A stretch of DNA of 64,000 nt from Cheilinus undulatus (Eukaryota > Chordata > Actinopteri > Labriformes > Labridae), in assembly GCF_018320785.1 (NCBI RefSeq), contig NC_054878.1, forward strand, positions 43,871,023-43,935,022, written 5' to 3'. Each line of letters starts with the position of its first letter. The stretch's first letter is position 1. Shown piece by piece: positions 1-64,000 of the stretch. Made by a program: the position numbers and the translations under genes. The notes under the pieces were generated by a model that saw only the letters and a program-made list of their open reading frames with translations, did not search any database and had not been told where the DNA came from.

Positions 1-489
1 GTGCTGCCTAGTTCTTAGAGGTTCTTTAAAGCTGACCAACGAGGCCCACTAAGCAAGACAATATATGTGCGAGTAGTAGTTCCAAGTAAATGAAAGTCAC
101 ACAAATGAAGCAGTTTCCTCTTTGTGGTTGAATTAGTATGAAACAGCCTTTACTTTCTAGCCAGCTTGGCTGGACTAGGGATGACGTTGAACAGTGGAAG
201 CAACACTTTGAGGAACTCCTAAACTCACTTCATTTCCCTGAAATGCACACAGACTTCCCACAAACACCTCCAAAGAAAAATGGTTTATGGTTAAAAATGA
301 CAAATTCGGCATAAGAGCTTTCAACTTCCTCGTTTAACACCAATCTTCAACAGAATCAATTACAAGGAATACAGAGGGTTAAATAAGTGAACGTAGATTT
401 AAACAGTGATCTTTTAAGATTTTACACAACCATCTTTAGGTCATTTTTCTTTTTTTCTTTTTTTTTTTTTGATTGTCTGGGGGACTAAC

Positions 490-997
490 CAGTGTTAATG
501 TCATCAACTAAAACTATGACTAAAAATGTTCGACAGCCTTTTTTCCATGACAAAAACTACAATAAGACTTACAAAAACAGATCTTTGATGACTAAAACTG
601 ACAAAAACTAAGTTTCCATCAAGATGACTAAAACTAGACTAAAATGTAATGTAGTTTTTGTTGGACATTCCAAATCTGTGACATTTCTCCAGTGTGGGTA
701 AATCTGTCAAAAAACAATGCAGCTGAAGAGCCCAGGTCTGGCAGAGTGCAGAGAACACACTACCATGGTTTGGTACCAGATTTAAGCAAGACAATAAATG
801 CTTGGACTAAAACTAAAGACTAAAATGTGAGGATATTTTATGGACTAAAACTAGACTAAATTGTTTTGAGTTTTCGTCAACTATAACTAGACTAAAACTA
901 AAAAGGATAGAAATGACTAAAATCTGACTACAACTAAAATGCATTTCATGTAATGACTAAGACTAAAATTAAAAATAGCTGCCAAAAATTAACACTG
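490..997. mobile_element. hAT-type MITE, copy 1
   Basis: Non-autonomous DNA transposon of about 508 bp. It begins CAGTGTTAAT and ends with the exact inverse, ATTAACACTG. The flanking 8-mers GGACTAAC (482-489) and GGATTAAC (998-1005) match at 7 of 8 bases, as expected for an aged hAT target duplication. The interior is AT-rich and built from a recurring gactaaaact motif, with no coding capacity. A second copy lies at 37388-37908 in the opposite orientation. Confidence 0.8.
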
Positions 998-1004
998 GGA
1001 TTAA

Positions 1005-1345
1005 CCTTGCAAAGAAGATGGATTCGCTTTTGTGTTTCTCACTGGCGAATCCATCTTACAAAGCTCCCATCTGAACCATTTGGGCCCATTTAGAAAGTGA
1101 CAGGACCAATTAGTGACGAGGGGCAGTACTGTCAGAGTCGTGACGTACACAAGCAAAGACAAGAGGCTGGGGCAATGATGGCAGAAGAGATTAGCGTGGA
1201 TGCTGCTAAAGCTTTCATCAGAACTTGACAATATTTCTTAAAAGAAGAACAAAGAACAACATTGAGTTGTCTTCTTTTCAAAAATGACAAGTCATTTACT
1301 GACATGTCTAGAGTCACCATGGTTCCTTTCTGCAGTTCTCTATGG
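1005..1345. repeat. Dispersed repeat, copy 1 (second copy near 56200-56500)
   Basis: This stretch and the complementary strand of about 56200-56500 share long similar blocks. Examples are the segment around TTTGGGCCC, the caggaccaatt block and the aaagctcccatctgaa block. It also holds a small hairpin: 13-bp perfect arms at 1015-1027 and 1045-1057. No coding region is recognised. The class is unknown; a non-autonomous DNA transposon is my guess. Confidence 0.5.
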
Positions 1346-1449
1346 AGTTTACACCTCGATAGCGGCTACGTCCACGTGTTTTGTTGCTCTGATTGGCCCG
1401 TAAAGATGTGAAAGACAGAACGTCCATCCTATCACACTCAAAGTATTTT

Positions 1450-3440
1450 TTCAAAGGTTCAAATTGCAACATTGTTGCTCTTTCCTATGATTTCGTTCGC
1501 ATTCACATTGCCCTTGGTTTAACTTACTCAACCATACCTCGTTGGCACTGTTGTCATGAACCAGGAGTGGCGAAGAAGAAAAGGAGACCCCCAGCCCTCT
1601 GTTCGGAGCATCAGTCTGCAGAGTAAAAGGGAGAGAGAAGTTAGGTATGTAGAGAAATGGCTCCCCAGAGAGGGCCTGCTTAATCCTCTCAAACGTTAGC
1701 TGGCACTGCTCCATCCACTGGACCGGATCTGAGGCACTCTTTCGGGTAAGGTCAGTAAGGGGGCTGGCCAGGTCCACAAAGTTTTGAATGAAACACTGGT
1801 AGTAACCTGCCAGCCCCAAAAACCGCCTCACCTCTTTTTGGATTTGGGCAGGCTGCAATCACTGCTGTCTTGTCTACCTGTGGACGCACTTGCCCACGGC
1901 CCACGCGGTGACCCAGATACCGTACCTCCCTCCGTCCAACTGCACACTTCTTCAGGTCGGGGATTAGCCTGGCCTGTCTCAGAGACTCCAGTGCTGCGGC
2001 CACCTGCTGCACATGCTTAGACCAGCTTCCACTGTGGATGACGACATTATCCAAGTAGGCAGCAGCATGTAGATGCAGCGCCTTGTCCGTGAGACGCTGA
2101 AATGTGGCCGGGGCACCGAACAACCTGAACGGAAGTGTGACAAATGGGTACAAACCGTACAGAGTGGAGGAGGCCGTTTGTTTCCTTGGACTCTGGAGAC
2201 AAGCGTGTCTGCCAGTAACCCTTGGTCAAATCCGATCCAAGAGTTGGTCAACCCAGGGCATTTGGATAAGCATCAAATTGTGACACATCATTCACCCTGT
2301 GGTAGTCTACACAGAAACGTATGGATCCTTCTTTCTTAACAACAAGAACAATGGGGCTACACCAGGCACTGTGAGACTCTTCTTTTACTCTCATCTCCAG
2401 CATTGCTTTCAATTCCAGCTGAAAAGTTTTTCTTTTGTGTTCAGGCAGTCTGTAAGTTCGTGAAAAACTGTCATGCATGGTTTGGTCTCAATGTGGTGTT
2501 GTATGAGGTTTGTGTGTCCTAGCAAGTGTGAGAACATGTTAGTAAAACGCTGCTGCAACCTGGCAACGTCTGTTTTCTGGTACTGTGAGAGATGGTCATC
2601 ACAAAGGAGCGGGGTAGGCTCGGTGAAATTTGGTAGCCTACCTCCGGCCCCAGCTCATCCCTTTCTTTCATCACAGTCACCAGAGAAACAGACTCCGCCT
2701 CTCTCTATGCTTTGAGGAGGTTGAGGTGGTAAATCTGTGTTGCACAACCCCTATCAGAACGCACAACCTCACAGTCAACATCACCCACTCGTTGTGTAAC
2801 CGCAAAGGGTCCTTGCCACTTGGCGAGAAATTGTGAGCTGGATGAAGGAAGTAATACAAGCACTTTATCTCCCGGTGAAAACTGTCTCAGCCTCGTCCCT
2901 CTATTGTACAGGTGCTGTTGACGCACTTGGGCCCTGAGCAAATTCTCCTGTGATAGCTGCCAGAGTGAAAGGAGTTTATCTCTCAGGTCCAGGACATACT
3001 GAATTTCATTTTTGCTTGGGCTTGGACCTTCCTCCCAGTTTTCTTTGACCAGTTTCAAAACCCCCTGTGGTTTTTCCACCAAACAGCAGTTCAAAGGGAG
3101 AAAATCCCATGGAGGCCTGGGGAACCTCCCGCACTGCAAACAACAGAGGGTCTAGCCATTAATCCCAATTACTATCATTGTGAATGAACTTACGGATCAT
3201 AGACTTCAAAAGTCTTATTCAGGCGTTCCACAAGCCCGTCAGTTTGTGAGAGACAAGAACCAACACAAGAAAGAAAGAAACATAAGAGAATTTTAAAAAG
3301 TGAAGAGGGTGAGAATACTTTCTCAATGACCTGTAAATACAGACAACTACAGAGACAGTGTAGCAGGAATTGTGCATTACTTTGGTATTTCAGTGGGCAA
3401 AAATCACAAGCCGAACATGTAGATTTTTGTTGGGACACAG
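1450..3440 (-). mobile_element. Broken Gypsy (Ty3) LTR-retroelement fossil, Gmr1-like order
   Basis: Fossil pol remnant of a Ty3/Gypsy element on the minus strand. Reading in the minus direction, an integrase C-terminal part lies at about 3240-2705 (motif QTDGLVERLNKTF and the domain ending YHLNLLK). Reverse transcriptase follows at about 2480-1850 (SAWCSPIVLVVKKEG, LPFRLFGAPATFQRL, AAYLDN). A connection to RNase H follows at about 1860-1450 (FLGLAGYY, LQTDA). Integrase before RT is the order known for the Gmr1-like group of deuterostome Gypsy elements. No LTRs or gag part were recognised. It is clearly broken, with several breaks, and looks old. Confidence 0.8.
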
Positions 3441-3639
3441 AGCTTCGAAACAGGATGGTCTGGGGTAAATCAGGTTATATGGTCTCCCTAATCCTGTTGA
3501 GCAGGGGTCATCAACTTCATTTGGACAAGGACCAGTGTTTTCCTATACAGATAGACATGATAGACATCATTTACATGAAATGGACCTCATTTTTGAGGAA
3601 AAAAGCAGAAACTGTTTTCAAATCTTCAGCTGTGTTTGT

Positions 3640-3715
3640 GTGGGTTAGTTAGTCTGTGTTGGTGTGCGCGAGTGTGTGTCTGTGTGTGTCTGTCTGTGTG
3701 TGTCGTGTGAGAGGA
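3640..3715. repeat. TG-rich microsatellite
   Basis: Imperfect run of gtgtgt, tctgtg and gtgcgc units. It is simple-sequence DNA with no coding signal. Confidence 0.8.
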
Positions 3716-3759
3716 GAAATGAGAAAATGGCTCTCATTCAAGTGCTGGCACTTTTGTTG

Positions 3760-4265
3760 ACAATAAAGGCGAATCTCTGATAATTAGGTGGTATTTTGAC
3801 GTAATCGTAACCCCCTTCCTTACCCAAACTCTCATAATACTGTGGCAATTCTCTGGTAATTATTTAACCCTAACTGCCACCCTTCAACCCCAAACCTTGC
3901 CCTTGTAATATTGTGTCTATTCTCTTCTTATTCGTTTGAATTCCTGGTTATATTGTGGCAACTCTCTGGTAATTTCGTGGCATTTAACCCTAACCCTAAT
4001 ATTGGGAATTTTCTGGTAATCAGGTGGTATTTTACCAGGTAATTTCTCAGTAAAAAGATGGTAATTTTCTTTATTTTGACCCTTTACATTGACGTGATTT
4101 CTTCACCTAATTACCAGAGAATTGCCAAAATAAGGAATTATTTGATAATTAATGCACTATTACCAGGTAAATAGTCTGTTATCACTAGGTCAAATGGCAA
4201 TTTATTACAAAGTCATTACCACCTTATTGCCACAAAATTATCAGGTAATTAGGGCAAACTAAAAT
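3760..4265. repeat. AT-rich repeat with inverted TGGTAATT / AATTACCA motifs
   Basis: About 500 bp in which short units such as ctctggtaatt, ttaccaggtaattt and accagagaattgccaaaat recur in both orientations. The left half mostly carries the ggtaatt form and the right half the aattacc form, so the block could fold on itself. It is likely a degenerate foldback or MITE-type repeat. No gene is visible. Confidence 0.5.
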
Positions 4266-4454
4266 AAAGTGCTACAAGAGTCTTTAGAAAGTATTTTTAT
4301 TATAAATGTAGTAAAAATATGGAGGTTACAAGGTACAAAAAGACCACCAAGTTGCTTCCTTGAAAGATTACATCAGGTCACATGATCACTGGTAGTCACA
4401 TGATAAAGAAAATAGTTACACAAATCAAAAGTGTAAAGCAAACGGTTAAATCTG

Positions 4455-4930
4455 CGTGTGAATCAATACAATACAATAACTTTATTAATCCCCGAAGGGA
4501 AATTCAGTTGTCTGGAGTCTCATCTGTTTATGGAAGAATTATAGTCTTATTGCTGATGTTATGAAGGATCTTCTGTATCTTTCCATCCTGCATCGAAGAG
4601 AGAGGAGCCGTCCACCACTGTTGTTTCTCTGGTCATTTAGGGTGATATGAAGTGGATGATCCATGTTCCCCAGAATGGCCTCCACCTTCTTCATTGTGCA
4701 TCTCTCTCTACCACATCCTCCAATGAGTTTAACTTGATACCAACTACAGAGCCAGCTTTTTTCACCAGTTTGTTCAGATGCCCTGCATCCTTGTGTTTTA
4801 CACTGCCTCCACAGCAGACTGTAGCATAAAAACAAAACACTTGCCACCACAGACTGATAAAACATCTGCAGCATCTTACTGCAGATGTCTATTGATCGGA
4901 GTCTTCTCAGGCAAAAGAGGTGGCTCTGCC
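4455..4930 (-). mobile_element. L2/Rex-like LINE, 3' end only
   Basis: On the minus strand the translation contains MLQMFYQSVVASVLF and, after a break, GGRLLSLRCRMERYRRSF. These are the last part of the reverse transcriptase ORF of L2/CR1-superfamily fish LINEs. The plus-strand sequence actttattaatccccgaagg at about 4479 is the usual antisense 3' UTR end of such elements. The copy is strongly 5'-truncated and its frame is interrupted. Confidence 0.7.
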
Positions 4931-5753
4931 CCTTTTTGTATACATGAAGTCTATATTTTTTCAGAGTTTGTTCAGAGTAGTTTTAAAACATATAAAAGAG
5001 TAGAATATACACAATTCACAGAGCTAACATGCAGGAATGCTCTTTTGAAGTTATTAAAAACTCCAAGATCAGCTATAGAAGAAACATACAGTCCCACATT
5101 TAGAACCAAGACCAGGTTACTTAAATGTTTATATTTTGTCAGTGTTGGACATTTTCGAACAGTCGATGCTGCCATGATTATCCTCTTTTGAAGTCAGAGC
5201 CATGGGATGTTGTGGATTGCCTGTTTTAATGGCATGTTTAAAAAATGTCTGTAAACTAGAGAGGAAAAATGCTGTCAGCAGTAACGCATTAATCACAATT
5301 AATAAAGATCCATAATTGTGCTATTTTGAAATATATTAATGCATGACTTATTTTCTCTTTCAGCACACTTTGGTTAAGCAACGTCAGCGTCTCAGGCAGT
5401 GTTCTGTGGCAGTTGCTGAAAGTTGTTGTTAGATTTAAAGCTAGCCAGTTATAGTTGAGACTGAGGTCTTCTTTGTCATCTTTTTCCTGATGGAAATTTC
5501 CTGTTCCTTCTCTCAAACATATCCTGGACTGTCCATTTTCTGTGTTGCCATAAGTTTCAACATTTGCTGTCAACTTAATTGTGAAATAACACTACAATTC
5601 CAAGATATATCTCAAGAGTGCATCTTTCTTGGTGGCAGCTGCTCTGGTTGACCAGCAACAGAAACAAAATAGTGGAATTTTAAACTTCAACAACAACAGG
5701 AGATTAATCACAATGAAAAGAAACAGAAAAATCATATTTGACTTTCTCTTGAC

Positions 5754-8700
5754 TTAATCTTGATCTGGAAGTCGATGCAGTTCAATGGAAGCAGCACCAA
5801 ATGCTTCATCATTTTCATCGTTGGCTTCAATGACATCCTCATGCATCTGTGAAATACAACACAACACATGAGATTCAAAACAACAAGAGTCAACAGAGCA
5901 AACTCTGCAGAGTCCATCGTCTCAGAGGTTTCATCAGTCAGAAGAAATGTCACACATCGTAGGAGTTAGTTTAAACTCACGCTGGTTTCTTTACGCCGTG
6001 GTTTGATGTTACCTGGAAATAAACAGCAGCATTAATGTTTTGCATATGATTAGTTTGAACTATTTCTGCCACATTGATGGTGTTTATTTCCTCACCTCTG
6101 AGGGCGAAGACCAAAACAGTGCTCACGATCATCAAAACAAGAGCTGAAATACGCAGAACCAGCATGATGGAGCTCAGAGGAGACCAGTCTGTTGAAGTTT
6201 TATGAGAAAAAGAAACATTCATAAGTGAATAATTGTAACTGAACATGTAAGGATATCTGTTAGTTAAGAAGGCTCTGATTAAATTATTAACCCTGGCATT
6301 CTGGTCACCACAGTGGCAGCTCTTTAGAAAACATCTTCTACCCTACACTTCTATCTGTCTTGTCATCTGTTTTGTTCCACAGATCTTGTTGAAGCATAAA
6401 TAATGGTCCTACCTGTGAAGACAGGTGTGTAGTCGGCCTGTACCTCCACATTGTTCTCCTCATCAACAACCTGGCAGGTGAATGTCTTGTTGTGTCCGCT
6501 CTGACGAGTCACAGTCAGGTCAGAGAAACAGCCTTCATCTCTGAAAGTCTCTGTAACACCGTCAGTAATCTCAGCTCCTGTCTCATTCACCCAGAGGAGA
6601 CGGTATGGTGGACAAAGATGAAGATCTCTGAATCTGAACAGAGAACACTCTAACTGGAGTTCATTGTTGCTCGTTGGATCAGAGTCTGTCGGTTTTGGAG
6701 AAACTGAAGGAAAAAGATCAAAATCTAAGGTTAAAAATAGTTGACATCTGAATTTAGGTGACTTCCATACATGACTCTGACAAGTCTCATCAACAACAAA
6801 GGTTCTTTGTAGCATAACAACCAGGACTGAAGTAGGACTAAGATCTGGTAATGAATGCTGATTTAGAAAGTGACCATTAGATAGAAGAGGAAGGTTAAGC
6901 CCACATATCAGATATCTGCTGGCTACACTGGAAGTCTAAAGTCTTGTCTGTCAGATGATAACTGATGTTTCTGAGGTTGAGCGCTGTGCAATACTTTAAA
7001 CTGATGATAATGAAATGAGACTTACTTAAAAACAGACTGAGATACACTCTGATGCCGTAACGATCATCATAATTACGGTGACACGTGTAGAGACCAACAT
7101 CCTCATCAGTGACACGTTTGATGACCAAAGAACAGTCGGAGTCCAAACTCAGCCGACCAGCTCGGAGTGACCTGGGATTAACCTTTCCTTCGTTGGCCTC
7201 AGTAAAAGCCTCTGATGAAGCTCTGCTATAAAACCAGGACATGTCAGAGCATGGGAGAGGTCCAGAGGGGGACGGAGTACCACAGGGCAGGGTGACGTCT
7301 TGTTCAGGTAGGGAGAAGTGATAGAAGTCTGTTTGACTGCTGCGTACTGGAAAGAAAGAGAGAAGAGGCTGAAAACATCAGGGGCTGAGCTCCATTTGAG
7401 TCAGAAATGATTCTGAAATATAAATCAAGAGAGGAAAATCACAAACATTTAATCCTAACATTGAAGAGCTTTAACTCTTAGGAGTCAAAGAGCCACTGTC
7501 AGGAAAAACACTCCTGCATCACTGAAGTCTACAAGTTTGTTGTAGATTTTCATAAGTGGGTCATGTTGAGTCTCCCTCCTTACCTGGACCCTTGATGCTG
7601 TCACACAGGTTGTCAGTGAGACTGGTGAAGATGTAACGCAGATCATCAAAGTCACTGACGTAGTACACGTGAGTGTCATGTGGGTCAGAGGCGATGGACT
7701 TCAAATAATTCACATGAGCACCATCCACACCTGAGAGAAAACTGTGGTTGTACGTTGAGAAAGAAGAATTTTGACGACCAAATTCTAACATACAAATGAA
7801 CAAACTGTTTAAAGTAAAGTTTTCCCAATATCTCATTATTAACCAAAGATCTATTTACAATAGAACATACACAACACAAGCATTTGTGAAGATTTCTCTT
7901 GTGTTCAGTAAAGTCCACACTGTGCAGTTTCAGAGAAGCTCTGTGGTTCTTCTAGAACCTTCTGTTTCACCATGTGGAGGCTGTAATCCTGTCAGCTGAA
8001 ATACGTCAGTTTAACTTTGAACTCATGATGGTGAAGTGAAGACCAACAGCCTGTGAGTCATGCTGCCACCTCCACCGGCCACCTGAGACTTTTTCACCAG
8101 GAACTTCACTCCAAAACACTTAATTTTTCCAGTTTACCATTTGAAGTGCTTATCATCTATAAGCAAGTACCTTTTAGTTATAGGAACTTCTCACCAGGAA
8201 CATAATGGCTCCTGTACCCCATTCTAGGTGTTTTTCACCCAAAAGTGAAAGGAACTTTCAGTTACAGTAATTTCTCTCCAGGAATGTAATGGTTCCTCTG
8301 ACCCCATTTTAGGGTGTTATCATTCAAGAGTTTCCCTTTATTTATTTGTCTTTTTGTAAATCACTTTGTGCTACATTGTTTTGTTTGAAAAATGCTAAAC
8401 ACAGTTTTATTGATTGATTTTCAAGTCATTATTTTTGTTACCTTAAGTATGCTTCTGACATGTTACAAAATTTTCAAACCTTGTTATATCTCTGAATTCT
8501 CTTAACTATGATGACAAACACTCAGTAAAAATTTCACCGATGGTGTACAGCTCAGTGCCGTTATCCCTCAGATTTTGTGACGGCATGTCAACGCCATCGA
8601 AGGAGTCTCCATCTGTAAAGAGGATGCCAATTTTTCGTGAGTCCTCTCGCATCCCAACCTCAGGTTTGAAGTTTTTCTCAGGATGTGTGGCAGAGCCTGT

Positions 8701-11700
8701 CCTGTAAGAGAGGAGGTCAGAGGTTATTCAGTCGCTCAACTCTATTCTCTTCTTTTCATTATTCTTTTAATAACAATACAAACCAACTGCTATGAACAAC
8801 CAACTAAGAAGAGTAAGAATCAGACACAAAAGAAAGGTTAGTTTCAGTTAGCTTCTTCTCTCTGTTCCCCACCTCTCTGTACTATTTTTTTTGAAAGCCC
8901 CAGGATGTGAGAGCAGAGAGGGTCTTAAAATGAATGAATGAATGAATGAATGAAACCTTTATTACCCCGGAGGGAGTTTGTCTTGCACAGAGAGCATCTA
9001 AAAACACAAACTACAAAAGACATCAGCAACCACACAGGACAACATATAATAACATGAACAGCAAGTCATAATAAAAATAAAAATACTTGTAATAAATAAT
9101 GATGTACAGCATTAAGCATTGTATGATACTATGTGAAACAGATCAAATGTCGGGTCTTTAAAGTGCAGAGTGTCAAGTTCACATTGTGTGCTCAGAGTTT
9201 ATTTAACAGCTGGATGCTCCGTGGTATAAAGGATGCCTCTTTTAGTTCCCATTCTGGGCATCCTGTACCTGCGTCCTGAGTTTAAGAGTTCAAATTCAGA
9301 CCAGAGGGGATGCTGTGAGTCTGCTGTGATCTTGTTGGCCAGAGTCAGTGTGTGTCACTCTGTCAAAGAAGTGATGCACTACATCTGTTCTCCTGCTATC
9401 TTTGTGCCTATTTTAACTATCTTGTCCAGTTTGCTTTTGTTTTGTAGGGACAATGCTCCTCCCCAGCACTGGATACAAAAAATTAAGACACTTTCAATAA
9501 AGCTTTGATAAAACAATTTCAACATGGTGCGGTCCACATCAAAGCTCCTCAGTTTCCTTAAAAAATACAGACGCTGTTGGGCCTTTGCAAATCTTGAATT
9601 AGTGTTAGCATTCCATGTCAGTTTGTTGTCAATTATTGTACCCAGATACTTGTATTCTTGGACAGATTTGATGGCTGAATTATTAATGACCACAGGGGTA
9701 AATGATTGATTGGTTTTTCTAAAATTGATTATCATTTCTTTAGCCTTCTTCATGTTTAAAATCAATGAGCTATCAATACACCCATTGTAGAAGTTATTTA
9801 TTTATTTATTCAGCTCTGTAGCTACTCTCAGTATTTTTATCATTTAAAAGTCCAATCAGAGCAACATCATCAGCAGACTTGATTAATGTGCAACTGTGTC
9901 CTGATCACTGATGCAGTCACTGGTGTAAAGTGGGAACAAAAGAGGTGAAAGGACACAACCCTGTGGCACCCCAGTGCAAGTGCCGATTAAAGTTGACTGT
10001 TGTCCATTAATTTTTACAAAGTGTTGCCTTTTTGTTAGGAAACTAAATATCCACCTGATGAGGGTGTGATTAACTCCCATACCACACAGCTTTACAGCCA
10101 GGAGATCTACTCTGATTGTATTGAAGGCAGAAGAGAAATCAGCAAAAAGAACTTGCACATATGATGACTGAGTTTCCAGATGTTTATAAATTTGGTTAAG
10201 AAGTGTGACTGTTGTGTCCTCAACGCCTCTCTTCGCTCTGTATGCAAATTGAAAAGGATCCATGTGACATTTAGGTTAGTTTCACATTTAAGATGAGATA
10301 AAACAACATGTTCAAAGCACTTCATAATACTTCATAACAACTGATGTTAAAGCAGTAGGTCTAAAATCATTTAATTCCTCGGTACTTGCCTTTTTTGGTA
10401 CTGGTATAATTTTAGCTACTTTCTATGATGATGGTATTAATTGTAAATTTAATGAAGCCTGGAAAATTTTTGTGAACACAGGTCCTAATTGTACACAGCA
10501 TTTCTTAAGTGTGGTACCATCCAGCCCAACACGGCCAATTGATTCCCTCGCATTTATCTTAGAAAAGGCATTTTGCACTTCTTCAGCTGTTACTGTAATA
10601 GGGCTGCCACCGACTCTCCAGTCGGCTCTGGCCTCCAATTGAGAGTCACCAGTCTCAAAGTGAGCATAAAAAGGATTTAATTCATTTGCATAATCTGCTG
10701 TATATGCAGAGCTGACCTGCTGAGAGTTTAGGCCAAACATTGTTTTAATACCACACCAGGCCTCCCTACCTTTATTGTCTGTGAGTAGCTGCTCAACTTT
10801 AGCTTTGTAGTCCCTTTTTGCTTTGTTAATTTTTATTTGGATATCTCTCTGAATTATTTTTCCAGCACATCTATCATTTACTTTAAAAGCATGTTCCTTC
10901 CTTATTAAAAGCTGTTTCATTTCATTTGTTACCCAGGGCTTGGTGTTGGAAAATGTCTTTGTTTGTTTGCTGGGTATGACACTATCTACACAAAAATTAA
11001 TATAAGACTTTACCACATCTGTGTGTTCATTAATGTCTGTGCTTTCAAACACCTCCCAGTTTGTACAATCAAAGCATCCCTGTAAGGCAAGCTCACTGTT
11101 TTCATCCCACACACATCCCACAATTACAGATACAAATACACACCTCCCTGAACGTGGGCAACCAGGGCGCCCTGCTGGACCTAGACATGATAGGGGAGCT
11201 TGACAGCAAGGATCTGGTGGTGGGACTTCCCAGTTACACAAACAATAAACACAAATTTGTGTACTGTAGACTGTGCACAGGAGTTTGTCTGAAAGATCTG
11301 ACTTCTACATTTTTTCTGTGGTATTTAAACATGTACTGATAATGATTTTTACTAAAATCAGATCAGAATTTAAAAATCTGGTATCCTGACAACACTAGAT
11401 TGATCATGCGATCCCACAGTGCTCTTCTTACCTGTGTTGTTGTGGCCTCCTATTGGCTGCAGCTCATTAACATCATTCAGCAGGGATTTCTTGGTTCTGT
11501 GGGCGTTCAGGTGCCACTGGGTCTTTGGGTCATCACTGTACTGAGTCAGACCTGCAGAAAAGACACAGTGAGGGGTAAAAACCACAGGAACTAAAAAGTG
11601 ACTCTGATGCACCAACATAGAGAAAACCTGTTTCAGCCATAGCACAGTTTTCAAAACCAGTTATAAAACAGTCAAAACTATGGATGAAGAAGGTGAAGAT

Positions 11701-14700
11701 CATGTGATCTCATCTGTTCTACGGCTAAAACAGGAATGTTGAGACCAGTTTGGTCTGACTAAGGTGAAAGTTTTACCGATCTGAATTCTGTCAGGGCCGA
11801 TGTCAAACATTCCAACTATGTCAGCGATGAAGCAGCGGAGGGTTATGAAGTTTTCGGGGTAGATACTCCCGGAATCGTCCACCAGCAGCACGATGTCGGC
11901 TTTAGCAGTTGTCTTACACCGAGTTCCTGTAGAGATGATGATATGGAGTGAGAAACACAGCTGCTACACCAAAGACTGCCAACTTGAGCTTACCCATGGT
12001 TATTAAGATGGCGACTCAGAAACATTCACCAGTCTGAGGAAGAACACGTTGGTTCCAAACATCACTTCTTGCAAATAAATGCTTGAAAAACATGAGCTTC
12101 CTTCCACAACACTTAGTTTTCTCTCTGTTTTCTTTAGCACCCATTTACTGATGTGCATGTCTTATTTCATTTTTTAGCTTATACTTTTTTTTAATACTTT
12201 ATTGCAATGATTAAAAAAATCACTGTAGCAAACAGGTGTCATTGAGATTACACTGCATTTTTAAACAAATTCATTAATTAAAAAAGAAAAAAACAAACAG
12301 ACCCACACGCATACAAAAAGAAAAAGAAAGGGAAAAGTATATAAATATAAAAAAAAAAAGAAAAAGAAAGAGGAAGAGGTTAAAAGAAAACTTAAAAGGA
12401 AATGGGGCTAGGTAAAGAGGGTAAGTGCCTTTTTATTACATATCTTTTGGTACATTTATTTAATTGTACAGTCTACCGAGTCTATTTTCAGGATAAATCT
12501 TATTCATTTTTTGCAAAGTATCTCTAAATTTTAATGTTATTTTTTCAACCTCTAAGGTATGTTCTATTGTTTTGAACCAATTATTTATTTTTGGTGGTTT
12601 GTTGTTTCCATGTCCTTGTCACCTGCTTCATAGCTGTAACACACAGAACATTAAAGAGAGGGATATCAGCTTTGTTCATTGTCAGTGGTGAATTAACGCC
12701 CAAAAAGTTTGCAGGTTTCAGATTTCCATTAAGTTCAAAATGATTAATCAATGCCTTCTCAACCTCTTTCCAAAATTTGCTCACAATAGGGCACATAAAA
12801 ATCATATGTATATAATTTGCTTTTTGTTCTCCACACCCTCTCCAGCAATTGGTACCTTGGGCGGAGTACTTCCCATACTGGCAGGGTGTAATAAAGTACC
12901 TCATGCTCACCTTCCATGCAAATTCTCTCCAATATTTAGAAGAGGTTATCTTTGAATTTCTAAGCAGGCACTTTTTCCACTCTTCTGCCTTAGCTTATAC
13001 TGTAGAAACTCTTGCAACACTCTGTGCTAACTCTTTATCATAACATCAGAGATAAGAAGAGCATCTCTCTGGAGTCTGAACTGAGCCACTGCAGCTCAAA
13101 TCAAGCCATCATCTGAAATGCACACATGATGGATGAGACAGGAGCGTTAACAGGATGAAGTTTCTGAATAAAAAAAATAGATGTAATTATTTCCAAGAAG
13201 CAGAAAAAAAGGCTCTTGTTTTTCCTGCAGGACGTGTGGCACATTATGAACTAGCACATGACAAATTCAAGGCTTTACGAGCTAGAAAAGCATTTCTGTG
13301 TTCATACGTGAAAGGAAATTGCATAAACACCCTACAATGGTGATGACAAGGAAGATTTAGTTTTGCATCACTCTTGTGCACCTGTGTATGATATAAAAAC
13401 AATGTCAGAGAGGAAACAAAAGCTTATAAATGAGCATGAATGAGCCTTTAGGCCTGCTAAGACTACTTGATATTTTTTTTATCATTTACAACGGTTCCAT
13501 GTCAGACTGTTTGGGGTCAATGCTTTGAAATACAGAAAAAGTGGCTGTGAGTTTCAAACTCAGGGTGGTCTCCCCCAGAGTCACTCTAAAGACAACTCAA
13601 CAGTCACCGACTTACTCTGTTTTCTAACATGAGTGCTTTGCTCACCAATGTGGCTGCTTGTAAGTGATCAAAAACAGGGTTAGAAGCAACAGGTGAGTTT
13701 ATTACCAACATGTAGATAAATGTCAGACTTGTAGTGACAGTTTAGGTGATTAATGCTCTATGTGGTTCTGCTGTCTGTGTTGAGGCGGCTCGTTACACAG
13801 GCAGACTACGGGTTGCAGTGAAAACAGGACATGGAGTTTCTCTAAAGCAGACGTTCTCTCAGTGAGAAAGCAGAAGGATTACAGGATGGCAGTAAAAGTG
13901 TGGTGGGGAGTTTCATTAGTTTAATCGTTCTATTGAGGATTGATTAGATTTGACTGAAAATAGCATAGACAGGGGATTTTTTAAAGTGTACAGTGGGTCT
14001 GACAACCATGTTTGGGTCAATGTTGAACTTTCACCTTTTTCTAATTTGATTTATCATGTAATCTTACCTGTTTGGAAAGGTGTGTAGTCACCCTGTATAT
14101 CCTTATTGTTCTCCTCGTTAGCAGACTGGCAGCTGAATTTCCCATTGTAGACTCTCTGACGTGCCACATTCAGGTCAGAGAAACAGTCTGCATCTCTGGA
14201 ACTCTCTGTAACACCGTCAGTAATCACAGCTCCTGTCTCATTCACCCAGCGGAGACTGTTTGGTTGACAGGAACTCAAACCTCTGTATCTCAGCAGAGAA
14301 CACTCTAATCTGACTTCAATGGGGCTCCATGGATCAGAGCGAGTCAGTGTCGGAAAGACTGAAAGAAAAAGATCAAAATTTAGTTGGAAAAGCTCTGATG
14401 TCTGCTGGAATGTTAACGACACCCAAAGACACCCAAGTTTCTGCTTTTTCTTTTTATTACCAAACAATCGTGACTAGAGTGGTATAAGGTCTGATAATAG
14501 TACTGGTGATAAACCAAAACCAGCAGATGGAAGGTTGGACACAATGCAATCTTTTGTTCCAAAAAAATCCGTTATGATAATGACGGAAATGAGACTTACC
14601 TGTAAAAACACTGAGATACACATTTACTTCAGAACAATCAGAACCACCCCGTCGACACGTGTAGAGACCAACATCCTCAGCAGTGACACGTTTAATGACC

Positions 14701-16509
14701 AAAGAACAGTTGGAGTTCAAACTCAGCCGGTCAGCTCGGGACGACGTCTGCTTCACCTCCCCACTGCTTGCCTCCATAACGGTCTCTGACGGATCTCTGT
14801 TATAAAGCCATGAAATATCAGAGCACTGCAGAGGTCCAGAGGATGACGGAGAGCCACAGGGCAGGGTGGCGTTTTGTTCAGGTTGGAAGATGCGATAAAT
14901 CTTCTCTTGACTGTTGACCACTGGAAAGACACAAAGAGAAGAAGAAGTGTCAGAAACCAAGCTCACATCAAACTTCACAGAATCTCTCTGGACATTAACA
15001 TCTGATCTCTGAAGAGCTGACAAAGATGAAAATAAATCTACAGATTTGGTGGATAATGTCTTTACCCAATAATTCCACATACTCTGCTGTGTTCATGCGC
15101 ACTTTAGTTTTGCTCCAACTGATGGCGGGACTCTGACTGATTTTTAACCTGTGGCTCATGCAACCTGTGTTGTATTAGGGGTGAAAATTATAACCCCAAT
15201 TCCATAAAAGTTGGGACGCTGTGTACAATGTAAGTAAGTCACTGATAGTCAAATCTCATAAACCCATATTTTAATCACAATGACACTGCTGCTCATCCCA
15301 CAAATGCATGTTCCTTACAAATGTGGCAAAAAAGGGAAATAAACAGGCTTTCCAACAGTATAGTATTTATAGCCAAGCGGCATTGCTACAACAAAGAAAC
15401 AATCAATTAAACACCAATTTCCTTACTTATTGTGCAAAGTGAAGATAATTTAGGTCAGAAGATTTTGGCTTCTTCTCAGATATTTAAATCTCTGGAAATT
15501 ATCTGGAAATTCTGAAGGATAGGTTATGAAGAAATTTGAGGTCAGGGCCAACAGAAAGGGGCAAAAGCATGCTTTTATCCCAGTTCATCCTAAACCCTGA
15601 GAGCTGTCTAAATTTCTGTATTAAATCAAGAAGAGGTGAGAAGGACGTCTTTACATGGGACAGAGTCAATAATCACACCACTACAGACCTATGGTGGAGA
15701 CAAATGAGCTGAATGATATACCAGAAATCTTGGGACATGTAATAGAGATTTATAGCAATAATACAATGGAAATAAGTCGAAACTGCAAGAGGTTTTAAAG
15801 CAAGAGTGAGAGATTAAAACTCTAGAGCATTTAATCCAACAACTAGGACTAAAACTAAATTTAAAAAAGCTGACAAAATGAACCTTGCCAGGTTTTAAAA
15901 CACTATGCATCCATCCATTTTCTACACCACTTATCCCGTTCAGGTTCACAGGGAGCTGGAGCCTATCCCAGGTGTCACTGGGTGAGAGCTGGGGTACATC
16001 CTGGACTGGACGGGTCACCAGTCAGTAACAGAGCTGACATGCAGAGACAAACAACCAGGCACTCTCACACTCACACCTATGACCAATTTAGAGTCACTAA
16101 TTAACCTAACAAGCATGTGATTGGTGGTGGTAGGAAGCCAGAGTGCCAGAGAGAACAGACACATTCACGGGAAGAGAAACAGGAACCTTCATGCTGTGAA
16201 GTGACAGCACTAACCCTTCACCGCTCTGCAGCCCGTCAATACACTAATCCTATAAACATGTAAGAGCTTGGACAGCAGAAGAACAAACCTTTAGTTCTGC
16301 TCAGATTAGACCTCAGACATGACTGACCACTAACTCCTTAGCTGCTAGCTCAGCTGATTTTACATGTTTATATTAAACACAATCATCAGCATACATTTGC
16401 ACATCTATACTATGACACACTTTTAACACATGTCAAGATTAATAATAGAAAAAGAGTAGTTACCGCCAAACTGGAGCACAGAAATGAAGATCAACTCCAG
16501 CAGAGCCAT
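5754..16509 (-). CDS. Ig-Ig-VWA-Ig-Ig single-pass membrane receptor (one-base frame break in one exon)
   Basis: Twelve exons, 5' to 3': 16509-16464, 14920-14600, 14358-14068, 11926-11777, 11551-11432, 8701-8538, 7730-7584, 7346-7026, 6703-6413, 6188-6096, 6012-5981, 5846-5754. All introns are phase 1 except the last (phase 0). The product would be about 689 residues: signal peptide (1-15, MALLELIFISVLQFG), Ig V-like (about 16-122), Ig (123-219), VWA (220-413), Ig V-like (414-520), Ig (521-617), membrane segment (about 620-646) and a 41-residue tail without ITIM or ITAM. The VWA resembles collagen XIV/XII (KADIVLLVDDSGS, FDIGPDRIQIG, LCDSIKGPG), and the MIDAS residues DxSxS, T and D are present. 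Exon 8701-8538 is 164 nt where 165 is expected. An Arg lies in or at the membrane helix. Its role is unknown; immune or adhesion is an inference. An alternative is two adjacent genes. Confidence 0.72.
8931..11110 (-). mobile_element. L2-like LINE, 5'-truncated, in the receptor's VWA intron
   Basis: On the minus strand, pieces of one LINE ORF appear in order. The linker before RT is at about 11110-10430 (LQGCFDCTNWEVFES, KPWVTNEMKQLL). RT follows at 10263-9880 (DPFQFAYRAKRGVEDT, LFADFSSAFNTI, GVPQGCVLSPLLF), with the catalytic box read as SADD in another frame. The C-terminal part is at 9765-9379 (EYKYLGTIIDNKLTW, MLKLFYQSFIESVL). The element ends at a (TGAA)n run at 8931-8955, a normal L2/CR1 tail. 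The endonuclease is missing and the frame is broken. It sits between receptor exons 11551-11432 and 8701-8538. Confidence 0.85.
12200..13040 (-). mobile_element. L1/Tx1-like LINE 3' fragment
   Basis: The minus-strand translation at 12910-12581 contains CWRGCGEQKANYIHMIFMCP followed by SKFWKEV. This is the C-terminal Cys/His motif after RT in L1-type LINEs. A degenerate A-rich stretch lies at 12260-12390. It is inserted in the receptor intron between the second Ig exon and the first VWA exon. Only the tail of ORF2 remains. Confidence 0.65.
15180..15430. repeat. Dispersed fish DNA-transposon-like repeat
   Basis: Contains aaccccaattccataaaagt followed by tgggacgctgtgta. This motif is familiar from a very common non-autonomous repeat of teleost genomes. 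The right boundary was not determined. It lies in the first large intron of the receptor gene. Confidence 0.5.
15895..16240. repeat. Common teleost interspersed repeat (ccatccattttct family)
   Basis: Carries the hallmark order of a widespread teleost repeat: ccatccattttctacaccac, cagggagctggagcctatcc, ggtgtcactgggtgagagct, then tagagtcactaattaaccta. It is non-coding and lies in the receptor's first intron. I do not know its exact class. Confidence 0.6.
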
Positions 16510-16559
16510 CCTCCATCTGGTCTGAGGAAACTGGCAAAGTTCTTAAGGCTTTTCCTTAT

Positions 16560-17290
16560 TTGAACTGAAGTTGAGATGGTTGTGCAATTTCCTTTAAAGC
16601 TGCGGTAAGCAATTTATTTTTAGTGTCGTATGCCCACAAAAACAACACAATCTATCAGGGTCTTGTTATTGAAGCCATCTAACAGAATAACACACTTCTG
16701 CAATGCCTTCTGCAACGCCTTCTACAATGCGCTGCACTCACTTAAGGAAAACCAGCAAGGGACGATGCTTCAGCCAATGAGGAGGCTAGTTCTCACAGCC
16801 AATCATGGCTTAGGTCAAAGGGAGCGTTCTTATAGGCCACTGTAGTAGGTGCACTTCCGCCTCTCAGCTCAGTGAGAAGCTGATACAATGGTGATGTTAC
16901 CGGCGGTGTTCGGTCCTATGTGGAATTTGTTCACGCTGAAACGATGTGTTTTCTTTCCTGTGATTCGGCCATTGATTTCAGTGGAAAAGTGGAGCAAAAT
17001 CACTCCACGAGAACTTTTCCACCATCAGTATTCGATTCAGCAGACACGCACATTCACAAGGAGGTATGTGAGAAGAGGGGCGGAGCTATGGAGTTCAAAC
17101 ACAGAGAAGAACAGGAAGGGAGGGGGAGTAGAGTTGATTCTACACGGTTCTCATCGAATGTTGCATACTCAAGCTTTAATGTAATTAAGTTTCTGAGATA
17201 CGCTAATCTTCACACGGCATCAGACACGTCAACCAAAAATACCCAGAAAGCTTTGGGGAGGTTGGTTATTTCAGAGTGAACATCAGTGAA
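16560..17290. other. Stretch upstream of the receptor: no gene recognised
   Basis: Contains short open frames with no familiar domain. The GC content rises near 16850-17110. The part from about 16600 to 17200 has the look of a degenerate transposon, but I could not find matching ends. The receptor promoter should lie near 16510-16560. No clear TATA box was seen there. Confidence 0.3.
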
Positions 17291-17527
17291 AATAATTCAT
17301 CTCAGTTTTTGTAATTTGATGTTTTTTGGAGGAGTGTTCTCTCCTCTTCAAGTCTGATGTCTGTAATAAGAGCAACATGCAGAGCACAGCATGCAGAGCA
17401 TCTCTGTCTTGAAACACCTCAGCAGAGGAGAACTGAAACTGAAACTACAGGTACAGTTAGAAAGACAAGAACACCAGGGATCACATGGTTGTTTTAGGGG
17501 GGAGGGTGGTACTAACACCTGAATATA

Positions 17528-18707
17528 CACTGCCTGGCCAACAAAAAAGTCACCACCAAAAAAAGGTCACACACTAATATTTCATTGGACCGCCTTTAGC
17601 TTTGATTACAGCACGCATTCGCTGTGGCATTGTTTCAATAAGCTTCTGCAATGTCACAAGATTTATTTCCATCCAGTGTTGCATTAATTTTTCACCAAGA
17701 TCTTGTATTGATGATCGGAGAGTCTGACCACTGCACAAAGCCTTCTCCAGCACGTTCCAAAGATTTTCAATGGGGTTAAGGTCTGGACTCTGTGGTGGCC
17801 AATCCATGTGTGAAAATGATGTCTCATGCTCCCTGAACCACTCTTTCACAATTTGAGTCCGATGAATCCTGGCATTGTCATCTTGGAATATGCCCGTGCC
17901 ATTAGGGAAGAAAAAATCCATTGATGGAATAACCTGGTCATTCAGTATATTCAGGTAGTCAGCTGACCTCATAGCACTGCCCCCACAGGCTTGTACAGTA
18001 GGCACTAGGCATGATGGGTGCATCACTTCACCTGCCTCTCTTCTTACCCTGATGCGCCCATCACTCTGGAACAGGGTAAATCTGGACTCATCAGACCACA
18101 TGACCTTCTTCCATTCCTCCAGAGTCCAATCTTTTTGCTCCCTAGCAAACTGAAGCCTTTTTTTCCAGTTAGCCTTACTGATTAGTAGTTTTCTTAAGGC
18201 TACACAGCTGTTCAGTCCCAATCCCTTGAGTTCCCTTCGCATTGTGCGTGTGGAAATGCTCTTACTTTCACTGTTAAACATACCCCTGAGTTCTACTGTT
18301 GTTTTTCTTCGATTTGATCGCATTATGATCATTCAAGATTGTTTCTGACCACATTTCTTACTGGAAGTTGATGGTTCCCCACTATCCTTCCAGTTTCTAA
18401 TAATGCGTTGGACAGTTCTTAACCCAATTTTAGTAGTTTCTGCAATCTCCTTAGATGTTTTCTCTGCTTGATGCATGCCAATGATTTGACCCTTCTTAAA
18501 CAGACTAACATCTTTTCCACGACCACAGGATGTGTCTTTCAACACGGTTGTTTAAGAAATGAGAAGTTATTCATTGCATCAGCTAGGGTTAAATAATTTG
18601 TTGCCAGCTGAAAGATAATCGCCCATGCAGTAATTATCCAATATGAGGCTCGTACCTTTGCTTAGTTAAATCCAGGTGGCGACTTTTTTTTTTTTGGCTA
18701 GGCAGTG
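17528..18707 (-). mobile_element. Tc1/mariner transposon with DD36E transposase, nearly whole
   Basis: A 1180-bp element bounded by TA on both sides (17526-17527 and 18708-18709). Its inverted ends start CACTGCCTGGCCAA (left) and CACTGCCTAGCCAA (right, inverted). The minus-strand transposase runs 18545-17574. The N-terminal helix-turn-helix part includes KTSKEIAETTKIGLRTVQRI. The catalytic part is [32 protein letters not shown] count 36 residues between the second Asp and the Glu, which points to the DD36E (Incomer-like) group rather than DD34E Tc1. One in-frame TGA at 18335-18333 separates the two parts; otherwise about 323 codons are open. Confidence 0.88.
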
Positions 18708-19014
18708 TACATTTAAACGCTTTATCATTTTCATTTTGTAATATAATCCTGTTGCTGCAAAAGGCGAATATAAACGAATAAATCAAATATGGTATGAGTT
18801 TGGGTCATAGCCCCAGCCCTAATGGAAGGCCAAGACATACTGCTGTACCTGGTAACATGGGACCAGTTTCTCAAGGCACTTGTGGTGTTGTATTCCTCAC
18901 CAGGAAAAGCAAAGTGTTTTCTGGACATTGTACAGACACTGCTAAAACCCTGTCATAGGTTTATTCCAGCCTGAAGTGGACCTTGCAGCCTAAAGTTGAA
19001 AAAATAAACAGAAG

Positions 19015-19265
19015 AGAGCTCATAAAGCATATTGGAACTAAGAAAAGTGGCATACAAAATTAAGGGTACAGTATCATGACCGCAGTCTTTATTAAACTTG
19101 TTATTCCTAAACTCTTCAACTTTCTAATAATATCACTTACGGTTGACTGTGGTATATCAAGCAGGGTTGAAATTTCACCAACCGTCTTATTACAAAGGTG
19201 GCATCCATCACAGCAGCATGCTTGAAGTCACTGAGCTCTTCAGAACGACCCAGCCAGTCCTGCTT
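19015..19265 (-). mobile_element. Tc1-like transposase N-terminal fragment
   Basis: On the minus strand the translation gives GRSEELSDFK and, one frame over, GCHLCNKTVGEISTLLDIPQ followed by STVSDIIRKLKSLG. This is the first helix-turn-helix of a fish Tc1 transposase. The catalytic region is absent and the frame is shifted. It is a short dead remnant. Confidence 0.6.
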
Positions 19266-19945
19266 GATTCATATTAACAGTTTCTAAGGTCCAATCCATA
19301 CTGCCCTCTGCTGGCATGGAGAAGTATGACTAGACTGCTGTCCCTCTCTGGTATCACCAAAAATGACTCCCCTGCCTCTAGCTGGTCCAGAGCAGTGAGG
19401 CTTTAACTGGTTTTAACTGGCAAATTTAAAGATGACTGGGCTTCTGCATGTTCTTTGTCATGTCCTTTACATCAACATAAAAAAATAAAAAAAAAACAAA
19501 GTCACATGAAGTCATGTAAACAAATCTAAATATTCACTTCTTCATCCAGCTTTCATTCAAAATGTCTGAGCGTTGCCTTCCTAGCTTACCTTCCTAGCCT
19601 TCTTTTCCATGAATGGTCAGTAGCAGCCAAGAGGAATCTGCGGTATTTGGACAACAATGTAGACGATCAAAGCTGTGACCAGCAAGAAAAGCAGACTCTG
19701 TTTTGTATTTTTGTCTTTAGTTTAAATCACTTTTAATTAAGAAAAAACACAGAATAATGATGACCCCCGACCTTTTCATAAACAGCTACCAGACGATAAA
19801 AGCTTTATAAAACCTCAATGACAAACACAAAGAAAAGACAACCACAGGAGAACAGACAAGTGTGAAGCAAAAGAAACACAAAGGAGGGACAAAAATCAAG
19901 ATGGAGGGCGATTCCAGTCAGATGGTCAGCAAAGGTGAAAGGTCA

Positions 19946-22900
19946 TCAGGTGGAGAAGAAGCTGCTGCCATCGATGCGTCGCCGGCGAGTTTGCTGCTGC
20001 TCGAAGAACTGACGGATATCCTCAGGTGTTACCACCTATCAGCCAATCAGAGGGAAATGATTTTATTATCAGAAAACCAGAAAAGAATGAGGGCCACTGT
20101 CAAAAAAATAGAAAATAAAAATTCTGACTTTATTCTCACAATTCAGATTTATTTGGAATTGAATATAACTTTAAGCTGAGAATTAAAACTATTTTGAGGA
20201 ATCTGAGGAAAAGTTTCATCTAAAACAAATCTTTTCAGTTAAAATTCTGACTTTCATCAACCTCATAACCTCTTTAACCTGAAACTCTTTCTTTCCCGGT
20301 CCAAACTCAACCTTTTTTCTCCGAATTGGAAATTGTATCTCAAAAGAAATAATAAATAAATAAATAAACAATAATGGCCCTAATCATCTATTGTACAGGT
20401 ACATGTCATTCAATGTTATCAGCCAACCAGAGAGCAGGAACGTATCATTAGGTATACCTCACCTTTCCTTCAGATGCAAATCTTTGCAGGTAGTCCTTCA
20501 GCTCTGATTTCATGTCATTATATCCTAGAAAATAAAAGAAAAAACTCAGAAATGCACCAGAAGTATGATGCAGAACTCCTAGTTTTGTAGGGACATGTGT
20601 TGTAGTCAAAAGAAAATGTAAAACAGCCATAGGAAAATGTGTATTATTCTGGGAAAGTTTAGCAGTTGTATAAATGTGTACTACTCATAAGAATATGTGT
20701 AGTAGTCTTAAGAGCATGTTCTAAGCTCATGAGAACATGTGTAATGCTCATGAGAACGTGTGTAATACTCATAAGAACATTTGTAATACTCATGGGCACA
20801 TGTGTAATACTGATAGGAGCATACATCACACTCACACTCTGGTACATGTGTTACACACATAGGGAAATGTGTAATACTCATAGGAACATGTGTCATACTT
20901 TTAAGAACAGGCTTAATACTCATGGAACATGCGTAATACCCATAGGAACATGTGTTACACTCATAGGAACATATGTGATACTCATAGGCACATGTGTAAT
21001 ACTCAAAGAAACATGCATCATACTCATGGAAACATGCGTAATACTCAGGAACATGTGTTCTACTCATTGGAACATGTTTGTAGAACAGGTTTAATACTAC
21101 TTGGAAATGTTTTATATGTAATAAAATGTGTAGTAGTCCTTTAAACATATGACATGCATCAGAACATGTGTGGTTGTCATATAAACATGTGAGTGGTCAT
21201 CAAAACATTCAAAACTCGTATGAACATGGGTTGTAGTCATAGGAGCATGTGTAATTCTCATGGGAACTGTGAAATAGTCATAAGGAAATTTGAAATACTT
21301 ATGGGAACATGTAAAGTTGTCAAAGGAACATGTGAAGTAGTCATACGAACAGGTATATTAGTCATAGGAACATGTGTAGTAGGCACAGGGGCATGCAGGT
21401 ACATGTGCCATAGTTGGAGGAACTATTGTACAAGTCATAGAAAAATGTGCAATGCCTATGGGAACATGTGAACTAGTCATAGCAACATGTTTAATGCTCA
21501 TGGGACCATATGTAGTGGTCATGGGAACATGTGCAATTTCATAAGAAAATGTATTATTTAGAGGAACATGTGTAATAATCACGGGAACGTGTGTAGTAGT
21601 CATAGAAATGTATGTTATACTCATAGGAACATGTGCAATTTCATAAGAAAATGTATTATTTAGAGGACACGTGTAATACTCAGGGGAACATGTGTAGTAC
21701 TCAGAAACATATGTTATACTCATAGGAACATGTGTAATACTCAGGGGAACATGTGTAGTAGTCATTGGAATATATGCTATACTCAGGAACATGTGTAGTA
21801 CTCATGGGAGCCTGGGCAGAAAATGTAACTGTGCTTTAATTCCAGTTATAATTTTCATACCATGGATGATCTCCAGCTGTTGAACTCTGTTCAGGTTGTC
21901 AAGCGCTGACATCAGAGGGTCATGACCTCTTGATTTTTGTTCGTTTTTCTTCCCATCATTCTCATAGGCGAGCACCGTGTCTGACTCATCATACAGGAAG
22001 GATAAGCCTCCTTCAGTCAGTTGCTCCTGACAACACAAACACTCGTTAGTTTAATGAGAAAATATCAACAGAGCACGCTCAGAAAAGCACATTCACAGAG
22101 TAGAAGTAGGGAATCAATATGACATCACAGCTACATGACCAGGTGAGCACTACTGAAGCCAATAGAGGCAGCCAGGTGAGTGTTACCTTGCAGGTGTTGC
22201 AGGTGCAAAGTTTGGTGCGCCACCCGGAAGGCCAGAAAACCGCTCCTGACTGGACTCTTTTCTGATCAGTCGCTTGCCACTCTTTCAGTCTGCAGCTTGG
22301 CTCTGCCTCTGTGCGGCTCCGTTTACGGCTGGGCTCGTTGACATCATCATCCTGGAAGGTAAAAGTTTATAATAAGTCACTGATCAATACAAACTTGTGT
22401 TAATGGATCAATACAGTTAACATGTAAAGCAAAATGATTATAAGCCCTCTGTTTTGCTGCTGATGAAATAAAATACAACCAACAGTAAAAGCAACCAAAT
22501 CACATTAGATCTTAGAACATAGAACTCCACAGCAGAAGAATCCAAATGAAAACTCGAAAACCCAAGCAAAGGGTTAGCAACTGGTTGTGTACTTGGCTCT
22601 GAGGCATTTTCTCCCACTTGGACCATGAAGGCAGGTCTTTGTGAGAACAGACATCATTGCAATGGTATCGTATATCAAGTACCAAGGAAGGCTAAAGGCT
22701 CCACTTCTGCTCTTGTGGGCTTAGTCCAAGGGTGTGGTTCTGAGGCCTTTTTATCTCACAGGACCCCAGAATGCATTAGCAGATCTGCTGCCATGAGGAC
22801 AACCCCACCCAGGAAAGAAGCACTTGCACCCAAAGATAGCGAGTCAGACTTTGGCACCACGGAGAACACCTGCTGCTCTGCTGCCCTGAGTCTCTCTAGG

Positions 22901-25900
22901 CCTTGTTGTAGGTTGGTCGAACCGCTCCTTGGCAGGAGCATCCACACTTTGGTTTGTCAAGAACCTCTATAAACAATTAACCAAAGGTGGAAACCCCACT
23001 CTTGTATTAAATTAAATTAAACATACAATTCCTTCAAATTGTATTTATTTTTGTCGATCAATCTTTGCCTTCATTCGTTTTGATTCAATGCCTTTTTTTC
23101 TGAATTTTTTATAGTCAATGTGTACCCATTCATTAAAAGTTATGAGAAAAAAAGACGTTTCTCTCTTATTCTTTCTACGTCTTTTAGAGTATTTTATTCA
23201 TTAAATGTCTCAACAGCTGCCTCATCATGCCAAAGGCAAAAACCCCAAGAATGATCTTTAAAAAAGCATTTAATAACATTAATAGCATCGATATTTAATG
23301 GTCCCGGGTCATCGGGTGTTTCAGGTCTTAGCATCAGATACTCTCATCCTGGCAACCCAACTGGTGTTGATCAGTCCCCTGCTTGTGTCCAGGTAGACTT
23401 CATCCCTCTCCAGCCAAAGCCAACAGGATGCTATTTTGGTGGCTTCCAAAATTTCTTGACAGCTCTTCTCCTGTGCGGTACGCATATTCCCAAAAGCCCC
23501 AAGACTTGGTGTAGGGACTGGCCATATAGTACCAGTAGTCCATCTCCATGGGCTCACAGCAGGCCTTCCACCCATTTTGAAAATTTTTGTTCCATCCAAT
23601 CTTTGCAGGGGACAGTGAGTTCTAGCAACATCACTTGCTTGGCACATCAAGACCATATCTGGCCAGAGTGCGTGGGACAAGGATGTCCGGGAACCTCAGT
23701 TACCTCCCTTGGTCAACCAGGAGTTGCAAGTCTCTTGTAGAAGCCAGCAGAACCCCCTGGGCCATTGGGCCAGCTGGGACAAGGGTGACAGAGTGCTTTG
23801 CTGAGTGATGCTGCTTGCTGTGGCTGATACTAGTGCAGGCCAAGGTTATAATAGTTTTGGATTTTTCATTAGTTTTTACTTTTATTTTGTTTTCACTTTC
23901 TGTGTTCGATTTCAGTTTAGTTTTTATTCGTTCTGACTGCTGGTTTGTCAGTTTAGTTTTTGTTTTGCAAAAATGCTTTGTTTAAGTTTAGTTTTTATTA
24001 GTTTTAATTTTTAAGGATAGCACTCAGACAGCAGCTGAGGATGTGCTCTAATGATCCCTACCCTGGAGGGGGTTGGCAAGCCGGTGAGTCTGCCAGGCCC
24101 ATGACGAACATGGGATGACGTCATACATCGACTGCACTGAGAACATCAATCGACGTGGCTCTATCCTCCAGAATTCCACACAGGTGATCCTTCTGTTCCC
24201 CCCTGGTCCAGGCTCCCTTCTTTCGCATACTCGCCATATGGCTTCCTCCACCTCTGTGCACTTTTTCTTGGATAAGCTTCCCCTCTCTTTCCTTCTGACC
24301 CTGCTATAGCAAGGTCTTGGTCTTACAGCTAAGTCCCAACAAGTTCTTCAAAGTTTCTATTACCCCTAGTGCCACCAGGGCAGTCTCCCTGACCCCACTT
24401 TGACAAATACTGCATTACGTTTTACTTGGACCTCTGATGTTATGAAACAAAAACACATAGTGATTTTAGGAGAGTGCTAATCAGCACTGGCTATGTCAGA
24501 ATTCATTTTAATCTTTTAGTTCTTATGTTAATCGTCATAATCTGATTTATGACCCCACTACCACAGAGTAACTGTTATCAAGCCGGTCAGCTCACCTTCT
24601 CCTCTTCATTTGTTTTAGCTTCGTCTGTTTCACCTTCCTCCTTCACAGGAACACCTTTATCTGCTTCACCCTCCTTCACAGGAACACCTTTATCTGCTCC
24701 GCCCTCCTCCTTCACAACACCTGCACTAGGGACTGGACACAACAGATCAAAACAAAAAAAAAGATTACAATACAATTACCCCCTATTGAATTGTTGTTGA
24801 ATTGTAAGAATCGGAAATTTTTATGTATAGTGTGATACTTCTACACAGCAGTTTGGTAAATAATATTGATGATAAAGAGAAAATGTGTGGACAGTGTGGG
24901 GGCAATTAGCGTTAACTTCTGTTACTTTAAGCTAAATCAAACTTAAGAGTTCAATTTTGGGTGTATATATGGCCAACTGTTGAGAGGACCAAGGATGGAG
25001 CCCTGAGGAACCCCAAATAGGATTACAGTGAACAAAACAAACCATTCACCATCACATTCTTAGATTTCATGAATTTAAAATCAAGGGTTCACTTCCGTTC
25101 TCCCTCCATCCTTTTCAGAGAAGATCAGCACAGGTTACCATGGTAATGTGTGCAGGTATGAAGTATCATAGGGCTTTTTACCTGCCAAGTGAGCAGCATA
25201 TGTCCACAGGAAGGTGTTTTTTTTCATGCATGATTCGCAGATCATCTCCTGAAGCTCCACACAGTCTGGAACCTCTGACCCCAGGTGCTAAAAAAGCAAA
25301 AAATAAAACACATACGTGAGAACAGCAGTTAATAAATCTTGGGGGGCACTAGCTAATGACAGTGAAATGACACCTCAATACAAGACAACTTGTGACCATT
25401 AATGTGTTCATAGAGCCTGTCCAATATTTATGAAAAGCAGGAATCGTTCCTCTTTTTTGTTTAAATGTTGATAATTACAGCTTACAGCTCACAAAAATAA
25501 AAAAAAAAAGACCATTTTAAAATATTAGGATACAAGACACCAACCGAAAAAGAATTTATGATACAGAAATTTTGACCTTCTGGAAAATTACGTTAATTTA
25601 AGCACTCAGTACTTGGTCAGGGCTCCTTTGCATGGATTACTCATCAAAGTGATTTGGCACTGCGGGGATTTTATGAAGCTCATGTTGCTCTGAAAGCAGC
25701 TTTAAGCTTCTCTGGATTGTTGAGTCTGGTGTCTCTCATCTTCCTCTTGACAATACTCCAGAGATTCTCCACAGGGCTCAGGTCAGATCAGTTGTCTCGT
25801 CCGTCAAACACACAAGTATCTCCATAAAGCTTCCCAGCAGAATAAAGCATAAAGGTCTCTAAAATCTGGTAGATGGCTGACAGTGCTGACTCTGGATTTA

Positions 25901-28266
25901 AAGCACAGTGGACCAACAGCAGCAGATGACATGGCACCCCAAACCATCACTGACTGTTCGGAAATGAAAACACTGGACTTCAAGCACTGAAGAATTTGGG
26001 GCCTCTCTGCTCTTTCTGCTGACTCTGTGACCTTGATTTCTCAACTAGGAACACACCAGGAACATGGCACTTGTAGTCCATTTCCTGGACCTGTCTGTGT
26101 GGTGGCTCTTGATCCATTGATTCCAGTCTCAGTTCAGTTCTTGTGAAGTTCTTGAATCTGCTTTGTCTGGCAATCATCTGAAGGCTGAGCACATCCCTGT
26201 TGCTTGTGCTCCTTTTCTCACCACACTTTTCCCTTCTAGTCAACGTTCCATGAATCTGCTTTGATATAAAACATCCTGCTTTTTGAGCAGTGACCTTCTG
26301 TAGCTTACCCTCCTCATGGAGGGTGTCAATGATTGTCTTCTGGACATTTGTCAAATCAGCAGTCTTCCCCGTGATTGTGGTTATGTTCACTAAATCAGAG
26401 TGAGAAAAGTAACTAAAAAGAAACTGGACTTTTCAACAACATTCTGATATTTTGAGATAGTAATTTTAGATTTTCATGAGCTGTAAGCTGTAATCATCAA
26501 GATTTTATTTTTTAGTTTTATTCAAGGCAGCAAGGCACAACACGTCCGTTGTGCCTTGCTGCCTTGAATAAAACTACTAAAAAGGACATTTTGAGTGCTG
26601 ACACTTCTCTAACTCTAGTAAGTCTTTTGTCTGGCACCTTTAAAAAGTTTTTGTGCTTGGAGGGTGCTCCTTTTTTTGCTTTTTTGTGCACATATTTTTG
26701 TAAGAAAAGCCTGAAAAAGTGGTTTATGTATATGTCCCCTTTAAAGGTTACCACTTAATTTCGGAATGCCCAAAACAGATGTTAATGTGAAGTGTAAACT
26801 GGGTCTCAGAGAGTTGGTAGTCTCACCCTGCCATGGAGCCAGTCCTCACAAACCACACACTGAATCATCTCATCCTCCACCTGCAGAAACATCAGCCAAT
26901 CAGAGATAGGAAAGTTAGAAGAGCAAAGCAAAATCGAGATGTTTTGTTCTATAAACAGATGGATGAGTATGTGTCTCACCTGGTCATCTGGATCGGGGTA
27001 TGGTCGGCTGCAGGTGCAGTAAACTCCAAAGAAGTTGTGACTGTATTTATTCAGATGGTTGACGTCATCCTTTTCCTGAAACAAACATCTCACCTTTTAA
27101 TAATAAAATAACAATAACAATAAGCAGAAGAAGAATAATGCTGTTGTAACTCACGGGGAAGAGTTTACACGTCAGATCAGTGAACTTTTTATTTCCACAG
27201 TCGCAGCGAAAATTCCTAAAAAAGAAAAAAACAATAAGAATTCAGTTATCAAAAACTATTCAGAAATATTATGTCATACAGAAATAAAAGACTAATATCA
27301 ATATTGATCATTAATTATCAATTATTCAGTATTAAAAAAGGAGCTGACCTCTTGGTGTAAAGCTCGTAGAGGTCATGACCTTCATGACATTTGTATGAAC
27401 ACGCCAAGCACACGCCTGCTGCTTCACCTCCATGTGGTGTACATGTGTGACAGGCGTACAGAGCCTGCCGCTTCACGTAGCCCTGAAACATAAAAAGAAA
27501 GAAGATGAAGAGAAATGGAGCTTTAAATTTCCATGAAGAAAAGCTTGGATATTTTCAGGAATTTAAAGAAATAAGCAGCAGATGGCGCTGTTGTCCTTGT
27601 ATTGCAGCTTCACAGCATAGCCTGTCTTTTTCTTAAGGACTGACCTTTTTGTGAAGCTCTTGCATGAACTTTATTGAAATTAGGCATTTAACTGATACAA
27701 GGCCAATAGCACCGTATGATGTTTTCTCCAAACAATGTTAATGTTTCATTTGTTTGATTATGCTATTTATTTAACCAGACAAAGACCCAGTGAGATTGAG
27801 ATCTCTTTCACATGGGTGACCTGGCCAAGAGGTCACCAGCACACGTCATAATAACTAATACAAATTCAAGAGACACATGATAAATAAAATGTTAAAACAA
27901 ACAATAATTAAGAATTACAGCTAGATCACATTTTAAAGTGCAGGAGTAGGAATCACAATAACAACTTAAAAACACAAGCACTGTTCCATGGTCTCACGTT
28001 GTCTGTCATTTAAGATAGATTGAAAGTTTTCCAGTAAAATGAGTTCAGTTTCAAATCAGTCTGGAGAGTGTCAGCATGAAGAGAATGGCCCTAACAGACA
28101 GACGCAGACAAATGTGATCATGTACCTGAGGATATGAACAGTGATCAGAGTCGCTTCCTGCCAGCACAGCTGAAGCTTCTTCCTCCAACTCCTCATCCTC
28201 CTCAAGGACGTCCACCAGAGACACCGTCTGCTCCGTCTGCTCCTCCTCCTTTGTGTCTGACATCAT
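19946..28266 (-). CDS. ubr7: UBR7, UBR-box/PHD E3 ubiquitin ligase
   Basis: Eleven coding exons: 28266-28126, 27482-27349, 27215-27155, 27075-26980, 26880-26827, 25287-25182, 24732-24596, 22351-22187, 22026-21861, 20524-20463, 20035-19946. They sum to 1212 nt (403 residues; human about 425) and every phase closes. Order: acidic N-terminus with VSLVDVLEEDEELEEEASAV, UBR-type Cys/His zinc domain (about 50-112, including CSYKCHEGHDLYELYTKR), PHD finger (about 130-185, including RPYPDPDD and EMIQCVVCEDWLHGRHLG), a lysine/glutamate-rich linker, and a conserved C-terminus (WRTKLCTCNTCK, SDTVLAYEN, SELKDYLQRFASEGK, RRRRIDGSSFFST). UBR7 is known as a histone H2B ligase and chromatin factor. Exon 24732-24596 contains two tandem copies of ADKGVPVKE. 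The start could be either of two adjacent ATGs. Confidence 0.95.
20640..21830. repeat. 21-bp minisatellite in UBR7 intron
   Basis: About 1.2 kb of an imperfect 21-bp unit of the form atactcataggaacatgtgta, with many indels and single-base variants. It lies between UBR7 exons 22026-21861 and 20524-20463. Because the unit is a multiple of three, long open frames appear on both strands (CNTHRNM-like and THVPMSI-like peptides). They are by-products of the repeat. Confidence 0.85.
22620..24540. other. Long UBR7 intron, probably old mobile-element sequence
   Basis: This intron separates exons 24732-24596 and 22351-22187. Parts at 22625-22975 and 23320-23760 are GC-richer than the flanks and carry open frames of up to about 119 codons in both orientations. 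None has a domain I recognise. The segment 23840-24020 is an AT-rich dispersed repeat built of gtttagtttttatt units. I suspect decayed transposon sequence but cannot assign a family. Confidence 0.35.
25465..26500 (-). mobile_element. Tc1-like transposon, internally deleted, in UBR7 intron
   Basis: The ends match as inverted repeats. The left end has ttacagcttacagctca at about 25474-25491. The right end, inverted, reads the same at about 26476-26493. The minus-strand translation at 26390-25980 holds the transposase N-terminal part (KTADLTNVQKTIIDTLHEEG, REKCGEKRSTSNRD, QSRFKNF). C-terminal remnants near 25640-25790 match the NLWSIVKRKMRDT region. It lacks most of the catalytic core and is frameshifted. 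It belongs to the same family as the element at 41761-43064. Confidence 0.75.
26513..26576. repeat. Perfect 29-bp inverted repeat with 6-nt loop
   Basis: Arms at 26513-26541 and 26548-26576 are exact reverse complements; the loop is acgtcc. The arm core reads caaggcagcaaggcacaac. It lies in a UBR7 intron, about 15 bp beyond the right end of the Tc1-like element. The absence of any mismatch suggests recent origin or strong constraint. Confidence 0.9.
27745..28050 (-). repeat. Dispersed LINE 3'-UTR-like repeat in UBR7 intron 1
   Basis: Contains agtgagattgagatctcttt followed by gacctggccaagaggtcacc. This pattern is common in antisense 3' tails of fish non-LTR elements. There is no ORF. It lies between the first two UBR7 coding exons. 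Confidence 0.4.
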
Positions 28267-28480
28267 CTACCTGTTTGGAATAAATCATAACATCATCAAC
28301 CAGAGCGTTGAATGTTTCTAAGTTTGAGATCTCCCTCTCATTCTCTGCCCTTCTCTCTGAGTTCCCTCTGCATGCAGGTGTTTTTACAGTTGGATCGTAC
28401 AGATTTATCATTAAGAACACACAACATTATTGATATGATATAGTATTGGCAGATAATAGCTTATAAAGTGAATTATCAGA

Positions 28481-28680
28481 TGCCAGTTTAGCTCAGTGGG
28501 TAGAGGCATCCATAAGCAGAGACTTTAGCCCTCAGTGCACCGGACAGATTCCTGTTCGCAGCGCATGTTTGGTGCATGTCTTCCCCCACCCTTTCTCTCC
28601 ATATTTCCTGTCTCTTTTCAGCTGTCAAAGAAGGCAAAAGAAGGCAAAATGTCCTGAAAAGAGGGAATTATTGGTATCAG
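28481..28680 (+). mobile_element. tRNA-derived SINE
   Basis: Begins with a polymerase III A-box-like block, tagctcagtgggtagaggc, as in tRNA-derived SINEs. A degenerate B-box region lies at about 28550, followed by a pyrimidine-rich body (ctctccatatttcctgtctc) and a short repeated tail (aaaggcaaaagaaggc). It is not a tRNA gene: no acceptor or anticodon arms can be drawn. It lies in the UBR7 5' UTR intron. Confidence 0.65.
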
Positions 28681-29284
28681 CAGCAGATATGAAAGTTTCA
28701 GTCACTATTTAGGCTATAAAAATCTGCTTATATCAGCTATAATATTAACTGAATGACCAAGTAAATTAGTAGTTTTAGGCTGGACAAACAGACAAACATC
28801 AAATGAAGTCTTTTTCTTTATTTATGATCATTCCTTACACTTTAATGTATGTTTTAAGGACTAAAATGTTTATTTGGCCATCCTCAGACTTTGAATTGTG
28901 TGTTTTACAGACTGAAGTTTTAGGTCTGAACATTATTAAGATATCAGTAACAGCTAAAATTGATCCAATATTGTGCATCCCTGATTTTGATGCCATGGAA
29001 AATATTTTGATATCTTTTTTGTAAAGATAATTTTAAAAAGATCTTGGTACAATGTTACGTGCCGTGCATTACAAGACTCCAACTCTAAAGATTTTCCCTG
29101 TTTTTGAAAATTATCATTTCTACATCATCGTAGACATTTCAGTGTGAAAATTTTAGACATTACACCTCTAAAGGTGGGATTAATCAGCTCCACGCATATA
29201 AAATATTCAAGTAACATACTGGCAGATTGTGAAACTTGTGGTGTCAGTAAATTCTGCTTTACAAAAATTAAAGTTTCAAGATTA

Positions 29285-29520
29285 TTAAAGTCCACATTAC
29301 TACAAAAAACTTAATTTTAATCATGATTAATCAAGGTCCACATTACTACAACAAACTTAATTTTAATCATGATTAATTAAGGTCCACATTACTACACAAA
29401 ACTTTGTTTTAATCATGATTAATCAAGGTCCACATTACTACACCAAACTTTATGTTAATCATGATTAATTAAGGTCCACATTACTACAACAAACATCGTT
29501 TTAATCACAACTAATTAATC
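29285..29520. repeat. 46-bp tandem repeat, five copies
   Basis: The block tccacattactac recurs at 29291, 29337, 29383, 29429 and 29475, exactly 46 bp apart. Each unit contains a perfect palindrome of the form TTAATCATGATTAA or a close variant. It lies upstream of the UBR7 start codon, in the presumed 5' UTR intron. Confidence 0.9.
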
Positions 29521-30272
29521 ATTAATCATTTAATCACAATAAACTGTGTTTGCATATCAAATAGTTGAATCTTTATGCTTATCAAAGGGATGCAATTAAT
29601 CCCAATTACAGACAGAAATCCTGAGGTTCAGTGCGATTAAAAATTAAAATATTTTGACAGCTGCAAAAAAATAAATAAATAAATAAAAAATAAATACAAT
29701 CATCCTCAGATGGAACTTGGTGCCAACATTTGTCAGCTTGAGGGGAAAAAAATAAACAAAATAAATTATCATCAATCCCAATAATAATAATTTCAAATAA
29801 AACCATAGTATCAGAATAGTTTAATTATCATTTATTATGATTTTGATAATGATTATTATTGTCGTTTTTAATTGTTATTAATATTATTATTAATGAGTTA
29901 TGTCTACTCTACATATTAGTGACATTTTAAATACAGTCATACCTCAAACACTCACCACTGAGCTTCAGCACACCTTCATTAAAAAAAAAACATAAAAATT
30001 AATCGATGGATTTAATGAATAACTATTTTGTTCTTCATCAGGTAACCCACATCAGACAGGTATGACCAGGTGATTGAAAACACTCATAGTAAAAAGCAGA
30101 TCGTGAAACAATCACGAAATAAAACGTTTATAACACACAGGCGTCATTTAGCATCAGTTAGCACTGTTATTATCATTTAGCATTGATAGCATCAGTTAGC
30201 CTCTCTACTATAATGAACGGGAAATGAGGAGCTAGCGATGATAGCCGTGTTAGCGCCACCAGACGAACTCAC

Positions 30273-30420
30273 CTCTATGCCCTTTACCTTGACAGGAACG
30301 TTTCCACGGTAACAGCTGATAGAAACGCAGCCACTCAGCTGCTGAATGACAGTCAGTAAGCTGCTCTGTTTAATGCACACCCGTTCAAATCTTTGTACAC
30401 AAACCGCTAGCTGCTATCTG
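30273..30420 (-). other. ubr7: Probable UBR7 non-coding first exon
   Basis: On the minus strand, a strong donor (GGCATAGAG followed by GTGAGT) ends an exon at 30273. A matching acceptor (TTTATTCCAAACAG) lies just before the UBR7 ATG at about 28272. The exon has no upstream ATG that I could find. The 5' edge at about 30420 is a guess based on the nearby ETS-like site. Confidence 0.5.
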
Positions 30421-30861
30421 CTCTGATGACAACTTCCGGTGTATTTCCGCAGATCGTATTTGGCGGCACTATGGGGTTAAAGGTCACAAAATTAAAGAGA
30501 TAGTGGTACGTTTATTTAAGTATTAAAATACTTGAACTGACGTAATTATAAGGAGCTAAAAGGGAATCTCATATTTAAGTAAACCTATTTACTAAAGATA
30601 ATCTTTAATGGGGTTTCTTGTCTTAAAAACGTTTCAGAGATTTGCTTAATGGTTTTAACTCATTCTTACAGTTTTTCAGGATGGGTTTATTTTTTAGAAT
30701 GTAACCTGTATTTGTGAATTAAGAATTATCCAGGTGAAATCATAGTATTAAGAACATCTTTTTCTGTCATGGGTACGATACAACTTCTTCTTAAAGTTTA
30801 CGGAGGGCACTTGAAGGCAGCAGACGGTGCGTGATGACGACAGCGAAAGGCAGTCGTAAAG
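30400..30861. promoter_or_regulatory. Bidirectional UBR7/GON7 promoter region
   Basis: The two genes diverge from here. On the UBR7 side ACTTCCGG (30432-30439) is an ETS/GABP-type site. On the GON7 side the start codon sits inside AAGATGGCGGCGG, a YY1-type element that in many housekeeping genes overlaps the translation start. No TATA box is placed sensibly for either gene. Human UBR7 and GON7 have the same head-to-head arrangement. Confidence 0.55.
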
Positions 30862-31774
30862 ATGGCGGCGGTGTGTGTGTCAGCAGAGCTGACGTTTAGA
30901 GATGGACAGAGAGAGAAAATTAGCGTCAAAGTAGACAATAATCTGAAGTCTCTGATAAACGGAGTTCACGAGATGAACGAGAACGTGTCTAGACTTCTCA
31001 GTGAGCTGGTGGAGAGGGAGAAACTCGGCGGAGTCTGCGCAGATGGTGAGCTTTCCTGCTAAAGGCTAACACCATCAGATAATTGGTGTGCATGGGTGCT
31101 TTTAAACTACATGTGACTCTCCCGGTTTTACCTGTTGGAGTTAAAGGGCTGGTTTTGGAAATGTGAAACTTCCTTATTTAGCAAAAATCAATTACAGTGA
31201 GAGAACCAAGTCGCTCTCTTAAAGGGTAACAACTTAAGAGAATAACGACATATCTTAATTTGAAATATAAATCTCCAAATGACCAACAGTAATTACTCAG
31301 CTATTAAAAGAGCATCATGACATCAATTTAGTTAATTGTAGTATTTCAACAGGTCTCTAGACCAGTAGATGGTCACTGTTGGTGACATATCCATTCTTCT
31401 TCTAACACTTATCAGACATTTTGATGTATTGATGTCATTTTATCACGCATGTATTTATCAGAAAAATACCAAGCAAGCTTGTACACATTCAAATCTTATT
31501 GTTGAAATACATTTTTTCTGTTGTATTTACTTTTGTATTTAATGTTTTATTTCTGTACACTGAGAGCAAGGCTAACTGGAGTGATATACCTTGATTTGAA
31601 AGCATATTTCGCTGCTGATTCTGAGCACAAGGCCCCAGGTGATTACCTACCTTTGTCTATGTCACAGGTGAGGAGGATGACAGCGATGAAGATGAGGAAT
31701 CAGAGGAATCAGAGGAGCCTCCAAACTGCGAAAAACAGCCTCCAGTAAAACGCTGCAGAACCTCAAACTCCTGA
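30862..31774 (+). CDS. gon7: GON7 subunit of KEOPS (tRNA t6A) complex
   Basis: Two exons, 30862-31045 and 31668-31774 (phase 1), giving 96 residues; human GON7 has 100. The N-terminal half (LTFRDGQREKISVKVD, LKSLINGVHEMNENVSRLL) fits the small folded region that binds LAGE3. The C-terminal half is acidic and disordered (GEEDDSDEDEESEESEEP) and ends with a basic KRCRTSNS, like the human KRPKTPS end. KEOPS makes the t6A37 modification of ANN-decoding tRNAs. Identification rests on length, this architecture and its position beside UBR7, because the family is poorly conserved. A possible AATAAA lies at about 32253. Confidence 0.85.
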
Positions 31775-33045
31775 AGTCTTGTTGTGGGATGATATTCAGA
31801 CCATACTGTTGTAAATACTGAATCATTAACTGTAAAAAAAGGGATGCACAGATGCGTCGGTTTAACATCGGTATCAGCCAATATCTGCCCTGTTCACAAA
31901 CACTGGACATGTGACATTAACAGATATTAGTTACCAGTGTTTATCTGTTGTCTCCAATGAATTTCATGCTGCCATCCAGTAAGAGATTTTTTTTTTTTTA
32001 CATGGCAGAAGTGACCCTTTAGACAAACTGATTCGATTTAATGGTTCAATGTAGGAGTGTTGCACCAAAATAAGTGTAAAAAACCATCAGTATCAGTTAA
32101 AATATGTATCTTAAACATCAGTTTCAGCTCTTATTTTCACAATCAGTGCCTCTTTCTTTAAAGGTCATGAGTAAATGTGTGTGTTTGTAATCAACACCTG
32201 GTGTCAGGTGACCTTGGAGAACAGTCCAGGTGTGTCTGTGTTCACAGATAATTAATAAAACTATTTTATAAGCTCTGTTTCTTCTTTTACATCTGTCTTG
32301 CTCTCTTGGATAATTCTTTAATGCAGCATGTAGTGATGGGTAGGTGACGCCTCATGAAGCATTGGGGCTTTCTTTCCAATTAGGCTGGAAAAGATTTTCA
32401 GCACACTCTTTGGAAAATTGGTGTTATCTGGTGGTGTACTGAAATAAGAGCAGCCGTTTAAAAGTGGGTCGAAAGTATCAGCACATCATCTCATGCTTTC
32501 AATTTCAAATTCCTGCAATTAGAGTCGTATAATGCTGTGTGTCCCTTATCATTTCATAAAGAAAAATCTGTTTATCCAGAGCAGGATTCGATCCTGCTTC
32601 ATAAAATAAAGATACAGCCCACAAATAACACCTACTTTTTCCGGCATTTTTTGATTTTCTTTACATGCTCCTACAAGCATCAGCCAAGTTGCATGAATGC
32701 TTGTTATCTCTTTACCTCCTTTGGTTTGAGAATTGAGGGCCATATTACAGTTTTGTTGAAATCTGGATTAGCTCCTAGAGTTCCAGGTATAATCAGCCAA
32801 AAACACCTATTCAGGAATATCTCATTAAAATGAATGCTGTGTTTGGACCATCTGGCGTACAAGCACAAACAAGGTGTCTTTAGAAAGGAAACACTCTGAA
32901 GCTTTTCCCAGACTTACTGCAGCTGCTACTGGTATTTTGTAATACAACAATGAATATCTGAATTTGTATTGTGAAACAGAGGCCTGTAGACGACAGGGGG
33001 GTATTTGCTGAAAACTCAACTGGACCAAAGCATGAAGCCTTGCCT
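31775..33045. other. GON7 3' UTR and spacer
   Basis: The first 480 bp up to the attaataaaac near 32251 are probably GON7 3' UTR. The rest holds AT-rich sequence with short open frames that match nothing I know. A low-complexity T run lies at 31987-32000. Confidence 0.4.
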
Positions 33046-33654
33046 CATAGGGGGCAAATTCAAGGCCCGTGGGCCAAATCTGGCCCTTGGAACAGTTAAA
33101 TTCAGCCCACAAGATAATCTTATATTTCTATTCTAACTGGCCCATCAGTATGAGGTCTGCAGATTTCCTCAAGTATAAAAATGCAAACATATTCTTGATT
33201 ATTTAAGATATCCTTGTTAAGTCACAAAGTCTGAAAAAGTAAGGCGTAAGAATATTTAGATGAGAAGTCAGGAATGTGGGAAAAGAAATTTGTTTTAATT
33301 TCACATTTTCAATTTAGCATCTCATAATCGGGATTCTGACATTTAATTTCATACTTTGAGTATTTCAACTCATAATTTTGACTTATAATATTTTGAGCTT
33401 TCAGATTCATAATTCTAATTTTTAGGTAATATTTTGACCTTTCAACCAATAATTTTGTATTTTACCTCATATTTTCAACTCCAAACTTGGACTTCATAAT
33501 CCAAAGTTTGACCTTTTAAGTTTTTTTTTTTTCATATTTTATTACTGGTGAAATGAGGTTAACAGTTTCTGGTTGAAAAGGTGACCCTCTTAGGCCTTCA
33601 GGTTGACCTGAATCCATAATCCTGCCCCTGCTGTGATTGAGTTTGACACCCCTG
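33046..33654. mobile_element. hAT-type non-autonomous element with 8-bp target duplication
   Basis: The right end inverted reads CAGGGGTGTCAAACTC. The left end is a decayed version (CATAGGGGGCAAATTC) followed by the typical ggcccgtgggccaaatctgg. Flanks CCTTGCCT (33038-33045) and CCTTATCT (33655-33662) match at 6 of 8 bases. The interior is AT-rich and non-coding. Confidence 0.7.
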
Positions 33655-33662
33655 CCTTATCT

Positions 33663-35400
33663 AGGTCAGGTTCAAAGTTGATAGCAATAGGACAGAAAAT
33701 TAGTTTTTTTTTTACACCTGTTTGTATGGGAAAAAGTCCTGATAAATTTTCAGGGAGATACAGGTTATCCCCGCTTTGCTCCAACTGACTACAAATCCTT
33801 AACAGTGGTGGTCTAATGTCAGCTTTTACTGTACGACTGCAACATTTTTCATGCAACCAAAATGCGAGATGGACTGGGTTCTCACACTGATGACAAAAAT
33901 CAGGACGGGCCAGGCGCAGCACCAGTATTACAAAAAATTCTAGACTTTAGAAAAAGAAAATACTGGAGATGTTTGAAACATTTAGCCCATGATAGAGACT
34001 GTCTTTAATCTATTAACTGGCACTAGAAAAGCATGCAGTTCTTATTACCCAATTAAAAATATGATTGTTTTCATTTCCTGCTATCCTAAAGACCCATAAC
34101 TCAATTGTCAGAGGACTGTTCTTTAACTTCTGAAGGAAAATTCTCACTGTTTTGGATGATAAGTCAGAATTATTGTTTATTGATTGAGGGAGAGAGAGAG
34201 AGAATAGAAAAAGAGGGGCGCTTTCAGTCTACAGTTTGATTTTTGCTTTAAAACAATGTCAAGACAATCAGATCAGACAGAGAAGGGTTTAGACTGTAGA
34301 TGAGGTTGATGGGGGCTTAAAACGTGCCCTCAAAGAGGTTGTGGTGGAAATTGAAATTCTCTGTCACCCTGAACTGCCATGCCGAGTCAAGCCTCTCATT
34401 GTAATGGAAAAGCCTGACATGGATCATTATGGATGTAATCATGTTTTTTGTACTAAAAATTTGACTTTATTTAGATTGTGGGGGTTCTTTCTGATGCAGT
34501 GGGACTGGTTAAGATGGAATATTACAATCAGGAGAGTACCGGAGAGCTTCTAATGGACACCTGTGTCACTTTTATTATTGTTTGTTTTTAATGCATTAAT
34601 TATTCTGCTGTGGTGGTTTTATCCTGGAATGGTAAACATGATCAGAATCCTGAGAATCAGATCTTTCTGGTGGTCTACAACATGTTATATTTACATTTTG
34701 TGAATAACTGGATAGAGACAAAAAATCTGCCAGTCTGCTGGTGGGTCCTCAGGTTTAAAGGGGTTAATTGTTCAGGCCTTGTGCCCTTGTTAATGACAAA
34801 CAATTGTGTTGTCTTATTGTCCCATTAGACATGACAGCTAACATGTTGGTTACCTTCTCCCTATTGCTGCAGATGGCTCTAATAAAGACAGGAGAGGCTG
34901 TTTGGTCCCAACAATCCATCACTGTTAATCTCTGATTTGAACTGGACTCAATTCAACCTCCAATACCCTTCTCACTGTGCAGCTGTTGTAATGTAAAAAT
35001 ACAGAGGTAGTCAACATAAACTGAATATAAAGTAAATAAGTCTGGATTTTCACAATAAAAGCATGTTGAAGATTTTGATGTCAGTGTCAAGTTTAATTTT
35101 TAAATTTATTGATATTTTTAGAAAAGTCCCCATGGTAACCAGTGTCCGTCACATAACTCATTGTAAACAGTTCTTATGACTCCTATGCTTTAAAAACACA
35201 TAGCCAAGCCCACATCAGCCAATCACAGCACAGGATTCAGTGAAGAATGATTGACAGTTGACAGTGAGCAACAGAACTTGTCTCTCCTGGCAGACAGCGA
35301 ACAGGGTTTACACAACAGTGTTTTTACTGTAAAGGCACAGGAAGTGACATCACAAACATCTCAACAGAAGCACCTCAGTTTGTTTCATGAGCATCCCTTT
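33663..35400. other. Intergenic spacer between GON7 and LYSET
   Basis: No gene, RNA gene or clear mobile element recognised. It contains short GA-rich and AT-rich stretches. A TTTATT at about 35105 on the plus strand could serve as the LYSET polyadenylation signal (AATAAA on the minus strand). Confidence 0.4.
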
Positions 35401-35429
35401 GCCATGGTCCCATCCCCTTTATGACAGGG

Positions 35430-35625
35430 AGCCTGTCTGATTGGTCGCTTTTCCTTTATGTCAATAAACCTCTGATTGGTCGTCCTTTCTACGTGCAGAA
35501 AAGCAGGGAGCTGCTCTGATTGGTCATCCTCCCTATTTGTCAATAAGCTTCTCTGTTTGGTTGTCCTCTCTACGTGTCGATGAGCGGAGAGCCTCTCTGA
35601 TTGGCTGGTTTTCTGGCAGCATGGC
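35430..35625. repeat. About 80-bp tandem repeat overlapping the end of LYSET
   Basis: The motif ctgattgg (ctgtttgg once) recurs at 35437, 35472, 35516, 35553 and 35597, at alternating spacings of 35, 44, 37 and 44 bp. This makes a higher-order period of about 80 bp. The block starts in the LYSET 3' UTR and includes its last codons and stop codon. Confidence 0.7.
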
Positions 35626-35956
35626 GGCTACAGAGAAGGGCGAGGCAGACAGGAAGGACGCAGTATCCGACAGCTCGAGGGTCCGCCCTGGTGCAAGAGA
35701 ACAGGAAGAGGAAGAGCTGCAGGTACGGCAGTAGAAAGACCAATGCCCACATCCAGACAGGAAGTGGAGGCAGGCGAGTGCTGACGCTCTGAAACCAGCT
35801 GATGGCCAGGGGTGGAGCTGACGGACCAGACCGACCTTTCTGCACGTGCTCCAAACTGAAGCTCTGAACCTCAAAGATGTAATAGACCACCATGACGCTG
35901 AGCAGCAGGTAGGCGGCCACGCCCACCCATCCCATCCGCTGACGAAAGTTCATCAT
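35570..35956 (-). CDS. lyset: LYSET (TMEM251), lysosomal enzyme trafficking factor
   Basis: A single coding exon of 387 nt encodes 128 residues; the human short form has 131. The protein starts MMNFRQRMGWVGVAAYLLLS, nearly the same as human. Two membrane segments are visible: about 10-28 (VGVAAYLLLSVMVVYYIF) and about 65-84 (MWALVFLLPYLQLFLFLF). They are followed by SCTRADPRAVGYCVLPVCLA and the end SPLIDT. LYSET is a Golgi protein that retains GlcNAc-1-phosphotransferase, and so supports mannose-6-phosphate tagging. The start is the first ATG after a good acceptor (TTTTTTCCAG at about 35961). Intronic codons upstream would extend the frame but precede that acceptor. The C-terminal codons overlap a tandem repeat. 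Confidence 0.95.
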   Translation of the reverse strand: MMNFRQRMGWVGVAAYLLLSVMVVYYIFEVQSFSLEHVQKGRSGPSAPPLAISWFQSVSTRLPPLPVWMWALVFLLPYLQLFLFLFSCTRADPRAVGYCVLPVCLALLCSRHAARKPANQRGSPLIDT

Positions 35957-35994
35957 CCTCCATACTGGAAAAAATAATAAAAAAATTATCATTA

Positions 35995-36130
35995 ACCCAA
36001 TCACCCTCCTCTCATCAAAAGGCAAGGCAAGTTTATTTGTATAGCACATTTTAGCAACAAGGCAATTCAGAGTGCTTCATACAGGTCATTAAAATACATC
36101 GACAAAGGGAAAAAAAACACAATGAAAACA
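35995..36130 (-). repeat. Antisense LINE 3'-end-like repeat
   Basis: Contains aaggcaaggcaagtttattt followed by gtatagcacattttagcaac and aaggcaattcagagtgcttc. This is a very common fish repeat tail ending in a short tandem of aaggc. It lies just upstream of the LYSET coding exon, in its 5' intron. Confidence 0.55.
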
Positions 36131-36199
36131 TTTTAAACAAAGCATGTCAAAGGTGATTAAAAACAGCAAATAAGATCCACACAAGATAGACACATCCCT

Positions 36200-37379
36200 A
36201 GTGCCATTTGTCTGAACTTATACGTATAAAATCCAAAAAAAGATAAAAACACACATAGAAAGTTTTTTAAAACAGCAAAAAAAACAAAAAACAATAAAGA
36301 TAAAAACAGATATTAAAGTAAAAGCTACAGTGCAGAGTTCGAGCAAAACAAATACTAATGATGATAAATGGACATGTGGCTCAGCTCTGTGCACTTTCCC
36401 TGTTAACTTCTCATTCTTGAGAGATAAACGCTATGCTTCTCGTGTTCATGTCCAACAAAGAGCCGGGGGAAAGCTCTGGCAGGAAGGCAAAGGCCATTAA
36501 TTGAAGCTACAGCAGCTACTAGTGGAAGGAGTCTTCAATACAGTTCAAAAAGAGCATCTGACTGGGATTTCTAAAAAATGATAGTTAATTAGTATGTTTA
36601 TCCCTTACAGGAACAATAAACATGTCTGTCTTGCTGCTCCGTCATGATGACATGCCCTTTAACAACTAGGGATGAACTATCTTATCAGCATGAAATTTCT
36701 TACAATGGAAGATCAATAAAAGTTTATCTTATCAGCAGCAAGGCTGAAACCTCACAATACACTCTCACCTGGTAAAGATCCTGCTTGTCAGCTAGTCGCA
36801 CGCATGCACACATATATGTAAGTGCATATGAGAAAAAAATGGCAGGAGAGATCAGCTGACTGACTGACAGACGCACCACAGGACAGAGAGGAGCAAAGCA
36901 GTGCTGGGTAATACATGTAGAGAGGCACACAAAGTGATGCACAACATGTGATGCTTTTTTTAACAGCGGTTACACTGTAAATAACTTGGAAACAACATAT
37001 CTGAAACTCAACATGAAGATGCAGGTTGTTTGTATTATAGTGACACTGAGTGTCTCTGTTGCTCACAACAAAGCATCAACTCCTGTACCCTGTTTAATTC
37101 ACATGTTAGCAAATACAAGTATCAAGTCCCTTTATCCCTTTATACATGACAGTCTGCGTGTCTGTGGCAGACAGAGAGCAGGACACAAAAAAGATGTCTC
37201 CTGGTCATTAAGTCCAGCCCAGCTGACTTTTTTCACTTCACCTCAGTAAATAATCACTGCATGCTGACTGATATATGCTCATAAATAACAGCACAAGCAG
37301 GAAGAGTTGAGTCCTGTTAATAGTCATCGTTATGAATAAATATAAACAATGATTAGAGGATATTTTGTAGGCCATATGA
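36200..37379. other. LYSET 5' intron, nothing recognised
   Basis: AT-rich intronic DNA with A-rich runs near 36090-36350 and short random open frames. No exon, RNA gene or element with clear ends was found. Confidence 0.4.
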
Positions 37380-37387
37380 TGCTGAAT

Positions 37388-37908
37388 CAGTATTAGTTTT
37401 GGCAGCTTTTTAAAATTTTAGTCTTAGTTTTAGTCTTTAAATGAAATGCATTTTAGTTTTGGTAACATTTTAGCCAGTCACCAAAAACTCAAAACATTTT
37501 AGTCTAGTTTTAGTCCATAAAAAGTCCTCACATTTTAGTCTGAACTTCAAGTCCTAGCATTTATTTTCTTTCCCAAATCTGGTCCCAAATCATGGTAGTG
37601 TGTTCTATCCACTCTCCCAAACCAGGGGTCCCTGCTTTCTACAGCTGAGAGGCAGAAGAGCTACAGCTGCATTATTTTTTGACAGATTTACTTATAGTGG
37701 AGAAATATCACAAATTTTAATTGTCTGATAAAAACTAAACTGCATTTTAGTCTAGTTCTAGTCATCTTGATGAAAACTAAACTTAGTTTTTGTCAGTGTT
37801 AGTCATCACAGATCCATCTTTGGTAGTTGTAGTCTAGTTTTTGTCATGGAATAAAAGATTGTCGATGAACCTTCTTAGTCATAGTTTTAGTCCAAGAAAT
37901 TAACACTG
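37388..37908. mobile_element. hAT-type MITE, copy 2, perfect 8-bp duplication
   Basis: Same family as 490-997 but inverted. It is 521 bp and starts CAGTATTAGTTTTGGCAGC. Its other end inverted reads CAGTGTTAATTTCTTGGACT. The target duplication TGCTGAAT is exact at 37380-37387 and 37909-37916. The interior has recurring agttttagtc units. It is non-coding and lies in the LYSET 5' intron. Confidence 0.88.
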
Positions 37909-38689
37909 TGCTGAATAGTTTTTATGTCATGATCATGCAGATAATATGATTAAAGTTGGGTGCTCACTGATCTTCTCTTGAAATTAAGAATAATAAAAAC
38001 TGCTTCATAAAGCTTGACATTTTAAAGATCATTCAGACTGCCAGCGGCATGCAGTGAGGAAACTGACTTTGGGACAAAGTGAAGATTTTCTCTTTGTAAT
38101 CTTAGTCGACCTTTTTTTATTTGTTGGACTACACGCCTTATCAGCAGATATCAACTTAAAAAGGTGAAGTTAATCACCGAATATCGGTACCAGAAGATAT
38201 GCAAATTTATGCCTCTGTTTACAGCTAATATATCGTCTATACATATTGGCAGTATGTGGAATAGATCACTTATATACTGCCAAAATATAAAACTAGACCA
38301 TCAGCTAAAGGTGGTTGTTTATAATGAATACCAGCAAAAATCCAACATCATGCATCCCTAGTTATCACAGTAATGGGCTCTCTGACCTTTAAAACTGTTG
38401 GAAACATTTGTATGACAGAGGAGGTGTCTTCAGTTTATGTAGACATTTTAATATTGACATTTTGCAGATACTTACTTTAATGTCGTGTCAATAATCTAAC
38501 ATTAATCAATAACCTAGTCATGAACTTACCTATGTTCACACTGAGTCAACAATGATGCTGAAACACCAGTGAGTAATCAATAATCAATTAATACGAGGCA
38601 TTGAAGCTGACCTGAGGGTGATCTTCTATAGTTTTTCTGTTAATTTAATCAATGACGAGGTTTCCTCCCGTTAGTTGACACACATGCAC

Positions 38690-38800
38690 ATCGGCTAGCT
38701 TTTAGCCGTTAGCTGTTTAAGCCTTTAGCTGCTAGGTGTCTGTTAGCCGTTAGCTCTCTGTTAGCCTTTAGCTCTGTGTTAGCTGTGTATTAGCAGCCTG
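38690..38800. repeat. GTTAGC-rich short repeat near the LYSET promoter
   Basis: About 12 imperfect copies of ttagc/ttagct spaced 8-20 bp apart. It is simple-sequence DNA just inside the presumed first intron of LYSET. Confidence 0.6.
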
Positions 38801-38875
38801 TTTCTTTGCTGTTTCGTCATTTTTCGACTCATACCTTTGTTTACTTGTTCAGTCGTGTCTTTTTCAGGTCTTACC

Positions 38876-39010
38876 TGCCTTCGTGACGATTCTTTCAAAT
38901 TAAAAGCCTGCTGAACGCTCGGTTTTTCTCTGCATCTCGTCCCGGGAGCTCCGGGTACCGTCATCTCTCACTTCCTATTTTGTCACCTGATAGCAATAAA
39001 TGACGTCATT
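38876..39010 (-). promoter_or_regulatory. lyset: Probable LYSET first exon and promoter
   Basis: On the minus strand a good donor (CGAAGGCAG, then GTAAGACC) ends an exon at about 38876. Its sequence upstream to about 38964 is GC-richer than the surroundings. A perfect CRE palindrome, TGACGTCA, sits at 39001-39008. Spliced to 35961, the ATG at 38964 would open a 33-codon upstream ORF. Its TGA overlaps the LYSET ATG. This is inference from splice signals only. Confidence 0.5.
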
Positions 39011-39354
39011 TACCTAGCCGGGTCTCTCTCCAGCTTTACCTGTCGTTTAAACGGTATTTCAACATTTCCTTTGTTTCTGAAACACCTGTTGGGTTTTCAA
39101 TGTGATCATACAGACAACTTAAAATAATTCAGAGGCATCAAAGCAGAGGAAAAGGAGCTTAAAACACCAGGATGTGAAACAGAAAAAAGGTAGAAGCAAT
39201 AAAAACATAAAATAAAACACATTCCATTTCAACAAATCAGTTAAAATAAGATGAAAACATGTAAAATGAATTAAAAAAAAAACTAAAGATAATAATTATT
39301 AACCTTACTTGTAGCCCCAATGACACTTTGTAAGAGTTCTGGGTTGACTTCCAG

Positions 39355-40120
39355 TGTAGAGACTGGATTTATGGCTCTTTGAAGGGATCCGGATTTTGTG
39401 GATCGGTTCCTTTCAAAGAGCTGTTCAAAAAACTGACTCATTTTATATTTCATTATTTAAGAAGCTAGCCAGGGGTTAACTCATTTTATCTGGGACATAA
39501 TCACTGGAAGGAATGATAGGGGGCAATTTGGGTCAGAATCATTCGAACATAGACATCCCACAAATATATATCCTATTGCTGATAAAATCACTGAAAACAT
39601 CTTTCAGAAATTTAGTAAACAAGAGAAAAATATAGATAACACATACTGCGTAGTTCTGTACTGTTAGTATCGCATGCATATATGTAGTACACCTGAGTGA
39701 TTTTAGCGCAAATTTTAGAGAAAACATTTCACAGAAGAATATTTTGATAGAAAAACTCAATACTTTTAAAAAACAATATTTCAAGTATTAGAAAAATAGT
39801 TAAACTATGATAAATGAAAGAAAAATGTACATACAGCTTACTAGTACTACTAGTATTTACACTGCAATGGACTGGTGACCTGTTGGAGTGCATATAGCTG
39901 CCTTGTAAAAAAGTTAAACCCTGCAGAGGACTCCTGAATGGTCCTTGGGTGTATAGTCTTCTCACTTTGTGGAGTAACAAAGGAGGAACTTGTGTGTGCA
40001 TCTGTGTGAAACATAGTGATAAAAAAATAAACGGCTCACAACTGTGAATCAGTTCCCGTCGTTTGTGTTTAAGAGCTGTTCAAAAGATTTGGATCATTCA
40101 TGAACGTCACATCTCTATTC
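39355..40120. repeat. Dispersed DNA-transposon-like repeat
   Basis: The left part has ggctctttgaagggatccgg and caaagagctgttcaaaaaac. The right part has gaatcagttcccgtcgtttg and aagagctgttcaaaag, ending aacgtcacatctctattcc. Both halves resemble the two ends of a fish non-autonomous element with TAGAGA-type termini. The middle is AT-rich with no transposase. Confidence 0.4.
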
Positions 40121-40736
40121 CAGCATCAAACTGCTGTTTTCCAAAGTAACAGGAGGCTAACTCCCATTCATTCTCACAGCCATTCAGAGGCTTGAATGTA
40201 TGGGTTTCATCCGTTACCCTTCAAACAGGATCATGTAATTATTTGTCTGCTTCCTACTATCAAGGATAGGGAGTAAAATATAAAAATGTTGCAGAAAATG
40301 TACAATGGTATATCTAGCTTATATCATCAGATTGTATCAGTATTTGCATAGTAATAAGGATGATGGTCTGTTGTTTAAGCAGGTGGGACAATTCCTTATA
40401 TACTTAAAAGCAGACATAGAGCCTAGTCAGAGCCTTCACATTTCTCTCTTTAGTTTGACAGAGAACAGAGAAACAAGTACCAGAACTAAGACATTTCAGA
40501 AAGTATAACTTAAGATTAAAAGTAAATCAATAATGAATAGATCTGTATGTAGATGTTTGGGGTTTCACTCCCTTTAAATCTCAAAGAACAGCCGGTGTGT
40601 TTCAAAGTTAAAAATGTCACCCTCACGATCAAAAAATAATGTAATTATCACAAAGCAGGCAGTGTTCCAATTACAGAACACTGAAACATCAACCATAACC
40701 CTAACCAGTACATCTCAGAGATTGGCTCATGTTGAA

Positions 40737-40880
40737 TTTGGTTCACAACAGGGTTTGCTACATGAGGGGGTTTGGTTCACAACAGGGTTTGCTACATGAG
40801 GGGGTTTGGTTCACAACAGGGTTTGTTACATGAGGGGGTTTGGTTCACAACAGGGTTTGCTACATGAGGAGGTTTGGTCC
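40737..40880. repeat. 34-bp tandem repeat, four copies
   Basis: The unit gttcacaacagggtttgcta plus catgagggggtttg repeats exactly every 34 bp from 40741, 40775, 40809 and 40843, with one or two changes. It lies upstream of the COX8-like gene. The adjacent stretches 40140-40736 and 40881-41300 contain nothing I recognise. Confidence 0.9.
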
Positions 40881-41515
40881 ATGTCACGGTCCTGACACTT
40901 AAGTAGCATGTGCTGTTGCAGTGATGTTTATATGCAGACCTTCCAATCAGCTCTGAGCTCTCATTATTTCCTCACACAGCATAACGTGACAGCACACATT
41001 GTTTACATCAGGGAAAGTGACCGAGGCATGTTCTGCATGGTTTACTAGCTCTTACTTAAAGGTGTGGCTATGAAAAGTATTTAGGAGGTCATAGGTTGCA
41101 GGATATACAAAGTGTTAAAGTATGGTAACAGAATTCACTTTTACTTTGAAAAAATTAGTTTTGTCACAAAAAAGTTTGACACATTGGTTTTGGTGTGTAT
41201 TTGTGTTCATCTGTGTGCATTAGTTTGTGTGTATGTGTGTGCAGACGTGTGTCCCTGTGATGTTGAACAGGTGTTCAGCTGCGTCTCTGTTTTGAACATG
41301 AAACGTGTGTTGTCTTTTATCTGCCATCATGTATTTTCTTCTCTGTTTGCTCTGCAGAGGAAATCAGAGCAGTTGATTGTTGACCCTCCCCTGTCTCTCC
41401 GTCTCCCCCCTTGTCTGGTCCAGCAGACCTCAGTCTTAATGAGGAGCTCAAAGAGAGCACATCACTGTCAGAGAGCAGTGGTTCATCTATATAGCTCAGC
41501 TGGTTTGCAGTGAGG

Positions 41516-44500
41516 ATGTCGAGCACTGTGCTGAGGATGATGGGAAATATTTCAGCATTGACTCTGACTCGTCCAAAGTCAAACCTAAAAGAGATCAAGA
41601 GGAAAATCTACAGCAAACCTCCCCGCGACAAGATCGGAATCACGGTGAGTCCCTCATACAGCTAGTTAACTCTTTAACTAACTAGCTAACCCACCAGCTT
41701 ACCATCGAGCGAACGAGCTAACAAACTAACTAATACCCCAGCAAGTTTACCCACCAACTACAGGTACATCTCCAAAACAAAGAATATCATGAAAAAAAAT
41801 TAATATTTTTTGTCACTCATTTCAGAAAGTGAAACCCATATATTATATAGACTTATTAAAAATAGAGTGAAATATTTCAAGCCTTTATTTCTTGAAATGT
41901 TGATGATTATGGCTAACAGATAATGAAAACCAAAATTCAGTGTCTCTGAAAATTATAATATTATATAAGATCAATAAGAACTGATATTTTAAACAGAAAT
42001 GTCAGGCTTCTGGAAAGTATGTTCATTTCTGTGCACTCAATACTTGGTTGGGCCTCCTTTTGCATGAATTACTGCAACAGTGCGGCGTGGCATGGAGGCG
42101 ATCAGCCTGTGGCACTGCTCAGGTGTAATGGAAGCCCAGGTTGCTTTGATAGCAGCCTTCAGGTCATCTGCATTGTTGGGTCTGGTGTCTCTCATCTTCC
42201 TCTTGACAATCCCCCATAGATTCTCTATGGGGTTCAGGCCAGTTTGCTGGCCAATCAAGCTCAGTAACCCTATGGTCATTAAACCAGCTTTTGGTACCTT
42301 TGGCAGTGTGGGCAGGTGCCAAGTCCTGCTGGAAAATGAAATCAGCATCTCCAGAAAGCTTGTCAGCAGAATGAAGCATGAAGTGCTCTAAAATGTCCTG
42401 GTAGATGGCTGCGTTGACTGTGGACTGTTCAGAAAACATAGTGGATCAACATCAGCAGATGCAATGGCAACCCAAATCAACACTGACTGTGGATACTTCA
42501 CACTGGACTTCAAGGAACATGGATTCTGTGCCTCTCCACTCTTCCTCCAGACTCTGGGACCTTGATTTCCAAATGACATGCAAAATGTACTTTCATCTGA
42601 AAAGAGGACTTTGGACCACTGAGACCACAACAGCCCAGTTCTTTTTCTCCACAGCCCAGGTAAGACGCTTCTGACATCTCTGGTTCAGGAGTGGCTTGAC
42701 ACGAGGAATGCCACATTCGTAGCCCATGTCTAGATTGGTCTGTGCGTAGTGGCTCTTGATGCGCTGACTCCAGCTCATCAAGAGCCACTACTTTGCAGGT
42801 GTTTGGAGTTAATAAGCTGATAAGGGTGTTACACCATGACTTTCCAATATTGAAATTTTTCACAATATTTTTATTTTTGGAGACACTGAATTTTGGGGTT
42901 TCATTATCTTTAAGCCATAATTATCAACATTTCAAGAATTAAAAGCTTGAAATATTTCACTCTATATGTAATGAGTCTTTATAATATATGGGTTTCACTT
43001 TCTGAAATGAGTGACAAAAATATTGAACTTTTTTATGATATTCAAATTTTTTGAGCTGTACCTGTAATACAAACTGGCTAATTCAGTAACTAAGGACCAA
43101 ACTAACTGACTGACCAAGAAACACACTAGCTAACTAACCTACGGTACCTGTAATTTTACCCCTGACTAACCAGTTAATAAACCCGCTAACACCCCCCATA
43201 GATAACTAACCATCTTTCTGAGTAATACAAGCAAAACTAACAAACTCAGTAACTAGACAGACTAACTTACTAATTTTTCAGCTTACTAACCAACAAGCTA
43301 ACTAAATATCCAACAAACGCACTTGCTAACTAACACATCAACTTTCCACCTGACGAACCAGTTTACCAACCGACTAACCCCCAGTTAGCTAACCCATCAA
43401 CTAAAAACCAACTAACAAACTTACCCAACTCTCCAGCAACTAACTAGCTAACCAGCCAACCAACAAACTAATGCACCTGCTTATTAACCTACCAGCCGAC
43501 CAACTAACTCCCTCCTCCCAGCTAGCTAACCTACCAGCTATCTAACAGCCATTTTACACACTATCTTACTGACTTACTTGCCCACCAGCTAACAAACTAA
43601 CTTGCTTGCTTATTTACTAACTCACTAATTTACCAACTTACTACTTGACTAGCATGCTAACAACTAGCCAACCAGCTAACCAACTAATCCGCCAGCTGAG
43701 CTTACATACTAACTAACCTACTAACCAAATAACTTTATAACCCATCAGCAATTTTACATATTCACCATCTAACCAGCAAACTCATTGGCTAACCAGCTAA
43801 CCAACTAACAGGCTAACCAACTAACTAATCACTCCACCAGCTAACTCAATCATTTATCAACTAGCTATATTACTAGCTAACTGACCAGCTAAAGAGCTAC
43901 CTAACCAGCTTACTAAAGGAGATATTCTGTTATTTTCAGGGGATTTTTAAAAAAAATCTGTAATAGGATAAAAATAGTCACATGTTTGGCCTTTATCTGT
44001 ATGTTTTGAGTAGCCAGACTATAAAACCTCATGTCTATTCTCCTTGTAACAAGGTTGATATCCATGTAATACAAGCACAAAACACCATGGTTACAGTGAG
44101 ATTTTAGTGCAAGAAAAATCAAGAGAAAGTGAGCGATAGAGCCACCATCCATCCCACATTTATTTCTCTAAATCGTTCCTTTAAATGACTTGGGAAAATG
44201 CCAACATCCTCAATATTGAACCTGTTCTAAAAAATGAATGATATACAATAGTTTTTGAGTCAGTGGGCAACATGATGCACACAACATGAGACTGATATGT
44301 TTTTAAACGTGCAGCAAAACGGATTCACCGTGCAAAGGCCCTTATGCTGTTTTTTTGTTTTAAACATTGAGTGTTTTCAATCCTATTTCTCAAAAACAAA
44401 AGAGCTGTAAATGTTTTTTTTCTGTTTGACAGCAAAGTTTCTTCGTCATGGCGGTGTTTGCTGTGGGCCTTTTTACTCCAGCTGCATGGATCCTTCATCA

Positions 44501-44546
44501 CCTGCCAGAGTACCGCCAGAGGTCACGCTACACTCCAAGGACCTGA
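41516..44546 (+). CDS. Cytochrome c oxidase subunit 8 (COX8 family)
   Basis: Two exons, 41516-41644 and 44433-44546 (phase 0 intron), 80 residues. The N-terminus is a mitochondrial presequence rich in Ser, Thr, Arg and Lys without acidic stretches (MSSTVLRMMGNISALTLTRP). Mature COX8 follows: KIYSKPPRDKIG, then one membrane helix (VMAVFAVGLFTPAAWILHHL) and a short EYRQRSRY tail. COX8 is a small single-span subunit of respiratory complex IV in the inner mitochondrial membrane. Human COX8C lies in the same 14q32.12 neighbourhood, so this may be its counterpart, but fish cox8 naming is uncertain. AATAAA at about 44942 gives a 3' UTR of about 400 bp. The intron is filled by repeats and a transposon. 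Confidence 0.88.
41655..43915. repeat. CTAA/GCTAAC-type imperfect array in COX8 intron, split by a Tc1 element
   Basis: Both 41655-41760 and 43067-43915 consist of loosely repeated ctaactaacc, agctaacc and ccaactaac words. This was one array, cut into two by the transposon at 41761-43064. Confidence 0.8.
41761..43064 (-). mobile_element. Tc1-like transposon with long inverted repeats, frame-broken
   Basis: 1304 bp between TA dinucleotides (41759-41760 and 43065-43066). The ends read CAGGTACATCTCC and, inverted, CAGGTACAGCTCA. The inverted repeats run over about 200 bp, with matching agtgaaacccatatattata blocks. Minus-strand transposase pieces appear in three frames: VLFSDESTFCMSFGNQGPRVW, FIFQQDLAPAHTA, ENLWGIVKRKMRDTRPNNAD, ending HAKGGPTKY. 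Several frame changes make it dead. A 15-bp perfect inverted repeat (42748-42762 with 42776-42790) interrupts the linker region. Confidence 0.88.
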
Positions 44547-45414
44547 ACGTCACCACCTTATTCATGTCTATAGTCATATCATCTATTTATATCTTTACTG
44601 TCACTACCCTCATCTTCATCACCATCGTTCTCATCATCATCCTCATCATAACCGGCCTGGGGATACCCCCTCTTTGACGTACTGATTATTATAACATTTT
44701 TATCTTTTTCAGTAATAGTTCTTCTGTCTTTGATTATTGGATCTTAAGATACATTTTCCAACATTGTATTTAATGTGAATTGAATTACTAAGTATTTCAT
44801 CATTTAACAAAGTTTATGGTCTAAACCTTAAACTTTTTATTTAAATTCCTAAAGATTTACTTTATAAAAATCTGAACCTGATGCTGGTTTCTTTTTCCTC
44901 TGTGTTTTAACAACTCCAAACAGGAAGTGTTTGTATGTTTAAATAAAGCTTTAGTTTGTCTTTGAACAGGAAATGTTTGTTTAGATAGTCTGCTCATCTT
45001 AATCACTTCCTGTTTGAGAACATCAGTTCCCACAGAGATGACGTGAAGAAATCTGAGAGTATCATCATCATAATCACTGGATGCTCCTCTTTTTTCATTG
45101 AACTGATTCCACTTTGACCTGGTCGACGTGAGAGGCTGAACAGCATCACCTGCTGTCTGGATGAATGAAGTACAGCACAAAATCAATATGATCAGATATC
45201 AAAATAATAATTTTAACTTTTTCATGTTTTTAATGATTCAATAAATCATAAATATGAGTTTAAAGTATGACATTTTATTCTATCATTAATATAATGTATA
45301 AGATAAATATTTCATTTTTTATTTAACATATTTGAATGATTTTATTTCTCACTGAAAAGAATATATAGTACCGGGATGTTTTTTTTTTTTTTTTGTCTAT
45401 GTGCCACTATGCCT

Positions 45415-45415
45415 G

Positions 45416-45464
<49 letters not shown>

Positions 45465-45470
45465 AAGATA
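45415..45470. repeat. (TA)n(GATA)n microsatellite
   Basis: A run of ta units at about 45419-45446, followed by gata units. Confidence 0.95.
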
Positions 45471-45785
45471 TGGATATAGATATATATACAGGTGTATTTT
45501 GTTGCCTAGGTGTGTCCTATTACATTGATTATTCAAACAATAAATAGCGCTGAATGTCCGAGCTCAGTTTTAGATTTGGTTTTATCTCTGCTTTGGTTTT
45601 GTCTCTCAGACTGCATTTATAGTTAGAGGTGTAAACAACATGAAAACCAGAGTGCTATCTATGGGTGGAAAAACAAGCAATTGTGAAGCTGAGAGAGGAC
45701 GGAAAATCATTTTAAACCATTGCACGAACATTGGCAATAGCCAGTACCGCAATTTGGAATGCCCTGAAGAAGAAGGAAACCACTG

Positions 45786-46530
45786 GTTTAAGTAAGTAAA
45801 TAAATTTTATTAGATACAGCACCTTTCACAGAGCAAGTCATGAAGTGTGTCACAAAACAAAATGATAAAACAGCAAAAATGCATACAAAGAGCAAGAATA
45901 AAAGTTTTAGTACAAGTATACAACATTACATCAGTTAATCAAAGCCAGTTTAAAGAGATTTGTTTTAGCCGCTTTTTAAAAATCTCAGTTGAAGCAGCAC
46001 AGTGTAAGCTAAAAGGAAGAGAGTTCCAAAGTGTCGGGGCCACAACCTCAAAGGCTCGATCCCCTTTGGTTTTAAGTTGGACCCCAGGGGGCAACAAGTA
46101 GACCGTGATCTTAGGACTTTAGGGTTCTGCTGGGGATGCAGGGATGAAGCAGGTCAGCTATATATTCAGGTGCCTGATTATGAAAAGCTTTATAAACAAA
46201 AACAAGAGCCTTAAAGTGAGTTCTGAATTTCACTGGAATCCAGTGTAGAGGATCTAAAATGGGTGTCATGTGAGTTGATCTGCTGGACCTGGTTAATAGT
46301 CTAGCAGCAGCATTCTGTATCAACTGTAAGCTGTCAAGAGAGGATTTACTGAGGCAGGTAAAGAGGGAATTACAATAATCTAGACATGAAGAGATGAAAG
46401 CATGAATTCACATTTCTAACTCGGCTTGTGAGACAACAGAATTCAATTTAGCTATATTTCCTAAATGACAGAAACATGAACAGGTCAATAATTTGATATA
46501 CGTTGCTCAAAAACATTGGTCAAAAATCAC
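45786..46530 (-). mobile_element. LINE 3' end inserted in the Tc1 remnant
   Basis: The minus-strand frame 46323-46111 contains IQNAAARLLTRSSRSTHMTP and LDPLHWIPVKFRTHFKALVF. This is the C-terminal part of the ORF of fish L2/CR1-type LINEs. The antisense 3' UTR starts near 45790 (ttttattagatacagcacct). It is 5'-truncated. Confidence 0.7.
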
Positions 46531-46656
46531 TCCAAGATTTTTCACATTCGCTTAGACTGAAAAAGAAGGGGCCCAATACACAACGAGACCAAGACGAAAA
46601 AAACAGTTGATGACAGAAAAATTGTGAGAGCTATAAAAAAAGAGCCTAAAACAATT

Positions 46657-47025
46657 GTTAGTGACATCAGCAACAACCTCCAGAGGATAGGAGTCAAGGT
46701 ATCACCATCTTATGTTAGTGACATCAGCAACAACCTCCAGAGGACAGGAGTCAAGGTATCACCATCTTATGTTAGTGACATCAGCAACAACCTCCAGAGG
46801 ACAGGAGTCAAGGTATCACCATCTTATGTTAGTGACATCAGCAACGACCTCCAGAGGATAGGAGTCAAGGTATCACCATCTTATGTTAGTGACATCAGCA
46901 ACGACCTCCAGAGGACAGGAGTCAAGGTACCACCATCTTATGTTAGTGACATCAGCAACGACCTCCAGAGGACAGGAGTCAAGGTATCACCATCTACTGT
47001 TAGTGACATCAGCAACAACCTCCAC
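46657..47025 (+). repeat. 57-bp in-frame minisatellite from a transposase coding segment
   Basis: Six full units start at 46657, 46714, 46771, 46828, 46885 and 46942, and a partial unit at 46999. Each encodes VSDISNNLQRTGVKVSPSY with I/T and N/D variants. The sixth unit ends SPST-V, as in ordinary Tc1 transposases, so it keeps the ancestral junction. The frame stays open through all copies. Confidence 0.92.
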
Positions 47026-47559
47026 AACCCTGTTCTTTTTCATGTGTAATGTTGGCACCAGGAACAGTTGTTCTGTCCGTTTGTGCCGCCTGGGGCAATG
47101 TGGTAGTGCTGGCAGTATCAGTGTTGTAAATGGAGCTTGCATGTGCAAAACTTGGGTCTGTTACTGGTGAAAATGCTGTTGGGTAACATTAGTAACTAAA
47201 TGTAACATATCAGTAAAGCATAGGGCCAAAATTGAGATTAGGGCTCTTGTCCCTGAGTGTTCATTTTTCTCCTGCCTGTCACCACTGCCATTCTCGGTCA
47301 AATACAGAAGTTGGTTATATATGGCATATGGAAACAGTCACCTCTCTACATTTTTAGTGATTAACCAGGAAGTCAGAGCACAAACATTTTTCTATAAACA
47401 CATATTATCAATGTTGAAGACAAGAACACAAATATGAATGTAATAAAAAATAGTTGAGTCAAAAGACAGGTAACCATCTAATGAGGAATCAAAACTGTTT
47501 AAAATTAGCCATCCTCCCCCATCAGTTCATTCACAGGCACTCTAAAAGTGAGATTTTAT

Positions 47560-50500
47560 TCACGAGTCCTCATCTGTTACGTCTATGTGCATCAGAAAGC
47601 GAATCAGAGTGCCAGGCAGCGGAAGCTTCTTCAGACGACGCTGCCCAACCAACTGCACGATACAAAGACGACAGAGCTGAAGTAATGGCCGAGGAGGTGC
47701 TGCAATGGATCAAAACAAACAGCAACACATATTTAAATAAAACCAGTGACATAGTCCAGTAACACAAGAGACAATCCAGTTACAACGCACTGACACAAGA
47801 CACAAACCAGTAACATGAGTAAAAACCCAGTAACAGCACAACCACATAAGACACTAACTAGTAACATGAGAACCAAACCAGTGATATGACACAAACCAGA
47901 AACACCAAAGTGACATATGACACAAACCAGTAAAATGACAGATAAACCAGTAACACCAAAGTGACTTATGACACAAACCAGAAACATGAGAGTTAAGCCA
48001 GGAAGACCACACTGGCATGAGACAAAAACAAGTAACACCACAGTGACATAAAACACATCAGTAGCACAAGACACAAACCGGTAACACCACAGTGACATAA
48101 GAGACAAACAGGTAACACCACAGTGACATAAAACACATATCAGTAACATAAGACACAAACCAGTAACACCACAGTGACATAAGAAACAAACCAGTAACAC
48201 CACAGTGACATAAAACACATCAGTAGCACAAGAGACAAACCAGTAGCACCACAGTGATATAAGACACAAACCAGTAACACCACAGTGACAAAAAACACAT
48301 ATCAGTAACACAAGAGATGAACGGTTAACACCACTGAGACATGAGACAAAAACAAGTAACACAAGAGACGAACCAGTAACACCACAGTGGCATAAAACGC
48401 ATATCAGTGACACAAGAGACAAACTAATTACACCACCGTAAAATAAGACACAAACCAGTGATGTAAGGGGCAAACTAGTGACACCACAGTGACATAAGAC
48501 ACAAACCAGCGACTAAAGAGACAAAACAGTTGAACCACAGCGATATAAGACACAAACCAGTAACATAAGACACAAACCAGTAACACGGTTATGGTTTTCA
48601 TGGCATTTTCATATCAACATGCAAACAGGCTTGGTGTGAGTTTTTACCTGCTTTGTCTTTGATGACGCTCCACTCAGAGTAACTGTCCAGGTGTTCCATC
48701 AGTCGAGAGCAGAGGGTTACATTACCAACGTAGTCCAACAGGACATCAATGATTGGCCCCGCCCACCGACAGATACTAGGGACTGAGATCATCTCACAGA
48801 ACTGCCAATGAGAAAGTCAATAAAAACAGGGTAATCCATCACTAGAAGATCATTTTAGTGAAACTGTCCATGTTTCTTTGACACAGACTTTTTTGTTTTT
48901 CAAACCGTAATACAACTCGTCTCACCTGAACACCTGCGCTCTGCTGCCTCTGTTCCACACTTCTGTCCCCGTAGATCAGCTCATCCCTCTGTGATCTGGA
49001 GGTTTTGATTGGTGGGTGAGGTTTGTGTCCATAGGTACAGTCAAAGCAGGAGAGGGCATGGCCTCCATGGTCCAGCAGGTACTTGAACATTGGCAGGTAC
49101 TTCATGCTGAACATGTAGACAGCGGGGAACGTGGTGGGGTGTGTGGGGATGGAGGCGTTGATCTCTGCTCCATGCTCTACCAGAAGGGTCAAGGTTTGGA
49201 TGCAGCCCATCCTCGCTGCCACCATCAGAGGCCTGAACACATCCAGGTTTGGGTTGGCGCCAGCCTTTAGAAGCATGAGCACCGCATCGATGTTGCTGTT
49301 GATAACTGAGAAGTAAAGCGCCGTGCTGCGTCGGTCCTCGTACAACCTTGACCGTTCCTCAGACAGCTGAAGGTTCACATCGAAACCAGCCTCAATCAAA
49401 ATCTCCAGGACTTCATCACGATTTCGTTCTGCGGCAAGATGGAGTGGGCTGATGCCAGTCCGCCGGATTCTGGCCTTGCTGGTGGGCGGGATCAACATGC
49501 TGACAATGCTGTGAACAGGAAATATCACAGTAATCAGACCACACTCAAAGACCCTTAAATAATAGATAGTCAGAGAGACAGGGCCATCAGGATCTTTATG
49601 ATGTTTTACTACAAATAAACAGATATTGTTCAATTTTGTTGGACAACACTCTATACAAACATCACATTCATCATAAACTTAGCACAAAAACTAATGAAAT
49701 TTGTGTTTGGTAGCTTATTTGTTGTAACAATGCTTCTTGCCAATAAATCTAATTCCTTGGAAAGCCTGTTATTTCCTTTTTAAATGGTGCCATATTTTAA
49801 GGAAAATTTGTGGGATGAGCAGCAGAGCTGAGTATGTGGGTTGCATCCATGAAAAACTTCCTCAGTGTGATGTAATTATTATTACATAAATGCATAAACT
49901 GTTTTACATATACTAAACATATACTAGCATACCAACAATGGAGGGTTACAGGGATTAGGGTTAGGCCAGGCCCACATGGGCCTCCTAAAAGATCCCATAC
50001 TTTCCAAAGTAAGAAGGCAAACATCTTACGTTTCACTTCCTCTCTGAGCAGCAATGTGCAGAGGTAATAGTCCTCTCTTTCCTGGTTTGTTGGCATCAGC
50101 GTTCTGAGAAAGGAGGAGCTCAATGACGTTTTCATGACCATTTTTAGCAGCTTCATACAACGCAGTGGCTCCATCAGGAGCCTGACTGTTAATGTCAGCA
50201 CCTGCAGGGAGACAGAGGGGTCAGAGTCAGGGTTCTGCCTTTTACTGTAAAGACAACATTCATGACTCTCCACAGGTAAGGGTAGGGGTACAGGAGGGCA
50301 TACACTGTGTCCCACAGGTTGGGATCAGCAGAAAAAGTCAGAATGCTTTAATTCAAAAGCCAGTTTATCCCCCCTGTATCTCAATTACCGCCCTCAGCCT
50401 GTCCGGCATAGAATGCACTAAGTTCTTTAGAACAGAAGGCTCAATGTTGCCTCACGCCTGCACAGCCCTCAAATTGAGCTGCTTCAGTGGGGGTGGGTTG

Positions 50501-53500
50501 TAGAAGACCCAACTGTTCAAGACACCCAGCAGTTCTCAATTGGGTTGAGGTCCTGGGAGTTGGGTGGCCATAACTCTTTGTGCAGAAAGCCAGGAAGCTG
50601 CTCAGAACACCACTGCTGAGTTGTACACGCAGTCTGTGCAGGGGCACCCTCTTACACAATGACCATTTCCGCACGCCTGTTGAACATCTTCCAAGCAGTG
50701 AAGGGGCCCGATTTCTTCTGTCTGGTGAGTATGGGAAGTAGCACTGGCTGGAGAATGTTCTTGGCATAATATTTAGCTTTGATGGTGGTTCCCTGGGGTA
50801 CAACATGCAATTCAGACAGCCCTGAAGATGGCATCTCCCCCCAGACCATGCAATAGGTGCTGAACTTTGGTGGCACTGTTTTTTCGATCTTCAGTGTAGA
50901 TGCAGCTGTTTTGGCTGACAAGAGTTGGAAATAAGTAGAGTGGGCACTCATCAGAGAAAACCCAGTTTTCCCAGTCTCTTAGGGTCACTGTGGCACACTT
51001 CTCTGCAAAAGCCTTTAGCAGTTTGGTAAGGCAAGGAATCTGCTGTCTTCTGTATGCTCTCAGACCTAGTTTCTTAGTCAGATAACAATGGATGGTACTC
51101 TTAGAGACTGCTTCCCCAAGATTCTTCAGTCTTTGAATCTGCAGCAGGATTGGTGTCTATTTCCTTTGGCCTTTCGGATGAGGTACTTGTTCCTCAAACC
51201 TAGGACAGAGGGGCAACATGCACAGGGATTGTCTTCAAGGGATTCATGACTCTGGTGTCTTTGTCACCACTTCTTCACCGATCGTATATTTTTGCCAAGG
51301 TCCTGAGCTACTGCAAGTTTTCCCTGTCCTGCGCAAGGTGATTGCTTGAGCACAGACCTGAGGCTCTTAAAGAGCAGCCTGTCCAGGTTTTTGTTTGGCC
51401 ATCATGGCAGCACTACCAGAAAGGTTCTCTCAGTGACATGCTTCTTGGTCAGCTAAGAGGTGTATAGGCCTCTCAAAACAGATGAACTGATTAAACAACC
51501 TCACAACACCTGGCTGACCAGGTGCAACCCATTCAGAGACAGACAGACAACAATGTTGCCCATAAAGGTGCATGAACTTTTGGGAGATGGTGTAGAATGA
51601 TTTTCTTATTTGCAAACTTTTAACACTTAGCTAACAGTGGCTGAGCTGTCCATCCACCCTCATAGAGCTTCCTTTTGAGGACACTGCAGAGGTTCTCAAT
51701 AGGGTTGAGGTCAGGGGATGATGGTGGCAACACCATGATTTTTTTTCCCTTTATGCCCATAGCAGCCAAGGCCTCAGTGAGGTTTGTTGTGCATGGTTGT
51801 CTTGCATGAAAATACAAGGCACAGTTCTTCTTTTTAGACCACGGCAGGAAATGCGCAGTTAGGAACATATTTAGCTGAGGTCATTTTGACAGCTACCAAC
51901 TCACTTCCTATGATTCCAGCCTCAAACATACTCCACTACCTCCTTGCTGGCTTTGCAGCCTTGTTGGGACATGGTAGCCAGCCACCAACCCTCCAGAACT
52001 CCCTCCATCTGGACCGTCCAGTGTAGCACAGCATTCATCAATGACTAAAACTGTTTGAAAATAACTCTTCATATATATTTCTTATTCTACTGCAATTGTT
52101 TCTCCTTGTGGGCATTGGATAAGGGTGGCTGAAATACAGCTTTACGCATATCAGCAAGCCTCTGGTGGATCCTGCATCCAGAGGTCCTGGGACTTCAGAG
52201 GCACCAGCAGCTTCAAATACCTGTCTGTCCAGTGTTTTCATACTGCTTAAAATGTGGAACAAACTTCTTAAGCAGTTTACCTTTAATTAGGCTCACCTGG
52301 CAAACTAATGACCAAACCCGTGTGAGATTGATGTCAGTGATGGAAACTAACAAGAAAAGCAGCACAATTGAAAACTTTAATTGAGAAATTAAAAATCAAT
52401 CAGAATCATTTTGCATAATAATTCGGAACACAGTGTGAGTTACTTTGTATTTTATGCACTTTGATTTCTGAATAATTACCATGTCTGAGAAGGAAGCGGA
52501 GCGTTGCGAGCTGCCCACCCTGAGCCGCAGTGAACAGTGGCGTGATGCCGAACGAGTTGGTTAGGTTGTGTTTGGCTCCGGCCTTCACCAACATCTCACA
52601 GATCTCCACATTGTTCCGGCCCACGGCCTCCTGGAGGGCGGTCCAACCATGAATACAGTGAACGTTGACTGCTGCATTATAGTTCAATAAGGCTGCAACC
52701 ATGGCGGGACTGTCCTTCTCACAAGCTGCGGATTACAAGACGAAGAGTTTCGTTATCACTCTCAATAGCTTCAAATTTACCGCCATGTGTCTCAGTCTTA
52801 CCTTTGTAAAGAGGAGTCTCTCGGTCATTATTTGTAGCATCAACATCTGCTCCATTTTCCAGCAGCAACTCAACACATGCAAGATGATTTCTGCCTGCAG
52901 CGATAATCAGTGCTGTCTCGCCGCGCTCTGTCCGCTTGTTGATCATCCCTGGCTGAGCTGAGAACACAGACAGAGCAGCTCTTTGGAATCAGTCATGATG
53001 TGTGTGCATGAGTCTATGTGTGTGGGTACCTGATAGAAGCACTCTCAGACACTTGGCCTGGCCAAACCACGCCGCCTGGTGAATGGCAAGCCAGCCAGGT
53101 TTACTGGGCAGCATTAGATTTGTTCCAGAACGCATCACCAACACCCTTACTTGTGAAGCGTCACCAACACGAATTGCTTTGAACAGAGGCTCCTCCTCCC
53201 TGAAAGATTAGACTTAGTTACATTACCCATCAGCCACTGCATCTCTTTTTTCACCCAGTAACATGCAACCAGAAGCTGCTACAGGTGTTTCCAGGTAAGA
53301 AGCTTTCAAAACTCTACTCACTCTACAGGCTCCGGACACATGTGGACCAAACTGCCATCATGTTTGCGATATGCCACCATCTTCTTTCCTGAGCCCGTCA
53401 TGAAGGTACTGATTATCCCATCAAACGTTTTCCTGCCCGGTAACAAGGACAACGGCCAGTCAGGACAAAGAGAGGTGCACAGCAGCAAATCAGAGCATAG

Positions 53501-54574
53501 AGAGGGACACAGCAGCCATTCAGACAACAAGACAAGCACAGCAGCCAATCAGAGTATAGAGAGGGGCACAGACGCATATGAGAGCACAGAAAGAGATTCA
53601 GCATCCAATGAGAGCACAGAAAGAGATTCAGCATCCAATCAGAGGACAGATAGGAGCACAGCAGCCAATAAGAGCAAAGAGAGAGGCACAGTAGCCAATG
53701 AGAGCACAGAGAGGTGCACAGCAGCCAATAACAGCAAAGATAAGATGTGCAATGTGAGTACAGAGAAGCACAGCAGCCAATCAGAAGACAAAAAGAGGCA
53801 AAGCAGCCAATCAGAGCACAGAGAGGAGAACAGCAGCCAATCAGGGCACAGAGGCAAAGATAAGAGCCAATGTGAGTACAGAGAGGCACAGCAGCCAATC
53901 AGAAGACAAAGAGGGGCACAGCAGCCAACGAGAGCATAGAGAGAACAGCAGCCAGTTAGAACACAGAGCGGTGCACCGCAGCCAGTCAGAGCTCAAAAAA
54001 GTATCATGGTAATAAGATAGTCTTCTGCAGTTAAAATTTGTACCAGTGTTTTTTTTCTAGCACCAAGTACAATTATCATCAGGCAGTTATTATCAAACAC
54101 TTTAATCAGATTTTCATAATCAGACTATGAATATCAGACAAGTTTTTTCAGATAATTATTGTTGCACACATTGGTATAGGCTACATACGGATCTGGTGGC
54201 TTTTCACTCGGGGGGTTCGGGGAGCTGTAGTGTGCTGTGGTCTGATCCTGAGGTGGATTGTGGGAGTTCGGGTTTGGCTGGTTTGTGGTAGTCACACCAA
54301 GTCGACGAGGATACCTTGAGGGGGCTCTGGCATCAGGATTGGATGTGCTGATGCCTATGGTGTTCAGAACAGCACCTGTGATGGTATTGGTGTTGGCACT
54401 GGCAGCGGCTGGAGCATTCACAGCATCGGTGGTTGCAGCGTTTCCATGGGTTTCTGTCAGACTGCGCTCAATGGCGAGCTGGATGAGCTCATCATCACTC
54501 AGGTTACCGTAGACAGAGTAATCCTCAAAGGACAGCGCTGCTGCTGAAGAACGAGAGACGCCAGGTGCTGCCAT
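47560..54574 (-). CDS. asb2: ASB2, ankyrin repeat and SOCS box protein 2 (UIM isoform)
   Basis: Nine exons: 54574-54189, 53432-53322, 53199-53030, 52957-52802, 52725-52480, 50201-50030, 49508-48926, 48801-48648, 47699-47560. They total 2118 nt (705 residues) and all phases close. The N-terminus has a ubiquitin-interacting motif (about 22-37, NLSDDELIQLAIERSL), as in the muscle isoform ASB2-beta, followed by a low-complexity Pro/Thr/Asn stretch. About a dozen ankyrin repeats follow, e.g. GWTALQEAVGRNNVEICEML and GISPLHLAAERNRDEVLEIL. The end is RWAGPIIDVLLDYVGNV and a SOCS box (LLQLCRL to LPLPGTLIRFL). ASB2 is the substrate receptor of a Cullin-5/Elongin-BC ligase acting on filamins. An AATAAA overlaps the stop codon (47555-47560). 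The last, fifth and first introns carry repeats or transposons. Confidence 0.95.
47750..48600. repeat. Minisatellite in last ASB2 intron
   Basis: About 850 bp of an imperfect unit of roughly 30 bp, such as cataagacacaaaccagtaa followed by caccacagtga. It lies between exons 48801-48648 and 47699-47560. Its minus strand is open for 246 codons, giving a VCVLCHCGVTGLSL-like low-complexity peptide, which I take as a by-product. Confidence 0.88.
50310..51430 (-). mobile_element. Degenerate Tc1/mariner-like transposon in ASB2 intron
   Basis: Minus-strand pieces in order: LRDWENWVFSDECPLYFQ-like around 50990-50940, YCMVWGEMPSSGLSELHVV at about 50855-50800, AEMVIVQEG at about 50660, and ELWPPNSQDLNPIE at about 50575-50530. 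These are the three catalytic regions of a Tc1/mariner transposase with frame changes and altered acidic residues. The N-terminal remnants reach about 51400. The ends were not resolved. Confidence 0.6.
51600..52020 (-). mobile_element. Second Tc1-like transposase fragment in ASB2 intron
   Basis: The minus-strand frame 51868-51620 contains [20 protein letters not shown] then LYEGG. This is the end of the catalytic domain of another Tc1 family, not the one next to it. It is a short fragment without visible ends. Confidence 0.6.
53440..54000. repeat. 27-30 bp minisatellite in first ASB2 intron
   Basis: Repeated words cagcagccaatcagag and agcacagagagg in units of about 27-30 bp. It begins just upstream of the exon at 53432-53322. 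Both strands remain open for long stretches (199 codons on plus), a by-product of units divisible by three. Confidence 0.85.
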
Positions 54575-55165
54575 GATGGAGCTGTGAGGTCACATGATGA
54601 TGAGGTCACAGACAGGAACAAAGATGGTTTGATAAGGGCATCATTATCAGTATCAGTAGAATGTAAGAATGTACCACAATGATTTATGCAGGTATTTATA
54701 TTCTCTTTAAGTTCCACATCAGCAGGATGCTGCTGTTTCACAAAATGTGATTCAGGTGATTCCAGTGATGCAAGAATACCAGATGGGGTGCAGGAAGTGA
54801 AGAACAGCCATTAGGAATGAATTGGAATGGAAGAAAGCTAAAGCATTAAAGCTCTAAATGGACATGTAAGTTGCAGTTATCATCAGAAAATGTCAGCGTA
54901 CATTGAGAACAAGCCCTACTGTTTACAAAAAAGTTATTCTTCCCACAAGTTACCTGGCATGGAGGTGATTAATCTGACAAATTACTCAGTCCTGCTGCAG
55001 ACTGGCTAGTCTGAGGAGTCTTGTTCTGAGGTTAGAGGCTAGAGTTACATCCCTCTGACAGTGTTTCGTACTCGTTTTGCCACAAATATGCTCTTAATGG
55101 ACACAGTGATGTACTTTTAACCAAATAATCCTTGTCAGATAAGTGACAAACAGCTAAGGGTGACC
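54575..55165. other. asb2: Region upstream of ASB2
   Basis: This should hold the promoter of the UIM-containing transcript. I see no convincing TATA box, E-box cluster or 5' UTR exon. It is otherwise unremarkable AT-rich sequence. Confidence 0.3.
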
Positions 55166-56008
55166 ACACACTACAGGATTTTAAAATCTGAAACAATTTT
55201 AAAACCGTGGGAGACCACAGACATGGGGACAATTTCAAATGATTTTTCATCACTCAGCCTATCAGATCACTGCCACACACCTGCCAACCTGCAAGCAACC
55301 TTGGATGATCTTCAGAAAAAGACAAAACAAACACAGATGTCTGTCGATATCGTCTTGGTGACCCTCCACAACGGGCCACCCTGGCATGCGTTACAGATGC
55401 AGCAAAAGTCATAAAACAAGGGAAAGACTCAGGATGAAATTCTGGCTGGAATGAAGGTACAGTTGTGTTTATAGCTGTAAGCAGTGAAAGTATCTATGAC
55501 CCAACTAGTGATGCTTTTCTGTCTGTTCACTCTTATTGGTTGTTGTGGGTACTCAGTCAGAGGCACTACAACCTAGAATCGTACATTTGGAATTTTAAGA
55601 TAGTGTTTGTAAGGAATCCATTATTTTATGGCATAGTTGCCAATGTTATATGGACAACTGATTGGGGAAGAGGGTGAGGGAATAGGGTGGGATGGGGTTG
55701 TGGGTGAGGGATGGGATGGGGGGGACTCAGGTATTTTTCTTTTAATTTTCTGTTGTGTGCAAAACACTTTGTTCTACATTTCAAGGTATGAAAAGTGCTA
55801 TACAAATAAAAATTGATTTATTTCAAACATGTTTGATATTTACAATTTGGGGTCTTGGAGGCTCTGATAAATAATCTTAGTGACACCACACACGAGGATT
55901 ATTCAGACAAATTATCGTTTGTGATGAGGCTCCACTTGGGGCACGCCCCCACGATCATTGGGGGAGGCAAATCTTGCCTCAAATTGGGTTTAAAATCCTG
56001 CAGTGTGT
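55166..56008. mobile_element. Non-autonomous DNA transposon with CACACTRCAGGATTTTAAA ends, nested insert
   Basis: The left end reads ACACACTACAGGATTTTAAA. The right end inverted reads ACACACTGCAGGATTTTAAA. The region about 55440-55830 inside it finishes with gaaaagtgctatacaaataa, a LINE- or SINE-like 3' tail, so a second element appears to have landed in the first. No transposase is recognised. Confidence 0.6.
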
Positions 56009-56059
56009 TAACCTGACATGCCAGATGGATTTGTTTCATCCATCTGGTAAACCTCCCAT

Positions 56060-56650
56060 AGACAGTGCTTGTGAAAGGGCAGAGCCTTTGACAAAAAACT
56101 TGGAGGGTGATTGGATGAACGGTCTGTCACATCTTTACGGGCCAATTAGAGCAACAAAACACGTGACGGAGCTGCTACCGAGGTGCAAACACAAACCATG
56201 GTGACTGTAGACTTTTGTCGTTGTGGAAAAGAAAAGAACTCACTCCTGTTCTTTGTTCTCCTTTTAATGAAGAAATGTCAAGTTCTGATAAAACTGGTGC
56301 TTTAGCAGCATTCACACTAATGTCTTCCACCATAACTGCAACGGCCTCTTTTCGCTGTTTGCTCACGTCAGGATTCCACCTTGCCCGAAAGTACTGCCCC
56401 CGTCGCTGACTGGTCCTGTTACTTTCTGACCGGGCCCAAACGATTCAGATGGGAGCTTTGCAAGATGGATTCACCACTGAGAAACATGGAAACAGGCATA
56501 TCCATCTGCTTTGCAAGTACCCATAGAAGCTGACATAGAAGCACCAGTTTTCTTGCCTCCATTTTATGACTTGATCGACATTTTTGGTGACTTGCTCCAT
56601 TCTGAATAAACGCAAGACCCTCGTGCCACACCAAGAGGATCAGTGCTCAC
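56060..56650. repeat. Dispersed repeat, copy 2 (related to 1005-1345)
   Basis: The minus strand of about 56200-56500 matches the plus strand of 1005-1345 in several blocks: the aaagctcccatctgaa word, a GGGCCC-containing block, the acaggaccag word and ggggcagtact. Coding capacity is absent. Confidence 0.5.
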
Positions 56651-58043
56651 TGCATATATCCCAACTCCATTAAGCCAGGCCTAATGGAGTTGGGAGGAAC
56701 CTGCACTTCACCAGGGTTTTTAAGTGGGAACCCTCCTTCATCAGTGTTTCGTCCAGTTAGTCCCACAACACCTCCAGAGGGCTGAACAGTGATCTACTGC
56801 ATCCAGGACCTACTGCATCCCCCCACCATGCCAGCACAGAGACATCATCTTACCTTCCTTACCACATGGCCCACACAGCCTCAACAGCAAGCCACCTTCA
56901 ACAGACCCAGGCTCCATAAATGCAAGCTCCAGGTAGACATTACTGTTTGCGCCAAAACACCTAACCAGAATCCTTATATGTTGGCTTCTCCTTTCACCAA
57001 AATGCAGACTCAGATTCCTGTGACTTGTCAGTTGAACCAGTTCCAAATAGTTTTTGCTGTTGTTGGACATTAACGTGGTGATTTGTTCCCACAGTTATTT
57101 AGTCACCTCTCATTTCTTTAGCGATAAGCTCAAACATTCAATGTGGTGTTTTAAGGTCATACAGGAGCCAACCACTCACCTGTTTTCAGACGTCTTCTCA
57201 GTGAACCCTCGTGTTTCTGTCTGTCTCTGTCTTTCTGTGCCGTGTGGATGCACGGGGGTGGGGGGGGGGGGGGGGGCGTTACTTAAAGTTTATTTTAAGA
57301 ACCAGCAGTCCGAACGTGTTGACCCACTTTAAAGCGGCTGACCTGAACCTTTGACACCATGGAAACTAAAAGTCAAACTTTATAAAACTGAATTTAAATA
57401 AAAATGCCAGATGGTCCACATATAGCAATCTCAGGTTACAATGAGGTTTGTACTGGGATAAAAGAGATCCAAATATGTCCTCCTGCTCTGCTGGATTTAG
57501 CCCCGGGCTGCTGTTCTGCTTGAATATAAATCTATTAATAAACTTTTAAGAAAGGCAAGACTAATAAACAGATCACGTTTCACATAAATGGCATAAATCT
57601 ATTCAAATTCTTAAACAGCTTCAATGATTCTAAAGCACAATAACACAGTTGGTATATCTTATTATTATGATTACTGCAAGAGTCATTTATGTATTTTCTT
57701 TTTTTATGGTTGAAGCCTGTGAGCACTGTAAGCACTGTGACCTAAATTGTTTTAAATGGAGCTGATAAGAAGCACAGAAGGAGGTCAGTGGATTCTGACT
57801 GCATCATGATAACACTGTGCTAACATGGTGGTCTGGTATTATTCTTAAGTTTACTGGATTTTTGGAGTTGATTAAATAAATGAGAGACATCTGACTTTAA
57901 CTTTTGGGTCTCATGAAGTTTTCTTGAAGTTAAATTTGGACTCATGCTCTCCAAACATGGAGCCACACAAAAACAAACAAAAGGTGTTTCAGCTGTTTGA
58001 CTATTATGATTATTATTATTCGTAGTAGTAAGATTTAAAATAC
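56650..58043. other. Spacer, nothing recognised
   Basis: No exon, RNA gene or element with matching ends. It contains a G-homopolymer run at about 57256-57277 and otherwise ordinary AT-rich sequence. Confidence 0.4.
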
Positions 58044-58879
58044 TATCCACCTTATTCCTGGGACCGCTACTGTAAATCTGAATATGGGCGAAACTTCCGG
58101 TGCTGAAGCGGAAGTACATTAAATATATGTAATCTAGTACATCAAAACGCGATTTTTCCAGGGGCTTACTGAAGTGATTTAGTGTCAACAGTGGTTGTTC
58201 TGAAAAAAATATTTGCTGAAATGAATACTGCTTCATTTTTGTTAAATCAATAAAGTTAAATGAACTGAAAGTTTTAAATAATATTTTCTGTAATGCTCAG
58301 TACCTGTTGCTTTGTTTGTGGTACTAATTACGTGACAAAGTAAAATGTATGTCTTTAACGACAATGGTTTAAACATGCTGTTCACTGTTAAAGTGCATTT
58401 GGGATGTAATTCTTTCAATATTAATTCATCCTTAATTCAAAACTTGACATTTACCAAACTGAAGAGCTGACAACTTGAGTCATGGATAATTTTATCAATA
58501 CAATTCCCACATTTAAGTGGGATTAGTTTGTGACGTAAGAAGTTCAGCAACCCCACAAACTAGAAATGTTATCTGAAGGTGGTGTCTGAACTTATTTAAC
58601 AAAACGTGATTGTCTATTACTATACTGATATGAAGCTAATAAAGTTAGCTAAACATGCTTGTCTGAGTTATCTAAGGTAATGCCGTCACTTTGTACTCTT
58701 TAGATGAGGGCAGGAAATAATAATGTTATCCTGTTTGAGGTGAAGCAGAGGAACTATACACATTTTAATGTCTAAATTGCTCCTATAATCACGTTTCACA
58801 TCTCGTTTCTATGCAAAGTCCCATTCAGATTGCGCCCATATCACGCAAAGAATCATGGGGGCTAGGAATAAGGTGGATA
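58044..58879. mobile_element. 836-bp MITE with 16-bp perfect terminal inverted repeats
   Basis: The left end TATCCACCTTATTCCT (58044-58059) is exactly repeated, inverted, at 58864-58879. If the element is taken to start at TCCACC, both flanks are TA, which fits a Tc1/mariner-type target. Subterminal blocks also mirror each other (gaatatgggcg on the left, gcgcccatat on the right). The interior is non-coding. Confidence 0.7.
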
Positions 58880-58961
58880 TAATAATGCATTTAATTATTC
58901 TCTGACGTAAAAGTAAGGGGCGTTTATTTTCTCATGTGTGAGAAAAACCTCCAAAAACCTC

Positions 58962-59530
58962 GCTTAAGCAGTGTGAGCTTAAGCAAACATAGCTAAAGCT
59001 AGCTTAACTATGCAGATAATGTAGTGACGTAACTAACGTAGCTGTTTCGTGAGCTTAGTTTTAGCTATGATAGCCATGTAGCTCTGTTATCTTATGTTTA
59101 TTAAGCTTAAGCAATGGGAGCTTCAGCAAATGTAGCAAAAGCTGTAGCTATGCAGATAACCTGGCAACTATAGCTTCTTTGTGAGCTTAGCTTTAGCTAT
59201 GTTATGTACGTAGCTCTGTTACCCATAGCTAAGTTAGCTTAAGCAAAGTGAGCTTTAGCAAACATAGCTAAAACTAACTTAGCTATGCAGATAATGTAGT
59301 TTTGTTGCTAATGTAGCTGCTTTGTGAGTTTAGGTTTAGCTACTTTACTTATGTGGCTCTGTTATCTATGGTTAAGTTAGCTTGAGCAATAGGAGTGTTA
59401 GCAAATGTAGCTAAAGCTAACTAAACTACAGAAATAACAGCACTATAGCTTCTTTTTGAGCTTGGCTTTAGCTCCGTTAGGTACATAGCTATAGTTATTG
59501 ATGTAGCCTATGCAGCTAACAGAACTATGT
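58962..59530. repeat. 132-143 bp tandem repeat, four copies
   Basis: The landmark gcttaagca (gcttgagca in the last) occurs at 58962, 59105, 59237 and 59380. Each unit contains tagctaaagctaact-, atgcagataa- and tttgtgagctta-like words in the same order. Divergence between units is substantial. It lies about 1.4 kb upstream of the PPP4R4 coding start. Confidence 0.85.
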
Positions 59531-60139
59531 ATGCTACATTTGCTGCATTAGCATTTTTATGGAGGAGTTTTTTCCTGTAATCAGGCTGTTTACTTAACTT
59601 TATTCAATGTTTTATAATCTGTTTTTTCAGGTCAGGTTTTGGCATCTTTAATGTTACCTAAACCCTTACCCTAAATGTAAGTTTAATCAGATTTGAAAGT
59701 TGTAGCGACTATTTCCGTTCATACGGTATCTTAGATTAACAAACTGTAGCCAAGCTGTCTTGGAGGACCGTCCAAGGGGGGGGCCTTCAGAGCAGCAGCT
59801 TCATTCAGGTTCATCCTCTGGGAGCAGGAACTGAATCAGCACCATTCTCAGCTGAATTATTATGGTATGTCTGAGTGACAAATGGACGTATCCATGGTAA
59901 CTGCTGTTGCTCTGCAGGCTCTGGCTGGCAGGTAGACGGTCCTGCTCCTGGTCTGGATCAGCCTCTGGTGATTTGGTCTGACAAAACAGCAGACAGATCC
60001 CCATTCATCTTTTACACAACTGTAACACACACGCAAGTGAACTTTGTGTGTTTGTGCGTGTGTGCGCGTGCGTGCGGCTCGGTTCCGCCCTCCGTGTGGG
60101 AGCAGGCAGACCAAACAGACATTTTGTGGTTCTGAATGA

Positions 60140-60967
60140 AGCGGAGGAGCTGATGATGAAAATGTCTTTCAGCCTCACACTCCGAGCTTCATAAACGAAC
60201 ACACTCTCTCCAACGGAACATTTCTCACGCAGTTCGGCGTGACGTTGGTTCCGCAGCGGATGGAGCGGCAGTAACGGAGCAGCTCTGGTCCGATCTAACA
60301 GAGAGTTTCTGGAGAGTTCGGTGTTGGCCGAATGAAAGAGGAGCTCGTGAGGATGAGTTAGAGCCTGAGTTAGAGATGTTTAACGGCTGATTGCCACTGA
60401 AATCTTTCTTAAATGATCGATTCATCCTGTGGAGCTGCATTTAAACGGACGCCGGCCTGACGCTGCTGAGATACGAGCTGAGGATCTGCCGGTTAACGGA
60501 CACGGTGATTGGTGAGCCATCTAACTGACACGGACTGAGGCTAGAGCCGACCGAGCTAACGGCCAGGAAGAGGCCGGAAGTAAGCTGCTCTGCCCGGTAT
60601 CAGCCCGAACACGGAGGAGCTGTGCACCGAACCTCCGTTAAAAACGAGCCGATTAACGGAGAACACGGTGAGCTGGGATGGATTAATGTGAGCCGATTTG
60701 AAGCCTGGAGGATGATGGTGTGTTCTGTAGTTCTTTCTGGATTTTTCTCTGAGTATTTCATTTAAAGATTTCTTGATTCAACCATTTTAGTAACGTTTTA
60801 AACGAAGTCTAGTGTGACGTCCTTCCGCCCGCACGGAGCGAGCCGGGATCTCCTTGGAAACGGTAACCCCCCCCCCCGTACCATCAAAGGGATGGTAGGA
60901 GCGCATACCCTCCACCTGCCCCGCGCGCTACACCTGTAAACACCTCTTAACACCTGCAGCTGCGCAG
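60140..60967 (+). promoter_or_regulatory. ppp4r4: PPP4R4 promoter and 5' UTR region
   Basis: GC content and CpG frequency rise sharply compared with the flanks (e.g. gcgtgacgttggttccgcag, ccgcccgcacggagcgagcc). This is a CpG-island-like promoter. The transcription start is not resolved. A C run is at 60868-60876. Confidence 0.55.
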
Positions 60968-61063
60968 ATGTTCTCCAGCAGTCAGGCCGGCCTGCTGCAC
61001 GCGCAGCTGGAGGAGCTGCATGAGCTCGCGCTCATCGAGAGGCCGATCCGCAGGAGCCTCAAG
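60968..61063 (+). CDS. ppp4r4: PPP4R4, first coding exon (partial gene)
   Basis: Encodes 32 residues: MFSSSQAGLLHAQLEELHEL, then ALIERPIRRSLK, followed by a good donor (AAG, GTACGT) in phase 0. Human PPP4R4 carries EDLQELTIIERPVRRSLK at the matching place near its N-terminus. Its gene lies beyond ASB2 at 14q32.12-13, so sequence and synteny agree. PPP4R4 is a HEAT-repeat regulatory subunit of protein phosphatase 4 found in the cytoplasm. The remaining exons lie to the right of the window. Confidence 0.82.
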
Positions 61064-61429
61064 GTACGTCACGATTACGTCATGATTTCATAATGGGGAG
61101 GGAAAGGAGGAGGAGGAGAGGTGCAGCTTCACCGCAGGAAGCAGAGGGGAGACCCGCAGAGTGACGCACTTAGAGAAGGGGGCGAGAGGGAGAGAGAGGG
61201 GGAAGATCTGTCTCTCTTTAACAAGCAGCTGTGATCATAGGTGGTCTTACCATCAGGTATAGCAAAGTCAGTACTGGGGGGCTCCTTGGGCCTTAAGGTT
61301 CATTTTAAGTGTGTATCAAATAAGATGTGTACCTCTACAGTGGCTTTTGATGATTAAGACTTGTGCTTTGAATGTACATAAGTGGCTAGGAGTTAATGAT
61401 GTACTGTACATTTAGATTGTCCCAAAATG

Positions 61430-64000
61430 TCCCATGGGGGACCCAAACAGGTCCAAGCCCCTAAAAAAGACCCATAATGTCTTTAGATCAGGCTAATGAT
61501 AGTTAGGTAGATTGCCATGGACATACTGAAATAATGAGCTGGTGAATTACTGCGAGGTAAAATGTCATCAATGAATCAAAATGTCAGATTGGTGTCAGAG
61601 AAGAGGATGTCACCAATAGTGATCATCTATTTTTATTTATTTAAGTTCTACCTGGCCAAGAGACATTTTACTGGTGGGCTAAAAATGGGGACAGGGGGGT
61701 GATCACCCACTTGAGTGCCCTAATATGGTGAAAATGTCCTATCCACTGTTGTGGATGAATATAATAAAATGTCCTCTGAGGGGCCTATTAAGTTCACTTT
61801 ATTTGGCAAAAATGCCCTTTTAAGTCCCCAACCAGTGGATAAAATATGTCACAGTGTCATCCTTTGTGCCGTCTAGGTGGACACAGGATGATAAATCGCC
61901 CTTCTATTGTGCCTTCTGTGTCGACAAAATTTGACATAGTGCTGTCTTAAGTGCACTTCAATAGAACAAAGTGCCCTTTTATGGGCATCTTTGTGCCCCT
62001 TCAGGGCACAACTTTTGACAAAGTGCCCTCTTAAGCAGGGCCATTTCTGGACATAGGTGATATAGGTGGTTGCCCAGGGCGCCACTCTGAGGGGGGGGTG
62101 CCGTCATGATCCCTGAACACTTTGAATAGGTCCACCAATATAACAGATCATCAACTCCTCTAACCTCTGCGCCCCTCGTTCATGAAACAGTCCACTCCAG
62201 GCTCACCTGGTTGCTCGTTCTCTCTCTCTCCATGCGCGCCCCTGGCACACGCACACTGTAGGCCAAGCAAGATGCTTAGAGAAAAAAAAAGGGTTCTTTT
62301 TTCCTCATTCACACAGCGCTGAACAGACATGATGCCAATTCCCCCTGATTTCCTGATTATTAACACCTGCTGATGTGTAGTGTGTGTCATTCCTCTCTCC
62401 CACCTGCACCCGCAAAATGCGCGTCCAATTCCTCCTAAAGCCTGACCATCCACGTAAAACACGGAATGACAAAAGCTGCATTCAGTTTAAGAAATTGTAA
62501 TCTTGCGTTCACTTGAGCACTGCCCTTGACAAATAAGGTTTTTCACTGTTCTAGTCAAAGTTTTCTCACTGAATGGAGCATGAAAGAAAAGTCTCACATC
62601 CTCATCAGCCTTAAATGCTCCAAAAACATTGGCAGCTGACAGCCTGGACTAATTTAACCCTGTTATATTAATAAGAGTAATGTCAGGGTCATATTTACAG
62701 ACTTTATGTACACATCCTTTGTTTTTTAAGCCGTAGGTGGAATTATTTTCCTGATCATTGTTCGCGAGTGCAAAAAAAGCTCAGCGTACTTCAGTCAGCT
62801 CTCTCTGAGAGTTCGTTTTTACTCTGTCTGCCCCTTTCTGTCCCTGTTCTTGTCTGTAAATTAAACTCTTTATGGAAAGAGGCCAATTTTTATGGATAGA
62901 AGGAATTTCCCCTCAAATAACAGTATTATGGCTCAGTATCTCTTTGCCAGTCTCTTCCTGTGCGTCATGAGGTGCATCAGAGCAGTGTAGACGCTCATGC
63001 TGTATGGCTGCAGCGCTATGAGGAGCGTTAAAGCTTCTGTTCGCTTTTAAGGAATTAGACTGGGCCTTGTTTACTAATTTAAACAGTTTTAGTGCAAGCA
63101 AAAATTAAATTCAGACCTGATCCCAACAGCCATCTAACTTTTTTCTTTTAGTAGAGCTAACAGGATAATTCTCGTTAAAAACTGCTGCAGGTGCTCTTGA
63201 AATATGTCTGTAATTAATAATTTCCTAATGTGTTTATGACCCTACGTTTCTGACACTGTTTTGGCGCTATGATGTGTAAATCTTGTGTGGTGGATAAGTT
63301 TATCAGTCAGAGGGGGAGCCATGGGGGGTCTTGTGGGGTCTATGCCCCTAATGTTTTCTCAAAAGCCCTGACTCTTTAACTCTGGTAGAAGTACATTACC
63401 TCTGATTACTGATGAATATAAAAGGAACTATCTTGTATTTTGAATAACAGATTGACCCTGCTGAACACAACATGGAAATTTCATTCTTGTTGCCAAACTG
63501 AAAAAACTCAAATCAGATGTTTTTTGTTACTTTGAAAAGCTTAAAAGCACATGCTACAGAATAAACAAAACCCTTACTATTAATATTTCTGCATTTTTTA
63601 AGAAACATGCATCTTTAATCACACATTTGTAAGTTCGCCTAGGGCACCAAAATAGAAAATTGCCCTGCTCTTAAGTGACCTTTAAGTTAAGAATATTTGA
63701 AAAGTGCCCTAACTGTCCCCTACCAGTAGACTATATATTACTAAATGCCCTCTTAAGCTCCCTTCCAGTGGACAACATTTGATGAAGTGCCTTCTTTAGG
63801 GACCTCTCAGTTTACAAAAAATGGTAAAGTACCCTTTGAGTAGACAAAATTAGACAAAGTGTCCTCTCAAGTGCCCCTCCAGTGGACTATATTTGAAAAA
63901 TCTGGTGAAGTGACCTTTGTGTGGACAATATTGGACAACGTGTCCACTTAAGTGCCCTTCCAGTGGACTAAATTTGACAAAGTGCCCTGTAATGTGCCCT
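61430..64000. repeat. About 46-bp degenerate minisatellite in PPP4R4 intron 1, split by an hAT element
   Basis: Segments 61430-62035 and 63668-64000 are built of units such as aaatttgacaaagtgccctc followed by ttaagtgcccttccagtgga. They form one array interrupted by the insertion at 62036-63667. It continues past the window end. Confidence 0.8.
62036..63667. mobile_element. 1.6-kb hAT element with perfect 8-bp target duplication
   Basis: The ends read CAGGGCCATTTCTGG and, inverted, CAGGGCAATTTTCTA. Near the ends are the familiar ttgcccagggcgccactctg and gcctagggcacc blocks of a fish hAT family. The target duplication CTCTTAAG is exact (62028-62035 and 63668-63675). No transposase of useful length was seen, so it is probably non-autonomous. 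Confidence 0.85.

What the first reader, a model, noticed from the sequence alone, without database searches (positions are those of the whole stretch)
5754..16509. A receptor with a collagen-type VWA domain sandwiched between two Ig pairs
Seen: twelve exons on one strand whose phases join cleanly. In particular the second Ig exon (ends 14068, one base over) joins the first VWA exon (starts 11926, two bases short) to read TPFQTGTRCKTTAKADIVLL. Known: VWA of this form (KADIVLLVDxSxS, FDIGPDRIQIG, LCDSIKGPG) belongs to FACIT collagens such as XII and XIV. The Ig pairs look like teleost-specific immune-type receptors. Inference: a matrix-ligand VWA was captured by an Ig membrane receptor. I know no named protein with this order.
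Basis: partly seen in the sequence, partly recalled or inferred. Interest (0 to 1): 0.88.

Follow-up and report, generated by a model that had tools for sequence, protein, structure and literature searches.

The report
Fish Ig receptors with captured collagen domain
A fish genome carries a tandem family of predicted cell-surface immunoglobulin receptor genes that captured a binding domain from a collagen-type gene on the same chromosome, and it is this captured domain, more than the immunoglobulin parts, that has been driven to vary from copy to copy.

Summary
The twelve exons are present: signal, Ig-V, Ig-C, four VWA exons, Ig-V, Ig-C, membrane, two tail exons. The order recurs: in the parts read of a tandem array (C14:43.60-43.94 Mb, both strands) 9 of 16 delimited units have V-C before and V after VWA exons; U3, U5 and U9 read open from start to stop. 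The VWA was copied as genomic DNA, intron included, from a FACIT (collagen XII-like) gene 2.7 Mb away. VWA exons W1, W2 and W4 diverge 2.5-4.7 times more between copies than adjoining introns; Ig exons do not. The excess lies in loops that, by recalled topology, ring the metal site: omega 2.3-2.6 against 0.9 elsewhere. I read a germline-diversified, perhaps activating, receptor family. Corrections: this window's copy lacks one base in VWA exon 3, is open only through an acceptor 5 nt downstream, and has N for T at the metal site. Against one-gene reading: an ATG 70 nt before the VWA reads in frame into it in 3 of 10 copies. Transcripts and other species could not be tested.

The parts
16464..16509 (-). 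exon 1, start and signal peptide (MALLELIFISVLQFG; called by eye)
   Evidence: SP-exon DNA occurs 11 times in the parts read, 10 before a V1 and 1 before the V2-only gene U10
14600..14920 (-). exon 2, Ig V-type domain (V1)
   Evidence: V-set E 3.5e-9
14068..14358 (-). exon 3, second Ig-type domain of the pair (C1)
   Evidence: no Pfam match on this stretch, Ig type by eye
11927..11981 (-). intron DNA homologous to the FACIT gene L033, captured with the VWA
   Evidence: blastn L033:2119-2326 to C14:43883003-43882795, 78.9% over flank plus exon W1; flank alone above 200 of 200 shuffles
11777..11926 (-). exon 4, VWA part 1 (W1; metal-site motif DDSGS)
11432..11551 (-). exon 5, VWA part 2 (W2; metal-site T position is N here)
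8538..8701 (-). exon 6, VWA part 3 (W3); one base short against paralogues; in frame only from 8696
7584..7730 (-). exon 7, VWA part 4 (W4; ends NLCDSIKGPG)
7026..7346 (-). exon 8, Ig V-type domain (V2)
   Evidence: V-set E 8.4e-8
6413..6703 (-). exon 9, second Ig-type domain of the second pair (C2)
   Evidence: Ig type by eye
6096..6188 (-). exon 10, transmembrane exon with Arg inside the hydrophobic stretch
   Evidence: no TM predictor was run
5980..6011 (-). exon 11, basic juxtamembrane tail (GNIKPRRKETS)
5754..5846 (-). exon 12, acidic tail and stop, no tyrosine in this copy

Best explanation
A tandem family of type I membrane receptors. A two-Ig receptor gene (signal, V, C, membrane exon, tail), or two tandem ones, acquired by genomic exon shuffling the four-exon VWA module of a FACIT, collagen XII-like gene about 2.7 Mb away on the same contig. 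The fused unit (Ig-Ig-VWA-Ig-Ig-TM) was amplified to at least 16 full or partial copies. The VWA binds ligand through its metal site (MIDAS), as integrin I domains do; the rim of that site is diversified between copies while the Ig pairs serve as a more constant stalk. The basic residue in the membrane span suggests pairing with an ITAM adaptor (FcR-gamma or DAP12 type) and an activating signal. Shown by sequence: order, recurrence, shared intron DNA with the donor, excess divergence of VWA exons, mostly kept metal-site residues. Inferred: transcription as one mRNA, binding by the VWA, nature of ligands, adaptor pairing, immune role.
For: V1-C1-VWA-V2 in one orientation in 9 of 16 delimited units: U1, U2, U3, U4 (V2 broken), U5, U9, U11 (no third VWA exon), U12 (C2 beyond the fetched stretch), window. 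U3 and U9 (689 aa) and U5 (1503 aa) read from ATG to stop without internal stop. V1s of most recent copies are 88-93% like the window's V1 (U7 and U15 52%, U8 a partial 77%), V2s 92-97%, V1 to V2 60-65%. None of 11 SP-exon and 9 TM-exon DNA hits lies between C1 and VWA or VWA and V2. The VWA-V2 intron is 236-240 nt in 6 of 8 copies measured (1.8 and 2.4 kb in U1 and U2), without AATAAA or a 19-residue hydrophobic stretch in those 6. L033's intron before W1 matches 7 of 7 copies tested above all 200 shuffles each; L032's does not (beaten or matched by 22-149 of 200); the match runs 307 nt into the intron in U2 and 28-54 nt in 13 others. W2 14.7% against 4.4% intron (55 of 55 pairs), W4 14.2 against 3.0 (15 of 15), W1 10.9 against 4.4 (51 of 55); V2 2.5 against 3.0 (6 of 15), V1 3.1 against 8.7 (0 of 28), C1 7.5 against 8.7 (9 of 28). 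Codon likelihood, top-face loops against the rest: seven chosen copies 2.58 (2dlnL 12.97 against omega 1) and 0.92 (0.30); nine recent unframeshifted copies chosen without regard to the metal site 2.26 (13.61) and 0.90 (0.39), 2.69 (17.44) without metal-site codons. Basic residue in the membrane span in 9 of 9 array TM exons: Arg in 8, His in U5.
Against: No transcripts. An ATG 70 nt before W1, opening a signal-like stretch, reads in frame and unspliced into W1 in U4, U9 and U12 (another ATG at 139 nt in U1): 4 of 10 copies tested have some such start; in U9 an ATG 34 nt before V2 is in frame too, 1 of 8. Top-face residues were assigned from recalled VWA topology after the alignment had been seen. 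The seven 'intact' copies were picked knowing their metal sites, so invariance of the five residues in them is partly by choice; over 12 VWAs the counts are D 12, S 12, S 11, T 10, D 11. As whole exons W1 and W3 have dN/dS 0.59 and 0.67. W3 was not paired with its introns. Pairs are not independent, damaged copies are in the exon-intron comparison, conversion can inflate omega, and VWA synonymous divergence (0.086-0.169) also exceeds intron divergence. Other intron flanks fit L033 less well: W1 downstream and W4 upstream in no copy. The tree joins L033 with L032 (97/94), and the branch uniting the array VWAs has only 90/76. Many copies are partial or broken.
Confidence: 0.65

Rival explanations
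1. One reading: a receptor for one extracellular-matrix ligand, the VWA keeping its FACIT function.
For: FACIT origin of the VWA; metal-site residues complete in 9 of 12 array VWAs.
Against: VWA exons W1, W2, W4 diverge 2.5-4.7 times more than adjoining introns and the presumed metal-site face has omega above 1, unexpected for one conserved ligand.
Confidence: 0.12
2. Two or more neighbouring genes or alternative starts: an Ig-Ig product without membrane exon, and a VWA-Ig-Ig-TM product starting just before the VWA.
For: The ATG 70 nt before W1 (MGKLESAVCGVPAVFLT..) reads in frame into W1 in U4, U9 and U12; U1 has another in-frame ATG. AATAAA strings lie in the C1-VWA intron of 9 of 10 copies... 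of those under 3 kb, 8 of 9 (all but U11).
Against: That start is out of frame or stopped in U2, U3, U5, U11, U14 and the window, 6 of 10, while the acceptor of W1 is kept in the 14 W1 exons listed; no signal or membrane exon copy lies inside a unit; the VWA-V2 intron is about 237 nt in 6 of 8 copies; junctions are phase 1.
Confidence: 0.13
3. A decaying array, mostly pseudogenes, with the VWA drifting neutrally.
For: Frameshift and T-to-N in the window copy; U4, U6, U7, U8, U11 damaged or partial; framework omega 0.9.
Against: Neutral drift predicts exon divergence equal to intron divergence (one search finds more); three copies are open from start to stop; metal-site residues are mostly kept.
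Confidence: 0.1

Closest known systems
FACIT collagen VWA, collagen XII type (genes L033 and L032 of this genome)
   Same: VWA sequence (window exons to L033: W1 65, W2 62, W4 52%; W3 64% with the intact paralogue as query), four-exon borders, intron DNA with L033
   Different: collagens are secreted and carry FN3 and triple-helix domains (recalled; fn3 seen downstream in L033); here the VWA lies between Ig pairs of a membrane protein and is diversified
Teleost innate Ig receptor families (NITR, NILT, LITR, DICP, SITR; recalled, some in the listings)
   Same: germline multigene families of V-type Ig proteins, mostly membrane-bound
   Different: no VWA known to me in them; here V exons vary little and a VWA varies; no J-like FGxG motif and no ITIM in the window copy (by eye)
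Integrin alpha I domains
   Same: VWA fold with metal site in cell-surface proteins; phmmer E 7.3e-21 to integrin alpha-X, though collagen VI alpha-3 and a mussel thread matrix protein score better
   Different: no beta-propeller match; Ig frame; tandem array
GPVI / FcalphaRI-type activating receptors (recalled)
   Same: Ig receptor with Arg in the membrane span and a short tail
   Different: carries a VWA; adaptor pairing untested

Membership tests
VWA domain with MIDAS | DxSxS, T and D metal-site residues (positions recalled) | tested here: met
   9 of 12 array VWAs with all four exons carry D,S,S,T,D; U4 (DSNTG), U7 (T deleted) and the window copy (N for T) do not. The window copy itself fails at one position
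FACIT collagen | triple-helix and FN3 domains | tested here: not met
   exons beside the VWA are Ig-type, then TM; the domain is derived from a FACIT gene, the protein is not one
NITR | J-like FGxG motif and cytoplasmic ITIM (recalled definition) | tested here: not met
   window V exons end ..VNVYLSVFT and ..IRVYLSLFL; tail without tyrosine; by eye, window copy only
Type I Ig-superfamily membrane receptor | signal peptide, Ig domains, one membrane span | tested here: met
   V-set by Pfam; signal and membrane span by eye, no predictor run
Activating receptor using an ITAM adaptor | basic residue in the membrane span and adaptor association | not testable with these tools
   basic residue in 9 of 9 array TM exons; pairing needs experiment
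Integrin | beta-propeller alpha chain pairing with a beta chain | tested here: not met
   Pfam on the three parts of the window protein gave Ig and VWA, no propeller

The most novel reading that the evidence does not exclude
A germline-diversified recognition system in which the variable, selected contact surface is the metal-site face of a VWA domain taken from a collagen, with immunoglobulin domains reduced to a more constant scaffold: an integrin-like I domain used the way immune systems use V domains or LRRs.
Probability: 0.48. Interest if true: 0.93.

Novelty: new variant of a known kind. Interest (0 to 1): 0.85.

Why it matters
It is a domain capture caught with its pieces on one contig: the donor-type gene, the shared intron DNA, exons of a two-Ig relative without VWA, and amplified hybrids. 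If right, it makes directly testable whether a VWA metal site can serve as a variable recognition surface in innate immunity, and it names copies (U3, U5, U9) to express.

Tried and rejected
Other fish genomes: no collection on hand holds them, so no scan of viral, metagenome or prokaryote contigs was run. Retrocopy origin rejected: intron DNA is shared with the donor. L032 on C18 as direct donor rejected on the intron before W1, though the tree does not choose L033. Of 8 flanks compared with L033, the W1-upstream one matches 7 of 7 copies; W2 upstream and downstream, W3 and W4 downstream match some copies; W1 downstream and W4 upstream none; one stray match of L035 to U2 (1 of 200). Whether there was one capture or more is not settled (90/76). 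Single-exon VWAs on C8, C15, C18 and elsewhere were not taken as donors because they lack the exon borders. The number XII rests on recall of the human sequence; PDB matches of the L033 fn3 piece were best to fibronectin and tenascin, with collagen XX lower, and its splicing to the VWA was not checked. The first IQ-TREE run gave no omega and its omega=1 runs failed; one search found the cause and one search repeated it (omega=1 maximised over a grid of seven kappas, tree from the same codons). In one search the patterns missed the U3 and U9 signal exons and misread the U5 tail; one search reads all three copies through. Literature: 11 search calls, 9 answered; one search listed 10 of 24 papers; I saw listings and starts of abstracts only and opened no paper.
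Full report
OBSERVATION. The window is C14:43871023-43935022 of a 1.17 Gb genome, by its gene content a fish. All twelve exons exist on the minus strand between 16509 and 5754 with AG/GT borders; the joints from signal exon to juxtamembrane exon are phase 1 and the last joint reads as phase 0. One claim is too clean: the third VWA exon of this copy lacks a base that its nearest paralogue has, and an open frame needs a second acceptor 5 nt downstream. It also has N for the metal-site T. Pfam sees V-set and VWA; the second domain of each Ig pair is called Ig by eye only.

FAMILY. Genome searches with the VWA and Ig-V exons showed a cluster. I read C14:43601000-43810999, 43831000-43850999 and 43861023-43935022 (and the window); 43811000-43830999 and 43851000-43861022 were not read. 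There I delimited 16 units by position; a further W1-W2 pair near 43831 kb was left outside them. Nine have V1-C1 upstream and V2 downstream of VWA exons in one orientation: U1, U2, U3, U4 (V2 broken), U5, U9, U11 (third VWA exon missing), U12 (fetched stretch ends after V2) and the window copy. U3 and U9 (689 aa) and U5 (1503 aa) read from ATG to stop with no internal stop. The other seven: U10 is signal-V2-C2-TM-tail with no VWA; U6, U7, U8, U13, U14 and U15 lack parts. U5 has five V2-C2 pairs after its VWA. At L037, just outside the array, lie exons like signal, V, C, TM and tail with no VWA match above noise; C and TM are 4.4 kb apart, so one gene is likely but not shown.

ONE GENE OR MORE. 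None of 11 signal-exon and 9 membrane-exon DNA hits falls between C1 and VWA or between VWA and V2. The VWA-V2 intron is 236-240 nt in 6 of 8 copies measured (1.8 kb in U1, 2.4 kb in U2), and in those 6 holds no AATAAA and no 19-residue hydrophobic stretch. V1-type and V2-type domains keep their places. Against this, the C1-VWA intron (1.1-3.9 kb) holds AATAAA in 8 of the 9 copies scanned, and an ATG 70 nt before W1, opening a signal-like stretch, reads in frame and unspliced into W1 in U4, U9 and U12; U1 has another in-frame ATG at 139 nt; U2, U3, U5, U11, U14 and the window have none. In U9 an ATG 34 nt before V2 is also in frame, 1 of 8. So an alternative VWA-Ig-Ig-TM start is possible in some copies. 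RNA must decide.

DONOR. L033 (C14:46.59 Mb) and L032 (C18:29.65 Mb) have the same four VWA exons and end ..NSVKGP; L034 and L035 are FACIT-like and more distant. An fn3 piece lies 2.5 kb downstream of the L033 VWA (E 1.3e-7). I call the gene collagen XII-like from recall. The intron just before W1 in L033 matches 7 of 7 array copies tested beyond all 200 shuffles (z 7.8-17.8); for L032, L034 and L035 at least 22, 38 and 14 of 200 shuffles reach the score in every copy. By blastn U2 shares 307 nt of that intron and 13 other W1 copies 28-54 nt. W1-downstream and W4-upstream flanks show no match to L033; W2 flanks, W3 and W4 downstream do in some copies. So the VWA was copied as genomic DNA, most likely from the gene on the same contig. 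The protein tree instead joins L033 with L032 (97/94), puts U1's VWA on the FACIT side of a 96/90 branch, and unites the array VWAs at only 90/76.

SELECTION. Between recent copies (11 units, damaged ones included; fewer where an exon or intron was missing or an intron exceeded 900 nt), W1, W2 and W4 differ by 10.9, 14.7 and 14.2% against 4.4, 4.4 and 3.0% for adjoining introns; exon exceeds intron in 51 of 55, 55 of 55 and 15 of 15 pairs. V2 (2.5 against 3.0%, 6 of 15), V1 (3.1 against 8.7%, 0 of 28; U7 and U15 left out) and C1 (7.5 against 8.7%, 9 of 28) show no excess. W3 was not paired with introns. Pooled dN/dS by exon: W1 0.59, W2 1.51, W3 0.67, W4 2.05, V1 1.07, C1 1.03, V2 0.68, C2 2.87 on 5 synonymous changes, TM 0.90. 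I then marked 51 codons that, by recalled VWA topology, lie in loops on the metal-site face; I had seen the alignment, so this is not blind. In seven copies that I chose for whole VWAs, knowing their metal sites, diversity is 0.393 there against 0.153 elsewhere (1 of 192 circular shifts reaches the difference) and dN/dS 1.85 against 0.73; the five metal-site codons have no nonsynonymous difference, partly by that choice; with ten copies their dN/dS is 0.18. Codon likelihood, seven copies: omega 2.58 (2dlnL 12.97 against omega 1), 3.44 without metal-site codons (18.94), rest 0.92 (0.30); ten copies: 2.17 (14.38), 2.51 (18.33), 0.86 (0.95). Nine recent copies without frameshift, chosen without regard to the metal site: 2.26 (13.61), 2.69 (17.44), 0.90 (0.39). 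Over 12 VWAs the metal-site residues are D 12, S 12, S 11, T 10, D 11. Caveats: conversion, non-independence, and VWA synonymous divergence (0.086-0.169) itself above intron divergence.

FUNCTION. Inference: an integrin-I-like, metal-dependent binding head held in an Ig frame. The membrane exon has Arg in 8 of 9 array copies and His in U5; tails of the window copy, U3 and U9 lack tyrosine in the last 40 residues while U5 has one. By the known principle for FcR-gamma and DAP12 partners (recalled) this suggests an activating receptor. Diversification of the rim around a mostly kept metal site suggests many ligands, microbial or self.

KNOWN OR NEW. Nine answered literature searches listed no receptor with this order; I saw titles and abstract starts only, and four searches returned nothing. 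Predicted proteins in public databases could not be searched. As a kind it is an innate-type Ig receptor multigene family; the use of a captured VWA as the variable element is, to my knowledge, new.

Noticed in passing
C14:43682948-43712480 (loci L017-L020): Unit U5 carries five V2-C2 Ig pairs after its VWA, all open, before one membrane exon; 1503 aa reading.
   Followed up: partly
C14:43830616-43850685 (L030, L031): On the minus strand three VWA exon sets (the third without a fourth exon seen) follow one V1-C1 with no V2 found, facing plus-strand exons up to about 43829 kb: looks like an inversion junction.
   Followed up: no
C14 copies U4, U9, U12, about 70 nt before W1: An in-frame ATG with a signal-like stretch (MGKLESAVCGVPAVFLTP) directly before the VWA exon: possible alternative start.
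   Followed up: partly
window 16516-16464: An out-of-frame ATG 7 nt before the presumed start; present in U3, U4, U9 and the window copy, absent in U5, U10 and U12.
   Followed up: no
window 9883-10275 (open frames 9379-11304): Reverse transcriptase remnant (PF00078, E 1.2e-16; non-LTR type by eye) in the intron between VWA exons 2 and 3.
   Followed up: no
window 1752-2225 and 17574-18332, minus strand: Retroelement polymerase remnant (PF00078, E 8.5e-8) and a Tc-type transposase (PF01498, PF13358).
   Followed up: no
window 20659-21801, 47733-48512, 53413-53992: Open frames made of short peptide repeats (such as THVPMSIT), probably minisatellite DNA, by eye.
   Followed up: no
window 48842-49678, minus strand: Ankyrin-repeat exon(s) of a neighbouring gene (PF00023, E 3.7e-18).
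   Followed up: no
C14:42.39-43.89 Mb: 87 of the 90 V-domain matches fall here: a very large array of related V-type exons beside and including the VWA-bearing units.
   Followed up: no
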